Position numbers and translations under genes: made by a program. From Phormidium willei BDU 130791 (GTDB lineage Bacteria > Cyanobacteriota > Cyanobacteriia > Cyanobacteriales > Geitlerinemataceae): a DNA stretch of 64,000 nt. The DNA lies in the NCBI GenBank assembly GCA_001637315.1, contig LSZA01000005.1:1-64000 (forward strand). The letters run 5' to 3'. Of this stretch, positions 1-64,000 are shown piece by piece; positions within the stretch are counted from its first letter, which is position 1; every line of letters starts with the position of its first letter. Below the pieces are notes generated by a model. That model was given only the letters and a program-made list of their open reading frames with translations. It did no database searches and had not been told where the DNA came from.

Positions 1-143
1 TTGAACTCTATCATCGAGATGACTCGGGATTTTGGCAACCACAGCGATTCACCGCTGGAGATATCCTTCCCCTCAAGTCTGTAAAGGTTGAGATAGCGGT
101 GAGTGAGATTTATGATGAGGTGGTTCTGGGACAACCGAGCTAA
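1..143 (+). CDS. Uma2 family protein, C-terminal fragment cut by window edge
   Basis: An open frame (codons beginning at base 3) enters from the left edge and stops at TAA 141-143. The 46 visible residues (beginning ELYHRDDSGFWQP, then GDILPLKSVKVEIAVSEIYDEV) look like the end of a Uma2-family (DUF820) protein, in which a short description of a 'profile' strand precedes a LKS/LGV-type hydrophobic end. Uma2 proteins belong to the PD-(D/E)XK nuclease-like fold and are highly expanded in cyanobacteria; their physiological role is mostly unknown. A second, complete Uma2 gene follows 43 bp downstream, so these are probably tandem paralogues. The start and catalytic part lie outside the window. Confidence 0.55.
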   Translation, partial: ELYHRDDSGFWQPQRFTAGDILPLKSVKVEIAVSEIYDEVVLGQPS

Positions 144-186
144 CTTGTTAAACTAAGGTCAGTTTAGACACACGAGAATCTTTACC

Positions 187-963
187 ATGTCTGCTTCCCT
201 CTCGAATCCCGCGCAGACGCTTCCCGAAACCGTCTCAGAAACCATCTCGACTGATGAGATGGATGAGATTGTGGTTCCTCCCAGTGACCTCCCGAGTAAT
301 GAACCTCCCTTGGAAAGTTCCCTACATCTCCAACAAATTCTGTTGCTAATGTCTTGTCTTAACTGGCTTTGGAAAGACCGTCAGGACTACTTCTGCGCCG
401 GGAACTTGACGATTTACTATAGTCCTCGTCAACTCAAATCTGAGTATTTTCGAGGTCCTGATTTCTTCGTGGTGCGTGGAACGACAAAGCAACCCCGCAA
501 AAGTTGGGTAGTTTGGTCCGAAGAAGGCAAATATCCCAATCTCATTATTGAACTGCTTTCAGATAGTACCGCTAAAACCGACCGAGAACTCAAGAAAGAG
601 ATTTATCAGAATACTTTTAGAACTCCCGACTATTTCTGGTTCGACCCCCACAGCTTGGAGTTTCAGGGCTTTCATTTGGTCGATGGGGTGTATCATCCGT
701 TGGAGGCCAATGCACAGGGATGGTTATGGAGTCAGCAATTGGGACTCTATCTGGGGATTCATCAGGAGCGTTTGCGCTTTTTTAGTCCTGAGGAAACCCT
801 AGTTCCGACTCCTGAGGAAGCGGCTGAGGCTGAGTCTCAACGGGCGGAAACGGAACGCCAACGGGCGGAAACGGAACGCCAACGGGCGGAAACGGAACGC
901 CAAACGAATGCTAAACTCGTCGCGAAACTGCGAGAGCTAGGGATTGACCCAGAGACACTTTAG
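187..963 (+). CDS. Uma2 family (DUF820) endonuclease-like protein with C-terminal Gln/Arg/Glu repeat tail
   Basis: A 258-residue protein. The core (about residues 60-200) has the Uma2 arrangement: YSPRQLKSEYFRGPDFFVV supplies the Asp of the nuclease-like core, and PNLIIELLSDSTAKTDRELKKEIYQ matches the usual 'vEvLSpST...D...K...Y' block with the Glu. YFWFDPHSLEFQGF is the following strand. The last 45 residues are a charged helix containing three identical seven-residue units (QRAETER), then LRELGIDPETL, an ending common among cyanobacterial Uma2 paralogues. Family membership is clear; nuclease activity is inferred from the fold only. The gene follows another Uma2-like fragment and is convergent with psbA. 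Confidence 0.85.
   Translation: MSASLSNPAQTLPETVSETISTDEMDEIVVPPSDLPSNEPPLESSLHLQQILLLMSCLNWLWKDRQDYFCAGNLTIYYSPRQLKSEYFRGPDFFVVRGTTKQPRKSWVVWSEEGKYPNLIIELLSDSTAKTDRELKKEIYQNTFRTPDYFWFDPHSLEFQGFHLVDGVYHPLEANAQGWLWSQQLGLYLGIHQERLRFFSPEETLVPTPEEAAEAESQRAETERQRAETERQRAETERQTNAKLVAKLRELGIDPETL
838..900 (+). repeat. three perfect 21-bp coding repeats (QRAETER)
   Basis: Three identical consecutive 21-bp units at 838-858, 859-879 and 880-900 encode the heptad QRAETER in the C-terminal helix of the Uma2 protein. Identity at the DNA level suggests recent slippage or unequal recombination. The heptad period fits an extended charged alpha-helix or coiled coil. Confidence 0.9.
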
Positions 964-1011
964 GCTAGATCCTGGCCCAAACAAAAGTCTCAGAACACTC
1001 TAAGAATATGG

Positions 1012-1048
1012 CCAAAAAAAAAGCGCCCTCCGAAGAGGACGCTTTTTT
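1012..1048 (-). terminator. intrinsic terminator of psbA, possibly bidirectional
   Basis: An 8-bp stem with one mismatch (GCGCCCTC/GAGGACGC, loop CGAA, 1023-1042) is flanked by A-runs on the left and T-runs on the right. On the minus strand it lies 44 nt beyond the psbA stop and is followed by a run of nine T, a textbook Rho-independent terminator. The T6 on the plus strand may also stop transcription of the convergent Uma2 gene. Confidence 0.8.
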
Positions 1049-1091
1049 GAGTCTTAGTTAACCACGTTGGCTAACTTCCCAAGGGCTAAGA

Positions 1092-2251
<1,160 letters not shown>

Positions 2252-2295
2252 GGGCTTTTCTGATTTTTTTTGCTTTTTCCCTCATGTTTGGGCTA

Positions 2296-2338
2296 CAAAA
2301 AATGCCTCAAACCCTTTGCTAGACTGAGTTTGAGGCAT
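2296..2338 (-). terminator. terminator downstream of the HIT gene
   Basis: A perfect 11-bp inverted repeat (ATGCCTCAAAC at 2302-2312, GTTTGAGGCAT at 2328-2338) has a 15-nt loop and is followed on the minus strand by six T (2297-2302). It lies about 85 nt beyond the HIT stop codon and separates that gene from the psbA promoter. Confidence 0.75.
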
Positions 2339-2421
2339 AATTATATTTTTATTAACAATCTGCAATATAAATGGTCGAGCTTAGGGGGTAGCTTGCTCAT
2401 CTGAGGGATTTCCCCCGCGTC

Positions 2422-2826
<405 letters not shown>

Positions 2827-2846
2827 TCATCTTGCTGGCCTGGTCT

Positions 2847-3950
2847 TTACTGTATCAAACGCTGAACGGCCATGGCTGTGGCCGGCGCAAGTAACACCCC
2901 ATTACGATAATGACCCGTCGCCAGTAGGACATTCTCATAATTCTCTAATCTATCGATGACTGGCGCACTGCGTCCGTCTGGGCGTGGTCGTAATCCTGAC
3001 CAGTGTTCGAGGACTTCAGCCTCAGCCAATGGGGGATACAGGCCGATCGCCGCCTCTTGCACCGCCGCTAAATGACTCTCATCTGCGGTCACGGTCCCCG
3101 TCGAATCCGGGAACTCAACCGTCGCCCCCACCCAACACTCATCATGGGTCAGGGGAACCACATGGACATCGCCCCCCGTGATTACCGGACAATTCTGAGG
3201 AAATCCCCCAGGAACACGATAGCGTAGGGCTTGCCCTAAGACTGGCTCAATGGCGATCGCCGCCTGAAGTTGCTGCGACAAAGGGGTTGTCCCTAACCCG
3301 GCCGCTAACACCAGCCAATCGGGTTCATAGACCTCCCCGGACTGAGTCGTGACCCGCTGACAGCGGCGTATCTCTGCGGTTGAGACGTCGGCCAGATCCG
3401 AATCGACCTCGACAATCTCCGTCTGCCAACGCAGCACCACCCCATTCAATTGGGCCGCCTCCAGCAAAGCCTCCGTGAGAGGACGGGGCTGGATTTGGCG
3501 ATCGCAGCCCGAAAACACCGCCCCCGAGATGGTCTCAACTCCCAACTGAGGAAAGCGACGTTGAATCTCGTCAACAGACCATAATTCTAGGGGAAATCCC
3601 TGCTGCTGACGAAGTGCCGCCAATCCCTGCCACTTTTGCCAATTTTCTTCCATAGAACAGAGTTTCAAAATTCCCCCATCATTGCCCGGCAAATCACGGC
3701 CTAGTTTCGCCTCTAACTCCGGAATTAAGGTGGCATAGCGTTGCAAACTCTGCTGTCGCAGTTTCCAAGCCCGACTCTTGGGTTTTTTCTGACTAATAGC
3801 CGCCATTAACACCCCCAGAGCCGCCCCCGTTGACCCAGCCGCCGGGCGATCGCGATCGCACAAAATCACCTCCAATCCTGGAATCAGGCTTAACTCATAG
3901 GCGATCGCCGCCCCCACGACCCCCGCTCCCACAATCAACACTTGCGTCAT
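2847..3950 (-). CDS. FAD-dependent amine/glycine oxidase-like protein (ThiO/DAO family)
   Basis: A 367-residue DAO-superfamily flavoprotein. The N-terminal VLIVGAGVVGAAIAYEL is the GxGxxG dinucleotide fold, and CDRDRPAAGSTGAALGVL is the adenine-ribose-binding Asp/Glu region followed by the small-residue loop. The C-terminal LRPRPDGRSAPVIDR and LLATGHYRNGVLLAPATA match the substrate and flavin-closing segments of glycine oxidase ThiO. Such enzymes oxidise glycine or other amino acids to imines with H2O2 release; in thiamine synthesis this yields dehydroglycine. No thiazole synthase is adjacent, so a role in thiamine is possible but not shown. It is divergent from argZ, with 226 bp between the two starts. 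Confidence 0.8.
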   Translation of the reverse strand: MTQVLIVGAGVVGAAIAYELSLIPGLEVILCDRDRPAAGSTGAALGVLMAAISQKKPKSRAWKLRQQSLQRYATLIPELEAKLGRDLPGNDGGILKLCSMEENWQKWQGLAALRQQQGFPLELWSVDEIQRRFPQLGVETISGAVFSGCDRQIQPRPLTEALLEAAQLNGVVLRWQTEIVEVDSDLADVSTAEIRRCQRVTTQSGEVYEPDWLVLAAGLGTTPLSQQLQAAIAIEPVLGQALRYRVPGGFPQNCPVITGGDVHVVPLTHDECWVGATVEFPDSTGTVTADESHLAAVQEAAIGLYPPLAEAEVLEHWSGLRPRPDGRSAPVIDRLENYENVLLATGHYRNGVLLAPATAMAVQRLIQ

Positions 3951-4084
3951 GTCAACAAATCCTCACTTTTTCACGATATCTTGATAGTCTTTACCCTAAA
4001 AGACCCAAACGGCCCTGGCAACCCATGTGCCATCGAATGGCCGGATCTATACAACCCCAAAAACCCCAAACTAATCTACCCATC

Positions 4085-4113
4085 TTGGGCAAAGTTCACC
4101 ACTGTAATACAAT
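4085..4113 (+). promoter_or_regulatory. putative argZ promoter
   Basis: TTGGGC (4085-4090) and TACAAT (4108-4113) are spaced by 17 bp and lie about 65 bp before the chosen ATG at 4177. The -10 element is close to consensus and the -35 keeps the TTG core. I looked for an NtcA site (GTA-N8-TAC) in this region and found no good one. Confidence 0.4.
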
Positions 4114-4176
4114 GAACAATTGGCTGCACAAGTAGCCTGTCGTGCGTTATCTCGCTCCTCAAAGGTTTTACCCTCT

Positions 4177-6282
4177 ATGACCGCATCCACCCATATCCTC
4201 ATGTGTCCGCCTCATCACTACGATGTGGACTACGTTATCAACCCCTGGATGGAAGGAAACATCCATCGCTCATCGCGCGATCGCGCCGAAAGCCAATGGG
4301 AAGGACTCCATAAAATCCTCAAAGACCATGCGATCGTCAATCTCGTTGACCCCCAAAAAGGCGTTCCCGACATGGTCTTCACCGCCAACGCCGGCCTTGT
4401 CCTCGGCGACAACGTCGTCTTAAGTCGCTTCTACCACCCTGAACGCCAGGGAGAAGAACCCCACTTCAAACAATGGTTTGAAGACAACGGCTTCACCGTC
4501 TACGAACTCCCCAAAGACCTCCCCTTTGAAGGGGCCGGCGACGCACTCCTCGATCGCGAAGGCCGTTGGCTGTGGGCCGGATATGGATTTCGCTCCGAAC
4601 TCGACTCCCACCCCTACCTCGCCAAATGGCTCGACATTGAAGTCATCTCCCTGCAACTCGTCGATAATCGTTTCTACCACCTCGACACCTGCTTCTGTCC
4701 CCTAACCAACGGCTATCTCCTCTACTATCCCCCCGCCTTCGACTTCTACTCCAATCGCCTCATTGAAATGCGGGTTCCCCCAGAAAAACGCATTATCGTC
4801 AACGATGACGATGCCGGGAACTTTGCCTGCAACGCCGTCAACGTCGGCGATGTAGTGGTCATGAACCAAGTCAGCGACAGCCTCAGCCGCCGCCTCAGCG
4901 ACGTCGGCTTCACCGTCATCCAAACCCCCCTCAGCGAATTTCTCAAAGCCGGTGGGGCCGCCAAATGTCTCACCCTGCGGACCACAGAACCGGTGATGCC
5001 CAACGTTCATGCAGTGGACTCCGTTGTCTCAACCACCATCACCCTCGAAGGCCATCTCCTCGATGCAGGGATTATCAACCGCGCCTTAGATCTCGTCGTC
5101 GAAGGGGGAGGAAGTTTCCAAGTTCGCAACTTTAACCTCGGCGAACAGCGTCAAAGCACCTCAACCGCTGACGTTCATATTTCTGCCCCCTCCAACGACG
5201 TGATGGAGGAAATTCTGGCCCAACTGATCGAGTTGGGGGCCGTGTCTCTGCCTGAAGATCAATCTGACGCCGATCTCGCAGCGGTCGAAAAAGCCGGTGT
5301 TGCCCCCGATGACTTCTATGTCACCACTATTTATCCCACCGAAATTCGCGTCAAGGGCGAGTGGATTCGCGTTGGGAAGCAACGGATGGATGGGGCCATC
5401 GCCGTGAAAGAGACTCCTGAGGGGATCGTGGCTGAATGTAAAATTCTACGAGACTTAGAAACCCACGAGAAAGTTGTCGTCGGGGTTTCAGGGATTCGCA
5501 CCGTGCGTAAACCCGAATCCCGCGAAAAACGCGGTAGCCAAGAATTTGGCTTCATGTCCGCCGGTGTCTCAAGTGAACGGCGAGTGGAACTGGTGGTTGA
5601 ACAAGTGGCCTGGGAACTGCGACGGATTCGCGATCGCGGAGGCAAAGTCGTCATCACCGCCGGCCCCGTCGTCATTCATACTGGGGGCGCTGAACATCTC
5701 TCCTGGTTAATTCGCGAAGGCTATGTTCAAGGGCTTCTGGGAGGGAATGCGATCGCCGTCCATGACATGGAACAATCCTGTCTCGGCACCTCCCTCGGGG
5801 TGGACATGAAACGAGGAATCGCCGTTCGCGGCGGCCATCGCCACCACCTCAACGTCATCAACACCATTCGTCGTCATGGCAGTATCGCCAAAGCCGTCGA
5901 GGCCGGCGTCGTCGATCATGGGGTGATGTATGAATGTGTGAAACACAATGTCCCCTTCGTTCTGGCCGGGTCGATCCGTGATGACGGTCCCCTTCCTGAT
6001 ACGGAAATGGATTTGATTCGCGCCCAGGAACGCTATGCGGAGTTAGTGCGCGGTTCTGATATGATTCTCATGCTCTCGACGATGCTGCATTCCATTGGGG
6101 TGGGCAACATGACCCCCGCTGGCGTGAAAATGGTTTGTGTGGATATTAACCCGGCGGTCGTGACCAAACTCAGCGATCGCGGTTCCGTGGAATCGACGGG
6201 AGTGGTAACCGATGTGGGCTTATTCTTGAGTCTGTTAGTCAAACAACTGGCGCAATTAACCAGTCCCCTCGTCAACGCCTAA
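4177..6282 (+). CDS. argZ: ArgZ/AgrE arginine dihydrolase with C-terminal LOR/SDH-type domain
   Basis: This enzyme degrades arginine to ornithine, CO2 and ammonia. In Synechocystis (ArgZ) it runs the ornithine-ammonia cycle; in Anabaena (AgrE) the C-terminal part also converts ornithine to proline. Starting at ATG 4177, the 701-residue protein has an N-terminal amidinotransferase-fold domain (VDYVINPWME, VFTANAGLV). His168 (FYHLDTC) and Cys264 (GGAAKCLTLRT) fall at the numbers I recall for the ArgZ catalytic pair, which supports this start over an upstream TTG. Residues from about 290 match the LOR/SDH bifunctional-enzyme conserved region (ornithine cyclodeaminase-like). Breakdown of cyanophycin-derived arginine is the expected role. 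The stop codon overlaps that of convergent bioD. Confidence 0.93.
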   Translation: MTASTHILMCPPHHYDVDYVINPWMEGNIHRSSRDRAESQWEGLHKILKDHAIVNLVDPQKGVPDMVFTANAGLVLGDNVVLSRFYHPERQGEEPHFKQWFEDNGFTVYELPKDLPFEGAGDALLDREGRWLWAGYGFRSELDSHPYLAKWLDIEVISLQLVDNRFYHLDTCFCPLTNGYLLYYPPAFDFYSNRLIEMRVPPEKRIIVNDDDAGNFACNAVNVGDVVVMNQVSDSLSRRLSDVGFTVIQTPLSEFLKAGGAAKCLTLRTTEPVMPNVHAVDSVVSTTITLEGHLLDAGIINRALDLVVEGGGSFQVRNFNLGEQRQSTSTADVHISAPSNDVMEEILAQLIELGAVSLPEDQSDADLAAVEKAGVAPDDFYVTTIYPTEIRVKGEWIRVGKQRMDGAIAVKETPEGIVAECKILRDLETHEKVVVGVSGIRTVRKPESREKRGSQEFGFMSAGVSSERRVELVVEQVAWELRRIRDRGGKVVITAGPVVIHTGGAEHLSWLIREGYVQGLLGGNAIAVHDMEQSCLGTSLGVDMKRGIAVRGGHRHHLNVINTIRRHGSIAKAVEAGVVDHGVMYECVKHNVPFVLAGSIRDDGPLPDTEMDLIRAQERYAELVRGSDMILMLSTMLHSIGVGNMTPAGVKMVCVDINPAVVTKLSDRGSVESTGVVTDVGLFLSLLVKQLAQLTSPLVNA

Positions 6283-6977
6283 CTCAAACGGGCTGAAACC
6301 CGTCCCAAGATCGTTTCTAAGTCCAAACTGGCGGCGACGGCTGCCAGTTTGCTGGTATCTCGACAATCGGCTAGATGCGGGATACAGCCTAAGACGCGTA
6401 CTTGTGTCAGGGATTCAATTAAATCCTGGGGTGTCCATTGTGCAATTTGTTCGGGAGAACGGGGTTCGACGCAGTTGAGGATAATCCCCAACAGATTGAC
6501 CTTCATTTGACGCGCCAGGGCCACATTGGCCACCGCTTGCGCGATCGCCCCAAGTTTGACCGGAACCACTAACAGGGTCGGAAGCCGCCAATCTCGGGCT
6601 AAATCTGCGACGGTGAGTTCCCGCGTCACCGGAGACCCCAAGCCGCCGAGAAACTCAACCAAGAGGAGATCGCGGCTGTTGCGTAACCCTTGCAACTCTC
6701 GCCACACCTGGCCTAAATCAATCTCCCGTCCTTCCTGTTCAGCGGCTAGTGGGGGCGCTAGGGGGGCTTCAAAAAACTGAGGATTGAGGGATTGGGGGGA
6801 TTGATCGAGATCAAAGATCTCTTGAAACCACTCGCGATCGCCCACTCCTGACTGAACGGGCTTCATTAGTCCCAACGATTGGTCCGAGAGATGCTGCTGA
6901 CAATAGGCCAGCAAGGCCCCTGTGAGAATCGTCTTTCCGGTATCCGTATCGGTGCCAGCAATGGCTAAGGTTTTCAT
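6279..6977 (-). CDS. bioD: dethiobiotin synthetase
   Basis: Closes the ureido ring of dethiobiotin from 7,8-diaminopelargonate, CO2 and ATP, the penultimate biotin step. The 232-residue protein opens with IAGTDTDTGKT, the BioD P-loop (GTDTxxGKT), followed by LMKPVQSGV with the conserved Lys. LLVEFLGGLGSPV stands where most BioD proteins have an E-G-A-G-G loop, so the loop is slightly atypical. The gene starts 3 bp after the GT4 stop and is probably the last gene of the polysaccharide transcript, although its function is unrelated. Its TAG stop overlaps the TAA of argZ in CTAA. Confidence 0.9.
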   Translation of the reverse strand: MKTLAIAGTDTDTGKTILTGALLAYCQQHLSDQSLGLMKPVQSGVGDREWFQEIFDLDQSPQSLNPQFFEAPLAPPLAAEQEGREIDLGQVWRELQGLRNSRDLLLVEFLGGLGSPVTRELTVADLARDWRLPTLLVVPVKLGAIAQAVANVALARQMKVNLLGIILNCVEPRSPEQIAQWTPQDLIESLTQVRVLGCIPHLADCRDTSKLAAVAASLDLETILGRVSARLS

Positions 6978-6980
6978 GGT

Positions 6981-8156
6981 TTAATGATGTGCCAGTAATT
7001 CCTGATAGAAGGCCAACTGTTTCTGAGCGATCGCCCGGTTGGTGTACTCCGCTAAGGCCCGATGATAGCCCCGTTGCGCCAGTTCTCCGGCTAACTCCGG
7101 ATTTTCCATTAACTTTAGCAGACAATCCCGTAGGCGATCGGCATCTCCCTCGGGAAAGACTAAGCCACTCTCACCAATGACATGGGGGATTTCCCCGGAG
7201 TCGGACCCAATCACCGGGACTCGACAGGCCATCGCTTCGATTAAAACATGACCAAATTGTTCTTTCCAGCCCACCGAGGAGAGGGTTTTAAAGCGATAGG
7301 TGGTTTCCGAGGGTAACAGTAAGGTATCTAAAAGATTGATATAGCGAGAGACCTGATCATGAGGAACACTCTCAACAAAGGTGAGTTTATCGGCCACCCC
7401 CTGCTGGTGCGCCCAAGCCTCCAGAGGGTCTCGCAACGGACCGCGTCCGAGGAGTAACCAACGCCAGGAGCGATCGCCGAGTCCTTGCAGGGCTTTGGCC
7501 AGGGTCATTAATCCCTTTTCTTCGACAAATCGCCCCACAAATCCGACCACAAACTCTTGTGGCCCGATTCCCAATTCTTCTCGCAAATCTAAGACGTTCT
7601 GAGGACAAAATAACTGTTCATCAACCCCGAGTTGTGGCAACACCGTCATCGCTCCCGTATAACCATGATCCCGGAGAATCATTGCCCCATCTTGATTGCC
7701 AACCACGACACCATCGGTCTGGTTAAGGTTATAGCGTTCTAAGGCTGAGAGGGGAAACTTAACTTCATAGGGGAGATTCCACCAGGTAAAAAAGACGTTT
7801 TTTGACTTCAAGTTCAGCAGTCGATTGTAGGTAATAAATTGAGCATATCCCAGAGACTTAGCCCCTTGCTCAACCTGAATAATATCTGGTTTAAACTTTT
7901 TTAGAATCCCAAATAAATCCAAGCCAAATGTCAAAAGTCCCTGTTGATTTTTGCTGAAGTTTGAAACAGGAACAACCCGAAAACTCCCTTCATCAACGGG
8001 TTGACTTTCGACCAGCTTTTTCTGGACTCCTCCGGGTTTCCAACGCTTGGGAACCACAACCATGACCTCAATATTGGGTTCTAAACGAGCAAGTTCTCGT
8101 AATTTCTCACGATTGAGGTCAACAATATAGGTGTGGCTGGCAACTAAAATTTTCAT
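6981..8156 (-). CDS. GT4-family glycosyltransferase
   Basis: A 391-residue GT-B-fold glycosyltransferase. The C-terminal half shows GT4 (Glycos_transf_1) motifs: FVVGFVGRFVEEKGL, WRWLLLGRGPL, LLPSETTY, and the catalytic EX7E-type segment EQFGHVLIEAMACRVPVIGSDSGEIPHVI. The N-terminal half (LVASHTYIVDLNREKLREL) is the acceptor domain. It probably adds a sugar to an exopolysaccharide or lipid-linked oligosaccharide at the cytoplasmic membrane. Transcribed with the GT2 gene and the HpsL-like gene upstream (same strand, short gaps). Donor and acceptor cannot be read from the sequence. Confidence 0.88.
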   Translation of the reverse strand: MKILVASHTYIVDLNREKLRELARLEPNIEVMVVVPKRWKPGGVQKKLVESQPVDEGSFRVVPVSNFSKNQQGLLTFGLDLFGILKKFKPDIIQVEQGAKSLGYAQFITYNRLLNLKSKNVFFTWWNLPYEVKFPLSALERYNLNQTDGVVVGNQDGAMILRDHGYTGAMTVLPQLGVDEQLFCPQNVLDLREELGIGPQEFVVGFVGRFVEEKGLMTLAKALQGLGDRSWRWLLLGRGPLRDPLEAWAHQQGVADKLTFVESVPHDQVSRYINLLDTLLLPSETTYRFKTLSSVGWKEQFGHVLIEAMACRVPVIGSDSGEIPHVIGESGLVFPEGDADRLRDCLLKLMENPELAGELAQRGYHRALAEYTNRAIAQKQLAFYQELLAHH

Positions 8157-8207
8157 GAGTTTGGCGTGAGTAACAGTCTCGAACAGGGAACTGGGAATCG
8201 AATTAGC

Positions 8208-9218
8208 TTAGCCCAACGGTTCAAATTTCTCGTCTTGTCGGCTATAGACTTGTCCATCATCCCAGAGGGACTGAATCCAAGTTTTCAGGGCTTTGAGTAA
8301 TCCCAATTTATAAAAGGCAAAACGCACTAAAATTTTGACCGGGGAGCCACTTTTATTGCAGGGAGGATGACCGAGGACATGACAGTCAAACAACTTACTA
8401 AAAAAGCGTAAACATTGTCCAGGGGTTAAATTGTGGAGACCCAGGAAAAAGTGATTGTGGTAAAAGGTGATTTGGTATTGAACCGATTTTGTGCCAATAT
8501 CATGACAGCCCCCGGTTTCTTCCCCGAGATGGATGAGGGACGCTTCTGGATCGTACCAAATTTGCCGATTAGTTTTGCGAAATTGCAAACAAAAATCCGA
8601 TTCTTCGCGCACCGCACTACCACGATAGCGTTCATCGAAGCGTAGATTAAATTTTTCAAATAACTCACGACGGAAGGACATATTGCAGCCGCGTGCTGAC
8701 AGGACTTGTTGAGGTTTAATGGTGTGGACTAAGTCAATGTGATACCACGCAATACCGGGGTCCATGGCTTCAGGGGGGAGATCTTCAATTTTTAAGGCCC
8801 CGCCCGAGTCAGCCAGTTTCATGCGATCGAAGACGCGGCCGGCGACGGCTCCGATTTCGGGGCGATCGCGGTAATTACGAGCATGAGTTTCCAAGTAATG
8901 GGGTTCGAGTTGCACATCATCATCAATAAAGACAATGATATCCCCGCTGGCTCGCCGCACCGCGTAGTTTCTCGCTCCTGGAAGGCTGGCCCAGTCCACG
9001 CGATACCAATCAATTTGACCCGAGTCGGCTAACTCCTGCAAATAGGTTTGGGTTTCGGGTTCATGTTCGGCGGTTTGGTCCACGACAATGACCTCAAACT
9101 GGGGATAGTCCTGTTTGAGGACATCGGCGATGGTGTCCCGGAGAGCCGCTTCCCGGCGAAAGGTGGGAATCACTACAGAAATGGATAGGGATGTCACAGT
9201 TGGGCTACTCCTTGTCAT
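8208..9218 (-). CDS. GT2-family glycosyltransferase (HpsE-like)
   Basis: A 336-residue GT-A inverting glycosyltransferase. SVVIPTFRREAALRDTIADVL is the nucleotide-binding start, VVDQT and FIDDDVQLEP supply the Asp residues (DxD-type metal site), and LSARGCNMSFRRELFEKF is the acceptor-loop region. The length and motifs resemble the HpsE-type transferases of the hormogonium polysaccharide locus, but I cannot prove orthology. Its ATG overlaps the TGA of the upstream membrane protein (ATGA at 9215-9218), so the two are translationally coupled. This supports joint function in building or exporting a surface polysaccharide. Confidence 0.85.
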   Translation of the reverse strand: MTRSSPTVTSLSISVVIPTFRREAALRDTIADVLKQDYPQFEVIVVDQTAEHEPETQTYLQELADSGQIDWYRVDWASLPGARNYAVRRASGDIIVFIDDDVQLEPHYLETHARNYRDRPEIGAVAGRVFDRMKLADSGGALKIEDLPPEAMDPGIAWYHIDLVHTIKPQQVLSARGCNMSFRRELFEKFNLRFDERYRGSAVREESDFCLQFRKTNRQIWYDPEASLIHLGEETGGCHDIGTKSVQYQITFYHNHFFLGLHNLTPGQCLRFFSKLFDCHVLGHPPCNKSGSPVKILVRFAFYKLGLLKALKTWIQSLWDDGQVYSRQDEKFEPLG

Positions 9219-10888
9219 CGTTTGCGCTTTTTCTTCTTCTTAGTCTTAGCATTTTCCTCTTCATCTAGCTCTCGGGCGGCTCGTTCCTCCAAATCCTCTC
9301 GCTCCACATCGGGAAGTCGTAGCATTAAGCCGGCAATCATCCAGTAATACACGGCGATGGGATCGACGTCGAGGGGATAGTAGTAGGTTTGATAGCTAAT
9401 AAAAAATATGAACACCCAGAAAGAGGCGGCATAACTACGCCAAACCTTATCTTTGAGCGATCGCCAGATTTTAAAGCTCGTAACGGTAATAGAAGTGACG
9501 AGACCTAGAAACGCCAGTACCCCCAATGAACCAATCTCATAAATCAGCTTGGGATAATACGTCTCAATCAGCCGAGTTTGACCGAAGATACGAGTTGAGT
9601 TTGTGGCTCGTCCGACTCCATAGCCCAAGGGTCGTTGGCCCTCTGATGAATGCTCAGCCTGCTCAGCAATAAACGCGGTGGGTGGTGACGCATTCCAGCG
9701 GCTCACGGTACTATCAATCCGTTCTTGGACGATATCAGGAAAAAGGATAAAACTGAGCATGATCAGTAATGCTAACCCACCCACAATTGGAATAAACCGG
9801 GCCGGCTTGGAGAGTTGTCCAGTCAAGACTAACATGATAATAATAATAACCGGAACCAACAACAAGGCAATTCGTTGCCCTGAAATAACGGCGTTTACAA
9901 ATACTAGAGCCATTCCTAAAAAACTAATTAATTGCCAAAGTAAGGAAGGGTCACTAAAGGCGGAAGCAAAGGTTAAAAAGGCGTTGCCAATTAAAAACCA
10001 AGCCCATTGCCAAGGTGCAACAAAAGTTCCCGGCAAGCGAATCATACCTTGAGAGGGACTGTAGAGTAATGACCCTCCCGCTAAACATTTTGCATCCAAG
10101 GTCGCTTTAAATAAGGCATCTCCGCTTAAGTGATCGGTACCTCGGCAGACTCCCGTTACTAACATCATGTACTGTATGACACCGAGGCCACAGCAGATAA
10201 TTGCGAGAATAACATGCAGGCGGGTGAAACGCAGAAAATCCTTTTTGTTTCGGATCATATGATAGGTACAGGTAATTAGAGGAATATAGCCCATTAAGAC
10301 CTTCATCCCCAAAATACCCATAAAGAAAAACTTACCATCGGGTGGTTTACGAGCCATCGGACCCGTGGGTGGATTGGCACTGGCAATATGTAACGGCAAG
10401 TTAACAACAAATAAGGTTGTTAGGACAAAGCCGATTAAAATCATTAGAGGCTTTTGGATCTCTTTAGGGACAATCAAGGGTTGTCCCTTTTTCTTGAGCT
10501 CTAAAAAAATGGCGGTCATGGCTGGAAAAGCAAAGCCATCTTTAGCGAGTTGAAAAATGGCATTCCCGCCACCAATCCAATAGGTTACGGTTCCAGCAAA
10601 GGGCATATAGATCACAAATAGCCATAATGCTAAATACGGATAAACAAAGGAGATCCATAAAACCGTAATGCCTCCTCCTCCTGCGATCGCCAGTTTGAAA
10701 TCAGCGGTAAAAAAGAGGGCTGTGCCAACGATTGCACCCACCCCCCCCGCTGCGGCAATGGTTTGAATAAAGGCTTTCCGCTCCTTAGCCGCTTGTCGCT
10801 TTTGTGCGGCTAACTCTTTTTTACTGAGGACTGGCTCATTCGGCTTAGCCGTCTGTTGCCCTTTTTTCTTGGATTTTGTTTTCGGCAT
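9215..10888 (-). CDS. polytopic membrane protein of polysaccharide polymerase/ligase type (HpsL-like), copy 1
   Basis: A 557-residue protein with lysine-rich soluble ends (MPKTKSKKKG..., ...KTKKKKKRKR) and about ten to twelve predicted membrane spans. A large loop (about residues 250-300 and 380-430) contains GVGRATNSTRIFGQTRLIE, reminiscent of the polymerisation loop of O-antigen ligase/Wzy proteins. The N-terminal LSKKELAAQKRQAAKERKAF helix resembles what I recall of HpsL from hormogonium polysaccharide loci. It probably polymerises or ligates lipid-linked polysaccharide at the membrane. A clear paralogue lies immediately upstream. It overlaps the GT2 gene by 4 bp. Exact reaction unknown. 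Confidence 0.75.
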   Translation of the reverse strand: MPKTKSKKKGQQTAKPNEPVLSKKELAAQKRQAAKERKAFIQTIAAAGGVGAIVGTALFFTADFKLAIAGGGGITVLWISFVYPYLALWLFVIYMPFAGTVTYWIGGGNAIFQLAKDGFAFPAMTAIFLELKKKGQPLIVPKEIQKPLMILIGFVLTTLFVVNLPLHIASANPPTGPMARKPPDGKFFFMGILGMKVLMGYIPLITCTYHMIRNKKDFLRFTRLHVILAIICCGLGVIQYMMLVTGVCRGTDHLSGDALFKATLDAKCLAGGSLLYSPSQGMIRLPGTFVAPWQWAWFLIGNAFLTFASAFSDPSLLWQLISFLGMALVFVNAVISGQRIALLLVPVIIIIMLVLTGQLSKPARFIPIVGGLALLIMLSFILFPDIVQERIDSTVSRWNASPPTAFIAEQAEHSSEGQRPLGYGVGRATNSTRIFGQTRLIETYYPKLIYEIGSLGVLAFLGLVTSITVTSFKIWRSLKDKVWRSYAASFWVFIFFISYQTYYYPLDVDPIAVYYWMIAGLMLRLPDVEREDLEERAARELDEEENAKTKKKKKRKR

Positions 10889-10979
10889 CGTCTAAAATCA
10901 GTTGCGATCAGAATAGCTTTAGGAAAGGTTGTGAACTCTTATTGCCAAGCTCCAATTAAGCTGAGTATTTCCATTAAGC

Positions 10980-12572
10980 CTAAGATGTTGACTTCTGAGT
11001 ATCTTCTTGTTCTAGGATGGGAAGTCGTAGGGTTGCCCCGACAATCATCCAGTAGTAAATCGCGATAGGGACCACATCCAAGGGGTAGTAATAGCTTTGG
11101 TAGCTGATCAAGAGGATAAATAGCCAGAAGCAGGCGGCATAACATTGCCACTGTTTCTGACTAAGCGATCGCCACGCCTTGAAGGTCACTACCGTAATCA
11201 CGGTAACAAGACCTAAAAATGCAGCCACCCCTAGGATACCAATTTCATAAAGAAGTTTGGGATAATAGGCTTCGATGAGTCGTGTTTCACCAAAAATTCT
11301 CGTTGAGTTTGTAGCCCGTCCCAGTCCATGACCCAAGAGCGTCTTATCTTGAGATACAATTTGTAGTTGATTGCCAATAAAACTGATTGGGGGTGATGCT
11401 TGCCACCCATTGATGGCCGCATCGATACGCCCTTGAATAAAATTTGGGAAAAGAACAAAACTAATTCCTGTTATTAGCAAAAGACCTAAAAACAGTAAAA
11501 CAGATCTCCGTGGTTTGGATGATAAACCAGTGATGGCTAAAATCAAAATCACGAGACTAGGTATCAATATTAAAGCAATGGATTGACCTGAAATAATTGT
11601 GTTAATCAAGATTAATGCCATTGCCAAAAAGCTTATTGAGCGCCACTTCGGCGATGGATCAGCCAATGCAGATGCCAGCATCACAAAAGTGTTAGCGATT
11701 AGGAACCAAGTCCATTGCCAAGGTGAAACAAAGGTTCCAGGTAAGTGAATTGCATTGTGTGAAGGAGTATAAAGTAATGCCCCACCTACAAAGCATTTGG
11801 CATCTACAGTCGCTTGAAAGAGTGCATCTCCGAGTAGGTGATCAGTTCCTTGACACAGTCCTGTTGCCAGCATTGTATACTGTACTAATCCCAGGCTACA
11901 ACAAATCACAGCCAGGACAACATGTAAGCGAGTAAAGCGCCAGAAATCCCGTTTTGTTTGTAACATATAATAGGTGCAGGTGATTAAAGGTAAATATCCC
12001 AGCAATATTTTTAGTCCGAGTACGCCCATAAGGAAAAAGTTTCCGTTAGGGGAATTTGTCCCTGCAAAATTCAAAGGTAAATTGATAGTGAGCAGCGTCA
12101 GGAAAACGAGGCTCAGCATAATGATTAGGGGTTTGTTGAGCGCCCGAGGAATAATTAAGGGTTGCCCCTGTTTTGTGAGTTGCCAAAAAATGGAAATCAT
12201 TGCTGGGATGGCGAGAGCATCTTTTGCGGCTTGAAAAACGATATTTCCTCCGCCAAGCCAATAGGTGACTGTCCCAGAAAAGGGCATATAAATCACCAAC
12301 AACCACAATGCTAAATAAGGATAAATAAACGATAGACTAATGACAGTAAGTCCAATACCTCCAGCGATCGCTACTTGTAAACTGGTCATTAAAAACAGAG
12401 CTAAGCCGAATAGGGTTCCCGCTCCTAAAGCCAGAGCAATTGGCTGTAAGAACCGATGTTGCCCGAGGAAAAATGACTCTGAGCTGGGTTCTGCATCTGC
12501 AACAGAAGGCAGACCCGAGTCCTGAGAGTTAGGAGTCTGTTCTCGGTTCGGATCAGAGTTTGAGTTAGACAC
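10980..12572 (-). CDS. polytopic membrane protein of polysaccharide polymerase/ligase type (HpsL-like), copy 2
   Basis: Paralogue of the downstream gene along its whole membrane part: FIYPYLALWLxVIYMPFxGTVTYW, RLPG/HLPGTFVxPWQWxWFLI and GxGRATNSTRIFGxTRLIExYYPKL recur in both. It lacks the lysine-rich tails of copy 1 and ends QEDTQKSTS. No ATG opens the frame; GTG at 12572 (530 residues) is preferred to a TTG at 12620 because the extra residues look like non-coding sequence, but the start is uncertain. It is the first gene of the minus-strand polysaccharide run (12.6 to 7.0 kb). Two copies may act on different glycans or at different steps. Confidence 0.72.
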   Translation of the reverse strand: MSNSNSDPNREQTPNSQDSGLPSVADAEPSSESFFLGQHRFLQPIALALGAGTLFGLALFLMTSLQVAIAGGIGLTVISLSFIYPYLALWLLVIYMPFSGTVTYWLGGGNIVFQAAKDALAIPAMISIFWQLTKQGQPLIIPRALNKPLIIMLSLVFLTLLTINLPLNFAGTNSPNGNFFLMGVLGLKILLGYLPLITCTYYMLQTKRDFWRFTRLHVVLAVICCSLGLVQYTMLATGLCQGTDHLLGDALFQATVDAKCFVGGALLYTPSHNAIHLPGTFVSPWQWTWFLIANTFVMLASALADPSPKWRSISFLAMALILINTIISGQSIALILIPSLVILILAITGLSSKPRRSVLLFLGLLLITGISFVLFPNFIQGRIDAAINGWQASPPISFIGNQLQIVSQDKTLLGHGLGRATNSTRIFGETRLIEAYYPKLLYEIGILGVAAFLGLVTVITVVTFKAWRSLSQKQWQCYAACFWLFILLISYQSYYYPLDVVPIAIYYWMIVGATLRLPILEQEDTQKSTS

Positions 12573-12886
12573 TATCTTAAATTTTAGTGAATCACGACAG
12601 ATGTGCAATGAGATGTGCAATGTAATTTTTCGGTCAAACTGAATCTTATGATTCAGTGCAGCATCCTAGGATGCCAACATGATGCCGACATGATGCCGAC
12701 TTAGTCCCTGAAACCTAGCAGTAGTCGTTAAGTTTAAAATTTCCTGCAATTGGCTCCAATATAGCTTTTCTCATTCGAGACTGTCACCTCTTAGCCGCGA
12801 TCGCCAGCGGTTGAAGAAATTTTCACAGAGCCAGCCACCCTCAGCGTTTACCATGAGGAATATCTCTTTTCCCCTCCTGATGGTTC
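12573..12886. other. divergent intergenic region with two sets of 11-12-nt tandem repeats
   Basis: No gene seen. The region separates the minus-strand HpsL-like run from the plus-strand GT2-GtrA gene and should hold both promoters. It contains AGATGTGCAATG twice in tandem (12599-12610, 12611-12622) and three tandem 11-nt units (GATGCCAACAT, GATGCCGACAT, GATGCCGACTT; 12670-12702). Repeats spaced by one helical turn are a common layout for cooperative regulator binding, but simple slippage is an equal explanation. Confidence 0.6.
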
Positions 12887-14098
12887 ATGTCTTCGTCTAA
12901 ACAGTCTTTCCAGGGTTGGATTGCTCAACTTCCCCCAGTCCAAAGTGAGACCAAACCCGACGGGTCAACCTTATCGGCATCCCCATTGCAGTTTTCCCTA
13001 GTCATCCCGACCTACAATGAGCGGCATAACCTGGAAATCCTGATCGAGCAGCTACGTCAACTCCTCGATCGCCTCCTCAGTCATGACTATGAACTGATCG
13101 TCGTCGATGATGATAGCCCCGATCGCACCTGGGAAGTGGCCCAACGCTTAGCCGAGACCTATCCCCAAGTTCACGCCCTCCGTCGTCAAGGAGAACGCGG
13201 ACTCTCAACCGCCGTGATTCGCGGCTGGCAGATGTCCCAGGGTCACGTTCTCGGCGTCATCGATGCAGACTTGCAGCATCCGCCCGAGATTCTCGAACAA
13301 CTTTGGCAACAAATCGAACGAGGGGCAGATTTAGCCCTAGCCAGTCGTCACGTCGATGGCGGTGGCGTCAGTGACTGGAGTCTGAGTCGGCGTATCCTTT
13401 CCCGAGGCGCTCAACTGGTGGGACTGATCCTCTTACCCGGTGTCGTCGGGCGCGTCTCGGACCCCATGAGTGGGTTTTTCATGGTGCGCCGGAGTGCGAT
13501 CGCCGAACGATTTTTAGACCCCGTCGGCTATAAAATTCTCATTGAAGTCCTCGGCCGAGGGGATATTTCCTGGATTGGAGAAGTCGGCTATGTCTTCCAA
13601 GAACGAGAGCAGGGGCAAAGCAAAGTCACCTGGAAACAGTATCTCGACTATCTGCAACATCTTGGCAAATTGCGGCTGGATTTACTGCCCGTGCAGCGAT
13701 TTCTGCGCTTTGGACTGGTGGGGTTAACCGGGGTTGTCGTGGATTTGGCGATATTTTACCTGTTGCGAGAACGTTGGCAGTTGGGGTTAACCCGTAGCGC
13801 CATGCTTTCGGCCGAAGTGGCGATTCTTAATAACTTTTACTGGAACGATCGCTGGACGTTCTCCGATTTGTCCCGCCAACAACGGGGATGGCGTAAACAA
13901 CTCAAGCGGTTCCTCAAATTCAATATCGTCTGTTTAGCCGGCTTAATTCTCAATGTGCTGATTGTGAATCTCCTCTTTAACCTACTGGGGGTCAACGACT
14001 ATCTCGCGAAACTGCTGGCGATCGCCCTCGTCACACTTTGGAACTTCAGCATCAACCTAAAACTGAGTTGGCGGGTCACCGATGTCAGCGACCCTTAA
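12887..14098 (+). CDS. GT2 polyprenol-phosphate sugar synthase fused to GtrA-like membrane domain
   Basis: A 403-residue fusion. Residues about 35-270 form a dolichyl/polyprenyl-phosphate-mannose-synthase-like GT2 domain (FSLVIPTYNERHNLEIL, ELIVVDDDSPDRTW, VIDADLQHPPEIL with the metal-binding Asp). Residues about 275-395 form a GtrA domain with four membrane spans (FLRFGLVGLTGVVVDLAIFYLL, LNNFYWNDRWTF). Such proteins load a sugar onto undecaprenyl phosphate and help present it across the membrane for glycan or protein glycosylation. It is divergent from the HpsL-like genes and probably supplies the same surface-glycan pathway. No ribosome-binding site is evident before the ATG. Confidence 0.9.
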   Translation: MSSSKQSFQGWIAQLPPVQSETKPDGSTLSASPLQFSLVIPTYNERHNLEILIEQLRQLLDRLLSHDYELIVVDDDSPDRTWEVAQRLAETYPQVHALRRQGERGLSTAVIRGWQMSQGHVLGVIDADLQHPPEILEQLWQQIERGADLALASRHVDGGGVSDWSLSRRILSRGAQLVGLILLPGVVGRVSDPMSGFFMVRRSAIAERFLDPVGYKILIEVLGRGDISWIGEVGYVFQEREQGQSKVTWKQYLDYLQHLGKLRLDLLPVQRFLRFGLVGLTGVVVDLAIFYLLRERWQLGLTRSAMLSAEVAILNNFYWNDRWTFSDLSRQQRGWRKQLKRFLKFNIVCLAGLILNVLIVNLLFNLLGVNDYLAKLLAIALVTLWNFSINLKLSWRVTDVSDP

Positions 14099-14109
14099 CC
14101 GAGTCAGAT

Positions 14110-15402
14110 CTATTGCCCTAATACCCCTGTTTGCACCGTGAGGGTTTCCGTTGTCCCCTTGCGGGAGACCTCCAGAGTGAGGCGATCGCCGACCCCCACG
14201 CGGGACACCGCCTCTTGCACCGCCTCAGCAGAGGTCACCGACTCACCATCAATACGGAGAATCACGTCTCCAGAGCGCAATCCCCCCTGGTCCGCCGGAG
14301 AACCCGGCATCACTTGCACAATTAAAACGCCGTCCTCAGCCTCAATCGAAAACGGTTGATTAGGATTACGGTTAAGACTCTCTTTCACCTGAGGGGAGAG
14401 CGTGACCATTTGAATCCCCACAAAGGGATGCTCAACCCGGCCATGTTCAATCAATTCTTCCGCAATACGGGCCACCGTATTGATGGGAATGGCAAATCCT
14501 AACCCTTGAGCATTTTGGATAATGGCCGTGTTCATACCGACCACACGGCCCTGTTGGTCTAACAGCGGTCCTCCAGAATTGCCCGGATTGATGGCGGCAT
14601 CCGTTTGAATAAAATCAACCCGTTTGTCCGCCACACCGACCTCACTACTAGAGCGACCAATGGCGCTGATAATGCCCGTAGTGACTGTATTATCAAGTCC
14701 GAGGGGATTCCCAATAGCGATCGCCCATTCCCCCGGTTGCAGTCCCTCACTGTCACGCAGGGTCACCGCTGGCAGATCCTCGGCTTCAATCTGAACCACG
14801 GCGACATCCGTGACCGGGTCGGTTCCCAAGACGCGGCCGTCAAAACTTCGGCCATCTCGCAGGGTCACCGTCACCGAATCCGCCCCATCAATGACATGAG
14901 CATTGGTGACAATTTTGCCATCAGAGTCGAGAATAAAGCCCGAACCAGCGCCTCGTTGCACCCGTTCCTGGGGCGCATTGGGCATCTGAAAGCCAAAAAA
15001 CTGGCGAAACATCGGATTATCAAACTGAGGCGGTAGTGATGGCGCTGTCACCGTGCGCTCAGCATCAATGCGAACCACCGCCGACCCCACCGTACTGACG
15101 ACATTGGCCACAAAGTTACTCGGAGGCTGTATCGCGGCGTTCTCCGTATCGGGTGCGATCATCGGAGCTTGGGGGGTTGGGGCCTCGACCGGTTCCTGGG
15201 ACGTGGGACGAAGCTCAGAGTTGGCATCACGGGTTGGCGATGTTGGCGATCGCGATGAGAACGCTTCGCTGGCCCCCCAGACCACACCGCCTCCGAGGAG
15301 AAACACGACCAGATACGAGACCAGGGAAACTTTACGCCCCCGAGACTCCGGTGGCGTTCTCTTGGCATCGTCAGGTCCATAACCGGGGAATTGGGTTCGC
15401 AT
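14110..15402 (-). CDS. HhoA/HhoB/HtrA-family periplasmic serine protease
   Basis: A 430-residue Deg protease for quality control in the periplasm or thylakoid lumen. A single N-terminal membrane segment (about residues 26-45, YLVVFLLGGGVVWGA) acts as signal anchor, followed by a Pro/Thr-rich linker. The trypsin-like domain has the triad His (TNAHVID), Asp (DPVTDVAVV) and Ser (AINPGNSGGPL). One PDZ domain follows (GVLIVQVMPGSPADQGGLRSGDVILRIDG). One PDZ domain and this length fit the cyanobacterial HhoA/HhoB/HtrA group; which of the three it is cannot be decided here. Its leader contains a long-range inverted repeat (15444-15518). The stop lies 11 bp from the convergent GT2-GtrA gene. Confidence 0.95.
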   Translation of the reverse strand: MRTQFPGYGPDDAKRTPPESRGRKVSLVSYLVVFLLGGGVVWGASEAFSSRSPTSPTRDANSELRPTSQEPVEAPTPQAPMIAPDTENAAIQPPSNFVANVVSTVGSAVVRIDAERTVTAPSLPPQFDNPMFRQFFGFQMPNAPQERVQRGAGSGFILDSDGKIVTNAHVIDGADSVTVTLRDGRSFDGRVLGTDPVTDVAVVQIEAEDLPAVTLRDSEGLQPGEWAIAIGNPLGLDNTVTTGIISAIGRSSSEVGVADKRVDFIQTDAAINPGNSGGPLLDQQGRVVGMNTAIIQNAQGLGFAIPINTVARIAEELIEHGRVEHPFVGIQMVTLSPQVKESLNRNPNQPFSIEAEDGVLIVQVMPGSPADQGGLRSGDVILRIDGESVTSAEAVQEAVSRVGVGDRLTLEVSRKGTTETLTVQTGVLGQ

Positions 15403-15443
15403 GGTATCCTATGGGAGTTTGTGGCGTCGTCAAAAGAAGAAAA

Positions 15444-15518
15444 TCAGTCCAAGTTGTTGTAACTGGTGATGTGAGGAGTGAAGGGATTAGAGGAACTGAC
15501 CCATCATGCTTGGACTGA
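15444..15518 (-). other. 10-bp perfect inverted repeat enclosing 55 nt, possible structured leader or small RNA
   Basis: TCAGTCCAAG (15444-15453) is exactly complementary to CTTGGACTGA (15509-15518). Read on the minus strand, the closing arm is followed by a pyrimidine tail (ATTTTCTTCTTTT) and the loop contains ACTCCTCACAT, close to the unpaired ACUCCUCACAC motif I recall from the sRNA Yfr1. The element lies 42 nt before the protease start, in the region divergent from the adenylyltransferase gene. It could be an sRNA, a leader structure or a palindromic operator; I cannot tell which. Confidence 0.35.
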
Positions 15519-15614
15519 CTTGTCGACTAAGATAAACCCTAGATGTGACGCTGGTGTGACACCTAGATCGCATGCAGATGACACTTCTAGCTTCCGAGTT
15601 CATGTAATGGATCA

Positions 15615-16115
15615 ATGCCCCCCATGTTAGCTCAGGGTCTGTATGCCCTCAAGGATTTACAACAGCTTATCGAGGGCGATGCCGATCGCTGGCGGCCTCT
15701 CGTTTTTACCAACGGCTGCTTTGATCTGTTGCACTGTGGCCATGTGCGTTATCTCCAGGCCGCCAAAGCCCTGGGGCGATCGCTGATTGTCGGGGTCAAC
15801 AGCGATCGCTCCGTGGCCGCCCTCAAACCGCCAGCCCCGGGACAACCGCCCCGTCCCATCATCCCGGATCGGCAACGGGCAGAAGTGCTGGCCGCCCTCA
15901 AAGCCGTCGATGGGGTCTTTATTTTTCCGGAAACTACGGCCATCGCCGCGATCAATCTCCTACGGCCCGACATCTATGTCAAAGGGGGGGATTACTGTCC
16001 CGATACTCTCCCTGAAGCCCCAACCGTTCGCGCCTATGGAGGAGAAATTCACCTGATTGAGATTGAGGTTCCCCAATCCACCACTCACATCGTCCGTCGT
16101 ATTCTGGGAGAATAA
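15615..16115 (+). CDS. rfaE2: RfaE/HldE C-terminal-type nucleotidyltransferase (heptose 1-phosphate adenylyltransferase-like)
   Basis: A 166-residue cytidylyltransferase-superfamily protein. VFTNGCFDLLHCGHVRYLQAAKALG carries the HxGH nucleotide-binding motif, RPIIPDRQRAEVLAAL contains the R-x-x-x-L/V block, and PDIYVKGGDY is the typical RfaE2 lysine segment. In other bacteria this domain activates D-glycero-beta-D-manno-heptose 1-phosphate with ATP for LPS or surface glycans. It is present here without the sugar-kinase half of HldE. Cyanobacterial LPS often lacks heptose, so the real sugar may differ. ATG codons at 15615 and 15624 are both possible starts. Confidence 0.82.
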   Translation: MPPMLAQGLYALKDLQQLIEGDADRWRPLVFTNGCFDLLHCGHVRYLQAAKALGRSLIVGVNSDRSVAALKPPAPGQPPRPIIPDRQRAEVLAALKAVDGVFIFPETTAIAAINLLRPDIYVKGGDYCPDTLPEAPTVRAYGGEIHLIEIEVPQSTTHIVRRILGE

Positions 16116-16157
16116 AGAGGACAATAAGAAGTCCCTGTGATACATAAGGTCCAGACC

Positions 16158-16631
16158 ATGATGATCGATCCGACGCTTGCCCAGGATATGTCTTTAGACT
16201 CTGACTGTAATCTTGACTATACCCCCCTCCAAGACCTCCTCGCTCAAGAGAAGTTTGAAGAAGCCGATCGCCTCACCCGTGAATTGCTTTGTGAAGCCGC
16301 CAGCGAGGGAGCAGCGGCCCGCCAATGGCTCTACTTTACCGAAGTTTCCCTCATCCCAGTCACCGATTTACAGACCATTGACCGTCTGTGGGTGACCTAT
16401 TCCGACGGAAAATTTGGCTTTTCCGTGCAACGTCAACTTTGGCTAACCGTCAAACAAGACTGGGATAAACTCTGGCCCCGTATGGGCTGGAAAACGGGTA
16501 ATAGTTGGACGCGCTATCCCCAGGGCTTTACCTGGGATCTCAGCGCACCGAAGGGGCATCTACCACTGTCCAATCAACTGCGGGGAGTCCGAGTGTTAGC
16601 TGCACTCTTTAACCATCCCGCTTTTCGTTAA
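16158..16631 (+). CDS. GUN4 domain-containing protein
   Basis: A 157-residue protein. The body ([71 protein letters not shown]) is a GUN4 domain: the LxxLLxxxxWxEADxxT helix pair and the [22 protein letters not shown] block are diagnostic. True GUN4 binds Mg-protoporphyrin IX and stimulates Mg-chelatase. This copy lacks the N-terminal helical bundle of canonical Gun4 (about 230 residues), so it is a short paralogue that may sense porphyrins in another setting. A GTG at 16137 is an alternative start. It follows the RfaE2-like gene by about 40 bp. Confidence 0.9.
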
Positions 16632-16711
16632 TGCCTCGTTTTTGAGGTCGCGCCTCCTCCAGTTTGGGGCGATCGCGACATCAACAACGATCTTGGTGCG
16701 ATCTGGGTACG

Positions 16712-18070
16712 ATGATGATGCCAACAAACTCTATGACCGATTTGGCCCCAACCCCCAACGCTTTGGCCGTACTCCGTGATGGCGGGGGTCTTGATCCCCA
16801 CTCAAAGCGCATCTTACAAACCGCCGTTGATACCGTCGTCGAGGCCCTCGATCTGCCTTTGGCCTGGGTGAGTTTACTCGATGAGCGCGGCCAAGGGATT
16901 CATGTTCAACGCCTCAAAGCCGACGATTCAAGCTTGTCCTTGGCGGGGTGCGATCGCTACGACGACTCCTCTCATTTTTGCCCTCGGGTCGTACAGACGC
17001 AACAACCGCTTGTGATTCGAGATGCAGCTCGAACCCCGGACTATGCGAACCAACCCCTGGTACAAGAGTTCGGAGTTCGAGCCTATTTAGGCGTTCCCTT
17101 AATGAATCAGCGGGGAGATTGTTTTGGAACTTTGGCCGTCATCGATACCGCGCCAAGATCCTTTCACCTTCATGACATCACCCTAATGGAACTGGCCGCT
17201 GAGTCAGCCATGTTGAAGCTCGATATCGCGTCGCGAGGTGCCTCGGCTGCCCCGAAACTCGAGCCCGCACCCCTCCGCCGAGACGAACAGGTGTCAGCCT
17301 CAGCCGTCCAAACTCAACTCCTAGATCGATTTCTACAGGATTTGCGAACGCCCTTAACGTCGGTGATGGGAATGACCAGTGTCCTCAATCGAGAAATTTA
17401 TGGACCTCTGCGCCGTAAACAAAAAGAATATCTCGACATCATTCACAATAGCGGCCAGTATATGTTGGCGATGGTCGAGGAAATTCTCATGTTGCGGGAG
17501 TTGACGGCGTCGGACTCGGAGTTATCTCTGTCGCCGGTGGACTTGGATATGCTCTGCCAACAAGTCCTCAACATTCTCGAACCCTTGGCTAACCGACGCG
17601 AGCAACAACTGAACGTTGCGATTGAAGAAAGCGATCGCCGTTGGACTCTCGATAAGGCTAAATTTCAGCAATTGCTCTATCACTTGGTGGCCCATCTGAT
17701 TCAGAATAGTGATCTCGGGGCAAAGCTGCAACTGCGGGTTCAACGCTGTTCTCCCGGACAGCTTGAGTTATCCTTAGCCTCGTGCCAATCCCCGGAAGGG
17801 GAGACCCTACCCGAGAGCGAATTGGAACGCTTTGGAGTGAACTCGACCACGGCCGCTCCTTCGGGCCGAGGAGCGTCATCGCTGCGAGAGGTCAGTCTGT
17901 TTGGTAAACTGCAAGCAAAGCCGATGCAGGCCGATGACCCCGATTTGGGGTTGTTCTTTGCCTGTCAACTGGTTCATGTCCAGCAAGGAACCTTGACGAT
18001 CCGGGGATCGCAAACCGATGGCTATCGCTATGTGGTCAGACTCGGCGATCGCTGTGGTCCCCATGACTAA
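16712..18070 (+). CDS. GAF domain protein with degenerate histidine-kinase core (probable pseudokinase)
   Basis: A 452-residue cytoplasmic protein. Residues about 20-175 are a GAF domain (SHFCPRVVQTQQPLVIRDAA, FGVRAYLGVPLMNQRGDCFGTLAVID). Next comes a HisKA-like dimerisation helix. There the normal SHELRTP motif reads LQDLRTP (near residue 209), so the phospho-accepting His is replaced by Gln. The C-terminal region has only traces of an HATPase_c fold: no N-box Asn in the usual context and no DxGxG box. It therefore probably cannot autophosphorylate and may act as a ligand-sensing partner of another kinase. ATG 16712 is preferred to a TTG at 16664. The HEAT-repeat gene follows closely. Confidence 0.8.
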   Translation: MMMPTNSMTDLAPTPNALAVLRDGGGLDPHSKRILQTAVDTVVEALDLPLAWVSLLDERGQGIHVQRLKADDSSLSLAGCDRYDDSSHFCPRVVQTQQPLVIRDAARTPDYANQPLVQEFGVRAYLGVPLMNQRGDCFGTLAVIDTAPRSFHLHDITLMELAAESAMLKLDIASRGASAAPKLEPAPLRRDEQVSASAVQTQLLDRFLQDLRTPLTSVMGMTSVLNREIYGPLRRKQKEYLDIIHNSGQYMLAMVEEILMLRELTASDSELSLSPVDLDMLCQQVLNILEPLANRREQQLNVAIEESDRRWTLDKAKFQQLLYHLVAHLIQNSDLGAKLQLRVQRCSPGQLELSLASCQSPEGETLPESELERFGVNSTTAAPSGRGASSLREVSLFGKLQAKPMQADDPDLGLFFACQLVHVQQGTLTIRGSQTDGYRYVVRLGDRCGPHD

Positions 18071-18099
18071 GCCCCCCCCTGTGCGGTAAATTGGAGAGT

Positions 18100-18849
18100 A
18101 TGTATAACGACGACCTCGGCACGATTGATAGCGAAAATAATCTTGAGAGTCCCCTGGATCACTTGGGAGCGGCGGACGCCGATGATGCGGCTGGCCCGGA
18201 TCCAGAGGCGATGTTGCCCTTGCTCGATGCGCCGGAAACGCCCCAGCGGATGTTGGCGGCCCGAGCCTTCTGTGAGGTCCATGATGAACGGGCCATTCCT
18301 AAGTTGATTGGTCTGCTAGAGGATGCTTGTCCTTTGGTCCGTGTCAGCGCCTCCTATGCTTTGGGGCGTAATACTCATCCTGATGCGGTTGAGCCTTTGA
18401 TTGCTCGCTTACAGGATTGGAATGGCTATGTCCGCAAAGGGGTGGTTTGGGCGTTAGGGAACTGTGGCGATCGCCGGGCCTTGGACCCGCTATTGGAAGC
18501 CTTAAAAACCGATATTCCCGCCGTTCGCCTCTGGGCCGCCAGTTCCTTAGGACAGTTGGCGAAGGTGGGCTATGAGACCATTGTTAGTGCGGTTCCTCCT
18601 CTGATTGAGGCTCTACGAAAAGACCCGGTTTCGGCGGTTCGCAGTAATTGTGCTTGGGCCTTGGGGCAAATTTGCCGAGAATTGCCCTCCAATGTGGTGT
18701 ACGCCGGAGCGATCGATTCCCTTCTCGAAGCCCTCGAAGATGACGACGACATGGGCGTTCGCGAGGATGCTCGCTCGTCCCTACTACGAGTCGGCGATCC
18801 CCGAGGCTTGCAGGTGATTGAAGACTTAGAACGAGATGGTTGGATTTAA
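18100..18849 (+). CDS. HEAT-repeat protein (PBS lyase HEAT-like repeats)
   Basis: A 249-residue protein made almost entirely of HEAT repeats after an acidic N-terminus. Units such as AIPKLIGLLEDACPLVRVSA, AVEPLIARLQDWNGYVRKGV, ALDPLLEALKTDIPAVRLWA and AVPPLIEALRKDPVSAVRSN recur about every 31 residues. In cyanobacteria this repeat type occurs in phycobilin lyases (CpcE/F), NblB and the IscA-binding protein IaiH. Length and acidic start make an IaiH-like scaffold plausible, but I could not compare sequences. The TAA stop overlaps that of the convergent ABC permease (TTAA, 18846-18849). Confidence 0.82.
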   Translation: MYNDDLGTIDSENNLESPLDHLGAADADDAAGPDPEAMLPLLDAPETPQRMLAARAFCEVHDERAIPKLIGLLEDACPLVRVSASYALGRNTHPDAVEPLIARLQDWNGYVRKGVVWALGNCGDRRALDPLLEALKTDIPAVRLWAASSLGQLAKVGYETIVSAVPPLIEALRKDPVSAVRSNCAWALGQICRELPSNVVYAGAIDSLLEALEDDDDMGVREDARSSLLRVGDPRGLQVIEDLERDGWI

Positions 18850-19712
18850 CGGCGGCTTAGTTTGAGATTGAGTAGGGAGAAGCCTAACACCGTTAGGAAT
18901 AAGACGAGACCGATGGCACAAGCATAGCCAATTTCGAGGCGATCGAAGGCCTGTTCATACAGATAATAGACCATGGTTTTGGAGCGGTTGCGTGGCCCCC
19001 CTTGGGTCATGACATAAACTTCTTCAAAGACTTTCAGGGCCGATAGGGCCGAAATCGTCCCCACTAGCAACAGATAGGGACGCATGAGGGGAATGGTGAT
19101 ATCCCAATGTTTACGCCAGCCGTGGGAACCATCTAAGGCCGCCGCCTCGTAGAGTTCGCCAGGAATCCCCTGTAAGCCGGCTAGATAGATCACCATGTAA
19201 TAGCCTAATCCCTTCCAAACGGTCACTGCCATGACACTAAATAGGGCGAGGTGGGGACTGGTGAGCCAAGGAACTCCAGGGAGTCCCAGCCCTTGTAAAA
19301 TCTGATTGAATAGCCCCGTCTCTCCATAGAGATATTTCCAGGCCAATCCCGCCACCACCATCGAGACAATGACTGGGGTATAGTACGCCGCACGAAACCC
19401 GGCGATTCCCCGGAGTTGACGGTTGACGAGAATGGCCAACATCAGGGGAAGCGTCACCAAGAGGGGAACAACACACAGCAGATAGAGAAGGGTTTGACGG
19501 AGGGTTTGCCAGAAAATCGCATCTTGCCAGAGTCGCCGAAAGTTGGCCAGGCCCACCCATTGGGGGAGTTGGGTTAAGTCGTATTCATAGCGGCTGAAAC
19601 TGAGGAGGACAGCCTGGGCGGTTGGTAAAAATACGGTCAACAGGAGGAGGACTCCGGCCGGGAGGAGGAATAGATAGGGGGTTAGACGCTGTTTGAGGGT
19701 CGGGTCGAACAT
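18846..19712 (-). CDS. ABC transporter permease of the carbohydrate (MalF/UgpA) type
   Basis: A 288-residue inner-membrane permease with six predicted spans. The cytoplasmic EAA loop ELYEAAALDGSHGWRKHWDITIPLMRP docks the ATPase and is characteristic of CUT1-family sugar importers. TPYLFLLPAGVLLLLTVFLPT is the usual first span of MalF/UgpA-type subunits. ATG 19712 is chosen over GTG 19730. Neither the binding protein, the second permease nor the ATPase lies nearby, so the substrate (disaccharide, glycerol-3-phosphate, glucosylglycerol or other) is unknown. Solitary sugar-permease genes are frequent in cyanobacteria. An AT-rich gap of 293 bp without a recognised gene lies upstream. Confidence 0.88.
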   Translation of the reverse strand: MFDPTLKQRLTPYLFLLPAGVLLLLTVFLPTAQAVLLSFSRYEYDLTQLPQWVGLANFRRLWQDAIFWQTLRQTLLYLLCVVPLLVTLPLMLAILVNRQLRGIAGFRAAYYTPVIVSMVVAGLAWKYLYGETGLFNQILQGLGLPGVPWLTSPHLALFSVMAVTVWKGLGYYMVIYLAGLQGIPGELYEAAALDGSHGWRKHWDITIPLMRPYLLLVGTISALSALKVFEEVYVMTQGGPRNRSKTMVYYLYEQAFDRLEIGYACAIGLVLFLTVLGFSLLNLKLSRR

Positions 19713-20005
19713 CGGCGATCGCAATTCCACAATGGTCTAGTTTAACCTCCGATCGCAGCTTCAAGTTTTGCCGTCATCGTTCAGCCTCATGATAACTTGG
19801 TTCTAGGCTATCTCAATTTTAGGAAAAATAAATCAGGTGTAACTTATCTTGATGTGACAAGTGTGCAACAGTAGAAAACCGTTCATAAAAATCCTCAAAC
19901 ATTATAAAAAATATTGCAATAATTTCATCTGAAGTTTAGCCAGGGTGTTGACATCCAGGGTGTCGGGAGATGTAAATTCACTAAGGTGTTTTTTGTGTTG
20001 AGGAT

Positions 20006-20524
20006 TCACTTTTTCCAAGAAGCGTCCGCGTAGGCATTAATAACTTTTAAGTAGTTTATATTTTGGAAAGAAAAGTCTCTCCAGAACTGGTGAAAATCAG
20101 AAGAAGTAGTTCCCGCTTGGATTCTCTGTGTGTACCATGATTCATAAAAAGAATCTTGGCGTCGAAGATAGACCAAAACTTTAACATCAAATTCTCTGAG
20201 AAAATACTTTAGTGATTTTGCTAAAAAGTTACTGTACTTATATCCAGTATCGGGGCGACTGCTGAATCCTTCGTCGCTAAGCAACAATATTTTGTGCTTA
20301 CGTAATACTAATTCCAATAAAATTTTAGAATTTTCATCTAAAAATCTAACACTGAAATTTCGATTTTCATAATCATCTATTAATTTGCTTCGTATCGGCG
20401 GACTTTCAATCCAAAAGAAACCTTGTCTACCAATACTTGACATATTTTTTCGACAAAAATTTTGGATAGCAGTACTTCCAGTTTTGTGCGTTCCAATATG
20501 CAGAAATGCCTTGATTGTATTCAT
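20006..20524 (-). pseudogene. truncated sulfotransferase-family gene
   Basis: The 172-residue product begins with FLHIGTHKTGSTAIQNFCRKN, the PAPS-binding loop (GxxKTGSTxxQ) of membrane-type sulfotransferases that modify polysaccharides. VKVLVYLRRQDSFYESWYTQRI is the second conserved block. Family members are usually 250-350 residues; here the frame ends soon after INAYADA, at a point where homologues continue. Another reading frame stays open for about 40 codons past the break, so a frameshift plus erosion is likely. The gene is clearly more AT-rich than its neighbours, suggesting transfer. It could still encode a short protein, but loss of the C-terminal half argues against activity. Confidence 0.6.
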
Positions 20525-20602
20525 TAGTTTATTATGTCAAAAAAATGTGAAAGGACTGAGTTAACATTGGGGTGATTGCTTGAGTTAAGTTCACGTTACA
20601 CT

Positions 20603-20629
20603 AGGGCGACCACAAGGGTACGCCCCTAC
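20603..20629. repeat. short dispersed repeat, GGGCGACC-N10-GCCCCTAC type
   Basis: An imperfect palindrome (GGGCGACC...GTACGCCCCTAC) in the AT-rich gap between the broken sulfotransferase gene and pgk. A similar 26-nt element with the same ends and spacing lies near 31536-31561 (GGGCGACC...ACACCCCTAC). Such GGGCGA...CGCCCCTAC elements recur in many cyanobacterial genomes; I infer a dispersed repeat family. Confidence 0.45.
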
Positions 20630-20765
20630 CAAAGAATCAACTGAATTTATGTTATTAAGCCTTCAGAAAACATGGTTACTTTACTGATTTGAGGAAAAAT
20701 GTCAACCCTGAAGATGATAGTCAGAGTTGACATCTAACTCAAATCAGAGAGTTTAGGTTACAACC

Positions 20766-21971
20766 TTAAGCGTCGTCGAGGGCAGCAATCCCCGGCAGAA
20801 CCTTCCCTTCGAGGAGTTCCAAACTAGCACCGCCACCGGTGGAAATGTGGCTCATTTTCTCAGCCACACCCACTTTTTCCACAGCCGCCACTGAGTCACC
20901 ACCGCCGATAATCGTGATGGTTCCTTTCTCCGTTAAACCGGCTAGAGTTTGCGCGATCGCCTCGGTCCCTTTCGCGAACTTATCAAACTCAAACACGCCC
21001 ATCGGACCATTCCAAATCACCGATTTGCACTGTTCCAACGCCGCTTGGAAGGTTTTAACGGAATCAGGACCAATATCTAAGCCCATCCAACCCTCGGGAA
21101 TCGACTCAACGGCCACCGTTTGGTCGTTCGCGTCAGGGGCGAAGTTGTCCGCCAGAACCACATCGGTGGGTAGTAATAATTCAACCCCCCGTTCCTTGGC
21201 TTTGGCTTCGAGGGACTTCGCTAATTCCAGTTTGTCTTCTTCCACCAAAGACTTGCCCACACTCAAACCTCGGGCTTTGTAGAAGGTGAAAATCATACCG
21301 CCGCCGATGAACAGCTTGTCCACTTTCTCCAACAGCGTATCAATCACCCCAATTTTACTGGAGACCTTCGACCCCCCCACGATCGCCGCCAAAGGACGTT
21401 GGGGATTCTCAATGGCATTTTGCAGGAATTGCAGTTCCTTCTCAATCAGATAACCCGCCACACAGGTCTCCACATACTTCGTCACCCCTTCCGTAGAAGC
21501 ATGGGCCCGGTGGGCGGTTCCGAAAGCATCATTGACATAGACATCCGCCAACTCTCCCAGTTGCTTGGCAAACTCAGGATCGTTAGCTTCTTCCCCAGCA
21601 TAGAAGCGGGCGTTCTCTAACAGCAAGACATCCCCATCGGCGAGACTGTCCACAGCGGCTTTCACCCCATCGCCGACACAGTCATCGCATTTGGTCACGT
21701 TCTTACCCAGTAATTCCGAGAGACGCACCCCCACCGGAGTCAGACGCATCGACTCATTCACCTGGCCTTTGGGGCGGCCGAAGTGGCTGATGAGGATGAC
21801 TTTGGCACCTTTGCCCGTCAAGTCGAGAATGGTGGGAAGGGCAGCGCGAATCCGAGTATCATCGGTGATGTTACCCGTATCATCGAGGGGGACGTTGAAA
21901 TCCGCGCGGACGAGGACACGCTTACCGGATAACTCGGCAGAGGACAAATTTGCTACAGTTTTCTTAGACAC
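20766..21971 (-). CDS. pgk: phosphoglycerate kinase
   Basis: Converts 3-phosphoglycerate and ATP to 1,3-bisphosphoglycerate in the Calvin cycle, and the reverse in glycolysis. The 401 residues match the family throughout: [13 protein letters not shown] (substrate-binding signature), [40 protein letters not shown], and the nucleotide-binding [15 protein letters not shown] and [14 protein letters not shown]. It starts with GTG at 21971, with a good Shine-Dalgarno AGGAG 7 nt upstream. The 5' region contains a 7-bp hairpin (GCCTCGA/TCGAGGC, 22027-22052). It is monocistronic and divergent from the usp gene; eno lies elsewhere in the window. Confidence 0.98.
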
Positions 21972-22257
21972 GTATTATCTCCTAAATTCTGAACGGCTAA
22001 TTCTCGACGGCTAGACATGACCGTTGGCCTCGATGCCATCGGCGGTCGAGGCTGACCTTGAGACTTCAAACCGAGACAATTCTACCAAAGGGTTGTCCGT
22101 CCCAGGCGTTGCTCCCCCCAGTGGGAACTTGCAAACTGTAAAGTCCAGGGGGCGATCGCCGGATAATCTGAGACAATTGGGCGTAGGGGTGGATCGACCC
22201 TAGCCCCCAATTCGGGGCATTCCCCCCGACCAATCGGGTTCACAACAAGAGATGACC

Positions 22258-22662
22258 ATGTTTAAGAGTGTATTATTCCCGGTCGATGGTAGCCGCGAAT
22301 CCCGTGAGGCGGCCGTCGTTGTCGCCGATATCGTCAAAACCTATCAAGCTAAACTCACCATTCTCTCGGTGGTGGAACCCCCCGAAGAGGGAGAAGCCCC
22401 CAGCCCGAATAACTCCCCGGAGGCGATCGCCAATCTCCTCAAAAGCGCCCAGGAGGTGTTCGCCCAACAGGGGATGGAAGTCGCCACCATTGAACGACAG
22501 GGAAAACCCGCTTTCGTCATCTGCGATGTGGCGGATGAAGAGGAGATGGATTTGATTGTTATGGGGAGTCGTGGGACTGGGTTAACCGATGAAGGGGCCG
22601 CCGAAAGCGTGACCAATCTCACCATTAACCTCTCCCCCTGTCCCGTGTTGGTGGTTCCCTAA
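22258..22662 (+). CDS. universal stress protein (UspA family)
   Basis: A 134-residue cytoplasmic Usp domain. FKSVLFPVDGSRESREAA holds the N-terminal Asp and Ser, and LIVMGSRGTGLTDEGAAESVTNLTINLSPCPVLVV is the C-terminal glycine-rich block, close to the ATP-binding pattern G-2x-G-9x-G-S/T but not identical, so nucleotide binding is uncertain. ATG 22258 is favoured over 22252 because AAGAGA lies at better spacing. Its TAA overlaps the ATG of the GTPase gene (TAATG), and that gene in turn overlaps the next, indicating a three-gene translationally coupled operon. Confidence 0.9.
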   Translation: MFKSVLFPVDGSRESREAAVVVADIVKTYQAKLTILSVVEPPEEGEAPSPNNSPEAIANLLKSAQEVFAQQGMEVATIERQGKPAFVICDVADEEEMDLIVMGSRGTGLTDEGAAESVTNLTINLSPCPVLVVP

Positions 22663-23534
22663 TGGCAGCAATTCAATGGTATCCGGGCCATATCGCCCGG
22701 GCTGAACGACAACTCAAAGAACAACTCAACCGCGTCGATGTGGTGTTAGAGGTTCGTGATGCCCGCATTCCTTTGGCCACCCATCATCCCCAGTTAGAAG
22801 GCTGGTTGAAAGACAAGGCCCGCGTCTTGGTTCTCAATCGTATGGATATGATTTCTCCGGCGGTTCAGGAGGCTTGGGAGACGTGGTTTCGCGATCGCGG
22901 CGAGATTCCCTATTTCACCGATGCCCGCCAGGGAAAAGGCGTGTCTCAGGTGGCCCGGGCCGCAGAAACGGCTGGTTCTAGCGTCAACGAACGCCGCATC
23001 GCCCGGGGAATGCGCCCTCGCCCGATTCGGGCTGTGGTGATTGGCTTCCCCAATGTGGGCAAATCCGCCCTCATTAACCGCCTGTTGCGTCGTAAAGTGG
23101 TTGAAAGTGCCAGACGGGCTGGGGTGACGCGTCAGTTGCGCTGGGTGCGCTTGAGCGATCGCCCCGGTAAATCGGCTAATCTGGAAATTCTCGACGCGCC
23201 GGGGATTATTCCTTGGCGCTTGGATAATCAGGAGAATGCCGTCAAACTCGCCATTTGTGAGGATATCGGCGAAGCCTCCTATGATAATCAGCGAGTGGCG
23301 GCGATGATGGTGGATTTGATGACTCAGTTACCGGCGTTAGCCGGCCAACAGGCGCCCTCAGAACTGCTGCGCGATCGCTACAGCCTCAATCCCCAGACGA
23401 TGACGGGGGAGTCTTATCTCACGCAATTAGGAGGCGATCGCCATCAAGGAGATATCGAACGAGCCGCCTGTGAACTCCTCAACGACTTTCGCAAGGGAAC
23501 CCTCGGCAAAATTCCCCTAGAATTGCCTGACTGA
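22662..23534 (+). CDS. rbgA: ribosome biogenesis GTPase YlqF/RbgA
   Basis: A 290-residue circularly permuted GTPase needed for late assembly of the 50S subunit. The order of G motifs is permuted as in YlqF: G4 (VLNRMDMI) comes first, G1 (GFPNVGKSALINRLL) near residue 130, then G3-like LDAPGIIPW. The N-terminal IQWYPGHIARAERQL is the diagnostic family start (WFPGHMxKA). The C-terminal helical domain binds the ribosome. It overlaps usp by 1 bp and the peroxiredoxin-like gene by 1 bp (TGATG). No ribosome-binding site is needed if translation is coupled. Confidence 0.96.
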   Translation: MAAIQWYPGHIARAERQLKEQLNRVDVVLEVRDARIPLATHHPQLEGWLKDKARVLVLNRMDMISPAVQEAWETWFRDRGEIPYFTDARQGKGVSQVARAAETAGSSVNERRIARGMRPRPIRAVVIGFPNVGKSALINRLLRRKVVESARRAGVTRQLRWVRLSDRPGKSANLEILDAPGIIPWRLDNQENAVKLAICEDIGEASYDNQRVAAMMVDLMTQLPALAGQQAPSELLRDRYSLNPQTMTGESYLTQLGGDRHQGDIERAACELLNDFRKGTLGKIPLELPD

Positions 23535-24313
23535 TGACACTCTATCAAGACTTCGCCCAAAGCCAACGCCAGCGCGTCAGTGATGGCCAGACAGTGGGCC
23601 TTCTCGATGATTGCCCCCAAACGGCCCGGCGCTTGGTGTTACTGTTCTCCCAACTGGGGGACTTTGACAGTTTGGAATACGCCTGGTGGCTACAACGAGA
23701 GGGCGATCGCTTGCAGCAGTTAAACATCACCGTTCGGGCCATAGGAATTGGCGATCGCGCCTCAGGAAAACAGTTTTGTGACTATACCGGCTTTCCCCCC
23801 GAGGCCCTGTTTATCGATGAAACCGCCGAACTCCACCGCCAACTCAATCTCTACCCAGGCCTAACCCTCGATATTCCCGGCCTGAAACCCGGCCAGCAAG
23901 CGTGGTTAAACCTGATGTTGATGTGTGCCGGAATCAAAAGCCCTGGAACCTTAGCGGAGGTGTTTCGGGGCTATCGGGGCGATCGCAGCGCCCCCCAACT
24001 CATTGACGACGACGAAACCATCAAAGCGCCCCCGCTACCGCCCCTGAAAGGCTCCTTTTTCCAATGGGCCGGGGGACAGGGGCATCAGCGGCCCTTTGAG
24101 TTGGCCACCCTACGCCTACGCAACATGGCGCAAGTTTTGGGAAACTGGAACACCTACGTTCCTAACGCCGCCTATCTCACCCAACGGGGTGCAACCTTTC
24201 TCTTTGACGCTCAAGGAACACTCCTCTACGAGCATCGCGATCGCGGGATTCTCGGGTTTGCGGCCAACCCCAGTCGCCCCCTGAGTTTCCTGGACTCACT
24301 CCCATCAGAATGA
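23534..24313 (+). CDS. AhpC/TSA-like (PRXL2-type) protein without a peroxidatic cysteine
   Basis: A 259-residue protein with a thioredoxin-like fold of the AhpC-TSA_2 group. At the position of the usual CPFC-type active site it reads QLGDFDSLEYAWWL, so the peroxidatic Cys is absent; the remaining Cys residues (near 27, 82 and 141) do not form CxxC. I recall this variant from other cyanobacteria, so it is probably a conserved non-peroxidase function rather than decay. C-terminal motifs include NMAQVLGNWNTYVPN and RGATFLFDAQGTLLYEHRDRGILGF. Last gene of the usp-rbgA operon. Function unknown. Confidence 0.78.
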   Translation: MTLYQDFAQSQRQRVSDGQTVGLLDDCPQTARRLVLLFSQLGDFDSLEYAWWLQREGDRLQQLNITVRAIGIGDRASGKQFCDYTGFPPEALFIDETAELHRQLNLYPGLTLDIPGLKPGQQAWLNLMLMCAGIKSPGTLAEVFRGYRGDRSAPQLIDDDETIKAPPLPPLKGSFFQWAGGQGHQRPFELATLRLRNMAQVLGNWNTYVPNAAYLTQRGATFLFDAQGTLLYEHRDRGILGFAANPSRPLSFLDSLPSE

Positions 24314-24328
24314 AGGGTAAGGGATTCA

Positions 24329-24360
24329 GACACTCGGTGTCTTGGCAGACACCGCGTGTC
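24329..24360. terminator. hairpin between convergent genes
   Basis: A stem of 13 positions with one mismatch (GACACTCGGTGTC...GACACCGCGTGTC, 6-nt loop TTGGCA) lies in the 62-bp gap between the peroxiredoxin-like gene and the convergent EF-G-like gene. There is no T-tract on either strand, so it may be an mRNA 3'-end stabiliser rather than an efficient terminator. Confidence 0.5.
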
Positions 24361-24375
24361 GGGATGAGGGTAAGT

Positions 24376-26406
24376 CTAACCCTCCTGCTGAGTGAGAACC
24401 TGTTTAGCCAACTTATCAGGGACCGGTTCGAGGCGATCGTACTGCCAACGATAGGTTCCCACCCCCATCGTGGCCGATCGCAACTCCACAATCAGATTCT
24501 GCATTTGAGCCTGAGGGAAATAAGCCGAGATTTTATCCCAACCGGGCCAGCCCTCATAGCCCTCATAGCCAAGAATCTGACCGCGATTGGTGCTAATCAC
24601 CTGTAACACCTTAGAGGTGGACTCACTGGGGCTATAAATCTCCACCGACAAAATGGGTTCGAGGAGCGTCGGTTGACATTGAACCATGCCCGTTTGCATC
24701 GCCACCCGGGCCGCCTGTTTAAAGGCCTGTTCCGAACTATCGACACTATGATACGACCCATTCGTCAGCGTCACCGCCACATCCACCACCGGGAAGCCTA
24801 ACGGTCCTTGGGCCAAATACTCCCGCACTCCCGTTTCCACCCCTGGGATATATTGCTTCGGAACCGCCCCACCGACAATGGTTTCACTAAACTGAAAGCC
24901 TTCACCGCGAGGGAGTGGCGCAATATCCAAATAGACATCGCCAAACTGTCCATGACCGCCACTTTGGTGTTTATAGCGACCGTGAACCGACTCCACGGCC
25001 TGGCGCACCGTTTCTTTGTACTGAATCTTGGGCGGCTGTCCCGTCATGGGCAAGTTATACTTACGCCGCAGGCGATCGAGGGCCACCTGAAGATGAATCT
25101 CACCCTGGCCCCAAAGGAGAATTTCATGGGTATCTCGCTGTTGTTCCCAGGTGAGGGCGGGATCTTCTTCGACGAGTTTCGTTAAGGCCCCGCTGACTTT
25201 CACCTCATCTTTGCGATTCTCCGGGGTAATGGCCAAGCCATACACCGCCGGACGTTGTTCAGCCCGAGGTAACGCCACCGTTCCCTCGGGACTGAGGGTA
25301 TCCCCGGTTTGCACCTCATCGAGTCGCCCCAGGGCCACAATTTCACCAATGTGAGCCGTTTGCACGCTCTTCTGATCGCTTCCCATGAGACGATACACGC
25401 CCCCGACGCGGGTTCCATTGAGGGTCATTCCCTCGCTAAGGGTTCCATTCCAAACCCGAACCAGGGACTGTTTTCCCCCCTGGGCGCTGTAATAGGTTTT
25501 CAGAACTTGGGCGATGACCTGATCAGATCCAGCTTTCCCAGCTTTGACGCCCCGGCGTTTGGCGGTTTCACTGGGTTCTGGGGTTTCTTTGGCCAACGCA
25601 TCGAGAAGATGACGCACGCCATAATCTTCTGTGGCGACGCCGAGAAAGACAGGAACAATGAGATCGGCGCTCAGTTCCATTTTCATGTCTTTGATAATCT
25701 CGGCTTGGGAGGGATCGATATCTTCGAGGATTTCTTCGAGGAGGCGATCGTCAAAATCCGCCAGTCCCTCTAACATCTCTTGACGGGCGAGCTGTTCCTC
25801 GGCTTTTAAGTCATCGGGGAGGGGAATGGGATCGGAGGGGGCGCCAGGATGGAATTGAAAGGCTTGTTCGCTGACTAAATCAATAAATCCTGTCACGTTA
25901 TCCCCTTTGTAAATGGGGTATTGATGAGGAATCAGGGGACGAGAGGAGATCGATCCGAGGGCTTGTAGAATTTCACTGAAGCTAGAACTTGGGCGATCCA
26001 TCTTGTTAATAAACAAAAGATGGGGAATCTGCCAGTCATCGAGAAGTTTAAACAGCGGTGCGAGGGTTAAGACCCGGCTGACATCGGGTTCACAGACAAT
26101 GACGGCGGCCCCGACGCCAATTAGGGCGTTGGCGGTTTCTTGGCTGAACTCAATCGAACCCGGACAATCGAGGAGGGTCAATTGAATATCTCCATGCTGA
26201 GTGTAGGCGCTTGACACCTCGACACTCATGGTGCGCTGTTGGGCTTCGGGGGTATTGTCCCCAATCGTGGTTCCATCGCTAACGCTTCCTTTACGGGAAA
26301 TGGCCCCGGTCACTGAGAGGATACTTTCGAGAAGAGTCGTTTTCCCACTCAGGTAGGGGCCAACAAGGGCAATATTACGCCAGGCAGAGGATTGGGTCGG
26401 GGTCAT
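24376..26406 (-). CDS. EF-G-like translation factor GTPase with altered G motifs
   Basis: A 676-residue homologue of elongation factor G with its full domain order: GTPase domain, domain II (LVRVWNGTLSEGMTL), domain III (HEILLWGQGEIHLQVALDRL), domain IV (YKETVRQAVESVHGRYKHQSGGHGQFGDV) and domain V (EPILSVEIYSP). The P-loop is GPYLSGKTTLL instead of the AHIDAGKTT of normal EF-G, and G3 is LLDCPGSIEF, with Ser in place of the catalytic His of DTPGH. NKMD (G4) is intact. It is therefore a diverged EF-G paralogue, perhaps with slow GTP hydrolysis, comparable to EF-G2-type proteins. Its role (translocation, recycling or stress) is unknown; a normal fusA presumably exists elsewhere. Confidence 0.9.
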   Translation of the reverse strand: MTPTQSSAWRNIALVGPYLSGKTTLLESILSVTGAISRKGSVSDGTTIGDNTPEAQQRTMSVEVSSAYTQHGDIQLTLLDCPGSIEFSQETANALIGVGAAVIVCEPDVSRVLTLAPLFKLLDDWQIPHLLFINKMDRPSSSFSEILQALGSISSRPLIPHQYPIYKGDNVTGFIDLVSEQAFQFHPGAPSDPIPLPDDLKAEEQLARQEMLEGLADFDDRLLEEILEDIDPSQAEIIKDMKMELSADLIVPVFLGVATEDYGVRHLLDALAKETPEPSETAKRRGVKAGKAGSDQVIAQVLKTYYSAQGGKQSLVRVWNGTLSEGMTLNGTRVGGVYRLMGSDQKSVQTAHIGEIVALGRLDEVQTGDTLSPEGTVALPRAEQRPAVYGLAITPENRKDEVKVSGALTKLVEEDPALTWEQQRDTHEILLWGQGEIHLQVALDRLRRKYNLPMTGQPPKIQYKETVRQAVESVHGRYKHQSGGHGQFGDVYLDIAPLPRGEGFQFSETIVGGAVPKQYIPGVETGVREYLAQGPLGFPVVDVAVTLTNGSYHSVDSSEQAFKQAARVAMQTGMVQCQPTLLEPILSVEIYSPSESTSKVLQVISTNRGQILGYEGYEGWPGWDKISAYFPQAQMQNLIVELRSATMGVGTYRWQYDRLEPVPDKLAKQVLTQQEG

Positions 26407-26427
26407 AGGATCGAGGTATCGAGTAAA

Positions 26428-26461
26428 GGAGACCGTTTCATTTGATTATGGAATGGTCTCC
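26428..26461 (-). terminator. possible terminator downstream of patX
   Basis: GGAGACC (26428-26434) and GGTCTCC (26455-26461) form a perfect 7-bp inverted repeat. On the minus strand the closing arm is followed by TTTAC. It lies about 130 nt past the patX stop and 22 nt before the EF-G start, so it could end the patX transcript or sit in the EF-G leader. Confidence 0.35.
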
Positions 26462-26590
26462 CCTCAGGGTCCTCGATTGTTTAGAAAACTTTTAGAAATT
26501 TGGGGCCGAGGCGGCGATCGCCCCACTGCCCCAGACTACCATGTCGCTGGAGTTGGCGATCGCCCCAGGATGTGGATCAACGGCAAATTC

Positions 26591-26827
26591 TTAACTCTCA
26601 ACGCTAATCAAGGATTCTCCCATTTCTAGTCCATTATGATTCGATTGAAAGCGCCGACGGCCACTGCCACGATGAGGTTGGACTTCATCTTTTTGTTCAG
26701 TTTGAGCTGACAGAAAACCACGATAGGCGACAGAATCAAACTCAGTCGATTTTGAGGGCTGGCTAACGTTGGCGAAGGAAGACCCTAAGCCCAAAAGCAA
26801 AGCGGACAGAACCAAAGAACTACGCAT
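26591..26827 (-). CDS. patX: PatX-like small secreted protein with HRGSGR motif
   Basis: A 78-residue precursor. Residues 1-20 (MRSSLVLSALLLGLGSSFAN) form a signal peptide with a plausible cleavage after SFA. The mature part contains EVQPHRGSGRRRF, encoded near 26657-26674. HRGSGR is the signature of PatX, a peptide-precursor family found across filamentous cyanobacteria and related to PatS through RGSGR, the pentapeptide that binds HetR and inhibits heterocyst differentiation. Non-heterocystous filamentous strains also carry it, with unknown role. No hetR is in the window. Context: minus strand, between the EF-G-like gene and a FAD oxidoreductase. Gene identity rests on motif, size and signal peptide, not on alignment. 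Confidence 0.8.
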   Translation of the reverse strand: MRSSLVLSALLLGLGSSFANVSQPSKSTEFDSVAYRGFLSAQTEQKDEVQPHRGSGRRRFQSNHNGLEMGESLISVES

Positions 26828-26884
26828 AATCGGAAGAAGCTGTTTCAGGTACTTAGTTCCTGTTACAGATTTCCGATAGGGCGA

Positions 26885-28630
26885 TCAGGAGGAAATTCCC
26901 TCAAGTCGTAACCAGTGTCCTGATGGGTTGAAATATCCCCAACCGGACAGGTGATGATGATTCGGGTAACGTTGTAACTGTCGCTCAACCGTTGGATGTA
27001 GGGTGACTAGGGTCCAGGCGCGATCGCCGATCTGAATCTGATAGTCTTGATCGGCCAGTCGCTCAACTCGCCCTGATATCGTCTGGGCCTGAGGATCTCG
27101 CCGCATCACCGCCGGTTCAGCGGGATGATATCCTGTGGCGGGATAGTCCTGTGGCTGATTGAGATAATAGCGTTGCCAATGTCGCCAATCGGGGTCGTCG
27201 GGAAGGGAGTCAAACAGGGGAATGACCGCAGCGGGGGCCTGTGGATCGTTTAGTAAGGACTCTTGCAGCAGACGTACGGGTAACTCTCGCGGTTGACAAC
27301 GATGCTGGATACAGAGGGCGGCCGCGAGTCCGGCGGCTTGGCCGATATTCATGACTAGCGGTTGCAGGCGAGTACAGCCATTGGCAATGTGGGAGACGGA
27401 GATGTTTTTCTCACAGGCCAAGAAGCCATCCATCGCCTGGGGAATTAGACAGCGGTAGGGAAGGGTAAAGGGGGTTCCCGTCCAGCGGCCTCCCCAGCGT
27501 AGGGATTTCGGCTGAACCCGAAAGGACCAATCGGGATAGTGATGGTCGTTGGCATAATTGCCGATGGCGATCGCCTCCACCCCCTGTTCTGCGATCGGCA
27601 AAGGGGCCACTTGTCCCCCTAACTGGGGCAAAATATCTTGCTCACAGACCGTTGTTAGCCCCAGCAAGCGGCGACTTTCGCGAAAATAGGGATGAAGGGC
27701 TAAACCGGAGGCGGACTGGGGAAATAGCCCTTCAGCGAAGCCATAGCGTCGGCCCAGTCGTCGTTGTAGGAAACGGGCAAAGCTCTGAGTCCGCCATTGG
27801 GCTTCTTGCAAACAGTCGCGTCGGGCTTGGGGAGATTCAATCAGCCGTTGCAGATTCACGCCATAGTCGTTGCCCTTGTGGGGCCAGTTCAGCATGAGGC
27901 GATGGCCCGGCAGTCGGCCATAGTTGAGGAAGCGTTCTAAGCCATGATTCTCCCAAGCCCCGAGAAAGTCTGAGGCTGAATCCTCGGGAGGGGCGGCAAT
28001 TTCCGGGGCCACGGCTCCCTCGCCATAGTCTTGCAAGACTCCCACCCAGGTCATGGCCTGGACGGGATAGCGGGCTGTATTGGGATTGGGGGTTTCTGGG
28101 GCGCTGGGCTCGTTAAACTGCGATCGCCAGTCCCAACCCCAGCGATGGGGAATCTCGGCTAAGGCCAACAGATCCCCGAGTTCTGTACCATCGAGAATGA
28201 TCTCGGCACTCACGTCACAGTGGTCAAAGGCGACGGCCCGAAGGCGATCGTTCTCGACGGTGACGGCTTGGGGGGTTTGTCCACAAATCCAATGCAAGTT
28301 GGGCAATGCGTCCACCCAATCTTGAAAAATTTGCGCCCCGATGGCCGGGTTAAAGGTAAAGAAACTCACCCAACCCCAATCGAGGCCACCGGGTTGACGG
28401 CGTTGCAGTTCTCGCAAAAATTGCCCCCAGAGTCCCGTTTGCAGGGCTAAGAGTTCGTTACCGTCGGGGGCGCTGACTCCGGCAGCAGTCAGCATTCCCC
28501 CCAGCCAGGGAAATTCACTGACGAGGAGGGTGTTTACGCCCTGTCGCGCGGCTTGGATGGCGGCGGCGGTTCCCCCGGTTCCCCCTCCGACAACTAAGAC
28601 ATCAACCGTGTGGCGATCGCGTGGGGGCAT
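26885..28630 (-). CDS. FAD-dependent oxidoreductase (FAD_oxidored family)
   Basis: A 581-residue flavoprotein. VDVLVVGGGTGGTAAAIQAARQGVNTLLVSEFPWLGGMLTAAGV is the FAD-binding fold plus the WLGG(M/Q)LT segment typical of this family. EIILDGTELGDLLALAEIPHRWG is the second conserved block, and the C-terminal ISVSHIANGCTRLQPLVMNIGQAAG closes the flavin site. The longest frame starts at 28684, but its first 18 residues are translated from a heptanucleotide repeat, so ATG 28630 (MPPRDRH) is chosen. Substrate unknown; relatives are often annotated only as xanthan lyase-like or FAD-dependent oxidoreductase. Not obviously in an operon. Confidence 0.85.
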   Translation of the reverse strand: MPPRDRHTVDVLVVGGGTGGTAAAIQAARQGVNTLLVSEFPWLGGMLTAAGVSAPDGNELLALQTGLWGQFLRELQRRQPGGLDWGWVSFFTFNPAIGAQIFQDWVDALPNLHWICGQTPQAVTVENDRLRAVAFDHCDVSAEIILDGTELGDLLALAEIPHRWGWDWRSQFNEPSAPETPNPNTARYPVQAMTWVGVLQDYGEGAVAPEIAAPPEDSASDFLGAWENHGLERFLNYGRLPGHRLMLNWPHKGNDYGVNLQRLIESPQARRDCLQEAQWRTQSFARFLQRRLGRRYGFAEGLFPQSASGLALHPYFRESRRLLGLTTVCEQDILPQLGGQVAPLPIAEQGVEAIAIGNYANDHHYPDWSFRVQPKSLRWGGRWTGTPFTLPYRCLIPQAMDGFLACEKNISVSHIANGCTRLQPLVMNIGQAAGLAAALCIQHRCQPRELPVRLLQESLLNDPQAPAAVIPLFDSLPDDPDWRHWQRYYLNQPQDYPATGYHPAEPAVMRRDPQAQTISGRVERLADQDYQIQIGDRAWTLVTLHPTVERQLQRYPNHHHLSGWGYFNPSGHWLRLEGISS

Positions 28631-28634
28631 AGAA

Positions 28635-28699
28635 GGGAACAGGGAACAGGGAACAGGGAACAGGGGGGAGAAGGCAAGAGGCAAAAGGCAAAAGGCAAG
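28635..28699. repeat. two adjacent heptanucleotide tandem arrays (STRR type)
   Basis: Four copies of GGGAACA (28635-28662) are followed by four copies of AGGCAAR (28672-28699). They lie immediately upstream of the oxidoreductase start and keep a coding frame open by chance. Same family as the arrays at 2774 and 61436. Confidence 0.85.
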
Positions 28700-28826
28700 A
28701 GGGGGAACTTATCTCCGGCCTCTCTCAAGAGATAGCTTTAGAAGGCTTCTCTTGTCGGCGTCCTCTTTGGCTAAGCGGGGTCGGGTGTGTTCCGATATCT
28801 ATCAGGGTTAAGCTTTAACGACTCGG

Positions 28827-30218
28827 TTAAAACTTGCCTGAACGTACCGTTTCGGCGGGGTTGCTGGGGTAGAAGCTGGCGACGATGCCTAGGCTGAGCC
28901 ACCAGAGGGTATTGAGTTGGGGACGATACCAAACGGTATCGACTAAGCCATGGGCCATGAAGCCGGCGAGGGTGGCGATCGCCGCGATGAGCCAGAAGGC
29001 TTGCGGGTTGGCACTCTGACGCAGCCGCTGCAATTGTAGCAGGGTCTGTTGAACGGCGATTGCCAGCAGCCAGAGAAAGGCGGTTAGTCCGATGATACCG
29101 GTTTCGACGGTGATTTCTAGGAGAACGGAATAGGCGCTTAAGGCGGTGTAGCGGGGGCGCATATAGAGGGGATACACCTGATTGAAGGCGTCGTTTCCGG
29201 GGCCGATGCCTAGGAAGGGATGATCCCGAATCATCTCTAGGACAGCGTTCCAGACGTTGATGCGGAAGTTGTTGCTGCTATCACTGCGACCCACGAAGAT
29301 ACTCGAGACGCGATCGCGGATGGGGGGAACGGCGGTCACGGCGATGAGGAGAACGGCGACGGTGAGGCCGAGGAGTCCTGGAATCGCCCAGTTGCGCCAG
29401 GGTTGCGGGAGGCGATCGCGCCACCAATAGACGGCAAAGAGGGCGAAGATAAAGAGAGTGGCAGCCACGCCAATCCAACCGCCACGACTGTAGGTGTTGA
29501 GGACGACAATGCTGTTGACGGTGAACATCACCAGGGCCAGGGCTTTGGCACTCCAACGCTGCCAAACGAATAGCGCTCCTAAACTGAAGGCGATGGCGGG
29601 AATCAGATATCCGGCTAGGAGGTTCGGATTGCCCAGATAGCTATACACCCGAGTGATGCTCCCTGAGGCGGAGTCTGGGTCGGTCCAGGTGGCTAACGGT
29701 GCTGCCCCGAAGAAGACTTGGCGCAGTCCATAGACGCTGACCATTAAGGCGGTATGCAGGTAAACGGTGATGAGGAGCGATCGCAGCCAAGGAGTCCGCA
29801 GAACCCGCGCTGAGAGGGCAAAGACGACTAAAAACAGGCTCAGTTTCACCCATCCCTGTAGGGCTTCTTGGGGAACCCGTGAGCAAGCGGTGGCAATGCT
29901 GGCAATGAGCCAGTACAGGCCAACGCCGAGGTGAATCGGGGTTAGCCCCAAATCACTCTCGTCGGACAGTAGCAATAACAGCAAAAAACCGGCACTGAGA
30001 ACCAGTAAGATGCCGATGAGCGTTGTTGAGACGAAGGGCGCTAGGGCAAACAGAACCGCCAGCAACAGTACGCCGAGGCTGTCGGCCCACTGCATTAACC
30101 AACTTCCGGCTTTCCAGCGATGTAGAGAGCCGACGAGCAGGCGATAGCCGTAACTCCCACTCTGCCAGGGCTGCGGCGACCAGTGAGATAGGGTAACCTG
30201 GGTCCAAATATCAGTCAT
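28827..30218 (-). CDS. ictB: IctB family membrane protein (putative inorganic carbon accumulation protein)
   Basis: A 463-residue polytopic membrane protein with about ten spans. It matches IctB: the start (SPQPWQSGSYGYRLLVGSLHRW), SYLGNPNLLAGYLIPAIAFSLGA, NTYSRGGWIGVAATLF and ISDHP-like IRDHPFLGIGPGNDAFNQVYPLYMRPRYTALSAYSVLLEI are hallmark regions. IctB was proposed as a bicarbonate transporter in Synechococcus, but transport was never firmly shown. The fold is that of O-antigen ligase/Wzy proteins, which leaves a glycan function open. Only 15 nt separate its start from an upstream hairpin with a T-run (30233-30260), so its promoter or read-through regulation is unusual. Confidence 0.95.
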   Translation of the reverse strand: MTDIWTQVTLSHWSPQPWQSGSYGYRLLVGSLHRWKAGSWLMQWADSLGVLLLAVLFALAPFVSTTLIGILLVLSAGFLLLLLLSDESDLGLTPIHLGVGLYWLIASIATACSRVPQEALQGWVKLSLFLVVFALSARVLRTPWLRSLLITVYLHTALMVSVYGLRQVFFGAAPLATWTDPDSASGSITRVYSYLGNPNLLAGYLIPAIAFSLGALFVWQRWSAKALALVMFTVNSIVVLNTYSRGGWIGVAATLFIFALFAVYWWRDRLPQPWRNWAIPGLLGLTVAVLLIAVTAVPPIRDRVSSIFVGRSDSSNNFRINVWNAVLEMIRDHPFLGIGPGNDAFNQVYPLYMRPRYTALSAYSVLLEITVETGIIGLTAFLWLLAIAVQQTLLQLQRLRQSANPQAFWLIAAIATLAGFMAHGLVDTVWYRPQLNTLWWLSLGIVASFYPSNPAETVRSGKF

Positions 30219-30540
30219 AGAAATGGGTCATAGAAAAACGGGGTGTCGCGCGACATCCCCAAATGACTGAGCCGCTGATCTGATCGTTATCTGATCGTTA
30301 TTTGAACATTTCTGATCATTTTTGAGCCTTGATGATGGCTGTTGATGAGTCATCAAAGATGAGTTATCAAAGCGGCCACCGACCGGTTGCAGACAGGTTA
30401 CAGATCAAAACGAACCATAAAAGCGACAGATAAACAATTACAAAAAACATTTGTAAAACCCAATTTAGACAAGGCTTTTTTAGTTTTTTAATGTCTTATT
30501 TTATCTGTCACTTATGCAGCGGTTTTACTTCCAAGACACT
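30219..30540. other. AT-rich intergenic region between rbp-type gene and ictB
   Basis: No gene seen in 322 bp. It holds a strong hairpin at 30240-30260 (see terminator entry), a short direct repeat (ATCTGATCGTTAT, twice around 30278-30302), and an AT-rich stretch after the RNA-binding-protein stop containing T-runs (30476-30498). On the minus strand it includes the 3' UTR of the RNA-binding-protein gene and must hold any independent ictB promoter. Confidence 0.6.
30233..30260 (-). terminator. terminator-like hairpin 15 nt upstream of ictB
   Basis: The core TGTCGCGCGACA (30243-30254) is a perfect 12-bp palindrome, extended by GGGG on one side and CCCC on the other (30240-30260, one bulged base). 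On the minus strand it is followed by GTTTTTC. The position fits either the end of the upstream RNA-binding-protein transcript or an attenuator in the ictB leader. Confidence 0.55.
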
Positions 30541-30969
30541 CTAGGAGTTGGTGGTTTGAGAGGCTAACATTTGTTTGAGTTTAGATAGCTCATCCGCCCA
30601 ACGGGGATCGGGTTGAGCGCTGTCGGAAGAACTCGAACTACGGCTCGATGAGCCGGAACGAGAGCGGTTTGAACTTCCTGACTTGGCGGCGGGGGCGTTA
30701 TCGGATTTTTCCTTGCCTTTCTTACGAGGCATGGCTTTCTCGACTTTCAGAGCCGTATCTTTAAACTCTTTGCCGTTGAAGGCTTCGACGATTTGATCGG
30801 CTTGTTCGTCATTTTTGGCGGTGACGAAGCCAAAGCCGCGACATTTCCCTGTTTTGCGATCGGTAATCACTTTGACGGAGAGAAGTTCGCCAGCATCCTG
30901 AAAAAAGTTTTGCAGTTCGTCTCGCTCAACATCTTTAGGCAAGTTACCGACATAAAGGCGAATAGACAT
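30541..30969 (-). CDS. cyanobacterial RRM RNA-binding protein (Rbp type)
   Basis: A 142-residue protein with one RRM domain (about residues 2-80). RNP2 is LYVGNL and RNP1 is CRGFGFVTA, with the aromatic residues that stack on RNA. The C-terminal tail is long and Ser/Arg-rich (SGSSNRSRSGSSSRSSSSS), then ends with an amphipathic segment, DPRWADELSKLKQML. Cyanobacterial Rbps are often cold-induced, and some localise mRNAs to the thylakoid; several have glycine-rich tails, whereas this one is serine/arginine-rich. Solitary gene. A long leader is likely, given 767 bp without another recognised gene upstream. Confidence 0.93.
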   Translation of the reverse strand: MSIRLYVGNLPKDVERDELQNFFQDAGELLSVKVITDRKTGKCRGFGFVTAKNDEQADQIVEAFNGKEFKDTALKVEKAMPRKKGKEKSDNAPAAKSGSSNRSRSGSSSRSSSSSDSAQPDPRWADELSKLKQMLASQTTNS

Positions 30970-31736
30970 AATGAGTAAACCTCTAAACTAAAGCGACGTA
31001 TTTGAATGAAAAATCTCGATCTCAGCGGGGGACTTTGAACCCTCTTTTCTGGCTCATGAGCTAGAAATGGCGGTCAAGTATCCCTAATCCTGCTGAGCCT
31101 ATCTGGACTTGACAGGTTTGCTAGCATTTCTTAACCCCCTCCGTAACGGCCAAAACTGTACCCGTCATTGCCCCGGCTCTTCTGCTGTAGCGTTAAATTT
31201 TGCTCGTGCATGAGGTTCGTTGCTGCTGCAATGACTGCTGTGAAATCCACGGTTTGAATGAGTCTGTCCCGCATCACACCCGCGATCGCACAGATGCATG
31301 ACTCGATTGGGGTTACGGGCGGGTTGCTGATTTCGTCTTGGGGGTGCATTCCGAAGTCGTGCTGGCAAGCCTCTCTCTACGGTATCACAGTTGCCCCATA
31401 GGACAAGTTTTTCCCGGATCACGAATGCTCTGCTCACTCAGGTTGGGCTGGTTTAAAGCCCTATGACACAGAACTAGACGGAACTAGCAAGGGCGACTTT
31501 CTATCCTAAGGGAACAAGGTCGATTTGGCAAGAGAGGGCGACCATCATGTTACACCCCTACGGTTGATTGGGTCATTGTTAATAAATGTAACAAACAAAG
31601 GTGGTTAAGGCAATGGCCCCGATCGCAAGCGTTGGTCTGATATAGTGATGGCACAGTGCTAACTCACCGTTTGCCGGGACATCGTCTTCAACGGAGTGTC
31701 AGCCGGGCAAGCCCAGTGGGGAACATCATCTACGAT
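30970..31736. other. 767-bp intergenic region without a confident gene
   Basis: The RNA-binding-protein promoter and leader must lie in the left part, because the flanking genes diverge. A minus-strand open frame at 31131-31349 (72 codons, ending SFGRYGGG) and an overlapping one at 31165-31437 have no recognisable motif and no ribosome-binding site, so I do not call them genes. A 26-nt element similar to the repeat at 20603 lies near 31536-31561. The right end is the leader of the proline-rich membrane-protein gene. The length leaves room for a non-coding RNA, but I recognise none. Confidence 0.5.
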
Positions 31737-32699
31737 ATGTCTCAAACGCCACCCCCGTCAGAGGATAGACAACCCGGAGTGCTGCGATCGCTGCTGATTG
31801 GTGTATTGCGCCGCCTCATCGCCACCCTAGAACGCTGGCTGGTACGCCTCGAACGCCCTGAGCTGGCAGAACCGTTGCCGTTATGGCAAAATCCCCTGGT
31901 GTGGATTGGGGCGATCGCTGCCACGGGTATCGCCGTGGTGGTCGCTGTTGTCGCGGTGCCACAATTGACAAGCGAGCCGACGGATGTGGCGGTCACTCCG
32001 ACCCCGGCCCCAGTTCGCGAAACGCCCCCACCGGCCCCAGACTCGACGCCACCTGTGGCTCAAGCCCCGAGCCAAGATGAGAAGGTTGATGAGAGGGCTG
32101 ATAATCTGGCTGATGAGATCATACCCGATCGCCAACTCGACGAACCCGAGCCATCGTTACCCCCGTCAGCTCCCCGAGTTGTAACCGAGTCTCCAGAACT
32201 CTCCCAGGAGACTCCTCCAGAGAGTCCGCCCGAGAGTTCGCCAGAACCATCCCCTGGACAGGCTGAATCTCCCAAGCCGTCGCTGGCGACCCCAAAACCC
32301 ATCCAGCTAACCCCCGAACAGCAACTCATTGCGGCTGTGCGATCGCAAATCAGCGACGTGGCTCGTCCCTATGAAGACTGTCATCGCTCAGGCCTCAACC
32401 TCACTCAACAAGAGGAATGCAGCGAGGAAAACCGCTTTGTGACCCGCATCAGTGCCAACTTCGAGGCCGATCTGTTGCGTGTCGAAATTACGCCCCAATG
32501 GTATGACCTCAACGGCCGGGAACGCTCAAAACTCGCCAATGGCCTTTGGAATCAGGCCCAACGGCTCGATTTTAGTCATGTGGAAATTGTCGATCCGCAA
32601 GGGGTTCTCGTCGCTCGTAGTCCCGTGGTGGGTCATGATGTCATTATCCTACGGCGATCGCGGTCAAGCGTTTCCCCAACCTCTCCCCAACTCAACTAG
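31737..32699 (+). CDS. membrane-anchored proline-rich protein of unknown function
   Basis: A 320-residue protein, not recognised. ATG 31737 (MSQTPPPSEDRQPG) is preferred to an earlier start at 31656. A cytoplasmic N-terminus with an amphipathic basic helix (LLIGVLRRLIATLERWLVRLERPEL) precedes one membrane span (about residues 54-78, LVWIGAIAATGIAVVVAVVAV). A long Pro/Glu/Ser-rich linker (about 80-205) follows. The C-terminal domain (about 210-305) starts LTPEQQLIAAVRSQISDVARPY and contains ISANFEADLLRVEITPQWYDL, a mixed alpha/beta unit probably in the periplasm. The stop overlaps that of the convergent DUF3352 gene (CTAG, 32696-32699). Confidence 0.75.
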   Translation: MSQTPPPSEDRQPGVLRSLLIGVLRRLIATLERWLVRLERPELAEPLPLWQNPLVWIGAIAATGIAVVVAVVAVPQLTSEPTDVAVTPTPAPVRETPPPAPDSTPPVAQAPSQDEKVDERADNLADEIIPDRQLDEPEPSLPPSAPRVVTESPELSQETPPESPPESSPEPSPGQAESPKPSLATPKPIQLTPEQQLIAAVRSQISDVARPYEDCHRSGLNLTQQEECSEENRFVTRISANFEADLLRVEITPQWYDLNGRERSKLANGLWNQAQRLDFSHVEIVDPQGVLVARSPVVGHDVIILRRSRSSVSPTSPQLN

Positions 32700-34393
32700 G
32701 GACTCTCAATCTTGACAAAGACGTCATAGCGGCGGCTGCGTTCGTCCTGAAACCCAACTCGCACGCCAATGGCCTCAATCGCATCTAAAAACTCCTGTTG
32801 CTCGGGTGGAAGCTGTAATAGGGGTAAATCAAGAGATTGCTCTTGGCCATCTTCCCCAACTTGAGTAGGATTGAGATTCAAGAAAAATAGACCATTACTG
32901 TCATCCGGCTCCCGAGGAACCACATCGTTAAACTCGGAATTGCGAGCTAGAGAGGACTCCGGCTCAGGTAAAAATTGCTCGGTGACGGGTGAACCGACTG
33001 CAAAAAAGACCACTGAACCACTCAGCCAGCCGTGACTGACGCTTAATCCCTTGCGACGAGTATCCCAGGTGACGAGACGCCGTTGTCCGAGTTCTTCAAC
33101 CTCGACGTTCACCTCAAAGCCATAGCGATCGACAACGGCTCGATCGACACGTCTGAGTAGGGTTTCTGTCGCTTCAATATCTCCGGTTTCGGCAATGACC
33201 ACCAAACTCCCCGGTAGGGTTGTATCTTCGTCGGGAGGCGTAGGAATCAAGCCGAGGGCAAATTGTCCCGTCATCCAGGGTAACAGGTCGTTGTCGAGGT
33301 TAACGCCGACGGTTTGCTCGAGGGCGGTACGAATCCAAGTCCCATTAATGGGTAGAAGCGGATTGGTTTGGGAATCTTGTAGATAATCTTGCCAAAGTTG
33401 GCTGAAGTTGGAGCCGGCCATAACCATCATGGTTGTGGCGGGGAAACGACTCACTAGGGTTGGGGGGAGGCTATTCTCGATGTCCAAGAGAGTCTCGCTG
33501 TCGGGGTTGAGCCAGGAGAGGGTATGAATACGAATCCCATCGTTTTCGAGATCCAAGGTGCTGGCTAACCCTTGAGTTTCGAGGGTTTCGAGGGCATTGG
33601 CATTGAGAGGACGAGTCGAATCCTCGGCTAAGGTGGCCAGTGAATCTGGGACATTGACAAACAAACTGGCGAAATCGGTGGCGGGTAGAGCTTCCCAGGC
33701 CTGGTTATAGCCAGGAATCGTCAGAATCGATTGATTATCTCGATAGGCATCAACGGCCCGGTTCACAGCACTCGATTCTTGAGAGACAATCAGGAAACGT
33801 CGGTCAACGACGGCTAGGGTACTCGGACGGCTGGCAGCGGCTTCGCTGAGAGGATCGTCAATTTCGGGTTCGTAGATGGTGACGCCGCGATAGTTACGCT
33901 CTTCTAATCCTGATTCGTCTTGCCGTTGTGCGACAATCGATCGCAGGCGGCCGGCATTGCCAATGGGGAGAATCAGCAGGTTGGCGCGATCGGCTCGCAG
34001 GTCTTCAGGGGGGGTGGTTTCATCGATCTCGGGTGGGGGGAGGATGGCAAGGGTGATGCGATCGCCAACCCAGGGCGCGATATCCTCTTCATACTGATAA
34101 TCAGACCCGGCGAGGAGATTATTTTGCAGTTGCGTGAGTCCCTCTTGGAAGCGGGCCTGACTTCCCTCGGTTCCATAGTTCCCTAAGCGTCGCCATTGGC
34201 CCGACTGGGTGGAGACGGAAACAGCCATCAGGGCATCCTCGGGAACCAACTCGGCTCCGACAATTAAACTAAGGTTAACGGGCCGACGCGAGATGAGGCC
34301 ATAGACAACACCGCCACCAACTAGAATTAACCCAACAACAGCTAAGGCTCTCCAAGGTGGGGATTTTCGACGGTTTCTCCGATAAGTTCTCAT
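32696..34393 (-). CDS. DUF3352 domain-containing membrane-anchored protein
   Basis: A 565-residue protein conserved in cyanobacteria, function unknown. An N-terminal basic stretch and one span (about residues 15-34, ALAVVGLILVGGGVVYGLI) anchor a large extracytoplasmic region. The DUF3352 pattern begins VPEDALMAVSVSTQSGQWRRL and includes DIAPWVGDRITLAILPPPE, LLPWMTGQFALGLIPTPP, RGVTIYEPE and LSVSHGWLSGSVVFFAVGS. The duplicated WxGDxxxLAxLP/WMTGQFALGLIP motifs suggest two related halves. ATG 34393 (MRTYRRNRRK) is favoured over 34417. Convergent with the proline-rich protein and divergent from polA. Confidence 0.88.
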   Translation of the reverse strand: MRTYRRNRRKSPPWRALAVVGLILVGGGVVYGLISRRPVNLSLIVGAELVPEDALMAVSVSTQSGQWRRLGNYGTEGSQARFQEGLTQLQNNLLAGSDYQYEEDIAPWVGDRITLAILPPPEIDETTPPEDLRADRANLLILPIGNAGRLRSIVAQRQDESGLEERNYRGVTIYEPEIDDPLSEAAASRPSTLAVVDRRFLIVSQESSAVNRAVDAYRDNQSILTIPGYNQAWEALPATDFASLFVNVPDSLATLAEDSTRPLNANALETLETQGLASTLDLENDGIRIHTLSWLNPDSETLLDIENSLPPTLVSRFPATTMMVMAGSNFSQLWQDYLQDSQTNPLLPINGTWIRTALEQTVGVNLDNDLLPWMTGQFALGLIPTPPDEDTTLPGSLVVIAETGDIEATETLLRRVDRAVVDRYGFEVNVEVEELGQRRLVTWDTRRKGLSVSHGWLSGSVVFFAVGSPVTEQFLPEPESSLARNSEFNDVVPREPDDSNGLFFLNLNPTQVGEDGQEQSLDLPLLQLPPEQQEFLDAIEAIGVRVGFQDERSRRYDVFVKIESP

Positions 34394-34547
34394 AGAATCT
34401 CGATGAGGCGATCGCAACAGGTGACAAGGGTCTGGGGAACTCCCTTTGGGTCATAGTCTCCATAACCCTGCTACTGTACCAGGATTTTTCCAAGATGCGA
34501 TCGCCTCCCCGCTCGACAACGGGCCATTGATACCAAATCAAGGCAAA

Positions 34548-37490
34548 ATGGAAGAAAACCCTACATCTCGGAGAGTCTCTGTGTCCTCAGTTCTGCTTGT
34601 CGATGGTCATTCTCTGGCCTTTCGTGCCTACTACGCCTTTGCTAAAAGTCGTGAGGGAGGCTTGCGAACCTCAACCGGACTCCCCACCAGTGTTTGTTTC
34701 GGGTTCCTACGCTCTCTCCTTGATAGTATCGCCACCCATCGCCCGTCAGCGGTGGCGATCGCGTTTGATACCAGTACCCCCACGTTTCGTCATGACGCCG
34801 ACGCGAACTACAAGGCGCAACGGGCCGAGACTCCCGAGGACTTTATCCCCGATGTCGAACATCTCAAGCAACTGCTGGCGGCTCTAAATTTACAAATTTT
34901 CACGGCTCCAGGCTATGAGGCCGATGATATCCTGGGAACTCTGGCTCAGCAGGCCAGTCGGCAGCAGTGCAAGGTCCAACTCCTCAGCGGCGACCAAGAT
35001 TTGTTTCAACTCATTTGTGATGACCCCCCGATTACGGTCTTACATTTAGCTGGGGGCTGGGGACGTAAAAACGCCCGTCCTCAAGAGTTTCAGGCTCAAC
35101 AGGTTCAGGATAAGTTGGGGATTCGTCCTCAGCAAGTGGTCGATTATAAGGCGCTATGCGGTGATAGTTCTGATAATCTCCCCGGTGTGAAGGGAATTGG
35201 TCCGAAGACAGCGGTTAAACTCTTGCAAGAGTACGGCTCTCTCGCTGAGATTTATAACCATGTTGAGGAGATTAAGGGCGCCACTCGCAAAAAACTAGAG
35301 GCTGGGCGAGAGGCGGCTTATCATACGCAATACATGGCTGAGATTAACTGTGAGGTTCCTCTTCAGTTCGATTTGGATGACCTGACGCTGCGGGGGTTTG
35401 ATGCTCAGCGGCTGTTACCCCTTCTCGATCGCCTTGAACTCCATTCTCTACGCGATCGCCTCGACCGTCTACAGGATCAACTCGCAGGCGACGCAACGGA
35501 GACCACATCCCCTCAACCGACAGCATCTGAGTCTAAGTCTGATCCTCCTCAATTAGCTGAGTTAGAAGATACAGGCTTTTGGAGTTGGGAGGACACTCAA
35601 GCCAGTCAACCCCCAGATGAGTCTCGACTACGACCGCTCATTGTCGATTCTCCCGAAAAATTGCAAACTCTGGTCAAACGGCTTCAGGACCAGACGAATC
35701 CTCACGCTCCGGTGGCTTGGGATACGGAAACCACCAGTACGAAAGCCACGGAAGCAGATTTAGTGGGACTCGGCTGCTGTTGGGGGGAGTCTCCTGAGGA
35801 TCTCGCCTATATTCCCCTGGCTCATCGTCAGGGAAACGCCTTGTCGTTGGAGCAGGTGTTGGAGGTGTTGCGGCCGATTTTGCAGGGCGATCGCTATCCC
35901 AAAGTGTTTCAAAATACAAAATACGATCGCCTCGTCTTGCGTAGTCACGGGATTCTCTTACAAGGGGTCGTATTTGATACGCTCCTGGCCAGCTATCTCC
36001 TCAACCCTGAAACCACCCACAATCTCACGGATTTAGCCCTACGTCATCTGGATTTAACGGTCAGCAGTTTTAAGGATATTGTTCCTAAGGGAAAAACCAT
36101 CGCCGATGTCTCGATTCCCGTGGCGGCTCACTATTGCGCTGAGGATGTTCATGTCACCTATCGCCTCGTTCCTCTGTTACGAGAGCAACTGCGACAAACG
36201 CCTCAATTGGAAACGCTCCTGAATACGGTGGAATTACCGTTGGAGGCGGTCTTGGCGGAGATGGAGTTTTTGGGAATTCGCCTGGATATTGAGTATCTCA
36301 AAACACTCTCAGATCAGTTAGCTGAGCAGTTGGATGAGTTAGAAAAAACAGCTTATGAGTTAGCGGGTGATTCTTTTAACTTAAACTCCCCGAAACAACT
36401 CGGAGAAATTCTCTTTGATCGGCTTAAGTTAGATGCACGAAAAACCCGTAAGACGAAAACAGGAAATTATTCGACGAATGCTAAGGTCTTGGATAAGCTG
36501 CATGGAGATCACCCAATTATTGATGTCATTTTAGAACATCGCACCTTAGCCAAGTTGAAATCGACCTATGTGGATGCCTTACCTGAGTTAGTTCGTGTGG
36601 ATGAGCAACAAGCAAACCGCATTCATACGGATTTCAATCAGACGATTACGGCGACGGGGCGGCTGTCGTCGTCGAATCCGAATTTACAGAATATCCCCAT
36701 TCGCACTGAGTTTAGTCGTCGGATTCGTAAGGCGTTTTTACCTCGTGAGGGTTGGCGGTTGGTGACGGCGGATTATTCGCAAATTGAGTTACGAATTTTG
36801 GCTCATTTAAGTCAGGAGCCGATTTTGTTAGAGGCGTATGATACGGGTCAGGATGTTCATCGCTTGACGGCGCAATTGTTGTTTGAGAAAGAGGAGATTT
36901 CCTCCGAGGAACGACGGTTGGGTAAAACGATTAATTTTGGCGTGATTTATGGGATGGGAGCGCAACGATTTGCCCGAGAAGCGGGGGTGAGTTCTTGGCA
37001 GGGACGGGAGTTTATTGACCGCTATAATACGCGCTATTCTCGCGTATTTGCCTATTTGCAACAGATGAAGCGCGAGGCGATCGCTCGTGGCTATGTGGAA
37101 ACGCTCTGTGGTCGCCGTCGTTATTTCACGTTCGAGTCCTCAGCCCTGCGAAAACTCCAGGGACAGCCGGCTGAGAGCATTGACTTGGAAAATCTCAAAA
37201 ATATCAGTTTAGGGGACTCTCAGGCTCTGCGAGCCGCCGCAAATGCCCCAATTCAAGGGTCGAGCGCGGACATCATTAAAATTGCTATGGTCAAGTTACA
37301 TCAGCTTTTGGGCGATCGCGCGGCCCGGATTTTGTTACAGGTCCATGATGAACTGGTCTTTGAAATGCCCGACGAGGAATGGTCACAGCTCGAATTTTCA
37401 ATCCGAGAGACGATGGAATCGGCACTGAAACTGAGTATTCCCCTCGTGGTCGATATTCATCAGGGAGAAAACTGGATGGAGGCTAAATAA
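34548..37490 (+). CDS. polA: DNA polymerase I
   Basis: A 980-residue three-domain polymerase for Okazaki-fragment processing and repair. The 5'-3' exonuclease/flap domain is residues 1-310 (LLVDGHSLAFRAYYAF, GYEADDILGTLAQ, LLSGDQDLFQL, GDSSDNLPGVKGIGPKTA). The 3'-5' exonuclease domain (about 350-560) keeps its acidic residues (AWDTETTSTKATEADLVGLG), so proofreading is probably active, unlike in Taq polymerase. The polymerase domain has motif A (VTADYSQIELRILAHLS), motif B (RRLGKTINFGVIYGMGAQRF) and motif C (LQVHDELVFE). ATG 34548, with AAGG 5 nt upstream, is chosen over a TTG at 34446. Confidence 0.97.
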   Translation: MEENPTSRRVSVSSVLLVDGHSLAFRAYYAFAKSREGGLRTSTGLPTSVCFGFLRSLLDSIATHRPSAVAIAFDTSTPTFRHDADANYKAQRAETPEDFIPDVEHLKQLLAALNLQIFTAPGYEADDILGTLAQQASRQQCKVQLLSGDQDLFQLICDDPPITVLHLAGGWGRKNARPQEFQAQQVQDKLGIRPQQVVDYKALCGDSSDNLPGVKGIGPKTAVKLLQEYGSLAEIYNHVEEIKGATRKKLEAGREAAYHTQYMAEINCEVPLQFDLDDLTLRGFDAQRLLPLLDRLELHSLRDRLDRLQDQLAGDATETTSPQPTASESKSDPPQLAELEDTGFWSWEDTQASQPPDESRLRPLIVDSPEKLQTLVKRLQDQTNPHAPVAWDTETTSTKATEADLVGLGCCWGESPEDLAYIPLAHRQGNALSLEQVLEVLRPILQGDRYPKVFQNTKYDRLVLRSHGILLQGVVFDTLLASYLLNPETTHNLTDLALRHLDLTVSSFKDIVPKGKTIADVSIPVAAHYCAEDVHVTYRLVPLLREQLRQTPQLETLLNTVELPLEAVLAEMEFLGIRLDIEYLKTLSDQLAEQLDELEKTAYELAGDSFNLNSPKQLGEILFDRLKLDARKTRKTKTGNYSTNAKVLDKLHGDHPIIDVILEHRTLAKLKSTYVDALPELVRVDEQQANRIHTDFNQTITATGRLSSSNPNLQNIPIRTEFSRRIRKAFLPREGWRLVTADYSQIELRILAHLSQEPILLEAYDTGQDVHRLTAQLLFEKEEISSEERRLGKTINFGVIYGMGAQRFAREAGVSSWQGREFIDRYNTRYSRVFAYLQQMKREAIARGYVETLCGRRRYFTFESSALRKLQGQPAESIDLENLKNISLGDSQALRAAANAPIQGSSADIIKIAMVKLHQLLGDRAARILLQVHDELVFEMPDEEWSQLEFSIRETMESALKLSIPLVVDIHQGENWMEAK

Positions 37491-37631
37491 GAAGAAATAC
37501 CTAGATCCACAGGACGCTGATTAGGAAAGCTGAAGTCATTGGTTCTATTTTTAAATCAGAATTTGATGACGTTTTCGGTCAGTTCTCCTAAACATTGTTA
37601 CAATAAGTAAACTCCTAGACATTAACTGCTT

Positions 37632-38342
37632 ATGCTTGTCTATCAGACCCACTTGGCGACATACGATAGACCTGCCGCACAAGACACGCGGAGACTCTGT
37701 AAGGTTTTTAGCACCCTAAATGCTGAAAGCTGTCCGCGCCATTACAATTTTCACATGCACTCGGTCTATTCCGACGGTCGCTTGCGCCCTGAAGCCATTA
37801 TGGAACAAGCGGTAACCATTGGCCTGAAGGGATTGGCCATCACAGACCACCACAGTGTTGATGGCTATCGTCAGGCGCAGCGTTGGTTAGACGACTGGCG
37901 GCGTTCTCTTCCCGATGCGCCCATCCCTCATTTATGGACTGGCGTCGAAATTAACGCTGACCTCATTGGTACGGAAGTCCACATTCTCGGCTATGGCTAC
38001 AATCCGGGTCACAAGGCGATTCAACCCTATTTACAAGGTGAGAAAGTTGAAGGGCGAGCTTTTGGGGCCAAGCGAGTCATCAAAGCCATTCAGAAGGCGG
38101 GAGGCTTAGCGGTTCTCGCTCACCCCGCCCGCTATCGCAAATCGGCTAACCAACTCATTCCCGCTGCGGCTGAACTCGGGATTGACGGGGCGGAGGCTTA
38201 CTATTCCTATAACAATCCAGATCCTTGGCGTCCGAGTCCCAAGGAAACGGCGAAGATTAAACAACTCAATGTTGAGTATGGTTTGTTTGATACCTGTGGT
38301 ACGGACACTCATGGTCTAAGTCTGTTGCGGCGTATGTCTTAG
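37632..38342 (+). CDS. PHP-domain metal-dependent phosphoesterase
   Basis: A 236-residue PHP protein. Metal-ligand motifs are visible in order: FHMHSVYSDG, ITDHHSVDGY, TGVEINADL, VLAHPARYRK and CGTDTHG. Enzymes of this group (YciV/TrpH-like) hydrolyse nucleoside 3',5'-bisphosphate, short RNA or other phosphoesters; the true substrate here is unknown. The N-terminal 35 residues precede the domain and may be overlong. The last codons run into a 12-nt tandem repeat, and a terminator follows at 38374. It lies 141 bp after polA on the same strand, without clear coupling. Confidence 0.87.
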   Translation: MLVYQTHLATYDRPAAQDTRRLCKVFSTLNAESCPRHYNFHMHSVYSDGRLRPEAIMEQAVTIGLKGLAITDHHSVDGYRQAQRWLDDWRRSLPDAPIPHLWTGVEINADLIGTEVHILGYGYNPGHKAIQPYLQGEKVEGRAFGAKRVIKAIQKAGGLAVLAHPARYRKSANQLIPAAAELGIDGAEAYYSYNNPDPWRPSPKETAKIKQLNVEYGLFDTCGTDTHGLSLLRRMS

Positions 38343-38361
38343 ACTCTGTCTTAGACTCTGT
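38338..38361 (+). repeat. 12-nt tandem duplication spanning the PHP gene stop codon
   Basis: CTTAGACTCTGT occurs twice in direct succession (38338-38349, 38350-38361); the first copy contains the TAG stop of the PHP gene. A third, partial copy (CTTA) follows. Confidence 0.8.
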
Positions 38362-38373
38362 CTTAAACCATTC

Positions 38374-38404
38374 ATCCCTCTCCCACCCCGTGAGAGGGAT
38401 TTTG
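38374..38404 (+). terminator. intrinsic terminator after the PHP gene
   Basis: A perfect 9-bp stem (ATCCCTCTC at 38374-38382, GAGAGGGAT at 38392-38400) with a 9-nt loop is followed by TTTT. It lies about 30 nt after the stop codon. Confidence 0.75.
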
Positions 38405-38508
38405 CTGGGTGCGGGCCGGCTACCTCTTCAGGCTGATCCAGAAAGACTCGGTCGTAGCTAAGATGAATTCAAGAACTCTGTCCCGTTATAAATCTGGCTT
38501 GATGTCAC

Positions 38509-38829
38509 ATGAAAACTCCCCTAAACATAATTCTTGACCAAACCTATCAAGGGCTAAAGAAAATTTATAACCAAAAACTTGATCAGGTTATCCTCTATGG
38601 ATCTCAAGCCAGAGGAGATGCAGAACCAGACTCAGATATTGATATTTTGATTGTGTTAAGACAAGATTTTAGCTACTCCCAGGAAAGTAATAAAATTAGT
38701 CAACTCATTGCTCGGTTATGCCTAGAACATGATACTCTAATTAGTTGCGCCTTAGCGAGTCGTCGTCAACTCGAAGACTATAATAATAGTTTCTTTCGTA
38801 ATGTTCGACGTGAGGGAATTCGTCTATGA
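38509..38829 (+). CDS. MNT-type minimal nucleotidyltransferase (antitoxin-like)
   Basis: A 106-residue protein with the minimal nucleotidyltransferase signature: VILYGSQARGDAEPDSDIDILIVL gives the GSxARG motif and the Asp dyad DxD. In the MNT-HEPN (MntA-HepT, type VII) toxin-antitoxin pairs, this protein AMPylates and silences the HEPN ribonuclease. Its TGA overlaps the ATG of a HEPN-like reading frame (ATGA, 38826-38829), the standard layout. The partner is broken (next entry), so this antitoxin may be an orphan. It is intact by length and motif. Confidence 0.88.
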   Translation: MKTPLNIILDQTYQGLKKIYNQKLDQVILYGSQARGDAEPDSDIDILIVLRQDFSYSQESNKISQLIARLCLEHDTLISCALASRRQLEDYNNSFFRNVRREGIRL

Positions 38830-39081
38830 CCCCGGAACAACAGAAACTGCTAAAAAAAGCCACTCGTAGCTTAGAAGCGGCACGAGAACTCAATCATAAA
38901 AGTTTCCTGATTTTGCCGCCTCGCGTACTTATTACGCCATGTTTTATATTGCCACTGCTTTTTGAGAAGGAGAGGGATTATCTTATTCTAAACATTCAGC
39001 AGTTATTGCTGCATTTATGGAGAAGAGATGCTGAATTTTGCGTTAGAAAATCTTGATTCATTGCCTCCTAATTCTCCTTGA
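38826..39081 (+). pseudogene. degenerate HEPN-domain toxin (HepT-like)
   Basis: The frame starts well (LLKKATRSLEAARELNHKSF) as a HEPN protein. The next conserved block (DFAASRTYYAMFYIATAF) is found only in another frame from base 38909, implying an indel just before it. In that frame a TGA at 38963 interrupts the gene, and the continuation (GEGLSYSKHSAVIAAFMEK) is again HEPN-like until a second stop at 39032. A further frame stays open to 39081. The C-terminal RNase motif (RxxxxH) is not recovered. At least one frameshift and one stop make toxin activity very unlikely. No single frame encodes the full domain. Confidence 0.85.
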
Positions 39082-39142
39082 ACATCATCGATCTTAATAG
39101 ATCACTCTTCAGATACAGCCATCATAGCTTGGCTTAAAACCT

Positions 39143-39550
39143 TCAATTATTGTCGATTGGATGCCCGGTAAAACGCGAATATTTCATGTGACCCGACATG
39201 TTTAGACCCGATATCGCGACCATCCCTTTGAGCTTTTTCTCAAAGTAAATCAACCCGCCAATCCGGCTTTCAACCCAAAAACTACCATGAATAAACTCAT
39301 AGTCAGGAATTTTGATTAAAAAGATGTTTCGTGGGTCTTTTTTGACAATTTCTTGACTGAGCATCGGGATGACTTGTTGTAGGAAGGGATGCTCCACAGG
39401 TTCGCCAAACTCGATAAACTCAGGATGATCGGCAAATCTGTCCATGTAGTATTCCCACAACTTGCCTAGGTCTTTTTCGCGATTGAGCCTCATCTCTAGG
39501 TCTTTTAACCGTCTTAGGTTGAATGAGGGCTGGGGTTTAGGTGTTGACAT
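39143..39550 (-). CDS. conserved hypothetical protein
   Basis: A 135-residue soluble protein that I do not recognise as a named family. Visible features: a basic helical N-terminus (FNLRRLKDLEMRLNREKDLGKLWEYYMDRFADHPEFIEFG), then a beta-rich C-terminal half (IFLIKIPDYEFIHGSFWVES, GGLIYFEKKLKGMVAI), which looks like a small binding domain rather than an enzyme. There is no signal peptide, membrane span or Cys cluster. It stands alone on the minus strand between the toxin-antitoxin remnant and the response-regulator gene. Base composition and codon use look native, and the frame is long, so it is probably real. Confidence 0.65.
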   Translation of the reverse strand: MSTPKPQPSFNLRRLKDLEMRLNREKDLGKLWEYYMDRFADHPEFIEFGEPVEHPFLQQVIPMLSQEIVKKDPRNIFLIKIPDYEFIHGSFWVESRIGGLIYFEKKLKGMVAISGLNMSGHMKYSRFTGHPIDNN

Positions 39551-39666
39551 GACTTCCTTATCCTAGGTGGTAAACGTGAATCTCAATGCACGTGAATCTC
39601 AATGCGATCGCAAACAAAGCAGACCAAGTTGAATGTACCGACCTCTTTCCCCCAATACCACTCATC

Positions 39667-40359
39667 CTAATCTGTTAAGCCATTCTCTAGGGCATAGCGA
39701 ACTAACTCGGTGCGGCTGTTGGTTCCCGTTTTGCTAAACAGACGACTCACATACTTCTCCACATTGCGGACACTGGTTTCGAGGCGACTGGCGATTTCCT
39801 TATTCATCAACCCTTGAGCCACCAGTTCCAACACACTCTCCTCCCGAGGTGTTAAGTCAATTTGCACTGGATCACTTTTCTGGGGAATGGCACTTTTGTG
39901 GGTGAGCAGTTCCTTAATTTCTTGGATTTGTCGCGCTAGGGTGGCGATATCTGGGGTTTCGCCATCCTCTAAGCCTTCCGTTGCATTGGAACGACGGGCC
40001 AGGAGGTTTTCCACCACCGCCACCAGTTCATCGGGGTCGAAGGGTTTGGAGATATACGCATCACAGCGGGCCTGATAGCCTTGGATGCGATCGCTCGTCA
40101 TCCCTCGGGCCGTCAAAAACACCACCGGGATAGACTTGAGGCGAGGGTCTTCCCGCATTTGTTTGAGCAGTTGGTAGCCGTCCACCTCTGGCATCATGAT
40201 ATCGGTGATGACCAAATCGGGGATATCTTGCTGGAGTTTCTCCCATCCTTCCTGGCCATTGGTGGCTATTTCCACGGTAAAGCCACTTTGGGAGAGATAG
40301 GCTTGGACGGCCTCCCGCAGTCCGGGTTCGTCATCGACCAATAAAAGTTTATCTGACAT
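39667..40359 (-). CDS. response regulator with LuxR/NarL-type DNA-binding domain
   Basis: A 230-residue transcription regulator. The receiver domain (residues 1-120) has the acidic pair (LLVDDEPG), phospho-acceptor Asp (LVITDIMMPEVDGY), Thr (FLTARG) and Lys (ISKPFDPDE). After a linker, residues about 165-230 form a GerE/LuxR helix-turn-helix (LTPREESVLELVAQGLMNKEIASRLETSVRNVEKYVSRLFSK). This arrangement is common in cyanobacteria for stress and light regulators. No sensor kinase is adjacent, so the partner and regulon are unknown. The next gene on this strand is the vWA-like lipoprotein, which starts upstream of it (84 bp gap), so they could share transcription. Confidence 0.93.
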   Translation of the reverse strand: MSDKLLLVDDEPGLREAVQAYLSQSGFTVEIATNGQEGWEKLQQDIPDLVITDIMMPEVDGYQLLKQMREDPRLKSIPVVFLTARGMTSDRIQGYQARCDAYISKPFDPDELVAVVENLLARRSNATEGLEDGETPDIATLARQIQEIKELLTHKSAIPQKSDPVQIDLTPREESVLELVAQGLMNKEIASRLETSVRNVEKYVSRLFSKTGTNSRTELVRYALENGLTD

Positions 40360-40443
40360 CTATCGTTGCATCTGCGCGTGTGATTCCTTTCTCTAGGATA
40401 GCTCTAGTGGGCATCAATGCAGGTTGGGAGGCGTGAATCGGGG

Positions 40444-41799
40444 TCATTTCCGGTGAATCCCATAGCAAAAACGCCCTAGGGTGGGATTGGCTTCACGGAT
40501 GGGGCTTTGTAGCTGGCGTAGGAATCTGGCTAAGTTATGGGTTCTGGAGCCGTCTTCTTCGTTCTGCTCAATGGTCCAGGCTTGCCACCAACTGGGTTCG
40601 CCTAAGTCTTGGGCGATCGCATCAACTGTAAAGGTGTAAATTCCTGGTTCGAGGCGATCGCTGTGAAGGGTCACTCGAAGATGAAGGGTATTCTCCTCAA
40701 TCCTCCAGTCAGAAAGTTCTAAGGCCTCCTTGAGTCTGGGATTATCGTCAACCGGCTCTAACTTCTGACTGAACTCGTTGACTTGTTGCACGGCTATCTG
40801 AGTTTGGAGTTCTTCAAGGGGCGAGATGTGGGGAAACTTGGAAATCGGGATCTGGTAATCGATCTGAATGGGTCCGGTCTGATCCGACTCAATCTCCAAT
40901 AAATCTGTTAAATGATCTGGCGCTTCAATAATAATTTGACGATTATTGAGGCGAACTGGACGATTGACTCCTGAGATGCTGTCTAATCCTGGTTTTATTT
41001 CAGGCAAGCCAACAGGATTCATTAAAATTTGATTGGGGGAGAAAAGGCTGACCTCAACTTGATTTTGGATAGTATTTATTTCAGACATTGTTTTCTCGAT
41101 GGCATCTTGAACGTTATCTAAATCACCTAAAAATAGGACATAAAAGGGACGCTCTCCAACCCAGTAAAATGAATTAGCCCCAATTCCAATATCATAAATT
41201 TCTCCATCAAAAGAGCTGCGAACACCAATCAAGCCAACAGCATAGCTCTGATTTGAATTGCGGAGATAATCACTTTGAATTAAACGACTCAGTTGGGTTA
41301 GGTCTGCATCTTCTTCGTAGATATCACTGACGATAACCGTCAAACGATCATCCTCTTGATAACGCTCAATAGCATCGGCAGCCCGACTCATTTCTAAAAA
41401 GGGAAACTGGTCACTACTTCCACTATAAAAAATGGTCTGCTTGGCTCTCAGGTAATCACCGCGAGCAATGGACTCAGATAAGATTCTTTCAGTTTCATCC
41501 CAAGGCTGATCCAAGGGGCGGCCGAGACGATAGTAGTTCACCTCCGCGTTGGGATGAGGGGGACGGGTTTGAAACACGCTGTCAAGTGCGTCGATCATAC
41601 GGATGTAAGCACTGTCTGTCGTCCCCGTTACAAATCCTTCCATTGATGGTGTGCCATCAATAAACACATCAATCGCTAAATCCTGAGGCGATGCTACATC
41701 AGGAGTATTCGGGAGCGGACACTCAAAACTTTCGTTAGGGACGCAGCCAGAACCGAATACTAGGGCGATCGCGACCATCATCCATCGCCGTGGAGCCAT
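40444..41799 (-). CDS. vWA-like lipoprotein, divergent member of the 40-53 kb gene cluster
   Basis: A 451-residue protein. From ATG 41799 (GAGGA ribosome-binding site 9 nt upstream) it has a lipoprotein signal peptide (MAPRRWMMVAIALVFGSGC, lipobox Cys19), so it is probably anchored on the outer face of the cytoplasmic or outer membrane. Residues about 42-230 look like a von Willebrand A fold: AIDVFIDGTPSMEGFV gives a MIDAS-type D-x-T-x-S (Asp48, Thr50, Ser52) and LTVIVSDIYEED a later Asp. The C-terminal 220 residues are beta-rich (IIIEAPDHLTDLLEI, LHLRVTLHSDRLEPGIYTFTVDA). It is divergent from the membrane-tubulin-Hsp70 run, with a shared 300-bp control region, which implies joint function. 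Not a family I can name. Confidence 0.75.
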   Translation of the reverse strand: MAPRRWMMVAIALVFGSGCVPNESFECPLPNTPDVASPQDLAIDVFIDGTPSMEGFVTGTTDSAYIRMIDALDSVFQTRPPHPNAEVNYYRLGRPLDQPWDETERILSESIARGDYLRAKQTIFYSGSSDQFPFLEMSRAADAIERYQEDDRLTVIVSDIYEEDADLTQLSRLIQSDYLRNSNQSYAVGLIGVRSSFDGEIYDIGIGANSFYWVGERPFYVLFLGDLDNVQDAIEKTMSEINTIQNQVEVSLFSPNQILMNPVGLPEIKPGLDSISGVNRPVRLNNRQIIIEAPDHLTDLLEIESDQTGPIQIDYQIPISKFPHISPLEELQTQIAVQQVNEFSQKLEPVDDNPRLKEALELSDWRIEENTLHLRVTLHSDRLEPGIYTFTVDAIAQDLGEPSWWQAWTIEQNEEDGSRTHNLARFLRQLQSPIREANPTLGRFCYGIHRK

Positions 41800-42111
41800 A
41801 AGCTTGAATCCTCGTAATAGTCTTACTCGCCCCATGCTGTCAAACGCAGCAGTCAAGGCTGTTCTATCATAAAGCAGATTATTCAATTTCCCATGGGTTG
41901 CCAACCTACCGGTATGTGTGTTACTTTCGCATTACCCAGAGAAATTTGAGCTCAACCTTGCCTAAATCTGATCGTCAAACTTAAAAAGTTGTAACAGATT
42001 AAGGCTGCAACGAATCGATAACCCAGGAAACTCAGAGTACGGCTATGCGAAGCTGTTGCTGTGGCCAGCCAGCCTGTCGCCCTACTCAATTAATCTACAT
42101 GAAGGGTAACG

Positions 42112-42579
42112 ATGAAGCTACGTGAAGCGATTCGCATCATCGTTCTGGTGGTTATTGGGATTGCACTGATGTTTTTCGGACAACCTGCCTTATTCAAGGG
42201 GGGCATTATCCCGATAACCGATGTCCCCGTTGATCCGTGGATCCAGAACGACTACATGATGGCCGCGAGAATTATTTTTGCTGTCTGTCTAGTTTGCACG
42301 ATCTTATGGTGCGTTCTAACAGCGCGAGCCAGAATTGAGGGGGCTCGTCATGTTGAGCCTTGGTTTCTAACTTGGTGGGTCATTGGCTTTTTTCCCATTG
42401 TCGCCATTGGAGTCGCGCTCTATTTCTTTAATCGCAGTGAGCAAGCGCTCCTGTTCCTAACTGCCTTTTGGATTATCGATGTTCTCCTCCTCTATTGGTT
42501 AACCACGGCGATCGCCACTCCCAGGCAACTCAAATACGTCCCCCCAGGGGCGCCTTTCTTGCGTAGTATCTTTAAATAA
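42112..42579 (+). CDS. small four-span membrane protein, first gene of the cluster run
   Basis: A 155-residue protein, not recognised. Hydrophobic segments at about residues 9-27 (IIVLVVIGIALMFFGQPAL), 50-68 (AARIIFAVCLVCTILWCVL), 82-103 (WFLTWWVIGFFPIVAIGVALYF) and 109-133 (ALLFLTAFWIIDVLLLYWLTTAI) indicate four membrane spans. The C-terminal tail is short (PPGAPFLRSIFK). A strong Shine-Dalgarno (GAAGGG, 5 nt before ATG) is present. The stop lies 3 bp before the tubulin-like gene, so the two are probably translationally coupled. A likely membrane anchor for the cytoplasmic tubulin-like and Hsp70-like partners, inferred from position only. Confidence 0.75.
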   Translation: MKLREAIRIIVLVVIGIALMFFGQPALFKGGIIPITDVPVDPWIQNDYMMAARIIFAVCLVCTILWCVLTARARIEGARHVEPWFLTWWVIGFFPIVAIGVALYFFNRSEQALLFLTAFWIIDVLLLYWLTTAIATPRQLKYVPPGAPFLRSIFK

Positions 42580-42582
42580 ACC

Positions 42583-44109
42583 ATGACACTTTACTTAATT
42601 GGCATTGGGGGAACTGGTGCAAAATGTATAGAATCGACTCTACAGCTTGCCGCCGTGGGACTCTTTGACGAGCAACCGATTCGGGTTTTGTTTGTTGATG
42701 CTGACGAAACCAATGGCAACTTAACTCGCGCTCGTCAGAGTCTAACCACCTATCAGACTGCCTATCAACTTTCTCTGAAGGAACCCGCTAAGTACCCTTG
42801 GATGAGAACACCCGTTGAATCCTATGGCGTTTGGTCGCCGTTTGATGATGTCGATACCGACAAACAGCTTGGTGCGTTTTTCCAATACAATAGCCTGAGC
42901 GTTAATCAAGATAACGAAGCCCTTGCAGGCTTGTTCAATGTTTTATATACCCGGGAAGAACGCGAGACGGCCCTAGATGTGGGATTTCGAGGTCGTCCGG
43001 CGATTGGGGCCGCCATCATGAGTCAGGTGGGGATAGAAAAGTTTGAGAAGCAGCCCTGGAAAAGCCTCATTGAGGACATCAAAGCGGATGCCGGGGGAGG
43101 GGAGACCGCCCGAGTCTTTCTCTGCGGATCAATTTTTGGTGGCACAGGAGCAGCTGGCTTACCAACCATCGGACGCCTGATTTCTGACCAGCTCAAACGA
43201 GAAAATCAGCGAGAAAAAGTCAAAATTGCGGGTTTGTTCATGCTGCCCTACTTCAACTTTGCTCCCACAAGCGTTGGGGAGTCTGAGGCAGAAGTCTATG
43301 CCCGTTCCGAAAAGTTTTTGCTCAACACGGAAGCCGCACTGCGCTATTATAATAGGCAGTCGCGGGAGTGCTTTGATCACATTTATCTGCTGGGAAATCA
43401 GAACTTATCCCCAGTTGAGTTTAGCGTCGGCAAGAACACCCAGCGGAATCAGCCACATTTCTTGGAAATCTATGGTGCCCTAGCCATTCGAGAGTTTGAA
43501 TTAGCCTCTGACATTAAGTCGGGACAAGTTGGCATTATGGCTCGTCAGGCAACCGACAACCTGAACTGGGACGATTTGCAAAACAGCAAAATTAAAGGGG
43601 AACTCGTCACAGCCACCCGCTTCGCCTATGTTTGGCTCTCCAATATTGAACCTGACCTGCAAACCGCAAAAGATAAGGGAGTGGGATCATTTAAGAGGCG
43701 AGTACCTTGGTTTACTGACTTTTTTAAACCCGAGCGCGGTGGCATGAATCGATTTTTCAAGCCAGAGAGTGAGTCATTGCCTGACTTCGATGAGAGTGAA
43801 CAGGAGAAAATTCAAAGCATTACCAATTGGTGTCAGGACTATCTCCGTTGGTTGTCAGAAATTCATGACTATGAGCGTGACAGCATCAGGCTCTTTAATG
43901 TCAGTTCCTTCAAAAATCCCAATCGGCCACCTCGGGAGGGTCAGTTCTCCGATCTGATCATAGATGATCGTCGAGAGCAAAACGAGAAGGGACGAGATAC
44001 AATCCAACGACTCAGAGAAAAGCTTGATCCGAAGAGCTTGAATGCCCCAAATGAAGGTGCTGTCGGACTGGCAAAAGCACTCTATTGTGTTTGCAGTTTA
44101 GAAAACTAA
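42583..44109 (+). CDS. tubulin/FtsZ-like GTPase-fold protein (Tubulin_2 type)
   Basis: A 508-residue protein. MTLYLIGIGGTGAKCIESTL (residues 1-20) is the glycine-rich first strand-loop of the tubulin/FtsZ nucleotide fold, VLFVDADETNGNL is the second strand, and FLCGSIFGGTGAAGLPTIG (about 180-198) corresponds to the GGGTG(S/T)G tubulin signature, slightly altered. This arrangement fits the bacterial Tubulin_2-type proteins, which differ from cell-division FtsZ. The C-terminal part contains large insertions (YARSEKFLLNTEAALRYYNR, GVGSFKRRVPWFTDFFKP). Whether it polymerises is unknown. It sits between the membrane protein (3-bp gap) and the Hsp70-like gene. Confidence 0.75.
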   Translation: MTLYLIGIGGTGAKCIESTLQLAAVGLFDEQPIRVLFVDADETNGNLTRARQSLTTYQTAYQLSLKEPAKYPWMRTPVESYGVWSPFDDVDTDKQLGAFFQYNSLSVNQDNEALAGLFNVLYTREERETALDVGFRGRPAIGAAIMSQVGIEKFEKQPWKSLIEDIKADAGGGETARVFLCGSIFGGTGAAGLPTIGRLISDQLKRENQREKVKIAGLFMLPYFNFAPTSVGESEAEVYARSEKFLLNTEAALRYYNRQSRECFDHIYLLGNQNLSPVEFSVGKNTQRNQPHFLEIYGALAIREFELASDIKSGQVGIMARQATDNLNWDDLQNSKIKGELVTATRFAYVWLSNIEPDLQTAKDKGVGSFKRRVPWFTDFFKPERGGMNRFFKPESESLPDFDESEQEKIQSITNWCQDYLRWLSEIHDYERDSIRLFNVSSFKNPNRPPREGQFSDLIIDDRREQNEKGRDTIQRLREKLDPKSLNAPNEGAVGLAKALYCVCSLEN

Positions 44110-44129
44110 CAGAAGGAACGTATTACATC

Positions 44130-47100
44130 ATGCCGAATCAAGAGAAAAATCCGGAGAAATCCTTATTACTCCCCAAAGTTAAAGCGAACTGCGATGTTCA
44201 AGCTGGGGACCAGGTTGGTGCTTGGCAGATGGATGATCGGATCACCTTTGAGAATGTTGCCTCAAGTTTAGACTATCAAGCCCCAGGAGAAGTCAAAGAT
44301 ATCAGTGCCGTCCCTACGATGTGGGCGCGACCTCTCTCTTTTGAGATGGCATTACATAACTCAAACTTTCCGATTCGAGATCAGGTCATTCCCCAATGGC
44401 GAGGAATGCTGGCCGCCATTGCCTTAGCGGAAGTGCGCTCATTCCCCCTGAGTGCGAAACGGCTTAAATTGGATCAAGTTGATAATCCGTTCTCTAAAGC
44501 CCTAGTTCAACTTCTACCCGAACCCAACGCCGTCCTTTACTCGGCTAATGGTAACAATCCTTGGAAGGATCTTTATATTTTTGACTGGAGGAGTCAACCG
44601 GTGGGGATGACTTCACCGAGTACCCTCGTGGTGACCTCTGAGGAAGGGCAATGGAATGGACTGCCTTGGTGGCAGGATGGGAAACTCCAGGACCCCGTTC
44701 GCTTTCTGAATGACAATGAAAAAGCACTGTTCTGGCGGTGGCTTGACAATTTACTTTCTGAACTCAGCCAACACCAAGGACAAGGGAATGCCATTAATAC
44801 GATGACCGGGTTAGTGACAGAATTTCAGAAAAGTCTCGGGGGTCGTCCTCAAGAAAATTTGAGTCTCAGTCAAAATCCTCAGTTTTTCGGAGTCCCCATT
44901 AACATTGGAGTCTTAAAAGCACTTAACCAGCCTGTCAAAGCGAAAGCTCAACCCTCTAATGTCCGATTAATTCCTAGCCCTGACAAAGAAAATCTCCCCG
45001 ATCTCCTCATCGTCGATCCTGAGATTGCTGAAGCCTGGAATCAGCCTCCTCAGAATGTCTGGATTCATGGTGATAGAACTCTGGCTTCATTTCAGCTCCA
45101 GGGGGAAACTTCAGGTCAACTCGATGATCGCTCCGTTCGGGTCTTACAAGCCCAAGACCTATTTCTACCTGAATTAGCTTTTTTGGAAATTGAGAATGCT
45201 TTTCCGGGAGCCTTGTTGCCCTCTAGTCCTCAAAGCCTTCGTTTTAATGGTGAGGCGATTACCCCCCTCTTGCCGCTGAATCCAATTCTTTTGCAATACC
45301 TCAACCCCCAAGACTTGATCGACAAGGTGGTTAGCCTAGAGGGTTTGACGATTGACGGGGAAGGAGCCAAAGTTAGGGTCATTTTGGATTTGCCGCTATC
45401 CGGGATGAATCCAGACAGCCAAAAGCCTGAAAACTACCGCGTCTATAAAGATTATGTCCTCAAGGAAGAGAATATAGTCGTGGATGTTCCGGTCTTACAA
45501 GTTTGGCCCAATTTCCAATTGACGGGTTGGACGCACTATTATGGATTCTACTATGATGGTCAGTTGGCAGAAGACACTTTCCGGGTTAACTTTCCTGAAG
45601 CCACAGACGTTTACCCCTTCGAGGAAAAGGCGGGAAATTACCAAATTGTCCGATTTAAAAGCTTTCCGACCTATGTTGAGTGTCTAAGCGAGTATAACGA
45701 GTTGCAGGGTTTGATTGTCTTAAGTCCTCCCGAGAAAGTCAAGCCGACAGGTGACTGGAAGATTGGTGTTGATTTTGGAACTTCATTCACTAACATTTAT
45801 GTGAATCGTCAAGGTCAAGTGACCGCACCTCTTCCCTTGAAGAACTTACAACTACAGGTAACAACTGTATCTAGGGATACAAGGTTGCCGACTCTCTTTG
45901 AATTCTTTGTTCCTGAGAAATTTGTCCCAGAAAATAAGCCCTTACCACTATCATCTGTCCTAACAAATCGGGGGTTCCGAAAAGACGCAGGAGAAGATTT
46001 AGATCCTATCTTTGATGGGCGAATTTATGTGCCGGAGTTGGGAAATTTCCGGCCCGAGCAAGATTTCATCAAGACTGATTTAAAATGGTCTGCTAAAAAT
46101 CTTCCCTATAATCGTTTATTCTTAAAGCATCTCGCTTTGCACATTACAGCAATGGCGGCTCAAGATGAAGGAGGCGCACGACAGATAACATGGTGTCTCT
46201 CCTACCCATCGGCGTTTTCTCGACGTGACAAAAGAAGGCTGTCTTCTGTGTGGGAGTCAATTACCAACGAGCTAGAACAAAGTACAGGAGTCAAACATGT
46301 TTGCCCAGGGATACAGGATTTAACTCATTTCCGCACAGAGAGTTTAGCCATTGCCCAGTATTTTGCAGATAAGGAAGGCCATAACTTAGTTAGCAGTACC
46401 TGCATTGATTTGGGGGGAGGAACGTCGGATATTTCGATTTGGGAACGAAATACACTCATTCACCAATGCTCGGTTCAGCTCGCAGGTCGCGACTTGTTCT
46501 CCCAGTTTATCTCCCGCAAACCCGATTTCATCCTGAAGCACTTGGAGCAGCAAGATAAATCCCAGTGGTCTGAACTCGAAGGTCCGGCCTTTAATGCCAA
46601 GTTGGATGTTCTCTTGCGAAATGAAAGCGCCAACTGGTTGAGAACTAAGCGTAGCTTCGTCGAGGAGGAAACAGAATTCCAAGGACTGCTACAACTGATG
46701 GCCCTTGGTTTCTCCGGTCTCTACTTTTATATCGGGACGTTGTTGGGGGTGCTACATCAAGAAGGAAAATACAGTGAGCCACAAATTACACCCGTCTATA
46801 TTGGTGGAAATGGCTCTCAACTGCTGAACTGGTTAGCGGAGGATGGCCGGTTTGCTCCTGACTCGGAAATTAATGCTCTGCTAAGCAAGATGTTATGTGA
46901 AGGCTCCGAGTTTCAGGATACTGAAGAGCCAACGCGCCTGAGCCAACGTCCCAAAGATGAGGTTGCCTGTGGTCTAGTCCTGAGTCAAAGTAAGCTGAAG
47001 GGGTTAGAGCAACAAACGGAAGACCTCCTCATTGCTGGAGAAGGTTGTGAAATCAATGGTCGGCGCATCCAATTTAATGAACGGTTAGACCTTGGGGAAG

Positions 47101-47405
47101 AGAACGTCAGTCAATTTGAAGTTCCCGAGCTTGCACAACTGGCGGTATTTGTCAACTCGTTCCAGCGAGCTATCAAAACCTTACGGATTGAGGGGATTCA
47201 ACCCCTGGCAGACTATACCATCACCGATGACTATGAGGAGCAACTGGAGGAAAATGGTCAGTTGTGGCGTGAGGTGCAGCGGGAACTGACCGCTATCCTG
47301 ATTACAATGAAAGGGGACTCCCCGGATAATATCCGGGTGGAACCGCCCTTCATTCTGGCTGTGAAAGCTCTCTTGCAGGTTTTGGGTAAGAGGTGGGTGG
47401 GATAA
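44130..47405 (+). CDS. giant Hsp70/actin-fold ATPase-like protein
   Basis: A 1091-residue protein (start ATG 44130; an earlier frame start overlaps the tubulin gene). The first 535 residues have no recognised domain. From about residue 541 there is an Hsp70/actin ATPase core: phosphate-1 GDWKIGVDFGTSFTNIYV, phosphate-2 STCIDLGGGTSDISIWE (about 755) and adenosine motif PVYIGGNGSQLLNWL (about 889). No J-domain or GrpE partner and no typical Hsp70 peptide-binding domain are evident. It resembles the Hsp70-like SrfB-type proteins in motifs, not in overall length. A plausible role is an energy-using chaperone or switch for the tubulin-like partner and the membrane components. Function unproven. 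Confidence 0.8.
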   Translation: MPNQEKNPEKSLLLPKVKANCDVQAGDQVGAWQMDDRITFENVASSLDYQAPGEVKDISAVPTMWARPLSFEMALHNSNFPIRDQVIPQWRGMLAAIALAEVRSFPLSAKRLKLDQVDNPFSKALVQLLPEPNAVLYSANGNNPWKDLYIFDWRSQPVGMTSPSTLVVTSEEGQWNGLPWWQDGKLQDPVRFLNDNEKALFWRWLDNLLSELSQHQGQGNAINTMTGLVTEFQKSLGGRPQENLSLSQNPQFFGVPINIGVLKALNQPVKAKAQPSNVRLIPSPDKENLPDLLIVDPEIAEAWNQPPQNVWIHGDRTLASFQLQGETSGQLDDRSVRVLQAQDLFLPELAFLEIENAFPGALLPSSPQSLRFNGEAITPLLPLNPILLQYLNPQDLIDKVVSLEGLTIDGEGAKVRVILDLPLSGMNPDSQKPENYRVYKDYVLKEENIVVDVPVLQVWPNFQLTGWTHYYGFYYDGQLAEDTFRVNFPEATDVYPFEEKAGNYQIVRFKSFPTYVECLSEYNELQGLIVLSPPEKVKPTGDWKIGVDFGTSFTNIYVNRQGQVTAPLPLKNLQLQVTTVSRDTRLPTLFEFFVPEKFVPENKPLPLSSVLTNRGFRKDAGEDLDPIFDGRIYVPELGNFRPEQDFIKTDLKWSAKNLPYNRLFLKHLALHITAMAAQDEGGARQITWCLSYPSAFSRRDKRRLSSVWESITNELEQSTGVKHVCPGIQDLTHFRTESLAIAQYFADKEGHNLVSSTCIDLGGGTSDISIWERNTLIHQCSVQLAGRDLFSQFISRKPDFILKHLEQQDKSQWSELEGPAFNAKLDVLLRNESANWLRTKRSFVEEETEFQGLLQLMALGFSGLYFYIGTLLGVLHQEGKYSEPQITPVYIGGNGSQLLNWLAEDGRFAPDSEINALLSKMLCEGSEFQDTEEPTRLSQRPKDEVACGLVLSQSKLKGLEQQTEDLLIAGEGCEINGRRIQFNERLDLGEENVSQFEVPELAQLAVFVNSFQRAIKTLRIEGIQPLADYTITDDYEEQLEENGQLWREVQRELTAILITMKGDSPDNIRVEPPFILAVKALLQVLGKRWVG

Positions 47406-47420
47406 CACCGGCTCACACCC

Positions 47421-47452
47421 CGATTCTGGGAGACCGATATCCCCCAGAATCG
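47421..47452 (+). terminator. hairpin after the Hsp70-like gene
   Basis: A perfect 10-bp inverted repeat (CGATTCTGGG at 47421-47430, CCCAGAATCG at 47443-47452) with a 12-nt loop lies 15 nt past the stop. Only a weak T-run follows (ATTTTC, 8 nt later), so it may give partial termination and set a lower level for the next four genes. Confidence 0.5.
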
Positions 47453-47522
47453 ATGGCTATTTTCTGCATCAGTGAATCTATAGATATTCCATTGTGTTCC
47501 AAAAAACAAAAATTTTGTAAAT

Positions 47523-48545
47523 ATGAGTCAAAAGACATGCCCAGTTTGTGATACTCGTAATCAGGTGATTTATGGCCAAATTAAGCTATGCACAGGTTGT
47601 GGATTTCCCTTGTTTCCCTGGGAGCAATACACAACGATGAATCCTCCCGCTTCAGGTCATCCCATCCAACCAATCTTTGAATGGTCTAAAAATAAGTTGC
47701 GCGAGATAGACCAATTACACAATGAACTATCAAATAAGAATAAAGCAATAGAGAATCTTCAAACAGAATTAGATAGCGCTAGAGCTCAGATTGACAATAA
47801 AAACCTCGATCAGACAACTCAAGTAGCACAATTAGATGATTCGGGAATTGAGAAAACTGCTCTCGAAGTAAATACAGAAAATGAGGATTTATGGGAGCAA
47901 CTAAAACCTCATGTTAATCAGGAAATCCGGGAACAACAAAAGGCCTTGGCCAAGCATTTTATGGATCATCTTAATAACATGAGGGACAAGATTCAAAAGG
48001 ACATTGAAGCTAGATTCAAAGAACAGAACCAAATAGAGTTACCAGATCAGACTCAGAGTGATCATGACTCTAGCTGGTCTGAAACATCAAGTGACACCTT
48101 GTCTTCGCCAAGACAAGATACGATAGGTGCAAATACAGAAATTCAATCTTCTAGAGTCACTTCATCAAGTATAGATTCACAGCCCCATGATTGGTCTTGG
48201 CTTCATGATAGTAAGCCTGATGATAGAACTGTTGTTTCACCAGACAACATAGAAGAAATGCGGGCTAAAGATGCACCTATTCTTTTGACGCAACAGACGC
48301 GGGGTAACTACTGGATTGTTAAACATCCACACAGTAGCATTTTTTATTTAGTACCGGACCCCAAAATCAGCTTTAATGAACACAACATTGAGTATGCAAA
48401 AAAAATATTTAACTGTCAAAACTATGATGATTTGAAGCGACAAACCTTCCAAGTGCAACAACCAGCGATTGTAAAACAACTAGAAACAGAAAAAAAATGG
48501 GAAATACAGGAGAAAGGCAAGTTAATATTTGTCAGCAGGAATTAA
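47523..48545 (+). CDS. zinc-ribbon and coiled-coil protein with shared C-terminal domain (copy 1)
   Basis: A 340-residue protein. A short zinc ribbon opens it (CPVC at residues 6-9, CTGC at 23-26). A coiled coil (about 50-110, REIDQLHNELSNKNKAIENLQ) and a polar, low-complexity linker follow. The C-terminal 90 residues (about 251-340) contain ILLTQQTRGNYWIVK, IFYLVPDPKISFNE, KIFNCQNYDDL, and a final strand KWEIQEKGKLIFV. The same pattern recurs in the next three genes. Visibly more AT-rich than eno or mutL. No ribosome-binding site is evident. I do not recognise the shared domain; a peptide- or protein-binding role is a guess from its small beta-rich look. Confidence 0.72.
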   Translation: MSQKTCPVCDTRNQVIYGQIKLCTGCGFPLFPWEQYTTMNPPASGHPIQPIFEWSKNKLREIDQLHNELSNKNKAIENLQTELDSARAQIDNKNLDQTTQVAQLDDSGIEKTALEVNTENEDLWEQLKPHVNQEIREQQKALAKHFMDHLNNMRDKIQKDIEARFKEQNQIELPDQTQSDHDSSWSETSSDTLSSPRQDTIGANTEIQSSRVTSSSIDSQPHDWSWLHDSKPDDRTVVSPDNIEEMRAKDAPILLTQQTRGNYWIVKHPHSSIFYLVPDPKISFNEHNIEYAKKIFNCQNYDDLKRQTFQVQQPAIVKQLETEKKWEIQEKGKLIFVSRN

Positions 48546-48584
48546 ATTTTTAGCCTGGCAACAGTCCTCTACATCATATCATTC

Positions 48585-49847
48585 ATGTCAGATACAAACG
48601 AGACGAGACCCATACACCCAATTAGCAATGATCAGAAAGTTACTGCGTTAAGTTCTGATGATTTATTGGATGTACAGGATAAAGCGCTTTTTGTCGAGTC
48701 TCAGCAAGAACTGATCTCTATTTTAGAGTCAGTTCTTGCCCGTCTGGATAAAGTTGAGGCTGACAATCATCAATTGACCGAGCAAATCAAGCAGTTAAGT
48801 TACGATATCATTGAACTTAAGCAGCAAGTTTGTCTCGAATCTTTTGACGAAGGTCGTTCAGACGCAAAACCAGAGAACCAATCAGGCGTTTCTCCTAACT
48901 CGGCTGATGAAGCTTCGTTGGTGAACATCTATAACAGAACTCCGAAAACGGTCAAAAGAAACGCGGCTAAAGTGGGGGTCATCATTAAGGAAATTCGAGA
49001 AGATGAAGTTTTATTAACTATCGAAACCAACCAACATGGCTACTGGTTAGTCAATGAACTCTATCTTTTCCCTAAGAAACCATCACGATACAACGAATAT
49101 AACTTACCGACCCTAGAAGCGTTATTTATCTGTCATAATGTACAGCAGTGCAACAAGTACTTTAACTTAATTAAGCCGGCTCGTATCAGTCCTAGCCCCA
49201 GTCTGGAAACTTCTCAGATTTCTCCAGTCCACACTTGGAGGTTACTAGAAAAGGGTATACTAGAATTTACGGAAACCAAGCTCAGCCTAAGCAGCCGTCC
49301 AATTGAAACTCCGAGTCCCACACCCGAGGAGGTGTCGACCGATTCAGAACCAGAAGCAGAAGAGCTGATCCCAAAACCTAACCTAGAGAATGAGCCTGAT
49401 TTGTTGGAGAGCCGAGAGTTCGTAACGCCAAGTCCTCCTAAACCAACTCCTGTTCCTGAAGAAGAAGCTCCCCAACTCACCGCCCAAGAGCAAGAACTTC
49501 TGGAGATGTATCATTGTAGCCACCACACAGAATTTCGGAAAACTATTAAAGCAACTTGTTCCTTAGATACTGATCAAGAATTCTCAGAACACTGTTTACT
49601 TAAAGCCAATCGATGGGGAGATTGGTATATCTGTCGATACTTTGATGTTTATTATGTAACTCCTTCGAATAGGTTGGTAGTTGACCCAAATACACTTCCG
49701 CAACATAAAAATGTCATGAATATAACTTATTCGGAATCTCTATATCCAGAAGAGTTTTGCTTAGTGAAGCCCGGAGTCGTCAGGCGAAACCGCAAAGCTG
49801 AGGGCTGGGAAGTTATAGAGATGGGGGTTTTAGAAATCAACACTTAA
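48585..49847 (+). CDS. protein with two copies of the shared domain (copies 2 and 3)
   Basis: A 420-residue protein. A short coiled coil (about residues 40-85) is followed by shared domain A (about 141-228: LLTIETNQHGYWLVNELYLFP, LEALFICHN, YFNLIKPARI, TWRLLEKGILEFTE). After a Pro/Glu-rich linker comes shared domain B (about 333-420: CLLKANRWGDWYICRYFDVYYVTP, FCLVKPGVVR, GWEVIEMGVLEINT). Domain B is the most diverged copy but keeps the aromatic, YVTP and GVLEI signatures. It has no transmembrane span or enzyme motif. It could be a scaffold that bridges two ligands. It lies 39 bp downstream of the zinc-ribbon gene on the same strand. Confidence 0.72.
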   Translation: MSDTNETRPIHPISNDQKVTALSSDDLLDVQDKALFVESQQELISILESVLARLDKVEADNHQLTEQIKQLSYDIIELKQQVCLESFDEGRSDAKPENQSGVSPNSADEASLVNIYNRTPKTVKRNAAKVGVIIKEIREDEVLLTIETNQHGYWLVNELYLFPKKPSRYNEYNLPTLEALFICHNVQQCNKYFNLIKPARISPSPSLETSQISPVHTWRLLEKGILEFTETKLSLSSRPIETPSPTPEEVSTDSEPEAEELIPKPNLENEPDLLESREFVTPSPPKPTPVPEEEAPQLTAQEQELLEMYHCSHHTEFRKTIKATCSLDTDQEFSEHCLLKANRWGDWYICRYFDVYYVTPSNRLVVDPNTLPQHKNVMNITYSESLYPEEFCLVKPGVVRRNRKAEGWEVIEMGVLEINT

Positions 49848-49893
49848 GATGCTACTTTGTTTTTAAAATTTTAAAGTTTAGACAAGTCTAGTT

Positions 49894-51006
49894 ATGAAAT
49901 TTTTTCATCGCATTTCTCCTATTACTTCCCTGGTTTTAATTTCAGTCGTGCTGTTATTTTTAGCGTTTATGGCTCCTCAATTATGGAGTCAGCCATCAAC
50001 CAATTCTTCTGAGGTGGATAACAGTCCTCTGGTTTCGGAGATGAGCAAAATAGTCAATTCGGTATCATCAATTCCCCCCCCCACTGTAGAACAATTTACT
50101 GAAAGTCCTCCTACTGGAGATGCCACACAGCCAGATGCTGCTGAGCAGACACCGCTCTCTCCTGAGCAAGACCAAATCCTTCAAAAACTTGAGGACATTG
50201 CCGAGCAGAATCAGCAACTACAGTTTGAAATCCGCCAACAGGCAGACGACATCGGCCGCTCTAATCTTCTGCCTGTCATGTTAATGGTTTTAAATATTTT
50301 CATAAACTTTGTAGTTATCTTATTTTTGATAATACCTAGAGTTTTTTCATCTAACTCAACGAGAAGGGAACCTCCTCAATCAACCCAAGATAGCCAGTCT
50401 TCTCAAAGCATTTATGGGTCTCCGTCGACTCCCCCGGCATCTCGTCAAGGTACAGTGAACCCTCGCACGACATCAACTCCACAAGTCCAACCACCACCCA
50501 GTTCACGATCCAGATATCATTCAACCTCAAGACTAACGGCACGGACTCCACAACCTTCTCCAAAAAACATTCAACCATCAGCTCCAGCCTCGATTCCAAC
50601 ACCTTCACCAAGCCCTTCTACATACTCCAACGAGGCTCAAAATATTGCTGCGGCATATAACAAAAACCCAAGGCAACTGAAGCAAAATTCCACGCCTGTA
50701 TCAATTCCCAAAGAAACGATGAATCAGATTAGGTCTGGAAAATCAGTTCCAATGAATTTTACCCCAGAGAATAATGGAAATTACTGGCTAGTACCATCTA
50801 GTACAAGTTATGTAAGCTATTTGGTTCCCAAAGAAAACCTAGCTGTAAATGAAAATACCTTTGCATCATTTAGTCAGATATTTGAATCTCAAAACTATAG
50901 TAATGCTTATGCGAAAAAATATCACTTAATTGAGCCAGCCCAAGTTCAGAAAATCTCTCCCAATCAGTGGCAGTTAGTTAAACTGGGTGAAATTCGATTT
51001 GGTTGA
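49894..51006 (+). CDS. two-span membrane protein with C-terminal shared domain (copy 4)
   Basis: A 370-residue protein. Membrane spans lie at about residues 10-28 (LVLISVVLLFLAFMAP) and 125-150 (LLPVMLMVLNIFINFVVILFLII), with a loop between them containing a short coiled coil (LEDIAEQNQQLQFEIRQQADD). A Pro/Ser/Thr-rich cytoplasmic linker (about 155-280) precedes the shared domain (about 286-370: FTPENNGNYWLVPSSTSY, YLVPKENLAVNE, YHLIEPAQVQKI, QWQLVKLGEIRF). With both termini inside by the usual rules, this protein would place the shared domain at the cytoplasmic face. Same operon-like run; not recognised as a known family. Confidence 0.74.
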   Translation: MKFFHRISPITSLVLISVVLLFLAFMAPQLWSQPSTNSSEVDNSPLVSEMSKIVNSVSSIPPPTVEQFTESPPTGDATQPDAAEQTPLSPEQDQILQKLEDIAEQNQQLQFEIRQQADDIGRSNLLPVMLMVLNIFINFVVILFLIIPRVFSSNSTRREPPQSTQDSQSSQSIYGSPSTPPASRQGTVNPRTTSTPQVQPPPSSRSRYHSTSRLTARTPQPSPKNIQPSAPASIPTPSPSPSTYSNEAQNIAAAYNKNPRQLKQNSTPVSIPKETMNQIRSGKSVPMNFTPENNGNYWLVPSSTSYVSYLVPKENLAVNENTFASFSQIFESQNYSNAYAKKYHLIEPAQVQKISPNQWQLVKLGEIRFG

Positions 51007-51075
51007 CCTCCTTGCGTCCATCATTGAATTTGGCAACCTGAATCGTAGTTACAGTATAGTAAGCATCAATCACTT

Positions 51076-53088
51076 ATGGATTCTAACTTTGTTCTACAGA
51101 CCGTACGATCTTTTCAAAAAGCACTCAATGTCGCAGAAAGCAATCTAAAAATTATTCAAACACTAGAAGAGCGATTGAAAGAACTTGAGCGAGCTTTCAA
51201 TCGTAGTGGACTCAAAAATGCTATTCGGGTCACCGGTGCGATGGAAGTCCCCAGAATTGATCGATTGGAGATTTCAGCACCTGAGTTGATTGAGACCTAT
51301 AATAATGTTCCACAGGTGTTTGCTCCAAGTGCTATCCCTGTGACCGTGACCTCAGAAACTTATCGGGGGTTGTCTGATTCGGCAGTTCTTGAAATCAATA
51401 AACACGGAAGTTATTGGATTATTGCCAATACGGAGGAAACCTACTGGCTTGTTCCTAACATAACTATTCGCTTGAATCCTTACCGGATGAAAACGTTGGC
51501 TATGTTGTTTACCTGTCGGGATGAAAGCAAAGCAAATATTGATAAGTTTACATTAATTGAACCCGCGCAGCTTAAAATGATGCCCAATCAAAAAGAATGG
51601 CATTTAGTAAAAACGGGGATTTTACAATTTGGATCTGCTTCTCAGTTGAATTCAGAACAAGATATCAAAAACTTAGATTATAACTTACAAAAACTCCAGT
51701 CTAACTACGAGACTTTAACCGAGAACATTGAGCGATTATTGAAAGCAAATGAACAATTGCAAAAAGATTTAAATCATGCCGTTTTGGCACGGCAACAAAT
51801 CACTCGCGAAATCAGTGACTTACACCAAGCCAAACACAGTTTAAAGAAAAATATACTCCAGTTAGAAAACAATTTAGACACCAAACTGCAAAAAGTTCTT
51901 GACCAACATGCTGAGAGCCAACTGGTTACAGAGAACACAGCACCGAGTCAAGAAGTGACGGTAACTTCAGACGACTCAACATCCCTAGATGAGCCATTTC
52001 CCGAAAATAACATAGAGCCGTCTCTTGAGGAAGAGCTGTATTTTGAGGAAGAAGAGAGTGAAGACGTAGAAGATCATTTTCCCGATGAAGTAGCTGAAGA
52101 TGAAGAGCCATCGTTTCAAGATGTCCAGTCTCTAGAAATTTCTGATCAATCGAGTGATGAGATACCACCTCTCGTCGAAAATCATCCTATCCAACAGCCA
52201 GTTCGGATTCTCGAAGGACATAGTAGTACGGTTAAATCTCTGGTCGTCACACCCTTAAAAAAAGACCCTGGACAGTTTTCACTATTGAGTGCTAGTATTG
52301 ATAATACCATTCGCATTTGGAATCCGTTAGTCGCTCAAGAAATTGGCTGCTTGAACAATAATGCTTTTCTAAATTCAATTGCCTTAAGTCCTGATGCCAC
52401 AAAAATCATAGGCGGAGGACAAAGTGAAGTCATTACACTCTGGAATATTGCCAATTCCCAAAAAGACTATTTTGAGGGACATAGCCAATCTATTTTAGAT
52501 GTAGCGTTGTCTCCAGATGGCAACTATCTAGTCAGTGGAAGCCGTGACACAACTATTATAATTCGTGACTTTCCAGAAGGGACAATCAAGCATCACCTCA
52601 AACCTGATAATGATTTAGTATTGTCTGTTACAATTGACCCCATGAATAGCTTACTAGCTACGGGTCATTCTACGGGAGTCATTAACCTCTGGGAGTTACA
52701 ACAAGGTATATTGATTGATCAATACCAACAACACTATCAATCGGTTTGGTCCCTAGGCTTCAGTCAAGACAGTAATTTTTTGGCTAGTGTGAGCAGCGAT
52801 AAAACTTTAAAAGTATGGGATATAGCAAATTGTCAACTTTTATACCAGGTTAGTGATGAATTTAGTATTCTCGCTGTTGCTATCAGTGGGGATGGGCAAT
52901 ATATAGCGACGGGTGACTCGGGACATCAGGTTAAAATATTCAACTTCATGACTGGAGAAGAATTAGTTAGCCTGATGGGTCATACTAAAGAAGTTTATGC
53001 TCTTGTGTTTAGTCCCGATAATCGATACTTGCTGAGTGGGGGACGTGACACCACCATTGCAATTTGGCGAGTTCCTGAGATTTCTTAA
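51076..53088 (+). CDS. coiled-coil protein with shared domain (copy 5) and seven WD40 repeats
   Basis: A 670-residue protein. A coiled coil at the N-terminus (about residues 8-42) is followed by the shared domain (about 103-185: VLEINKHGSYWIIANTEETYWLVPN, MLFTCRDES, FTLIEPAQLKM, EWHLVKTGILQF). Next come a second coiled coil (about 195-285) and a very acidic linker (about 300-370). Seven WD40 units then follow from about 375 to the end (for example ILEGHSSTVKSLVV, FEGHSQSILDVALSPDG, LMGHTKEVYALVFSPD), enough for one closed seven-bladed propeller. WD40 domains scaffold complexes. Last gene of the run (69 bp after the previous one); about 244 bp separate it from the next gene. Confidence 0.8.
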   Translation: MDSNFVLQTVRSFQKALNVAESNLKIIQTLEERLKELERAFNRSGLKNAIRVTGAMEVPRIDRLEISAPELIETYNNVPQVFAPSAIPVTVTSETYRGLSDSAVLEINKHGSYWIIANTEETYWLVPNITIRLNPYRMKTLAMLFTCRDESKANIDKFTLIEPAQLKMMPNQKEWHLVKTGILQFGSASQLNSEQDIKNLDYNLQKLQSNYETLTENIERLLKANEQLQKDLNHAVLARQQITREISDLHQAKHSLKKNILQLENNLDTKLQKVLDQHAESQLVTENTAPSQEVTVTSDDSTSLDEPFPENNIEPSLEEELYFEEEESEDVEDHFPDEVAEDEEPSFQDVQSLEISDQSSDEIPPLVENHPIQQPVRILEGHSSTVKSLVVTPLKKDPGQFSLLSASIDNTIRIWNPLVAQEIGCLNNNAFLNSIALSPDATKIIGGGQSEVITLWNIANSQKDYFEGHSQSILDVALSPDGNYLVSGSRDTTIIIRDFPEGTIKHHLKPDNDLVLSVTIDPMNSLLATGHSTGVINLWELQQGILIDQYQQHYQSVWSLGFSQDSNFLASVSSDKTLKVWDIANCQLLYQVSDEFSILAVAISGDGQYIATGDSGHQVKIFNFMTGEELVSLMGHTKEVYALVFSPDNRYLLSGGRDTTIAIWRVPEIS

Positions 53089-53332
53089 GGCCTGACTGAT
53101 GATTGGGACACTAACGTGATTAGTAAGTCCGTGGAAAGATAAGCTGCCGTTATTTACGCTAGAGCATCCTAAAACCACCGATAGGTCTGCATTAGATGGA
53201 TTTTACATTTCGATACATCACACATCAAGTTTTGGGTCAACGCTGGGCCAGCTAAGTCCTATGGGTCATCCAGTCTCGGAAACCCCCACCGTATAATGGG
53301 ATACCAACAGCCTTCAGACTTGACCCTCCCCG

Positions 53333-55102
53333 ATGACCCTTCGTTTTCTTCGCCGCCATCGCCGTCTCCTTCTCCATAGCCTCGGCCGATTGAGCCTGAT
53401 TAGCATGACCGCCGTGAGTATCGCCACCGCCTCCAATTGGGCCAATCATCGCAACTACTGGAAGGGGACCATGTTTCGCGTGCAAACCGTGGACTTCAAC
53501 CTCCTCACCCACAGCTTACCCACCAAACTCTCCTATCTCCTGATTGAAAACCAACCCCAAGAAATTCAAACCACCCTAGATAGTAATTATGGACGATTTG
53601 GCTTGGTGGTCACCGATTGTGCCAGCGATCGCATCGACTGTTCCAACCAAACCATCCTCTACCAATCACCCCAAACCCCCACCCTTTCCCCCAGCGACCT
53701 AGAAAATCATCCCTTCGATCTCCTCCGAGATCCGCCGCCACTGTTCACCGAGTTCACCTACCCTCAACCCGACAACGCCAACCCCATCCCCACAAGACAA
53801 ACCAATAGCGGAGACATCATCGGCCGTGTCTATTATCGTCGCCACATTCCCCCCACATTTGCTGAAGATTATCGCGGCTGGCTCCTGAATCCCCTCCAAC
53901 TCAATGGATCTCGGTTTATTTACCTCTTGACCACCATTTTTTTTCTCACCGCTGGGGTCATGACTTGGCTGATGATCGAGATCATCCTTTATAGTCAACG
54001 CAAAAAACGCCAAGAACTGCAACGAGACGCTCAAACCCTTAAACAGCAGCTCGAAGGTCAACTCCAACAAATTCCAAAACTCCTGCAAGAACGAGAACTC
54101 GCTCGCCGGGAACTCGACGCCTACCGAGAAAAACAGCAACGGCAAACTCAAGACTTGCAGAGCTTAATCGACGACTATGAAACCCAACTCGCTGAGTTTG
54201 AAGAACAGCAACAGGACAGCGTCCAAACCCTACAACAATTAGAGCAAGAATTAGCCACCGTTATTGAGTCTAAAACCGAGGCCCAAGAGCAAATTCAGGA
54301 GCGAGAGCGCAACATCGCCCAACTCAAGAAAGTACAACAGGACAAAGACCAGCAGCAACGGGAACGAACCCAAGTTTTAGAACAGTTGCGCGAAGACTTA
54401 CAGATTGCTCAAAAGAGAGCCGCTAAAGCCCAACAGGAAACCGAAAAACTCAATCAGATTATTGCCGATCTGACCCGCGATCGCAACCTCGCCCAACAGC
54501 AATATCAAGAACTCAAACAACAACTCAACCAAGACGTCGATAACCCCGGCTTCAAAAAAGCTCTTGAAACCTCCCGTCGAGAATTAGAACGAGTCCAACA
54601 ACAAGCGCAAGAACGAGAACTTGAAGTTCTCCAAGAAAATGAACAGCTCAAAGAAGAAATCGAACAAATCATCGAAGATAACCAAGAATTTGAAATGTAT
54701 GCCCTCGAACAAAACGAACTCCTAGAACGAGAAAAATCCAGATTAATACAGCGCAACTTTGAACTAGAAGCCAATAAAATTTATATCGAAACCCGAATCC
54801 ATCAACTCGAACTCCTCGAAGAAGCCATCAAAGATAGTGACCCCGAAGACCGAGAAAAACCAATCCAAATTTATCGCCTCATTTTTTCAGAAATGCCCCA
54901 TGTCTCAGGGCAACGAATTATTAACGCCCTCAAAAAAATAGGCTTCACCGAAACCCATATCACCGGCAGCCATGCCCACCTCAAAAAAACAGAAACCCAT
55001 ACCTGTATCGTTCCCGTCCATCCCGACTTACCCCCCGGAACCCTTAAACATATCCTCAAAGACGCCCGAGTCAGCATCGAAGAACTTAAAGAACATCTCT
55101 GA
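53333..55102 (+). CDS. two-span coiled-coil sensor-like protein with C-terminal HicA-like domain
   Basis: A 589-residue protein. TM1 (about residues 13-34) and TM2 (about 196-217) bracket an extracytoplasmic domain of about 155 residues that resembles, in layout, the sensor regions of transducers (FRVQTVDFNLLTHSL, SNYGRFGLVVTDC, IIGRVYYRRHIPPTF). A coiled coil of about 275 residues follows. The last 65 residues (GQRIINALKKIGFTETHITGSHAHLKK, then PVHPDLPPGTLKHILKDARVSIEEL) match the HicA/YcfA fold, including the catalytic-type His in GSH. HicA is normally a stand-alone toxin with a HicB partner; no hicB is adjacent. Function unknown: an mRNA-binding or cleaving domain tied to a membrane sensor is one reading. 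Confidence 0.78.
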   Translation: MTLRFLRRHRRLLLHSLGRLSLISMTAVSIATASNWANHRNYWKGTMFRVQTVDFNLLTHSLPTKLSYLLIENQPQEIQTTLDSNYGRFGLVVTDCASDRIDCSNQTILYQSPQTPTLSPSDLENHPFDLLRDPPPLFTEFTYPQPDNANPIPTRQTNSGDIIGRVYYRRHIPPTFAEDYRGWLLNPLQLNGSRFIYLLTTIFFLTAGVMTWLMIEIILYSQRKKRQELQRDAQTLKQQLEGQLQQIPKLLQERELARRELDAYREKQQRQTQDLQSLIDDYETQLAEFEEQQQDSVQTLQQLEQELATVIESKTEAQEQIQERERNIAQLKKVQQDKDQQQRERTQVLEQLREDLQIAQKRAAKAQQETEKLNQIIADLTRDRNLAQQQYQELKQQLNQDVDNPGFKKALETSRRELERVQQQAQERELEVLQENEQLKEEIEQIIEDNQEFEMYALEQNELLEREKSRLIQRNFELEANKIYIETRIHQLELLEEAIKDSDPEDREKPIQIYRLIFSEMPHVSGQRIINALKKIGFTETHITGSHAHLKKTETHTCIVPVHPDLPPGTLKHILKDARVSIEELKEHL

Positions 55103-55126
55103 CAGAGCATCCCCCTCCCCAGACCC

Positions 55127-55148
55127 CTCAGCAATTGTTCAGCAATTG
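55127..55148 (+). promoter_or_regulatory. two perfect 11-nt direct repeats upstream of eno
   Basis: TCAGCAATTGT occurs at 55127-55137 and again at 55138-55148, exactly one helical turn apart. The pair begins 140 bp before the eno ATG, in the gap after the HicA-like gene. The spacing suits a dimeric or cooperative regulator, but this is inference. Confidence 0.4.
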
Positions 55149-55254
55149 TCAGGAAATCCCCAACGGGGCCAAAGAACCCCCCGACGCACCGTATGATATT
55201 TGGGGTGCATAAAGCCCACGGCGGCTTGCCAGACGCTCGCCCTGTCGTTACTAG

Positions 55255-56565
<1,311 letters not shown>

Positions 56566-56580
56566 CCCCCCATAAATTAG

Positions 56581-56620
56581 CCCCCCAGCCGAAACAGAAC
56601 AAGCTGCTTTGACTGGGGGG
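56581..56620 (+). terminator. inverted repeat after eno
   Basis: CCCCCCAG (56581-56588) and CTGGGGGG (56613-56620) form a perfect 8-bp GC-rich stem with a 24-nt loop. No T-tract follows, so it may be a terminator without a canonical tail or a stabilising 3'-end hairpin. Confidence 0.45.
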
Positions 56621-56693
56621 TGCGATCGAGACCTTTAGGTGATATGAGTCTGCTTAGCAGAATCGGGGTGGGTCATCCACCCATTGCCAAACA

Positions 56694-57131
56694 CTAGGAA
56701 CCCGTGACTCGATTGGTGAAATTAACAATCTTGCTTTGTAACTCCTTACGGGCCTCGGCCGTCAGCAAAAAGCGGAAGATGAACCAACCCGAATAGCCGA
56801 TGCCGACCAACTCAAAGATTGGAGACAGCAGCGGGATATCGTTAATGGCATCAATAACCGACAAGGTTAAGTAGAGTGCGACAAGCGCCCCCACAACCAA
56901 CGCCACATTGATGAGCGGCTTTTTGTATTCCGAGAAAAAGTGACCCACAATCCCAAATAGGTCAGACAAGACCGAGAGGACTTGTGCCTTCACTTCGTTA
57001 AACTGGTCTTTGTTCTCCGTATTTCCCGCCGAGTTGGAGATCTGAAGTTCCCCTCCCTTCGATTCGACTGCTGCGGCAGGCTGATCTGGGGTTGTGGTTT
57101 GTTCTCCGTTGGGGGTCGTTTCTGAAGTCAT
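56694..57131 (-). CDS. CAAD-domain thylakoid membrane protein (CurT/CURT1-like)
   Basis: A 145-residue protein. A hydrophilic N-terminus (MTSETTPNGEQTTTP) is followed by an amphipathic helix and two membrane spans (about residues 75-95, NVALVVGALVALYLTLSVIDA, and 100-125, LLSPIFELVGIGYSGWFIFRFLL). The ending LTAEARKELQSKIVNF is the CAAD-domain signature, shared with domains appended to cyanobacterial aminoacyl-tRNA synthetases and with CURT1/CurT, which bends thylakoid membranes. Length and lack of an enzyme domain fit CurT. ATG 57131 is preferred to an upstream start at 57227, since the extra residues look non-coding. Divergent from mutL. Confidence 0.85.
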   Translation of the reverse strand: MTSETTPNGEQTTTPDQPAAAVESKGGELQISNSAGNTENKDQFNEVKAQVLSVLSDLFGIVGHFFSEYKKPLINVALVVGALVALYLTLSVIDAINDIPLLSPIFELVGIGYSGWFIFRFLLTAEARKELQSKIVNFTNRVTGS

Positions 57132-57249
57132 AATTAAAACCCTTAGAATGACAACGTTGATTTTATCTGAGAGCGTCCCGACCTTAAATCTTAGAGCGTC
57201 CCGAACAGTCGCAATCCTACACCACATCCTAACCCTTCATCAGGATGCG

Positions 57250-57363
57250 ATGCAAAACTTCCCCGAGACTAAAGCAGAGCCGCCCAAATTGCAAGTCAGT
57301 CTCACAACAAACCTCAGAGAATCCCCCTCGACTGCACTCAGCCAACTCTTCAGCCAAGTCTAA
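57250..57363 (+). CDS. possible 37-residue leader ORF overlapping the mutL start
   Basis: ATG 57250 opens a 37-codon frame whose TAA overlaps the mutL ATG (TAATG, 57361-57365), the same overlap style as usp-rbgA. The peptide (MQNFPETKAEPPKLQ...) has no recognised motif. It may be a translational-coupling leader or chance; low support. Confidence 0.25.
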   Translation: MQNFPETKAEPPKLQVSLTTNLRESPSTALSQLFSQV

Positions 57364-59033
57364 TGTCTGTTTCCTCCCTATCTCCCACCCTGTCCAAAAT
57401 CGCGACCCTCCCTGACGATGTGGTTCATGCGATCGCCGCCGGAGAAGTCATCGACTCCCTGGCCGCCGTCGTCCGAGAACTTGCCGAAAACGCCCTCGAC
57501 GCCGGAGCCAGCCGCATTGCCGTCTCCGTAGACCCCCAACAGTGGCGCGTCCGCGTCGCCGACAACGGCTGTGGCATGACTCACGACGACCTCCAACAGG
57601 CCGCCCGCCCCCACAGCACCAGTAAAATTAAACACCTCGACGATCTCGAACGCATCACCAGTCTCGGCTTTCGCGGCGAAGCCCTCCATAGCCTCGCCCA
57701 ACTGGCCCAACTCCACATCTACAGTCGCCAGGGCGAGGACCCCGGCTGGCACGCCTCCTATAGCCATCACGGCCGCATCACCCGCCTCATCCCCGCCGCC
57801 GTCGCCCCCGGAACCGTCGTTGAAGTCCATCAGGTATTCCAACGCTGGCAACAACGGCGAGAGGCCCTTCCCAACCCCCCTCAACAACTGCGGGCCGTCC
57901 AACTCACCCTCTATCACCTGGCCCTTTGCCATCCCCAGGTCTCCTGGCAAGTCCGCAAAGCTGAAAAACCCTGGTTTAGCCTCAGCCCAGGCCAAAATGC
58001 CCAGCAAATTCTCCCTCAACTGTTGCGAGGCGTCAGTCGTCACGACCTCTATTACAGCCAGAGTGAGACCTTAGAACTCGTACTCGGTCGGCCCGATCGC
58101 TGTCATCGCGGCCGCCCCGACTGGCTCAAATTCGCCGTTAACGGGCGCATTGTCAACCTCCCTAACTTTGAACAGACCCTGCTGAGTACCCTCTCGCGAT
58201 CGCTACCTCGCCACCGCTATCCCCTCTGTTTCCTTCATCTCCACATCCCCCCCCAACAGATCGATTGGAACCGCCATCCCGCCAAACGGGAAATCTACCT
58301 ACAAAACAGCGACCACTGGCAAAGCCAACTCCGTGAAACCCTCGATCGCACCCTCACCCTCGACAGACACGACGGCAGCGACCATTCCCGCGTCCGTCAA
58401 CTGCTGCAAGTCCAAGAATCCTCCGGCCAGTACCACATCCAAGAAGCCGCCATAGACCCCACTCAGGAGTCCCAGAAGACCCCTGAACGCCCCCTCATGC
58501 CCCTGCGAGCCATTGGCCAAGCCAACCGCACTTATATCGTCGCCGAACACCCCGACGGAGTCTGGCTCGTCGAACAGCATATCGCCCACGAACGAGTCAT
58601 CTACGAACAACTGCGCCAAGACTGGGCCTTACAAGACCTCGACCCGCCCATCATTCTCTCCGGTCTCACCCCCGCCCAACTCAACAACCTACAGAACATT
58701 GGCATCACCGTTGACCCCTTTGGCGACGGACTTTGGGCCTTGCGCCAAGCCCCCATCCCCCTCGCCCAACGAGACGACTGCCCCGAAGCCCTACGAGAAC
58801 TGAGCCAAGGCAGCCTCGAAGAAGCACAAGTCGCCACCGCCTGTCGCAGTGCCATTCGCAACGGAACCCTCCTCACCCTCAAAGAAATGCAGCAACTGCT
58901 CGATCGCTGGCAACAAACCCGTAACCCTCACACCTGCCCCCATGGACGACCCATTTATCTCCCCCTCAACGAGTCCTCCCTCGGCCGTTACTTCCGCCGC
59001 AGTTGGGTCATCGGCAAAAGTCATGGAATTTAA
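57363..59033 (+). CDS. mutL: DNA mismatch repair protein MutL
   Basis: A 556-residue MutL ATPase of mismatch repair. The GHKL ATPase domain (1-330) shows IATLPDDVVHAIAAGEVIDSLAAVVRELAENALDAGA (motif I; most MutL proteins have RP where this one has DS), VADNGCGM (motif II) and TSLGFRGEALHSLAQL (motif III). The C-terminal dimerisation/endonuclease domain has EQHIAHERVIYEQL, the DQHA(x)2E(x)4E metal-binding motif with Glu for the first Asp, plus ACRSAIRNG and TCPHGRPIYL. The endonuclease centre is therefore probably functional, as in bacteria lacking MutH. Transcribed rightwards; purA follows from its own promoter. Confidence 0.95.
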   Translation: MSVSSLSPTLSKIATLPDDVVHAIAAGEVIDSLAAVVRELAENALDAGASRIAVSVDPQQWRVRVADNGCGMTHDDLQQAARPHSTSKIKHLDDLERITSLGFRGEALHSLAQLAQLHIYSRQGEDPGWHASYSHHGRITRLIPAAVAPGTVVEVHQVFQRWQQRREALPNPPQQLRAVQLTLYHLALCHPQVSWQVRKAEKPWFSLSPGQNAQQILPQLLRGVSRHDLYYSQSETLELVLGRPDRCHRGRPDWLKFAVNGRIVNLPNFEQTLLSTLSRSLPRHRYPLCFLHLHIPPQQIDWNRHPAKREIYLQNSDHWQSQLRETLDRTLTLDRHDGSDHSRVRQLLQVQESSGQYHIQEAAIDPTQESQKTPERPLMPLRAIGQANRTYIVAEHPDGVWLVEQHIAHERVIYEQLRQDWALQDLDPPIILSGLTPAQLNNLQNIGITVDPFGDGLWALRQAPIPLAQRDDCPEALRELSQGSLEEAQVATACRSAIRNGTLLTLKEMQQLLDRWQQTRNPHTCPHGRPIYLPLNESSLGRYFRRSWVIGKSHGI

Positions 59034-59069
59034 ACCATGCTAAGTATTGCGAAGTTTTCCCCCCAACTG

Positions 59070-59099
59070 TTGACAAGTGTTACGGGGAGTATCCATAAT
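59070..59099 (+). promoter_or_regulatory. purA promoter
   Basis: A perfect TTGACA (59070-59075) and CATAAT (59094-59099) are separated by 18 bp in the gap after mutL. This predicts a start site near 59106 and a leader of about 30 nt before the purA TTG at 59135. One of the best sigma70-type promoters in the window. Confidence 0.65.
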
Positions 59100-59125
59100 T
59101 TTGGATTGTGTAAACTTAACCCTAA

Positions 59126-60472
<1,347 letters not shown>

Positions 60473-60579
60473 CCCAAAATCCGGAAGAAGGTGTGCCTAT
60501 TGCCTTCTTCTCCTACGTGTTACAATGAAATGCTTGGCTGCTTAAAATTAAGGTTTGTAGATAACCGCAACAGACGACT

Positions 60580-61218
60580 ATGCAACTGACTGTAGAATGT
60601 AAATCCCGCCCTGAAGGGAGTAAACCCAAAGCCTTACGACGAGAGGGATTTGTTCCTGCCGTCCTCTATGGACATGATGGAACCAACTCCCTGGAATTAG
60701 TTGTTGACGAGAAATCCGTTCAACAACTTCTCAAAGATCCCAACGTATCCAATAGTCTGATTAAAGTTACCGTCGCCGATGGAGGCTGGAGCGGACAAAC
60801 CCTGCTACGGGAAGTGCAAATGCACCCCTGGAGAGGCTATCCCTACCACCTCAGCTTCTTCTCCGTCGCCTCCCAAGCCACGGTACAAGTCGATCTGCCC
60901 CTCAACTTCGTGGGTGAACCCGTTGGCGTGGTTCGTGATGGCGGTATCCTGGAAACCCAGGTCAACGACGTGGCTGTTGAATGCGCCCCCGACAATATCC
61001 CCGAAACCATTGATATCGATGTGTCCGCCCTGGAAATGGGAGGCAGTATGCACTTAAGTGAAGTCACCTTCCCTGAAGGAGTCCGAGCAGTCACGGATAC
61101 TGACTTACTTCTCGTCACCATTCAAGCACCTCGTGTTGCTCAAACCGAAGAAGACGAAAGTGCAACGTCAGAAGCCAGCAAACTCCTCGATGCCCTCGAA
61201 GAAGCCAGCGAAGACTAA
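60580..61218 (+). CDS. rplY: 50S ribosomal protein L25 (Ctc form)
   Basis: Binds 5S rRNA in the large subunit. The 212 residues show the two-domain L25/Ctc form: the L25 domain (MQLTVECKSRPEGSKPKALRREGFVPAVLYG, then TLLREVQMHPWRGYPYHLSFFSV), followed by the C-terminal beta domain (VDLPLNFVGEPVGVVRDGGILE, PDNIPETIDIDVSALEMGGSMHLSEV) of general-stress Ctc proteins. An acidic tail closes it (TEEDESATSEASKLLDALEEASED). A strong intrinsic terminator follows at 61254. Separate from purA by about 107 bp; a shared transcript is possible. Confidence 0.95.
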   Translation: MQLTVECKSRPEGSKPKALRREGFVPAVLYGHDGTNSLELVVDEKSVQQLLKDPNVSNSLIKVTVADGGWSGQTLLREVQMHPWRGYPYHLSFFSVASQATVQVDLPLNFVGEPVGVVRDGGILETQVNDVAVECAPDNIPETIDIDVSALEMGGSMHLSEVTFPEGVRAVTDTDLLLVTIQAPRVAQTEEDESATSEASKLLDALEEASED

Positions 61219-61253
61219 ATTGGTTTCAAGGTTCGACGGCAGATTTGCCCACC

Positions 61254-61281
61254 AAAAACCAGGGAATGACCCTGGTTTTTT
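61254..61281 (+). terminator. intrinsic terminator of rplY
   Basis: A perfect 11-bp stem (AAAAACCAGGG at 61254-61264, CCCTGGTTTTT at 61270-61280) has a 5-nt loop, AATGA, and ends in a run of six T. It lies 36 nt past the rplY stop. Confidence 0.9.
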
Positions 61282-61304
61282 CATGTCCATATCACCCCCT
61301 CTTG

Positions 61305-61426
61305 CCTCTGGTCTCTTGCCATCCCCTCTTGGGAGGGGTTAGGGGTGGGTGATGCCTTCTTCCCCCCTCTGGTCTCTTGCCATCCCCTCTTGGGAGGGGT
61401 TAGGGGTGGGTGATGCCTTCTTCCCC
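61305..61426. repeat. 61-bp tandem duplication of an intergenic element
   Basis: Two near-identical 61-bp units (about 61305-61365 and 61366-61426). Each contains a small hairpin (CCCCTCTTGGGAGGGG) and the G-rich segment TTAGGGGTGGGTGATG. I recall such CCCCTCTTGGGAGGGG elements as dispersed cyanobacterial repeats. Together with the following heptanucleotide array they fill the gap between rplY and the PfkB-family gene. Confidence 0.8.
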
Positions 61427-61435
61427 CTGTTCCGG

Positions 61436-61470
61436 TGTTCCCTGTTCCCTGTTCCCTATTCCCTATTCCC
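61436..61470. repeat. heptanucleotide tandem repeat (STRR type)
   Basis: Five heptads, three TGTTCCC and two TATTCCC, lie 13 bp before the PfkB-family start codon. This is the reverse complement of the GGGAACA unit at 28635, so both belong to one repeat type. Confidence 0.85.
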
Positions 61471-61482
61471 TTCTTCTAAATC

Positions 61483-62463
61483 ATGTCCAAATACAACCTC
61501 TATGCCCTCGGTAATGCCCTCGTTGACTTTGAATTTGAGTTAGATGAGACTAAACTCTCGAGCCTCGGAATTGATAAAGGGGTGATGACTCTCATTGACG
61601 AAGAGCGTCATCATCATCTTGTCAGTGAACTGGCTCCCCATGAAGTTAAGAAAGCTTGCGGCGGTTCATCGGCGAACACTGCGATCGCCGTCAGTCAGTT
61701 TGGCGGCCGTAGTTTCTACTCCTGTCGCGTCGCCAACGATGACAGTGGCCTGTTTTATCTCGAAGACTTACAACGATGTGGCGTTGACAGCAACATTCAC
61801 CCGAACGCTCGCCCCGACGGCGTGACCGGCAAATGCTTAGTGTTCGTCACGCCCGACGCCGATCGCACCATGAACACCCACCTCGGGATTGCGGCCGAGT
61901 TTTCCAGCCAGGAGTTAGTTCCCGAAGCCATCACCGACTCTGACTATCTCTACATCGAAGGCTATCTCGTCAGTTCCCCCACCGGTAAAGCCGCCGCCAT
62001 CGAAGCCCGCAACTTAGCCCAAACCTCTGGCGTCAAAACCTCCCTCTCTCTCTCCGATCCCAACATGGTGAGTTTCTTCAAACCGGGATTATTGGAGATG
62101 ATTGGCGACGGACTCGACTTCCTCTTTGCCAACGAAACCGAAGCCCTTAAACTGGCCGAAACGAACGATCTCAACCAGGCGATCGCCCATTGTCAAACCC
62201 TCGCCAAACAATTCGCCATCACCCGAGGCCCCCAAGGCTCCCTAATTTTCGACGGAGACTCTATCATTGAACTCGATGCCGTCCCCGTCAACGCCATCGA
62301 CACCGTTGGCGCCGGAGATATGTACGCCGGAGCGTTACTCTATGGAATCACCCAGGGTATGAGCCTCCCAGATGCCGGAAAACTCGCATCTAAAGCCGCC
62401 GCCCGCGTCGTCTCCAGCCTTGGCCCCCGCCTCGAACCTCAAGAAACTCGTTCCCTCCTATAA
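61483..62463 (+). CDS. PfkB-family nucleoside/sugar kinase (adenosine kinase-like)
   Basis: A 326-residue ribokinase-fold kinase. GNALVDFEFELDE is the substrate-side N-terminus, GGSSANTAIAVSQFGG is PfkB signature 1, TGKCLVFVTPDADRTMNTHLG belongs to the lid region, and AIDTVGAGDMYAGALLYG is PfkB signature 2 with the catalytic Asp in the anion hole (GAGD). The pattern is that of the cyanobacterial adenosine kinase group, which recycles adenosine to AMP, but other substrates (fructose, inosine) cannot be excluded. It begins 13 bp after a heptanucleotide array, so its promoter may be interrupted by, or lie within, the repeat region. Confidence 0.88.
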   Translation: MSKYNLYALGNALVDFEFELDETKLSSLGIDKGVMTLIDEERHHHLVSELAPHEVKKACGGSSANTAIAVSQFGGRSFYSCRVANDDSGLFYLEDLQRCGVDSNIHPNARPDGVTGKCLVFVTPDADRTMNTHLGIAAEFSSQELVPEAITDSDYLYIEGYLVSSPTGKAAAIEARNLAQTSGVKTSLSLSDPNMVSFFKPGLLEMIGDGLDFLFANETEALKLAETNDLNQAIAHCQTLAKQFAITRGPQGSLIFDGDSIIELDAVPVNAIDTVGAGDMYAGALLYGITQGMSLPDAGKLASKAAARVVSSLGPRLEPQETRSLL

Positions 62464-62533
62464 CCGTAAACGGTGGACAGTTGAGCGCACCATGACCCCT
62501 CAACTGTCCACCCTTAACCCTTAACGATAAACA

Positions 62534-64000
62534 ATGTCTTCCCTTCCCCCTCTGATTCAGCAGATGCAGCAACCGGAGTTTTACCCCCATCCGGTGACGC
62601 AACCGATTGAACTCAAACAAACTCATGGCTCGTTTGTTCTGTTGACGGGAGAGTTTGTCTACAAAGTCAAAAAATCTGTTGATTTGGGCTTTTTTGACTA
62701 TTCGACGGTGGAGAAACGGAAGCATTTTTGTCAAGAGGAATTACGTTTAAATCAACGAGGTGCGCCGGGTATCTATTTGGCGGTCTTACCGATTCTCCAG
62801 CACGGCGATCGCTTTCTCTTAGATAGCAACGACAATAGCGATAAAAACCCCGTTGACTATACCCTGAAAATGCGACAGTTTCCCAAAGATAATCTCTTTG
62901 TGGACTTACTCGATCGCGGAGAACTCACTCACGCTCAGATGGAAGACTTGGGGCGACTGGTGGCTGACTATCACGCTGAAGCCGCCACGAGCGAGGAGAT
63001 TTCTCAGTTTGGAGAAATTGCCGCCATTCGTGAAGCCATTGACGACAACTATTACTATACTCAAGCCTATATTGGGCGAGTTCAAAGCCAACAACAGTTT
63101 CAAGAGACCAAAGCCTATAGCGATCGCATTTTTACAGACCATCCCGACTGGTTTCAAGCACGAATCGCCAACGGTAAAATTCGCAACTGTCACGGGGATT
63201 TACACCTACGCAACATTGCCCTTTGGGGCGATCGCATTCTCCTGTTTGACTGCATCGAATTTAACCAATCTTTTCGCTATGTCGATGTCCTATACGATGT
63301 CGCCTTTACCGTCATGGATTGTCAAGCCAGGGGACGGCCCGATTTAGGAAACACCTTCCTCAACACCTATCTCGAATGGACAGGAGATTGGCAAGGATTG
63401 CGCGTTTTACCCCTCTATCTCAGCCGTCAGGCCTATGTTCGCGCCAAAGTGACCTCCTTCCTTCTCGACGACGATTCCATCCCCCCCCAGGAGAAAGAAG
63501 CCGCCGCTAAGACCGCTGCTGACTACTATCGTCTCGCCTGGAGCTATACTCAATCCAAGTCCGGGGAAATTATTATGATGTCCGGGTTATCGGGGTCTGG
63601 TAAAAGTACGACAGGCCGACAAATTGCTCAAAGCCAAGGTGGGATTCAAATTCGCTCTGATGCAGTTCGTAAACACCTCGCAGGTGTTCCTCTCAGTCAA
63701 CGGGGTCCTCAAGAGATCTATAGCCCTGAAATGAGCGATCGCACCTATAGCCAACTCGCCGACTTAGGAGTCATGTTAGCCGAGTTAGGCTGGACTGTCA
63801 TTCTGGATGCTAAATACGATCGCCGCCGCTGGCGAGATAAGGTTCACGAGCGATCGCAAGCCGCGAACATTACCCTAAAAATTGTTCATTGTCAAGCCCC
63901 GTTAGCGGTCTTAGAAGCCCGTCTCCAGCAACGAACTGGGGATATCGCTGATGCGACCGCTGACCTTCTCGCCAAGCAAGCTGAACAGGCGGAAGACTTC
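62534..64000 (+). CDS. APH-like kinase fused to P-loop kinase/ATPase domain, partial at right edge
   Basis: The frame opens at ATG 62534 (MSSLPPLIQQM) and is still open at the window end (489 codons, no stop). The N-terminal part (about residues 30-320) is aminoglycoside-phosphotransferase-like: FVYKVKKSVDLGFFDYSTVEKR has the family's nucleotide-side Lys, NCHGDLHLRNIALWGDRILLFDCIEFN carries the HGDLHxxN catalytic loop and the following Asp. From about 335 a P-loop kinase domain begins with MMSGLSGSGKSTTGRQIA (Walker A), then IRSDAVRKHLAG. Such APH-AAA fusions occur widely and may phosphorylate a small molecule or nucleotide; the substrate is unknown. Length and C-terminus cannot be judged. 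Confidence 0.85.
   Translation, partial: MSSLPPLIQQMQQPEFYPHPVTQPIELKQTHGSFVLLTGEFVYKVKKSVDLGFFDYSTVEKRKHFCQEELRLNQRGAPGIYLAVLPILQHGDRFLLDSNDNSDKNPVDYTLKMRQFPKDNLFVDLLDRGELTHAQMEDLGRLVADYHAEAATSEEISQFGEIAAIREAIDDNYYYTQAYIGRVQSQQQFQETKAYSDRIFTDHPDWFQARIANGKIRNCHGDLHLRNIALWGDRILLFDCIEFNQSFRYVDVLYDVAFTVMDCQARGRPDLGNTFLNTYLEWTGDWQGLRVLPLYLSRQAYVRAKVTSFLLDDDSIPPQEKEAAAKTAADYYRLAWSYTQSKSGEIIMMSGLSGSGKSTTGRQIAQSQGGIQIRSDAVRKHLAGVPLSQRGPQEIYSPEMSDRTYSQLADLGVMLAELGWTVILDAKYDRRRWRDKVHERSQAANITLKIVHCQAPLAVLEARLQQRTGDIADATADLLAKQAEQAEDF

Follow-up and report, generated by a model that had tools for sequence, protein, structure and literature searches.

Related systems described previously

FtsZl1-vWA operons were described as membrane-associated in 2010 (PMC2875224). 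In the conflict systems described in 2020, DO-GTPase/GAP1-N2 systems are membrane-proximal and have tubulin, vWA or HSP70 parts, the GAP1-N2 systems combining tubulins or HSP70 with vWA proteins, and iSTAND, MoxR and vWA proteins form ternary systems (PMC7159879). In the cyanobacterium Synechocystis sp. PCC 6803, the genes sll0443-sll0449 are listed as a single SYCRP1-linked transcription unit (PMC2633013), and several of them are up 4-6-fold in a lexA mutant (PMC4759255). Disruption of sll0445, sll0446 or sll0447 impairs phototaxis; Sll0445 and Sll0446 associate with pilus proteins, and Sll0445 co-purifies with Slr2015 and Slr2018 (PMC9880817). Because these mutants are cassette insertions in the operon, with polarity possible, and because PSII fluorescence is also altered, the loss of phototaxis may be indirect.

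The eight genes analysed here (A-H; Table 1) lie in a 64,000-nucleotide stretch from Phormidium willei BDU 130791, called the window below, and had been predicted to form an undescribed system. That term holds only in part: sll0445 and sll0446, by primer mapping the Synechocystis orthologues of C and D, already have phototaxis phenotypes and pilus partners, FtsZ-like/vWA operons were described in 2010, and conflict systems bearing a tubulin or HSP70 in 2020. In the open literature searched, however, no description was found of a system that also has D, B and the S-domain proteins, nor of the whole A-H module. FtsZl1-vWA operons resemble the locus in that a single operon joins a Tubulin_2-type protein to membrane proteins and a vWA protein, the last being putative here, whereas the 2010 text mentions no actin-fold ATPase partner (PMC2875224), and the frequent FtsZl1 partners (diverged GTPase, protein kinase and OmpA-like protein) are all missing from A-H. 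Tubulin and HSP70 themes are separate in the DO-GTPase/GAP1-N2 systems, but both folds occur together in A-H. The literature on sll0445-sll0447 treats three hypothetical motility/photosynthesis proteins and reports nothing on lipoprotein A, four-span protein B, the S domain, or the mobility and spread described here.

An island containing exactly genes A-H

All eight ORFs originally predicted between 40444 and 53088 were found in place, A on the minus strand and B-H on the plus strand, and the gaps in the plus-strand run are short, as had been claimed (3-117 bp). They are the entire gene content of an insertion of about 12.87 kb (approximate ends in Table 1). Four congeners have an empty site precisely at the position of A-H, where a response-regulator gene and a HicA-fusion gene adjoin each other. 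Both genes were considered as parts of the system and rejected, as they belong to the backbone and are present in congeners without the island. The GC content of the island is 44.3%, the lowest for any such length in the window, whereas the flanks have 53-54%. Searches for tRNAs, RNA families and a distinctive promoter found none, terminator-like sequences were fewer than expected by chance, and no convincing CRP-like site was seen between A and B. A phage origin was also rejected: C was absent from the phage collection searched, and D from viral contigs.

Table 1. Positions of the island, its genes and the flanking backbone genes in the window
Feature	Position	Strand	Basis
Left backbone gene: response regulator, LuxR-type HTH	39667..40359	-	Adjoins HicA-fusion gene in island-free congeners
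Island with exactly genes A-H	40413..53278	.	Empty site in four congeners; GC
Gene A: putative lipoprotein, MIDAS-like (vWA-type) motif, divergent from the others	40444..41904	-	ORF; invariant residues in 10 orthologues
Gene B: 155-aa four-span membrane protein	42112..42579	+	ORF
Gene C: Tubulin_2-type, orthologue of Synechocystis sll0445	42583..44109	+	PF13809, motifs, primer mapping
Gene D: 1092 aa, orthologue of sll0446	44127..47405	+	AF2 model, fold match, motifs
Gene E: zinc-ribbon (CxxC...CxxC), coiled coil, one S domain (residues 240-336)	47523..48545	+	Sequence
Gene F: coiled coil, two S domains (residues 112-228 and 304-417)	48585..49847	+	S-domain search
Gene G: two-span protein, TM 7-25 and 129-147, S 253-369	49894..51006	+	S search, topology prediction
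Gene H: S domain (residues 70-185), coiled coil, WD40 propeller	51076..53088	+	S search; WD40 match
S domain copy modelled	51283..51630	+	AF2 pLDDT 91.9, pTM 0.85
Right backbone gene: membrane/coiled-coil protein, C-terminal HicA domain	53333..55102	+	At congeners' empty site; PF07927 E 7e-15

The core proteins A-D

The assignment of C as a Tubulin_2-type protein was borne out, with a score against Pfam PF13809 (Tubulin_2) of 32.9 bits at a cut-off of 27, and nine of ten orthologues also match. The match covers only model positions 156-223 (68 of 356), whereas canonical cyanobacterial Tubulin_2 proteins cover positions 1-355 at about E 1e-105. C belongs to a divergent family of 500 aa, and the canonical 1100-aa Tubulin_2 proteins are a separate family, with other neighbours, that congeners carry separately. 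C has a T4-like loop, GSIFGGTGA[AS]G; the catalytic acid of the FtsZ T7 loop is apparently missing (NTEAAL), so active polymer dynamics of C are uncertain. A sequence search for solved relatives of C gave none.

D, counted from its ATG start, is one residue longer than the 1091 originally given. In its AF2 model (pLDDT 77), residues 541-963 match the actin/MreB/Hsp70 fold with Z about 18, and no fold was assigned to the N-terminal part (residues 1-540). The motifs DFGTSFTN, GGGTSDIS and GGNGS are kept in orthologues. Having the actin fold, the two phosphate loops and the adenosine motif, D belongs to the actin/Hsp70 superfamily. The predicted actin-type fold stands, but 'Hsp70-like' is too specific, because MamK, MreB, FtsA and DnaK tie as the best fold matches; Pfam HSP70 gave no match to D at E <= 1, and by sequence the matches to solved structures are of FtsA/MreB level only.

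A was predicted to be a MIDAS-bearing lipoprotein. Its MIDAS-like motif, D-x-[ST]-x-S with [TS]D, is kept in 10 of 10 orthologues (D83, S87, M88, G90 and D194 being invariant), and this conservation is the basis for a von Willebrand reading. The fold itself, however, lacks profile support: a Pfam vWA profile matched none of the ten orthologues, hhalign gave no match of A to two other candidate vWA proteins, and no solved relative was found by sequence. The lipobox of A in the window (GSGC) is weak, but those of its orthologues are good. B orthologues stand immediately upstream of C in all complete loci.

The S domain

The four proteins E-H have in common, as had been noticed, a domain of 120 aa (here called S), with five copies in the window, two of them in F; the WD40 part of H, taken earlier for a scaffold, is likewise clear. 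Across 15 related loci and the window there are 50 copies, and S co-occurs with the A-D core. The model of one copy gave no match at E <= 0.001 against PDB and viral structures (best VIA-align Z 2.1). The S domain of G is at the C-terminal end and is predicted to be cytoplasmic. In 27 of 29 membrane S proteins the S domain lies beyond the last predicted span, and for 44 of 73 S proteins no span is predicted.

Distribution in cyanobacteria and Prevotella

The order A-B-C-D recurs in 24 loci. Among 292 cyanobacterial genomes, all 21 that have C also have D (Fisher p 5e-30, kinship ignored). C and D are found on five cyanobacterial plasmids, and most copies are chromosomal. A divergent version exists in Prevotella, with A (hhalign E 2e-5), C (1e-25) and D (2e-19) in the same order; this single record represents the spread to Bacteroidota. 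A small membrane protein occupies the position of B there, with no detectable similarity to B, and an S domain was sought in Prevotella and not detected. The exact empty site, the conserved order and the co-occurrence make the grouping of A-H more than chance, and A-H is one unit that is horizontally transferable between cyanobacteria. Together with the Bacteroidota version, these results uphold the single system of the original prediction; the opposite pattern, of scattered homologues without co-occurrence, was looked for and was not found.

In Synechocystis PCC 6714, published sll0445 primers map within C (1 mismatch) and published sll0446 primers within D (2 mismatches), the minima for shuffled primers being 4 (sll0445) and 5 (sll0446); no site was found there for the published sll0447 primers. 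In both PCC 6714 and PCC 7338, as in the window, the S-domain genes come after A-B-C-D. Gene A is co-directional with the others in Synechocystis, whereas it is divergent in the window.

Near related loci there are OmpA/ZorB-like proteins in the genomes G020 and G171, a kinase by the Picosynechococcus copies, and DO-GTPases in G268 only. In a third genome, a ZorA/ZorB-lookalike pair, recognised by eye, follows a canonical Tubulin_2 gene.

Possible function

We tentatively favour, at slightly less than an even chance, a mobile, envelope-anchored scaffold of tubulin-fold and actin-fold proteins that controls type IV pili or other surface structures. C and D, as nucleotide-binding proteins of the cytoplasm, would assemble into a scaffold or switch beneath the inner membrane, and the four-span B may link them to A, a lipoprotein whose MIDAS-like motif would bind a ligand in the periplasm. 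The S-domain proteins, soluble or membrane-bound with a cytoplasmic S domain, may be paralogous adaptors that connect the C/D core to clients or sensors. The module would control a surface structure or surface behaviour, in Synechocystis type IV pilus-driven phototaxis, and by analogy the copy in the window may do the same job as the Synechocystis copy. A system spanning membrane and cytoplasm, as first suggested, is consistent with the predicted topology. Type IV pili are not a known trait of Prevotella, and since it carries a version, the pilus link cannot define the core.

An anti-phage or inter-bacterial conflict system, NTP-dependent and membrane-proximal as in Kaur et al. 2020, is the main rival, with a chance well short of even. 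In such a system C and D would form an assembly with a threshold, sensing would fall to A and the S proteins, and the outcome would be containment or cell death. Several related loci keep suggestive company. In the sister genome G002, C and D are separated by a complete iSTAND-MoxR-VWA_CoxE ternary system; in G268, the one related locus that DO-GTPases adjoin, these and a VWA_2 protein stand directly downstream, in a stretch bounded by 286-bp direct repeats; TerD is upstream of the module in G031; McrBC adjoins the Prevotella copy; and in G020 and G171 the module is flanked by a pair remotely like the ZorA/ZorB motor of Zorya (best PADLOC E 7e-9). The patchy spread, the plasmid carriage and these conflict-type neighbours fit defence equally well or better. 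The window's module, however, has no DO-GTPase, GAP1, MoxR or STAND gene, none of the three ternary-system genes and no ZorA/ZorB-like pair, the likeness elsewhere being weak; Pfam gave no DO-GTPase match in A-H, and no GAP1 match either in A-H or in the pair of large proteins next to the DO-GTPases of G268. A-H has no recognisable effector enzyme of the nuclease, NADase, peptidase or pore kinds, and PADLOC-DB 2023 returned no specific match of the core proteins, only coiled-coil and WD40 cross-matches. D is carried by all five Synechocystis genomes examined, as expected for a resident function, and the published phenotypes are motility and photosynthesis (PMC9880817).

For FtsZl1-vWA operons, Makarova and Koonin proposed a role in membrane remodelling or vesicle formation; a machine of that kind is unlikely here. 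C is a Tubulin_2 protein by Pfam, with a MIDAS-like lipoprotein and membrane proteins alongside, and the 2010 operons are described as membrane-associated too, but the short alignment of C and the separateness of the canonical family weaken the parallel, and the proposal had no experimental support in the 2010 paper (PMC2875224). Far less probable still is a partition system, in which tubulin- and actin-like NTPases would move DNA for the segregation of a plasmid or island. The TubZ and ParM partition systems have the same folds as C and D, and the plasmid-borne copies would suit such a role. Most copies are nevertheless chromosomal, a DNA-binding adaptor was not found, a lipoprotein and membrane proteins belong to the module, and the Gloeothece and NIES-970 plasmids already have their own ParA.

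A-H may also represent an unnamed class of mobile trans-envelope machine in Cyanobacteriota and Bacteroidota, in which tubulin-fold and actin-fold NTPases, a four-span link and a periplasmic MIDAS-type lipoprotein are read out through S adaptors of a new small fold; we regard this as a possibility somewhat below even. Tubulin-fold and actin-fold NTPases seldom form one conserved, transferable pair outside cell division, and here the pair moves together with a lipoprotein and a family of putative adaptors, predicted to have a fold unlike any solved. The link to sll0443-sll0449 in a standard laboratory cyanobacterium makes the role of divergent FtsZ-like/vWA systems directly testable, with control of surface motility and conflict as two sharply distinct alternatives.

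Borders and gene content of the island

All eight genes of the original prediction match open-reading frames in the window at the positions proposed for them: lipoprotein A, four-span membrane protein B, Tubulin_2-type C, ATPase D and E–H. In four congeners (G001, G003, G004 and G005), the genes that border A–H in the window, for the response regulator on the left and the HicA fusion on the right, adjoin, about 140 bp apart, and an alignment of the junctions showed that the extra DNA in the window holds A–H alone. The predicted borders were thus right, and the flanking genes lie outside the system; both were rejected as parts of it because they are neighbors in the four congeners without the island. 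The inserted stretch has the lowest GC content among equally long stretches of the window, and the island is found in the same place in the sister genome G002. In congener G005, the genes flanking the response regulator on its left resemble contractile-injection (phage-tail-like) parts by eye, and this site may attract insertions in general.

C is of the predicted Tubulin_2 type: it exceeds the Pfam cut-off, and nine of ten orthologues also match the profile. Its T7 loop departs from that of FtsZ (NT[EQ][AS]AL versus NxDxxD), so that canonical GTP hydrolysis may be lost. Structure prediction and fold matching identified residues 541–963 of D as an actin/MreB/Hsp70-fold ATPase, with phosphate and adenosine loops kept across orthologues. 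The sole basis of the putative vWA fold of A is a MIDAS-like motif, retained in every orthologue. The domain said to be shared by four proteins is indeed present in E, F, G and H, as five copies of about 120 residues (the S domain); its confident AlphaFold model (pLDDT 92) matched nothing among solved and viral structures. In a simple hydrophobicity scan, 44 of 73 S proteins had no predicted span and S followed the last span in 27 of the other 29, several of which begin with a signal-like stretch, followed by a segment predicted to be periplasmic and a second span before S. This layout suggests that the S proteins are adaptors whose S end would face the cytoplasm.

Features in the window and in compared cyanobacterial genomes (L, stretches of those genomes)
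Feature	Location	Observation
Genes A–H	window, 40444-53088
Island	window, approx. 40413-53278	Extra DNA relative to four congeners
C	window, 42583-44109
MNT-type nucleotidyltransferase	window, 38509-39056	HEPN-like partner 76 aa versus 131 aa in congeners; apparently frameshifted
135-aa protein	window, 39143-39550	Family not recognized; two copies near same site in G001 and G003
HicA-fusion gene	window, 53333-55102	Predicted membrane/coiled-coil protein with terminal HicA toxin domain (PF07927, E 7e-15), unusual fusion for HicA; resident in genus (congeners 55–89% identical), adjoins enolase
Contractile-injection (phage-tail-like) lookalike genes	G005, L152:6235-12353 (reverse complement)	Left of response regulator; by eye
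Second D copies	L021:15574-18687; L126:4949-7879	S domain in place of N-terminal part
iSTAND-MoxR-VWA_CoxE ternary system	G002, L020:910-4879	Complete; between C and D
Direct repeats	G268:C86, 4353-4638 and 25136-25421 (joined L122+L139)	286 bp, 95% identical; duplicate 5' part of small gene
ZorA/ZorB-like (MotA/MotB-type) pair	G020 and G171, L157:3462-6180 and L158:3415-6099	Beside module
Similar-looking gene pair	L171:13136-15617	After canonical Tubulin_2 gene

Conservation and spread of the module

The order A-B-C-D is kept in 24 loci, with D identity as low as about 31% and one to six S-domain genes nearby. A-B-C and D lie on separate contigs in G037 and G125; in G189, B-C-D showed no adjacent A, and D occurs alone or with A in a few loci. 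Among 292 cyanobacterial genomes, D occurs in 23 (a 24th candidate, E 4e-4, was left out). C was present in 21, each of which also had D, and S in 22, 20 of them with D; these co-occurrence tests ignore kinship between genomes. The replacement of the N-terminal part of D by an S domain in second copies suggests that S and D function jointly. All five Synechocystis genomes examined have the module, and Gloeothece and Picosynechococcus have plasmid-borne copies. Several families form their own clades in the D tree; the fully supported pairing of G268, from the family of Synechocystis, with G036, from another family, points to transfer.

The layout recurs in one Prevotella record (lipoprotein bearing a motif similar to that of A, small membrane protein, C, D, coiled-coil protein and zinc-ribbon protein), with hhalign E-values of 1e-25 for C and 2e-19 for D and no detectable similarity to S or B. 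Cyanobacterial Tubulin_2 proteins of the canonical kind form a family of their own, 1100 residues long and with different neighbors; the module is therefore a divergent relative of the FtsZl1-vWA operons of Makarova and Koonin, whose GTPase, kinase and OmpA partners are missing here. The open text of Kaur et al. describes no overlap between tubulin and HSP70 themes, whereas the module joins tubulin and actin/Hsp70 folds, without DO-GTPase or GAP1.

Possible functions

A role in conflict is possible, though less likely than not. Around module copies, as single cases locus by locus, are the ternary system of G002, in G268, downstream genes for DO-GTPases and a VWA_2 protein (the repeats there flank some 20 kb that include the module, the VWA_2 protein and three GTPase-like genes), TerD upstream in G031, McrBC in Prevotella and the ZorA/ZorB-like pairs, but A–H themselves contain no recognizable effector or PADLOC family. 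Uma2-type or HEPN/MNT-like genes were seen by eye at the C/D junction in several genomes of the Synechocystis family, so insertions may be especially frequent at this junction. Membrane remodeling is an unlikely function, and partition a very improbable one.

Control of the surface or pili has close to an even chance of being correct. In Synechocystis, Sll0445 (Tubulin_2) and Sll0446 (FtsA-type), the orthologues of C and D, and Sll0447 were found to be complexed both with pilus assembly proteins and with photosystems; insertion mutants of each of the three genes showed impaired phototaxis and altered PSII fluorescence, with the caveat that the cassettes may be polar (PMC9880817). The sll0445 and sll0446 primers of that study map within C and D of PCC 6714, a stand-in for PCC 6803, with one and two mismatches (minima for shuffled sequences, four and five). 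The operon sll0443–sll0449 is one listed unit for cAMP-receptor site prediction (PMC2633013); sll0443, sll0444, sll0445 and sll0448 were up 4–6-fold in a lexA mutant (PMC4759255), and Sll0445 and Sll0446 were changed in a comFB mutant (PMC12313861). In short, it is well supported that A–H are one real, mobile, envelope-linked module.
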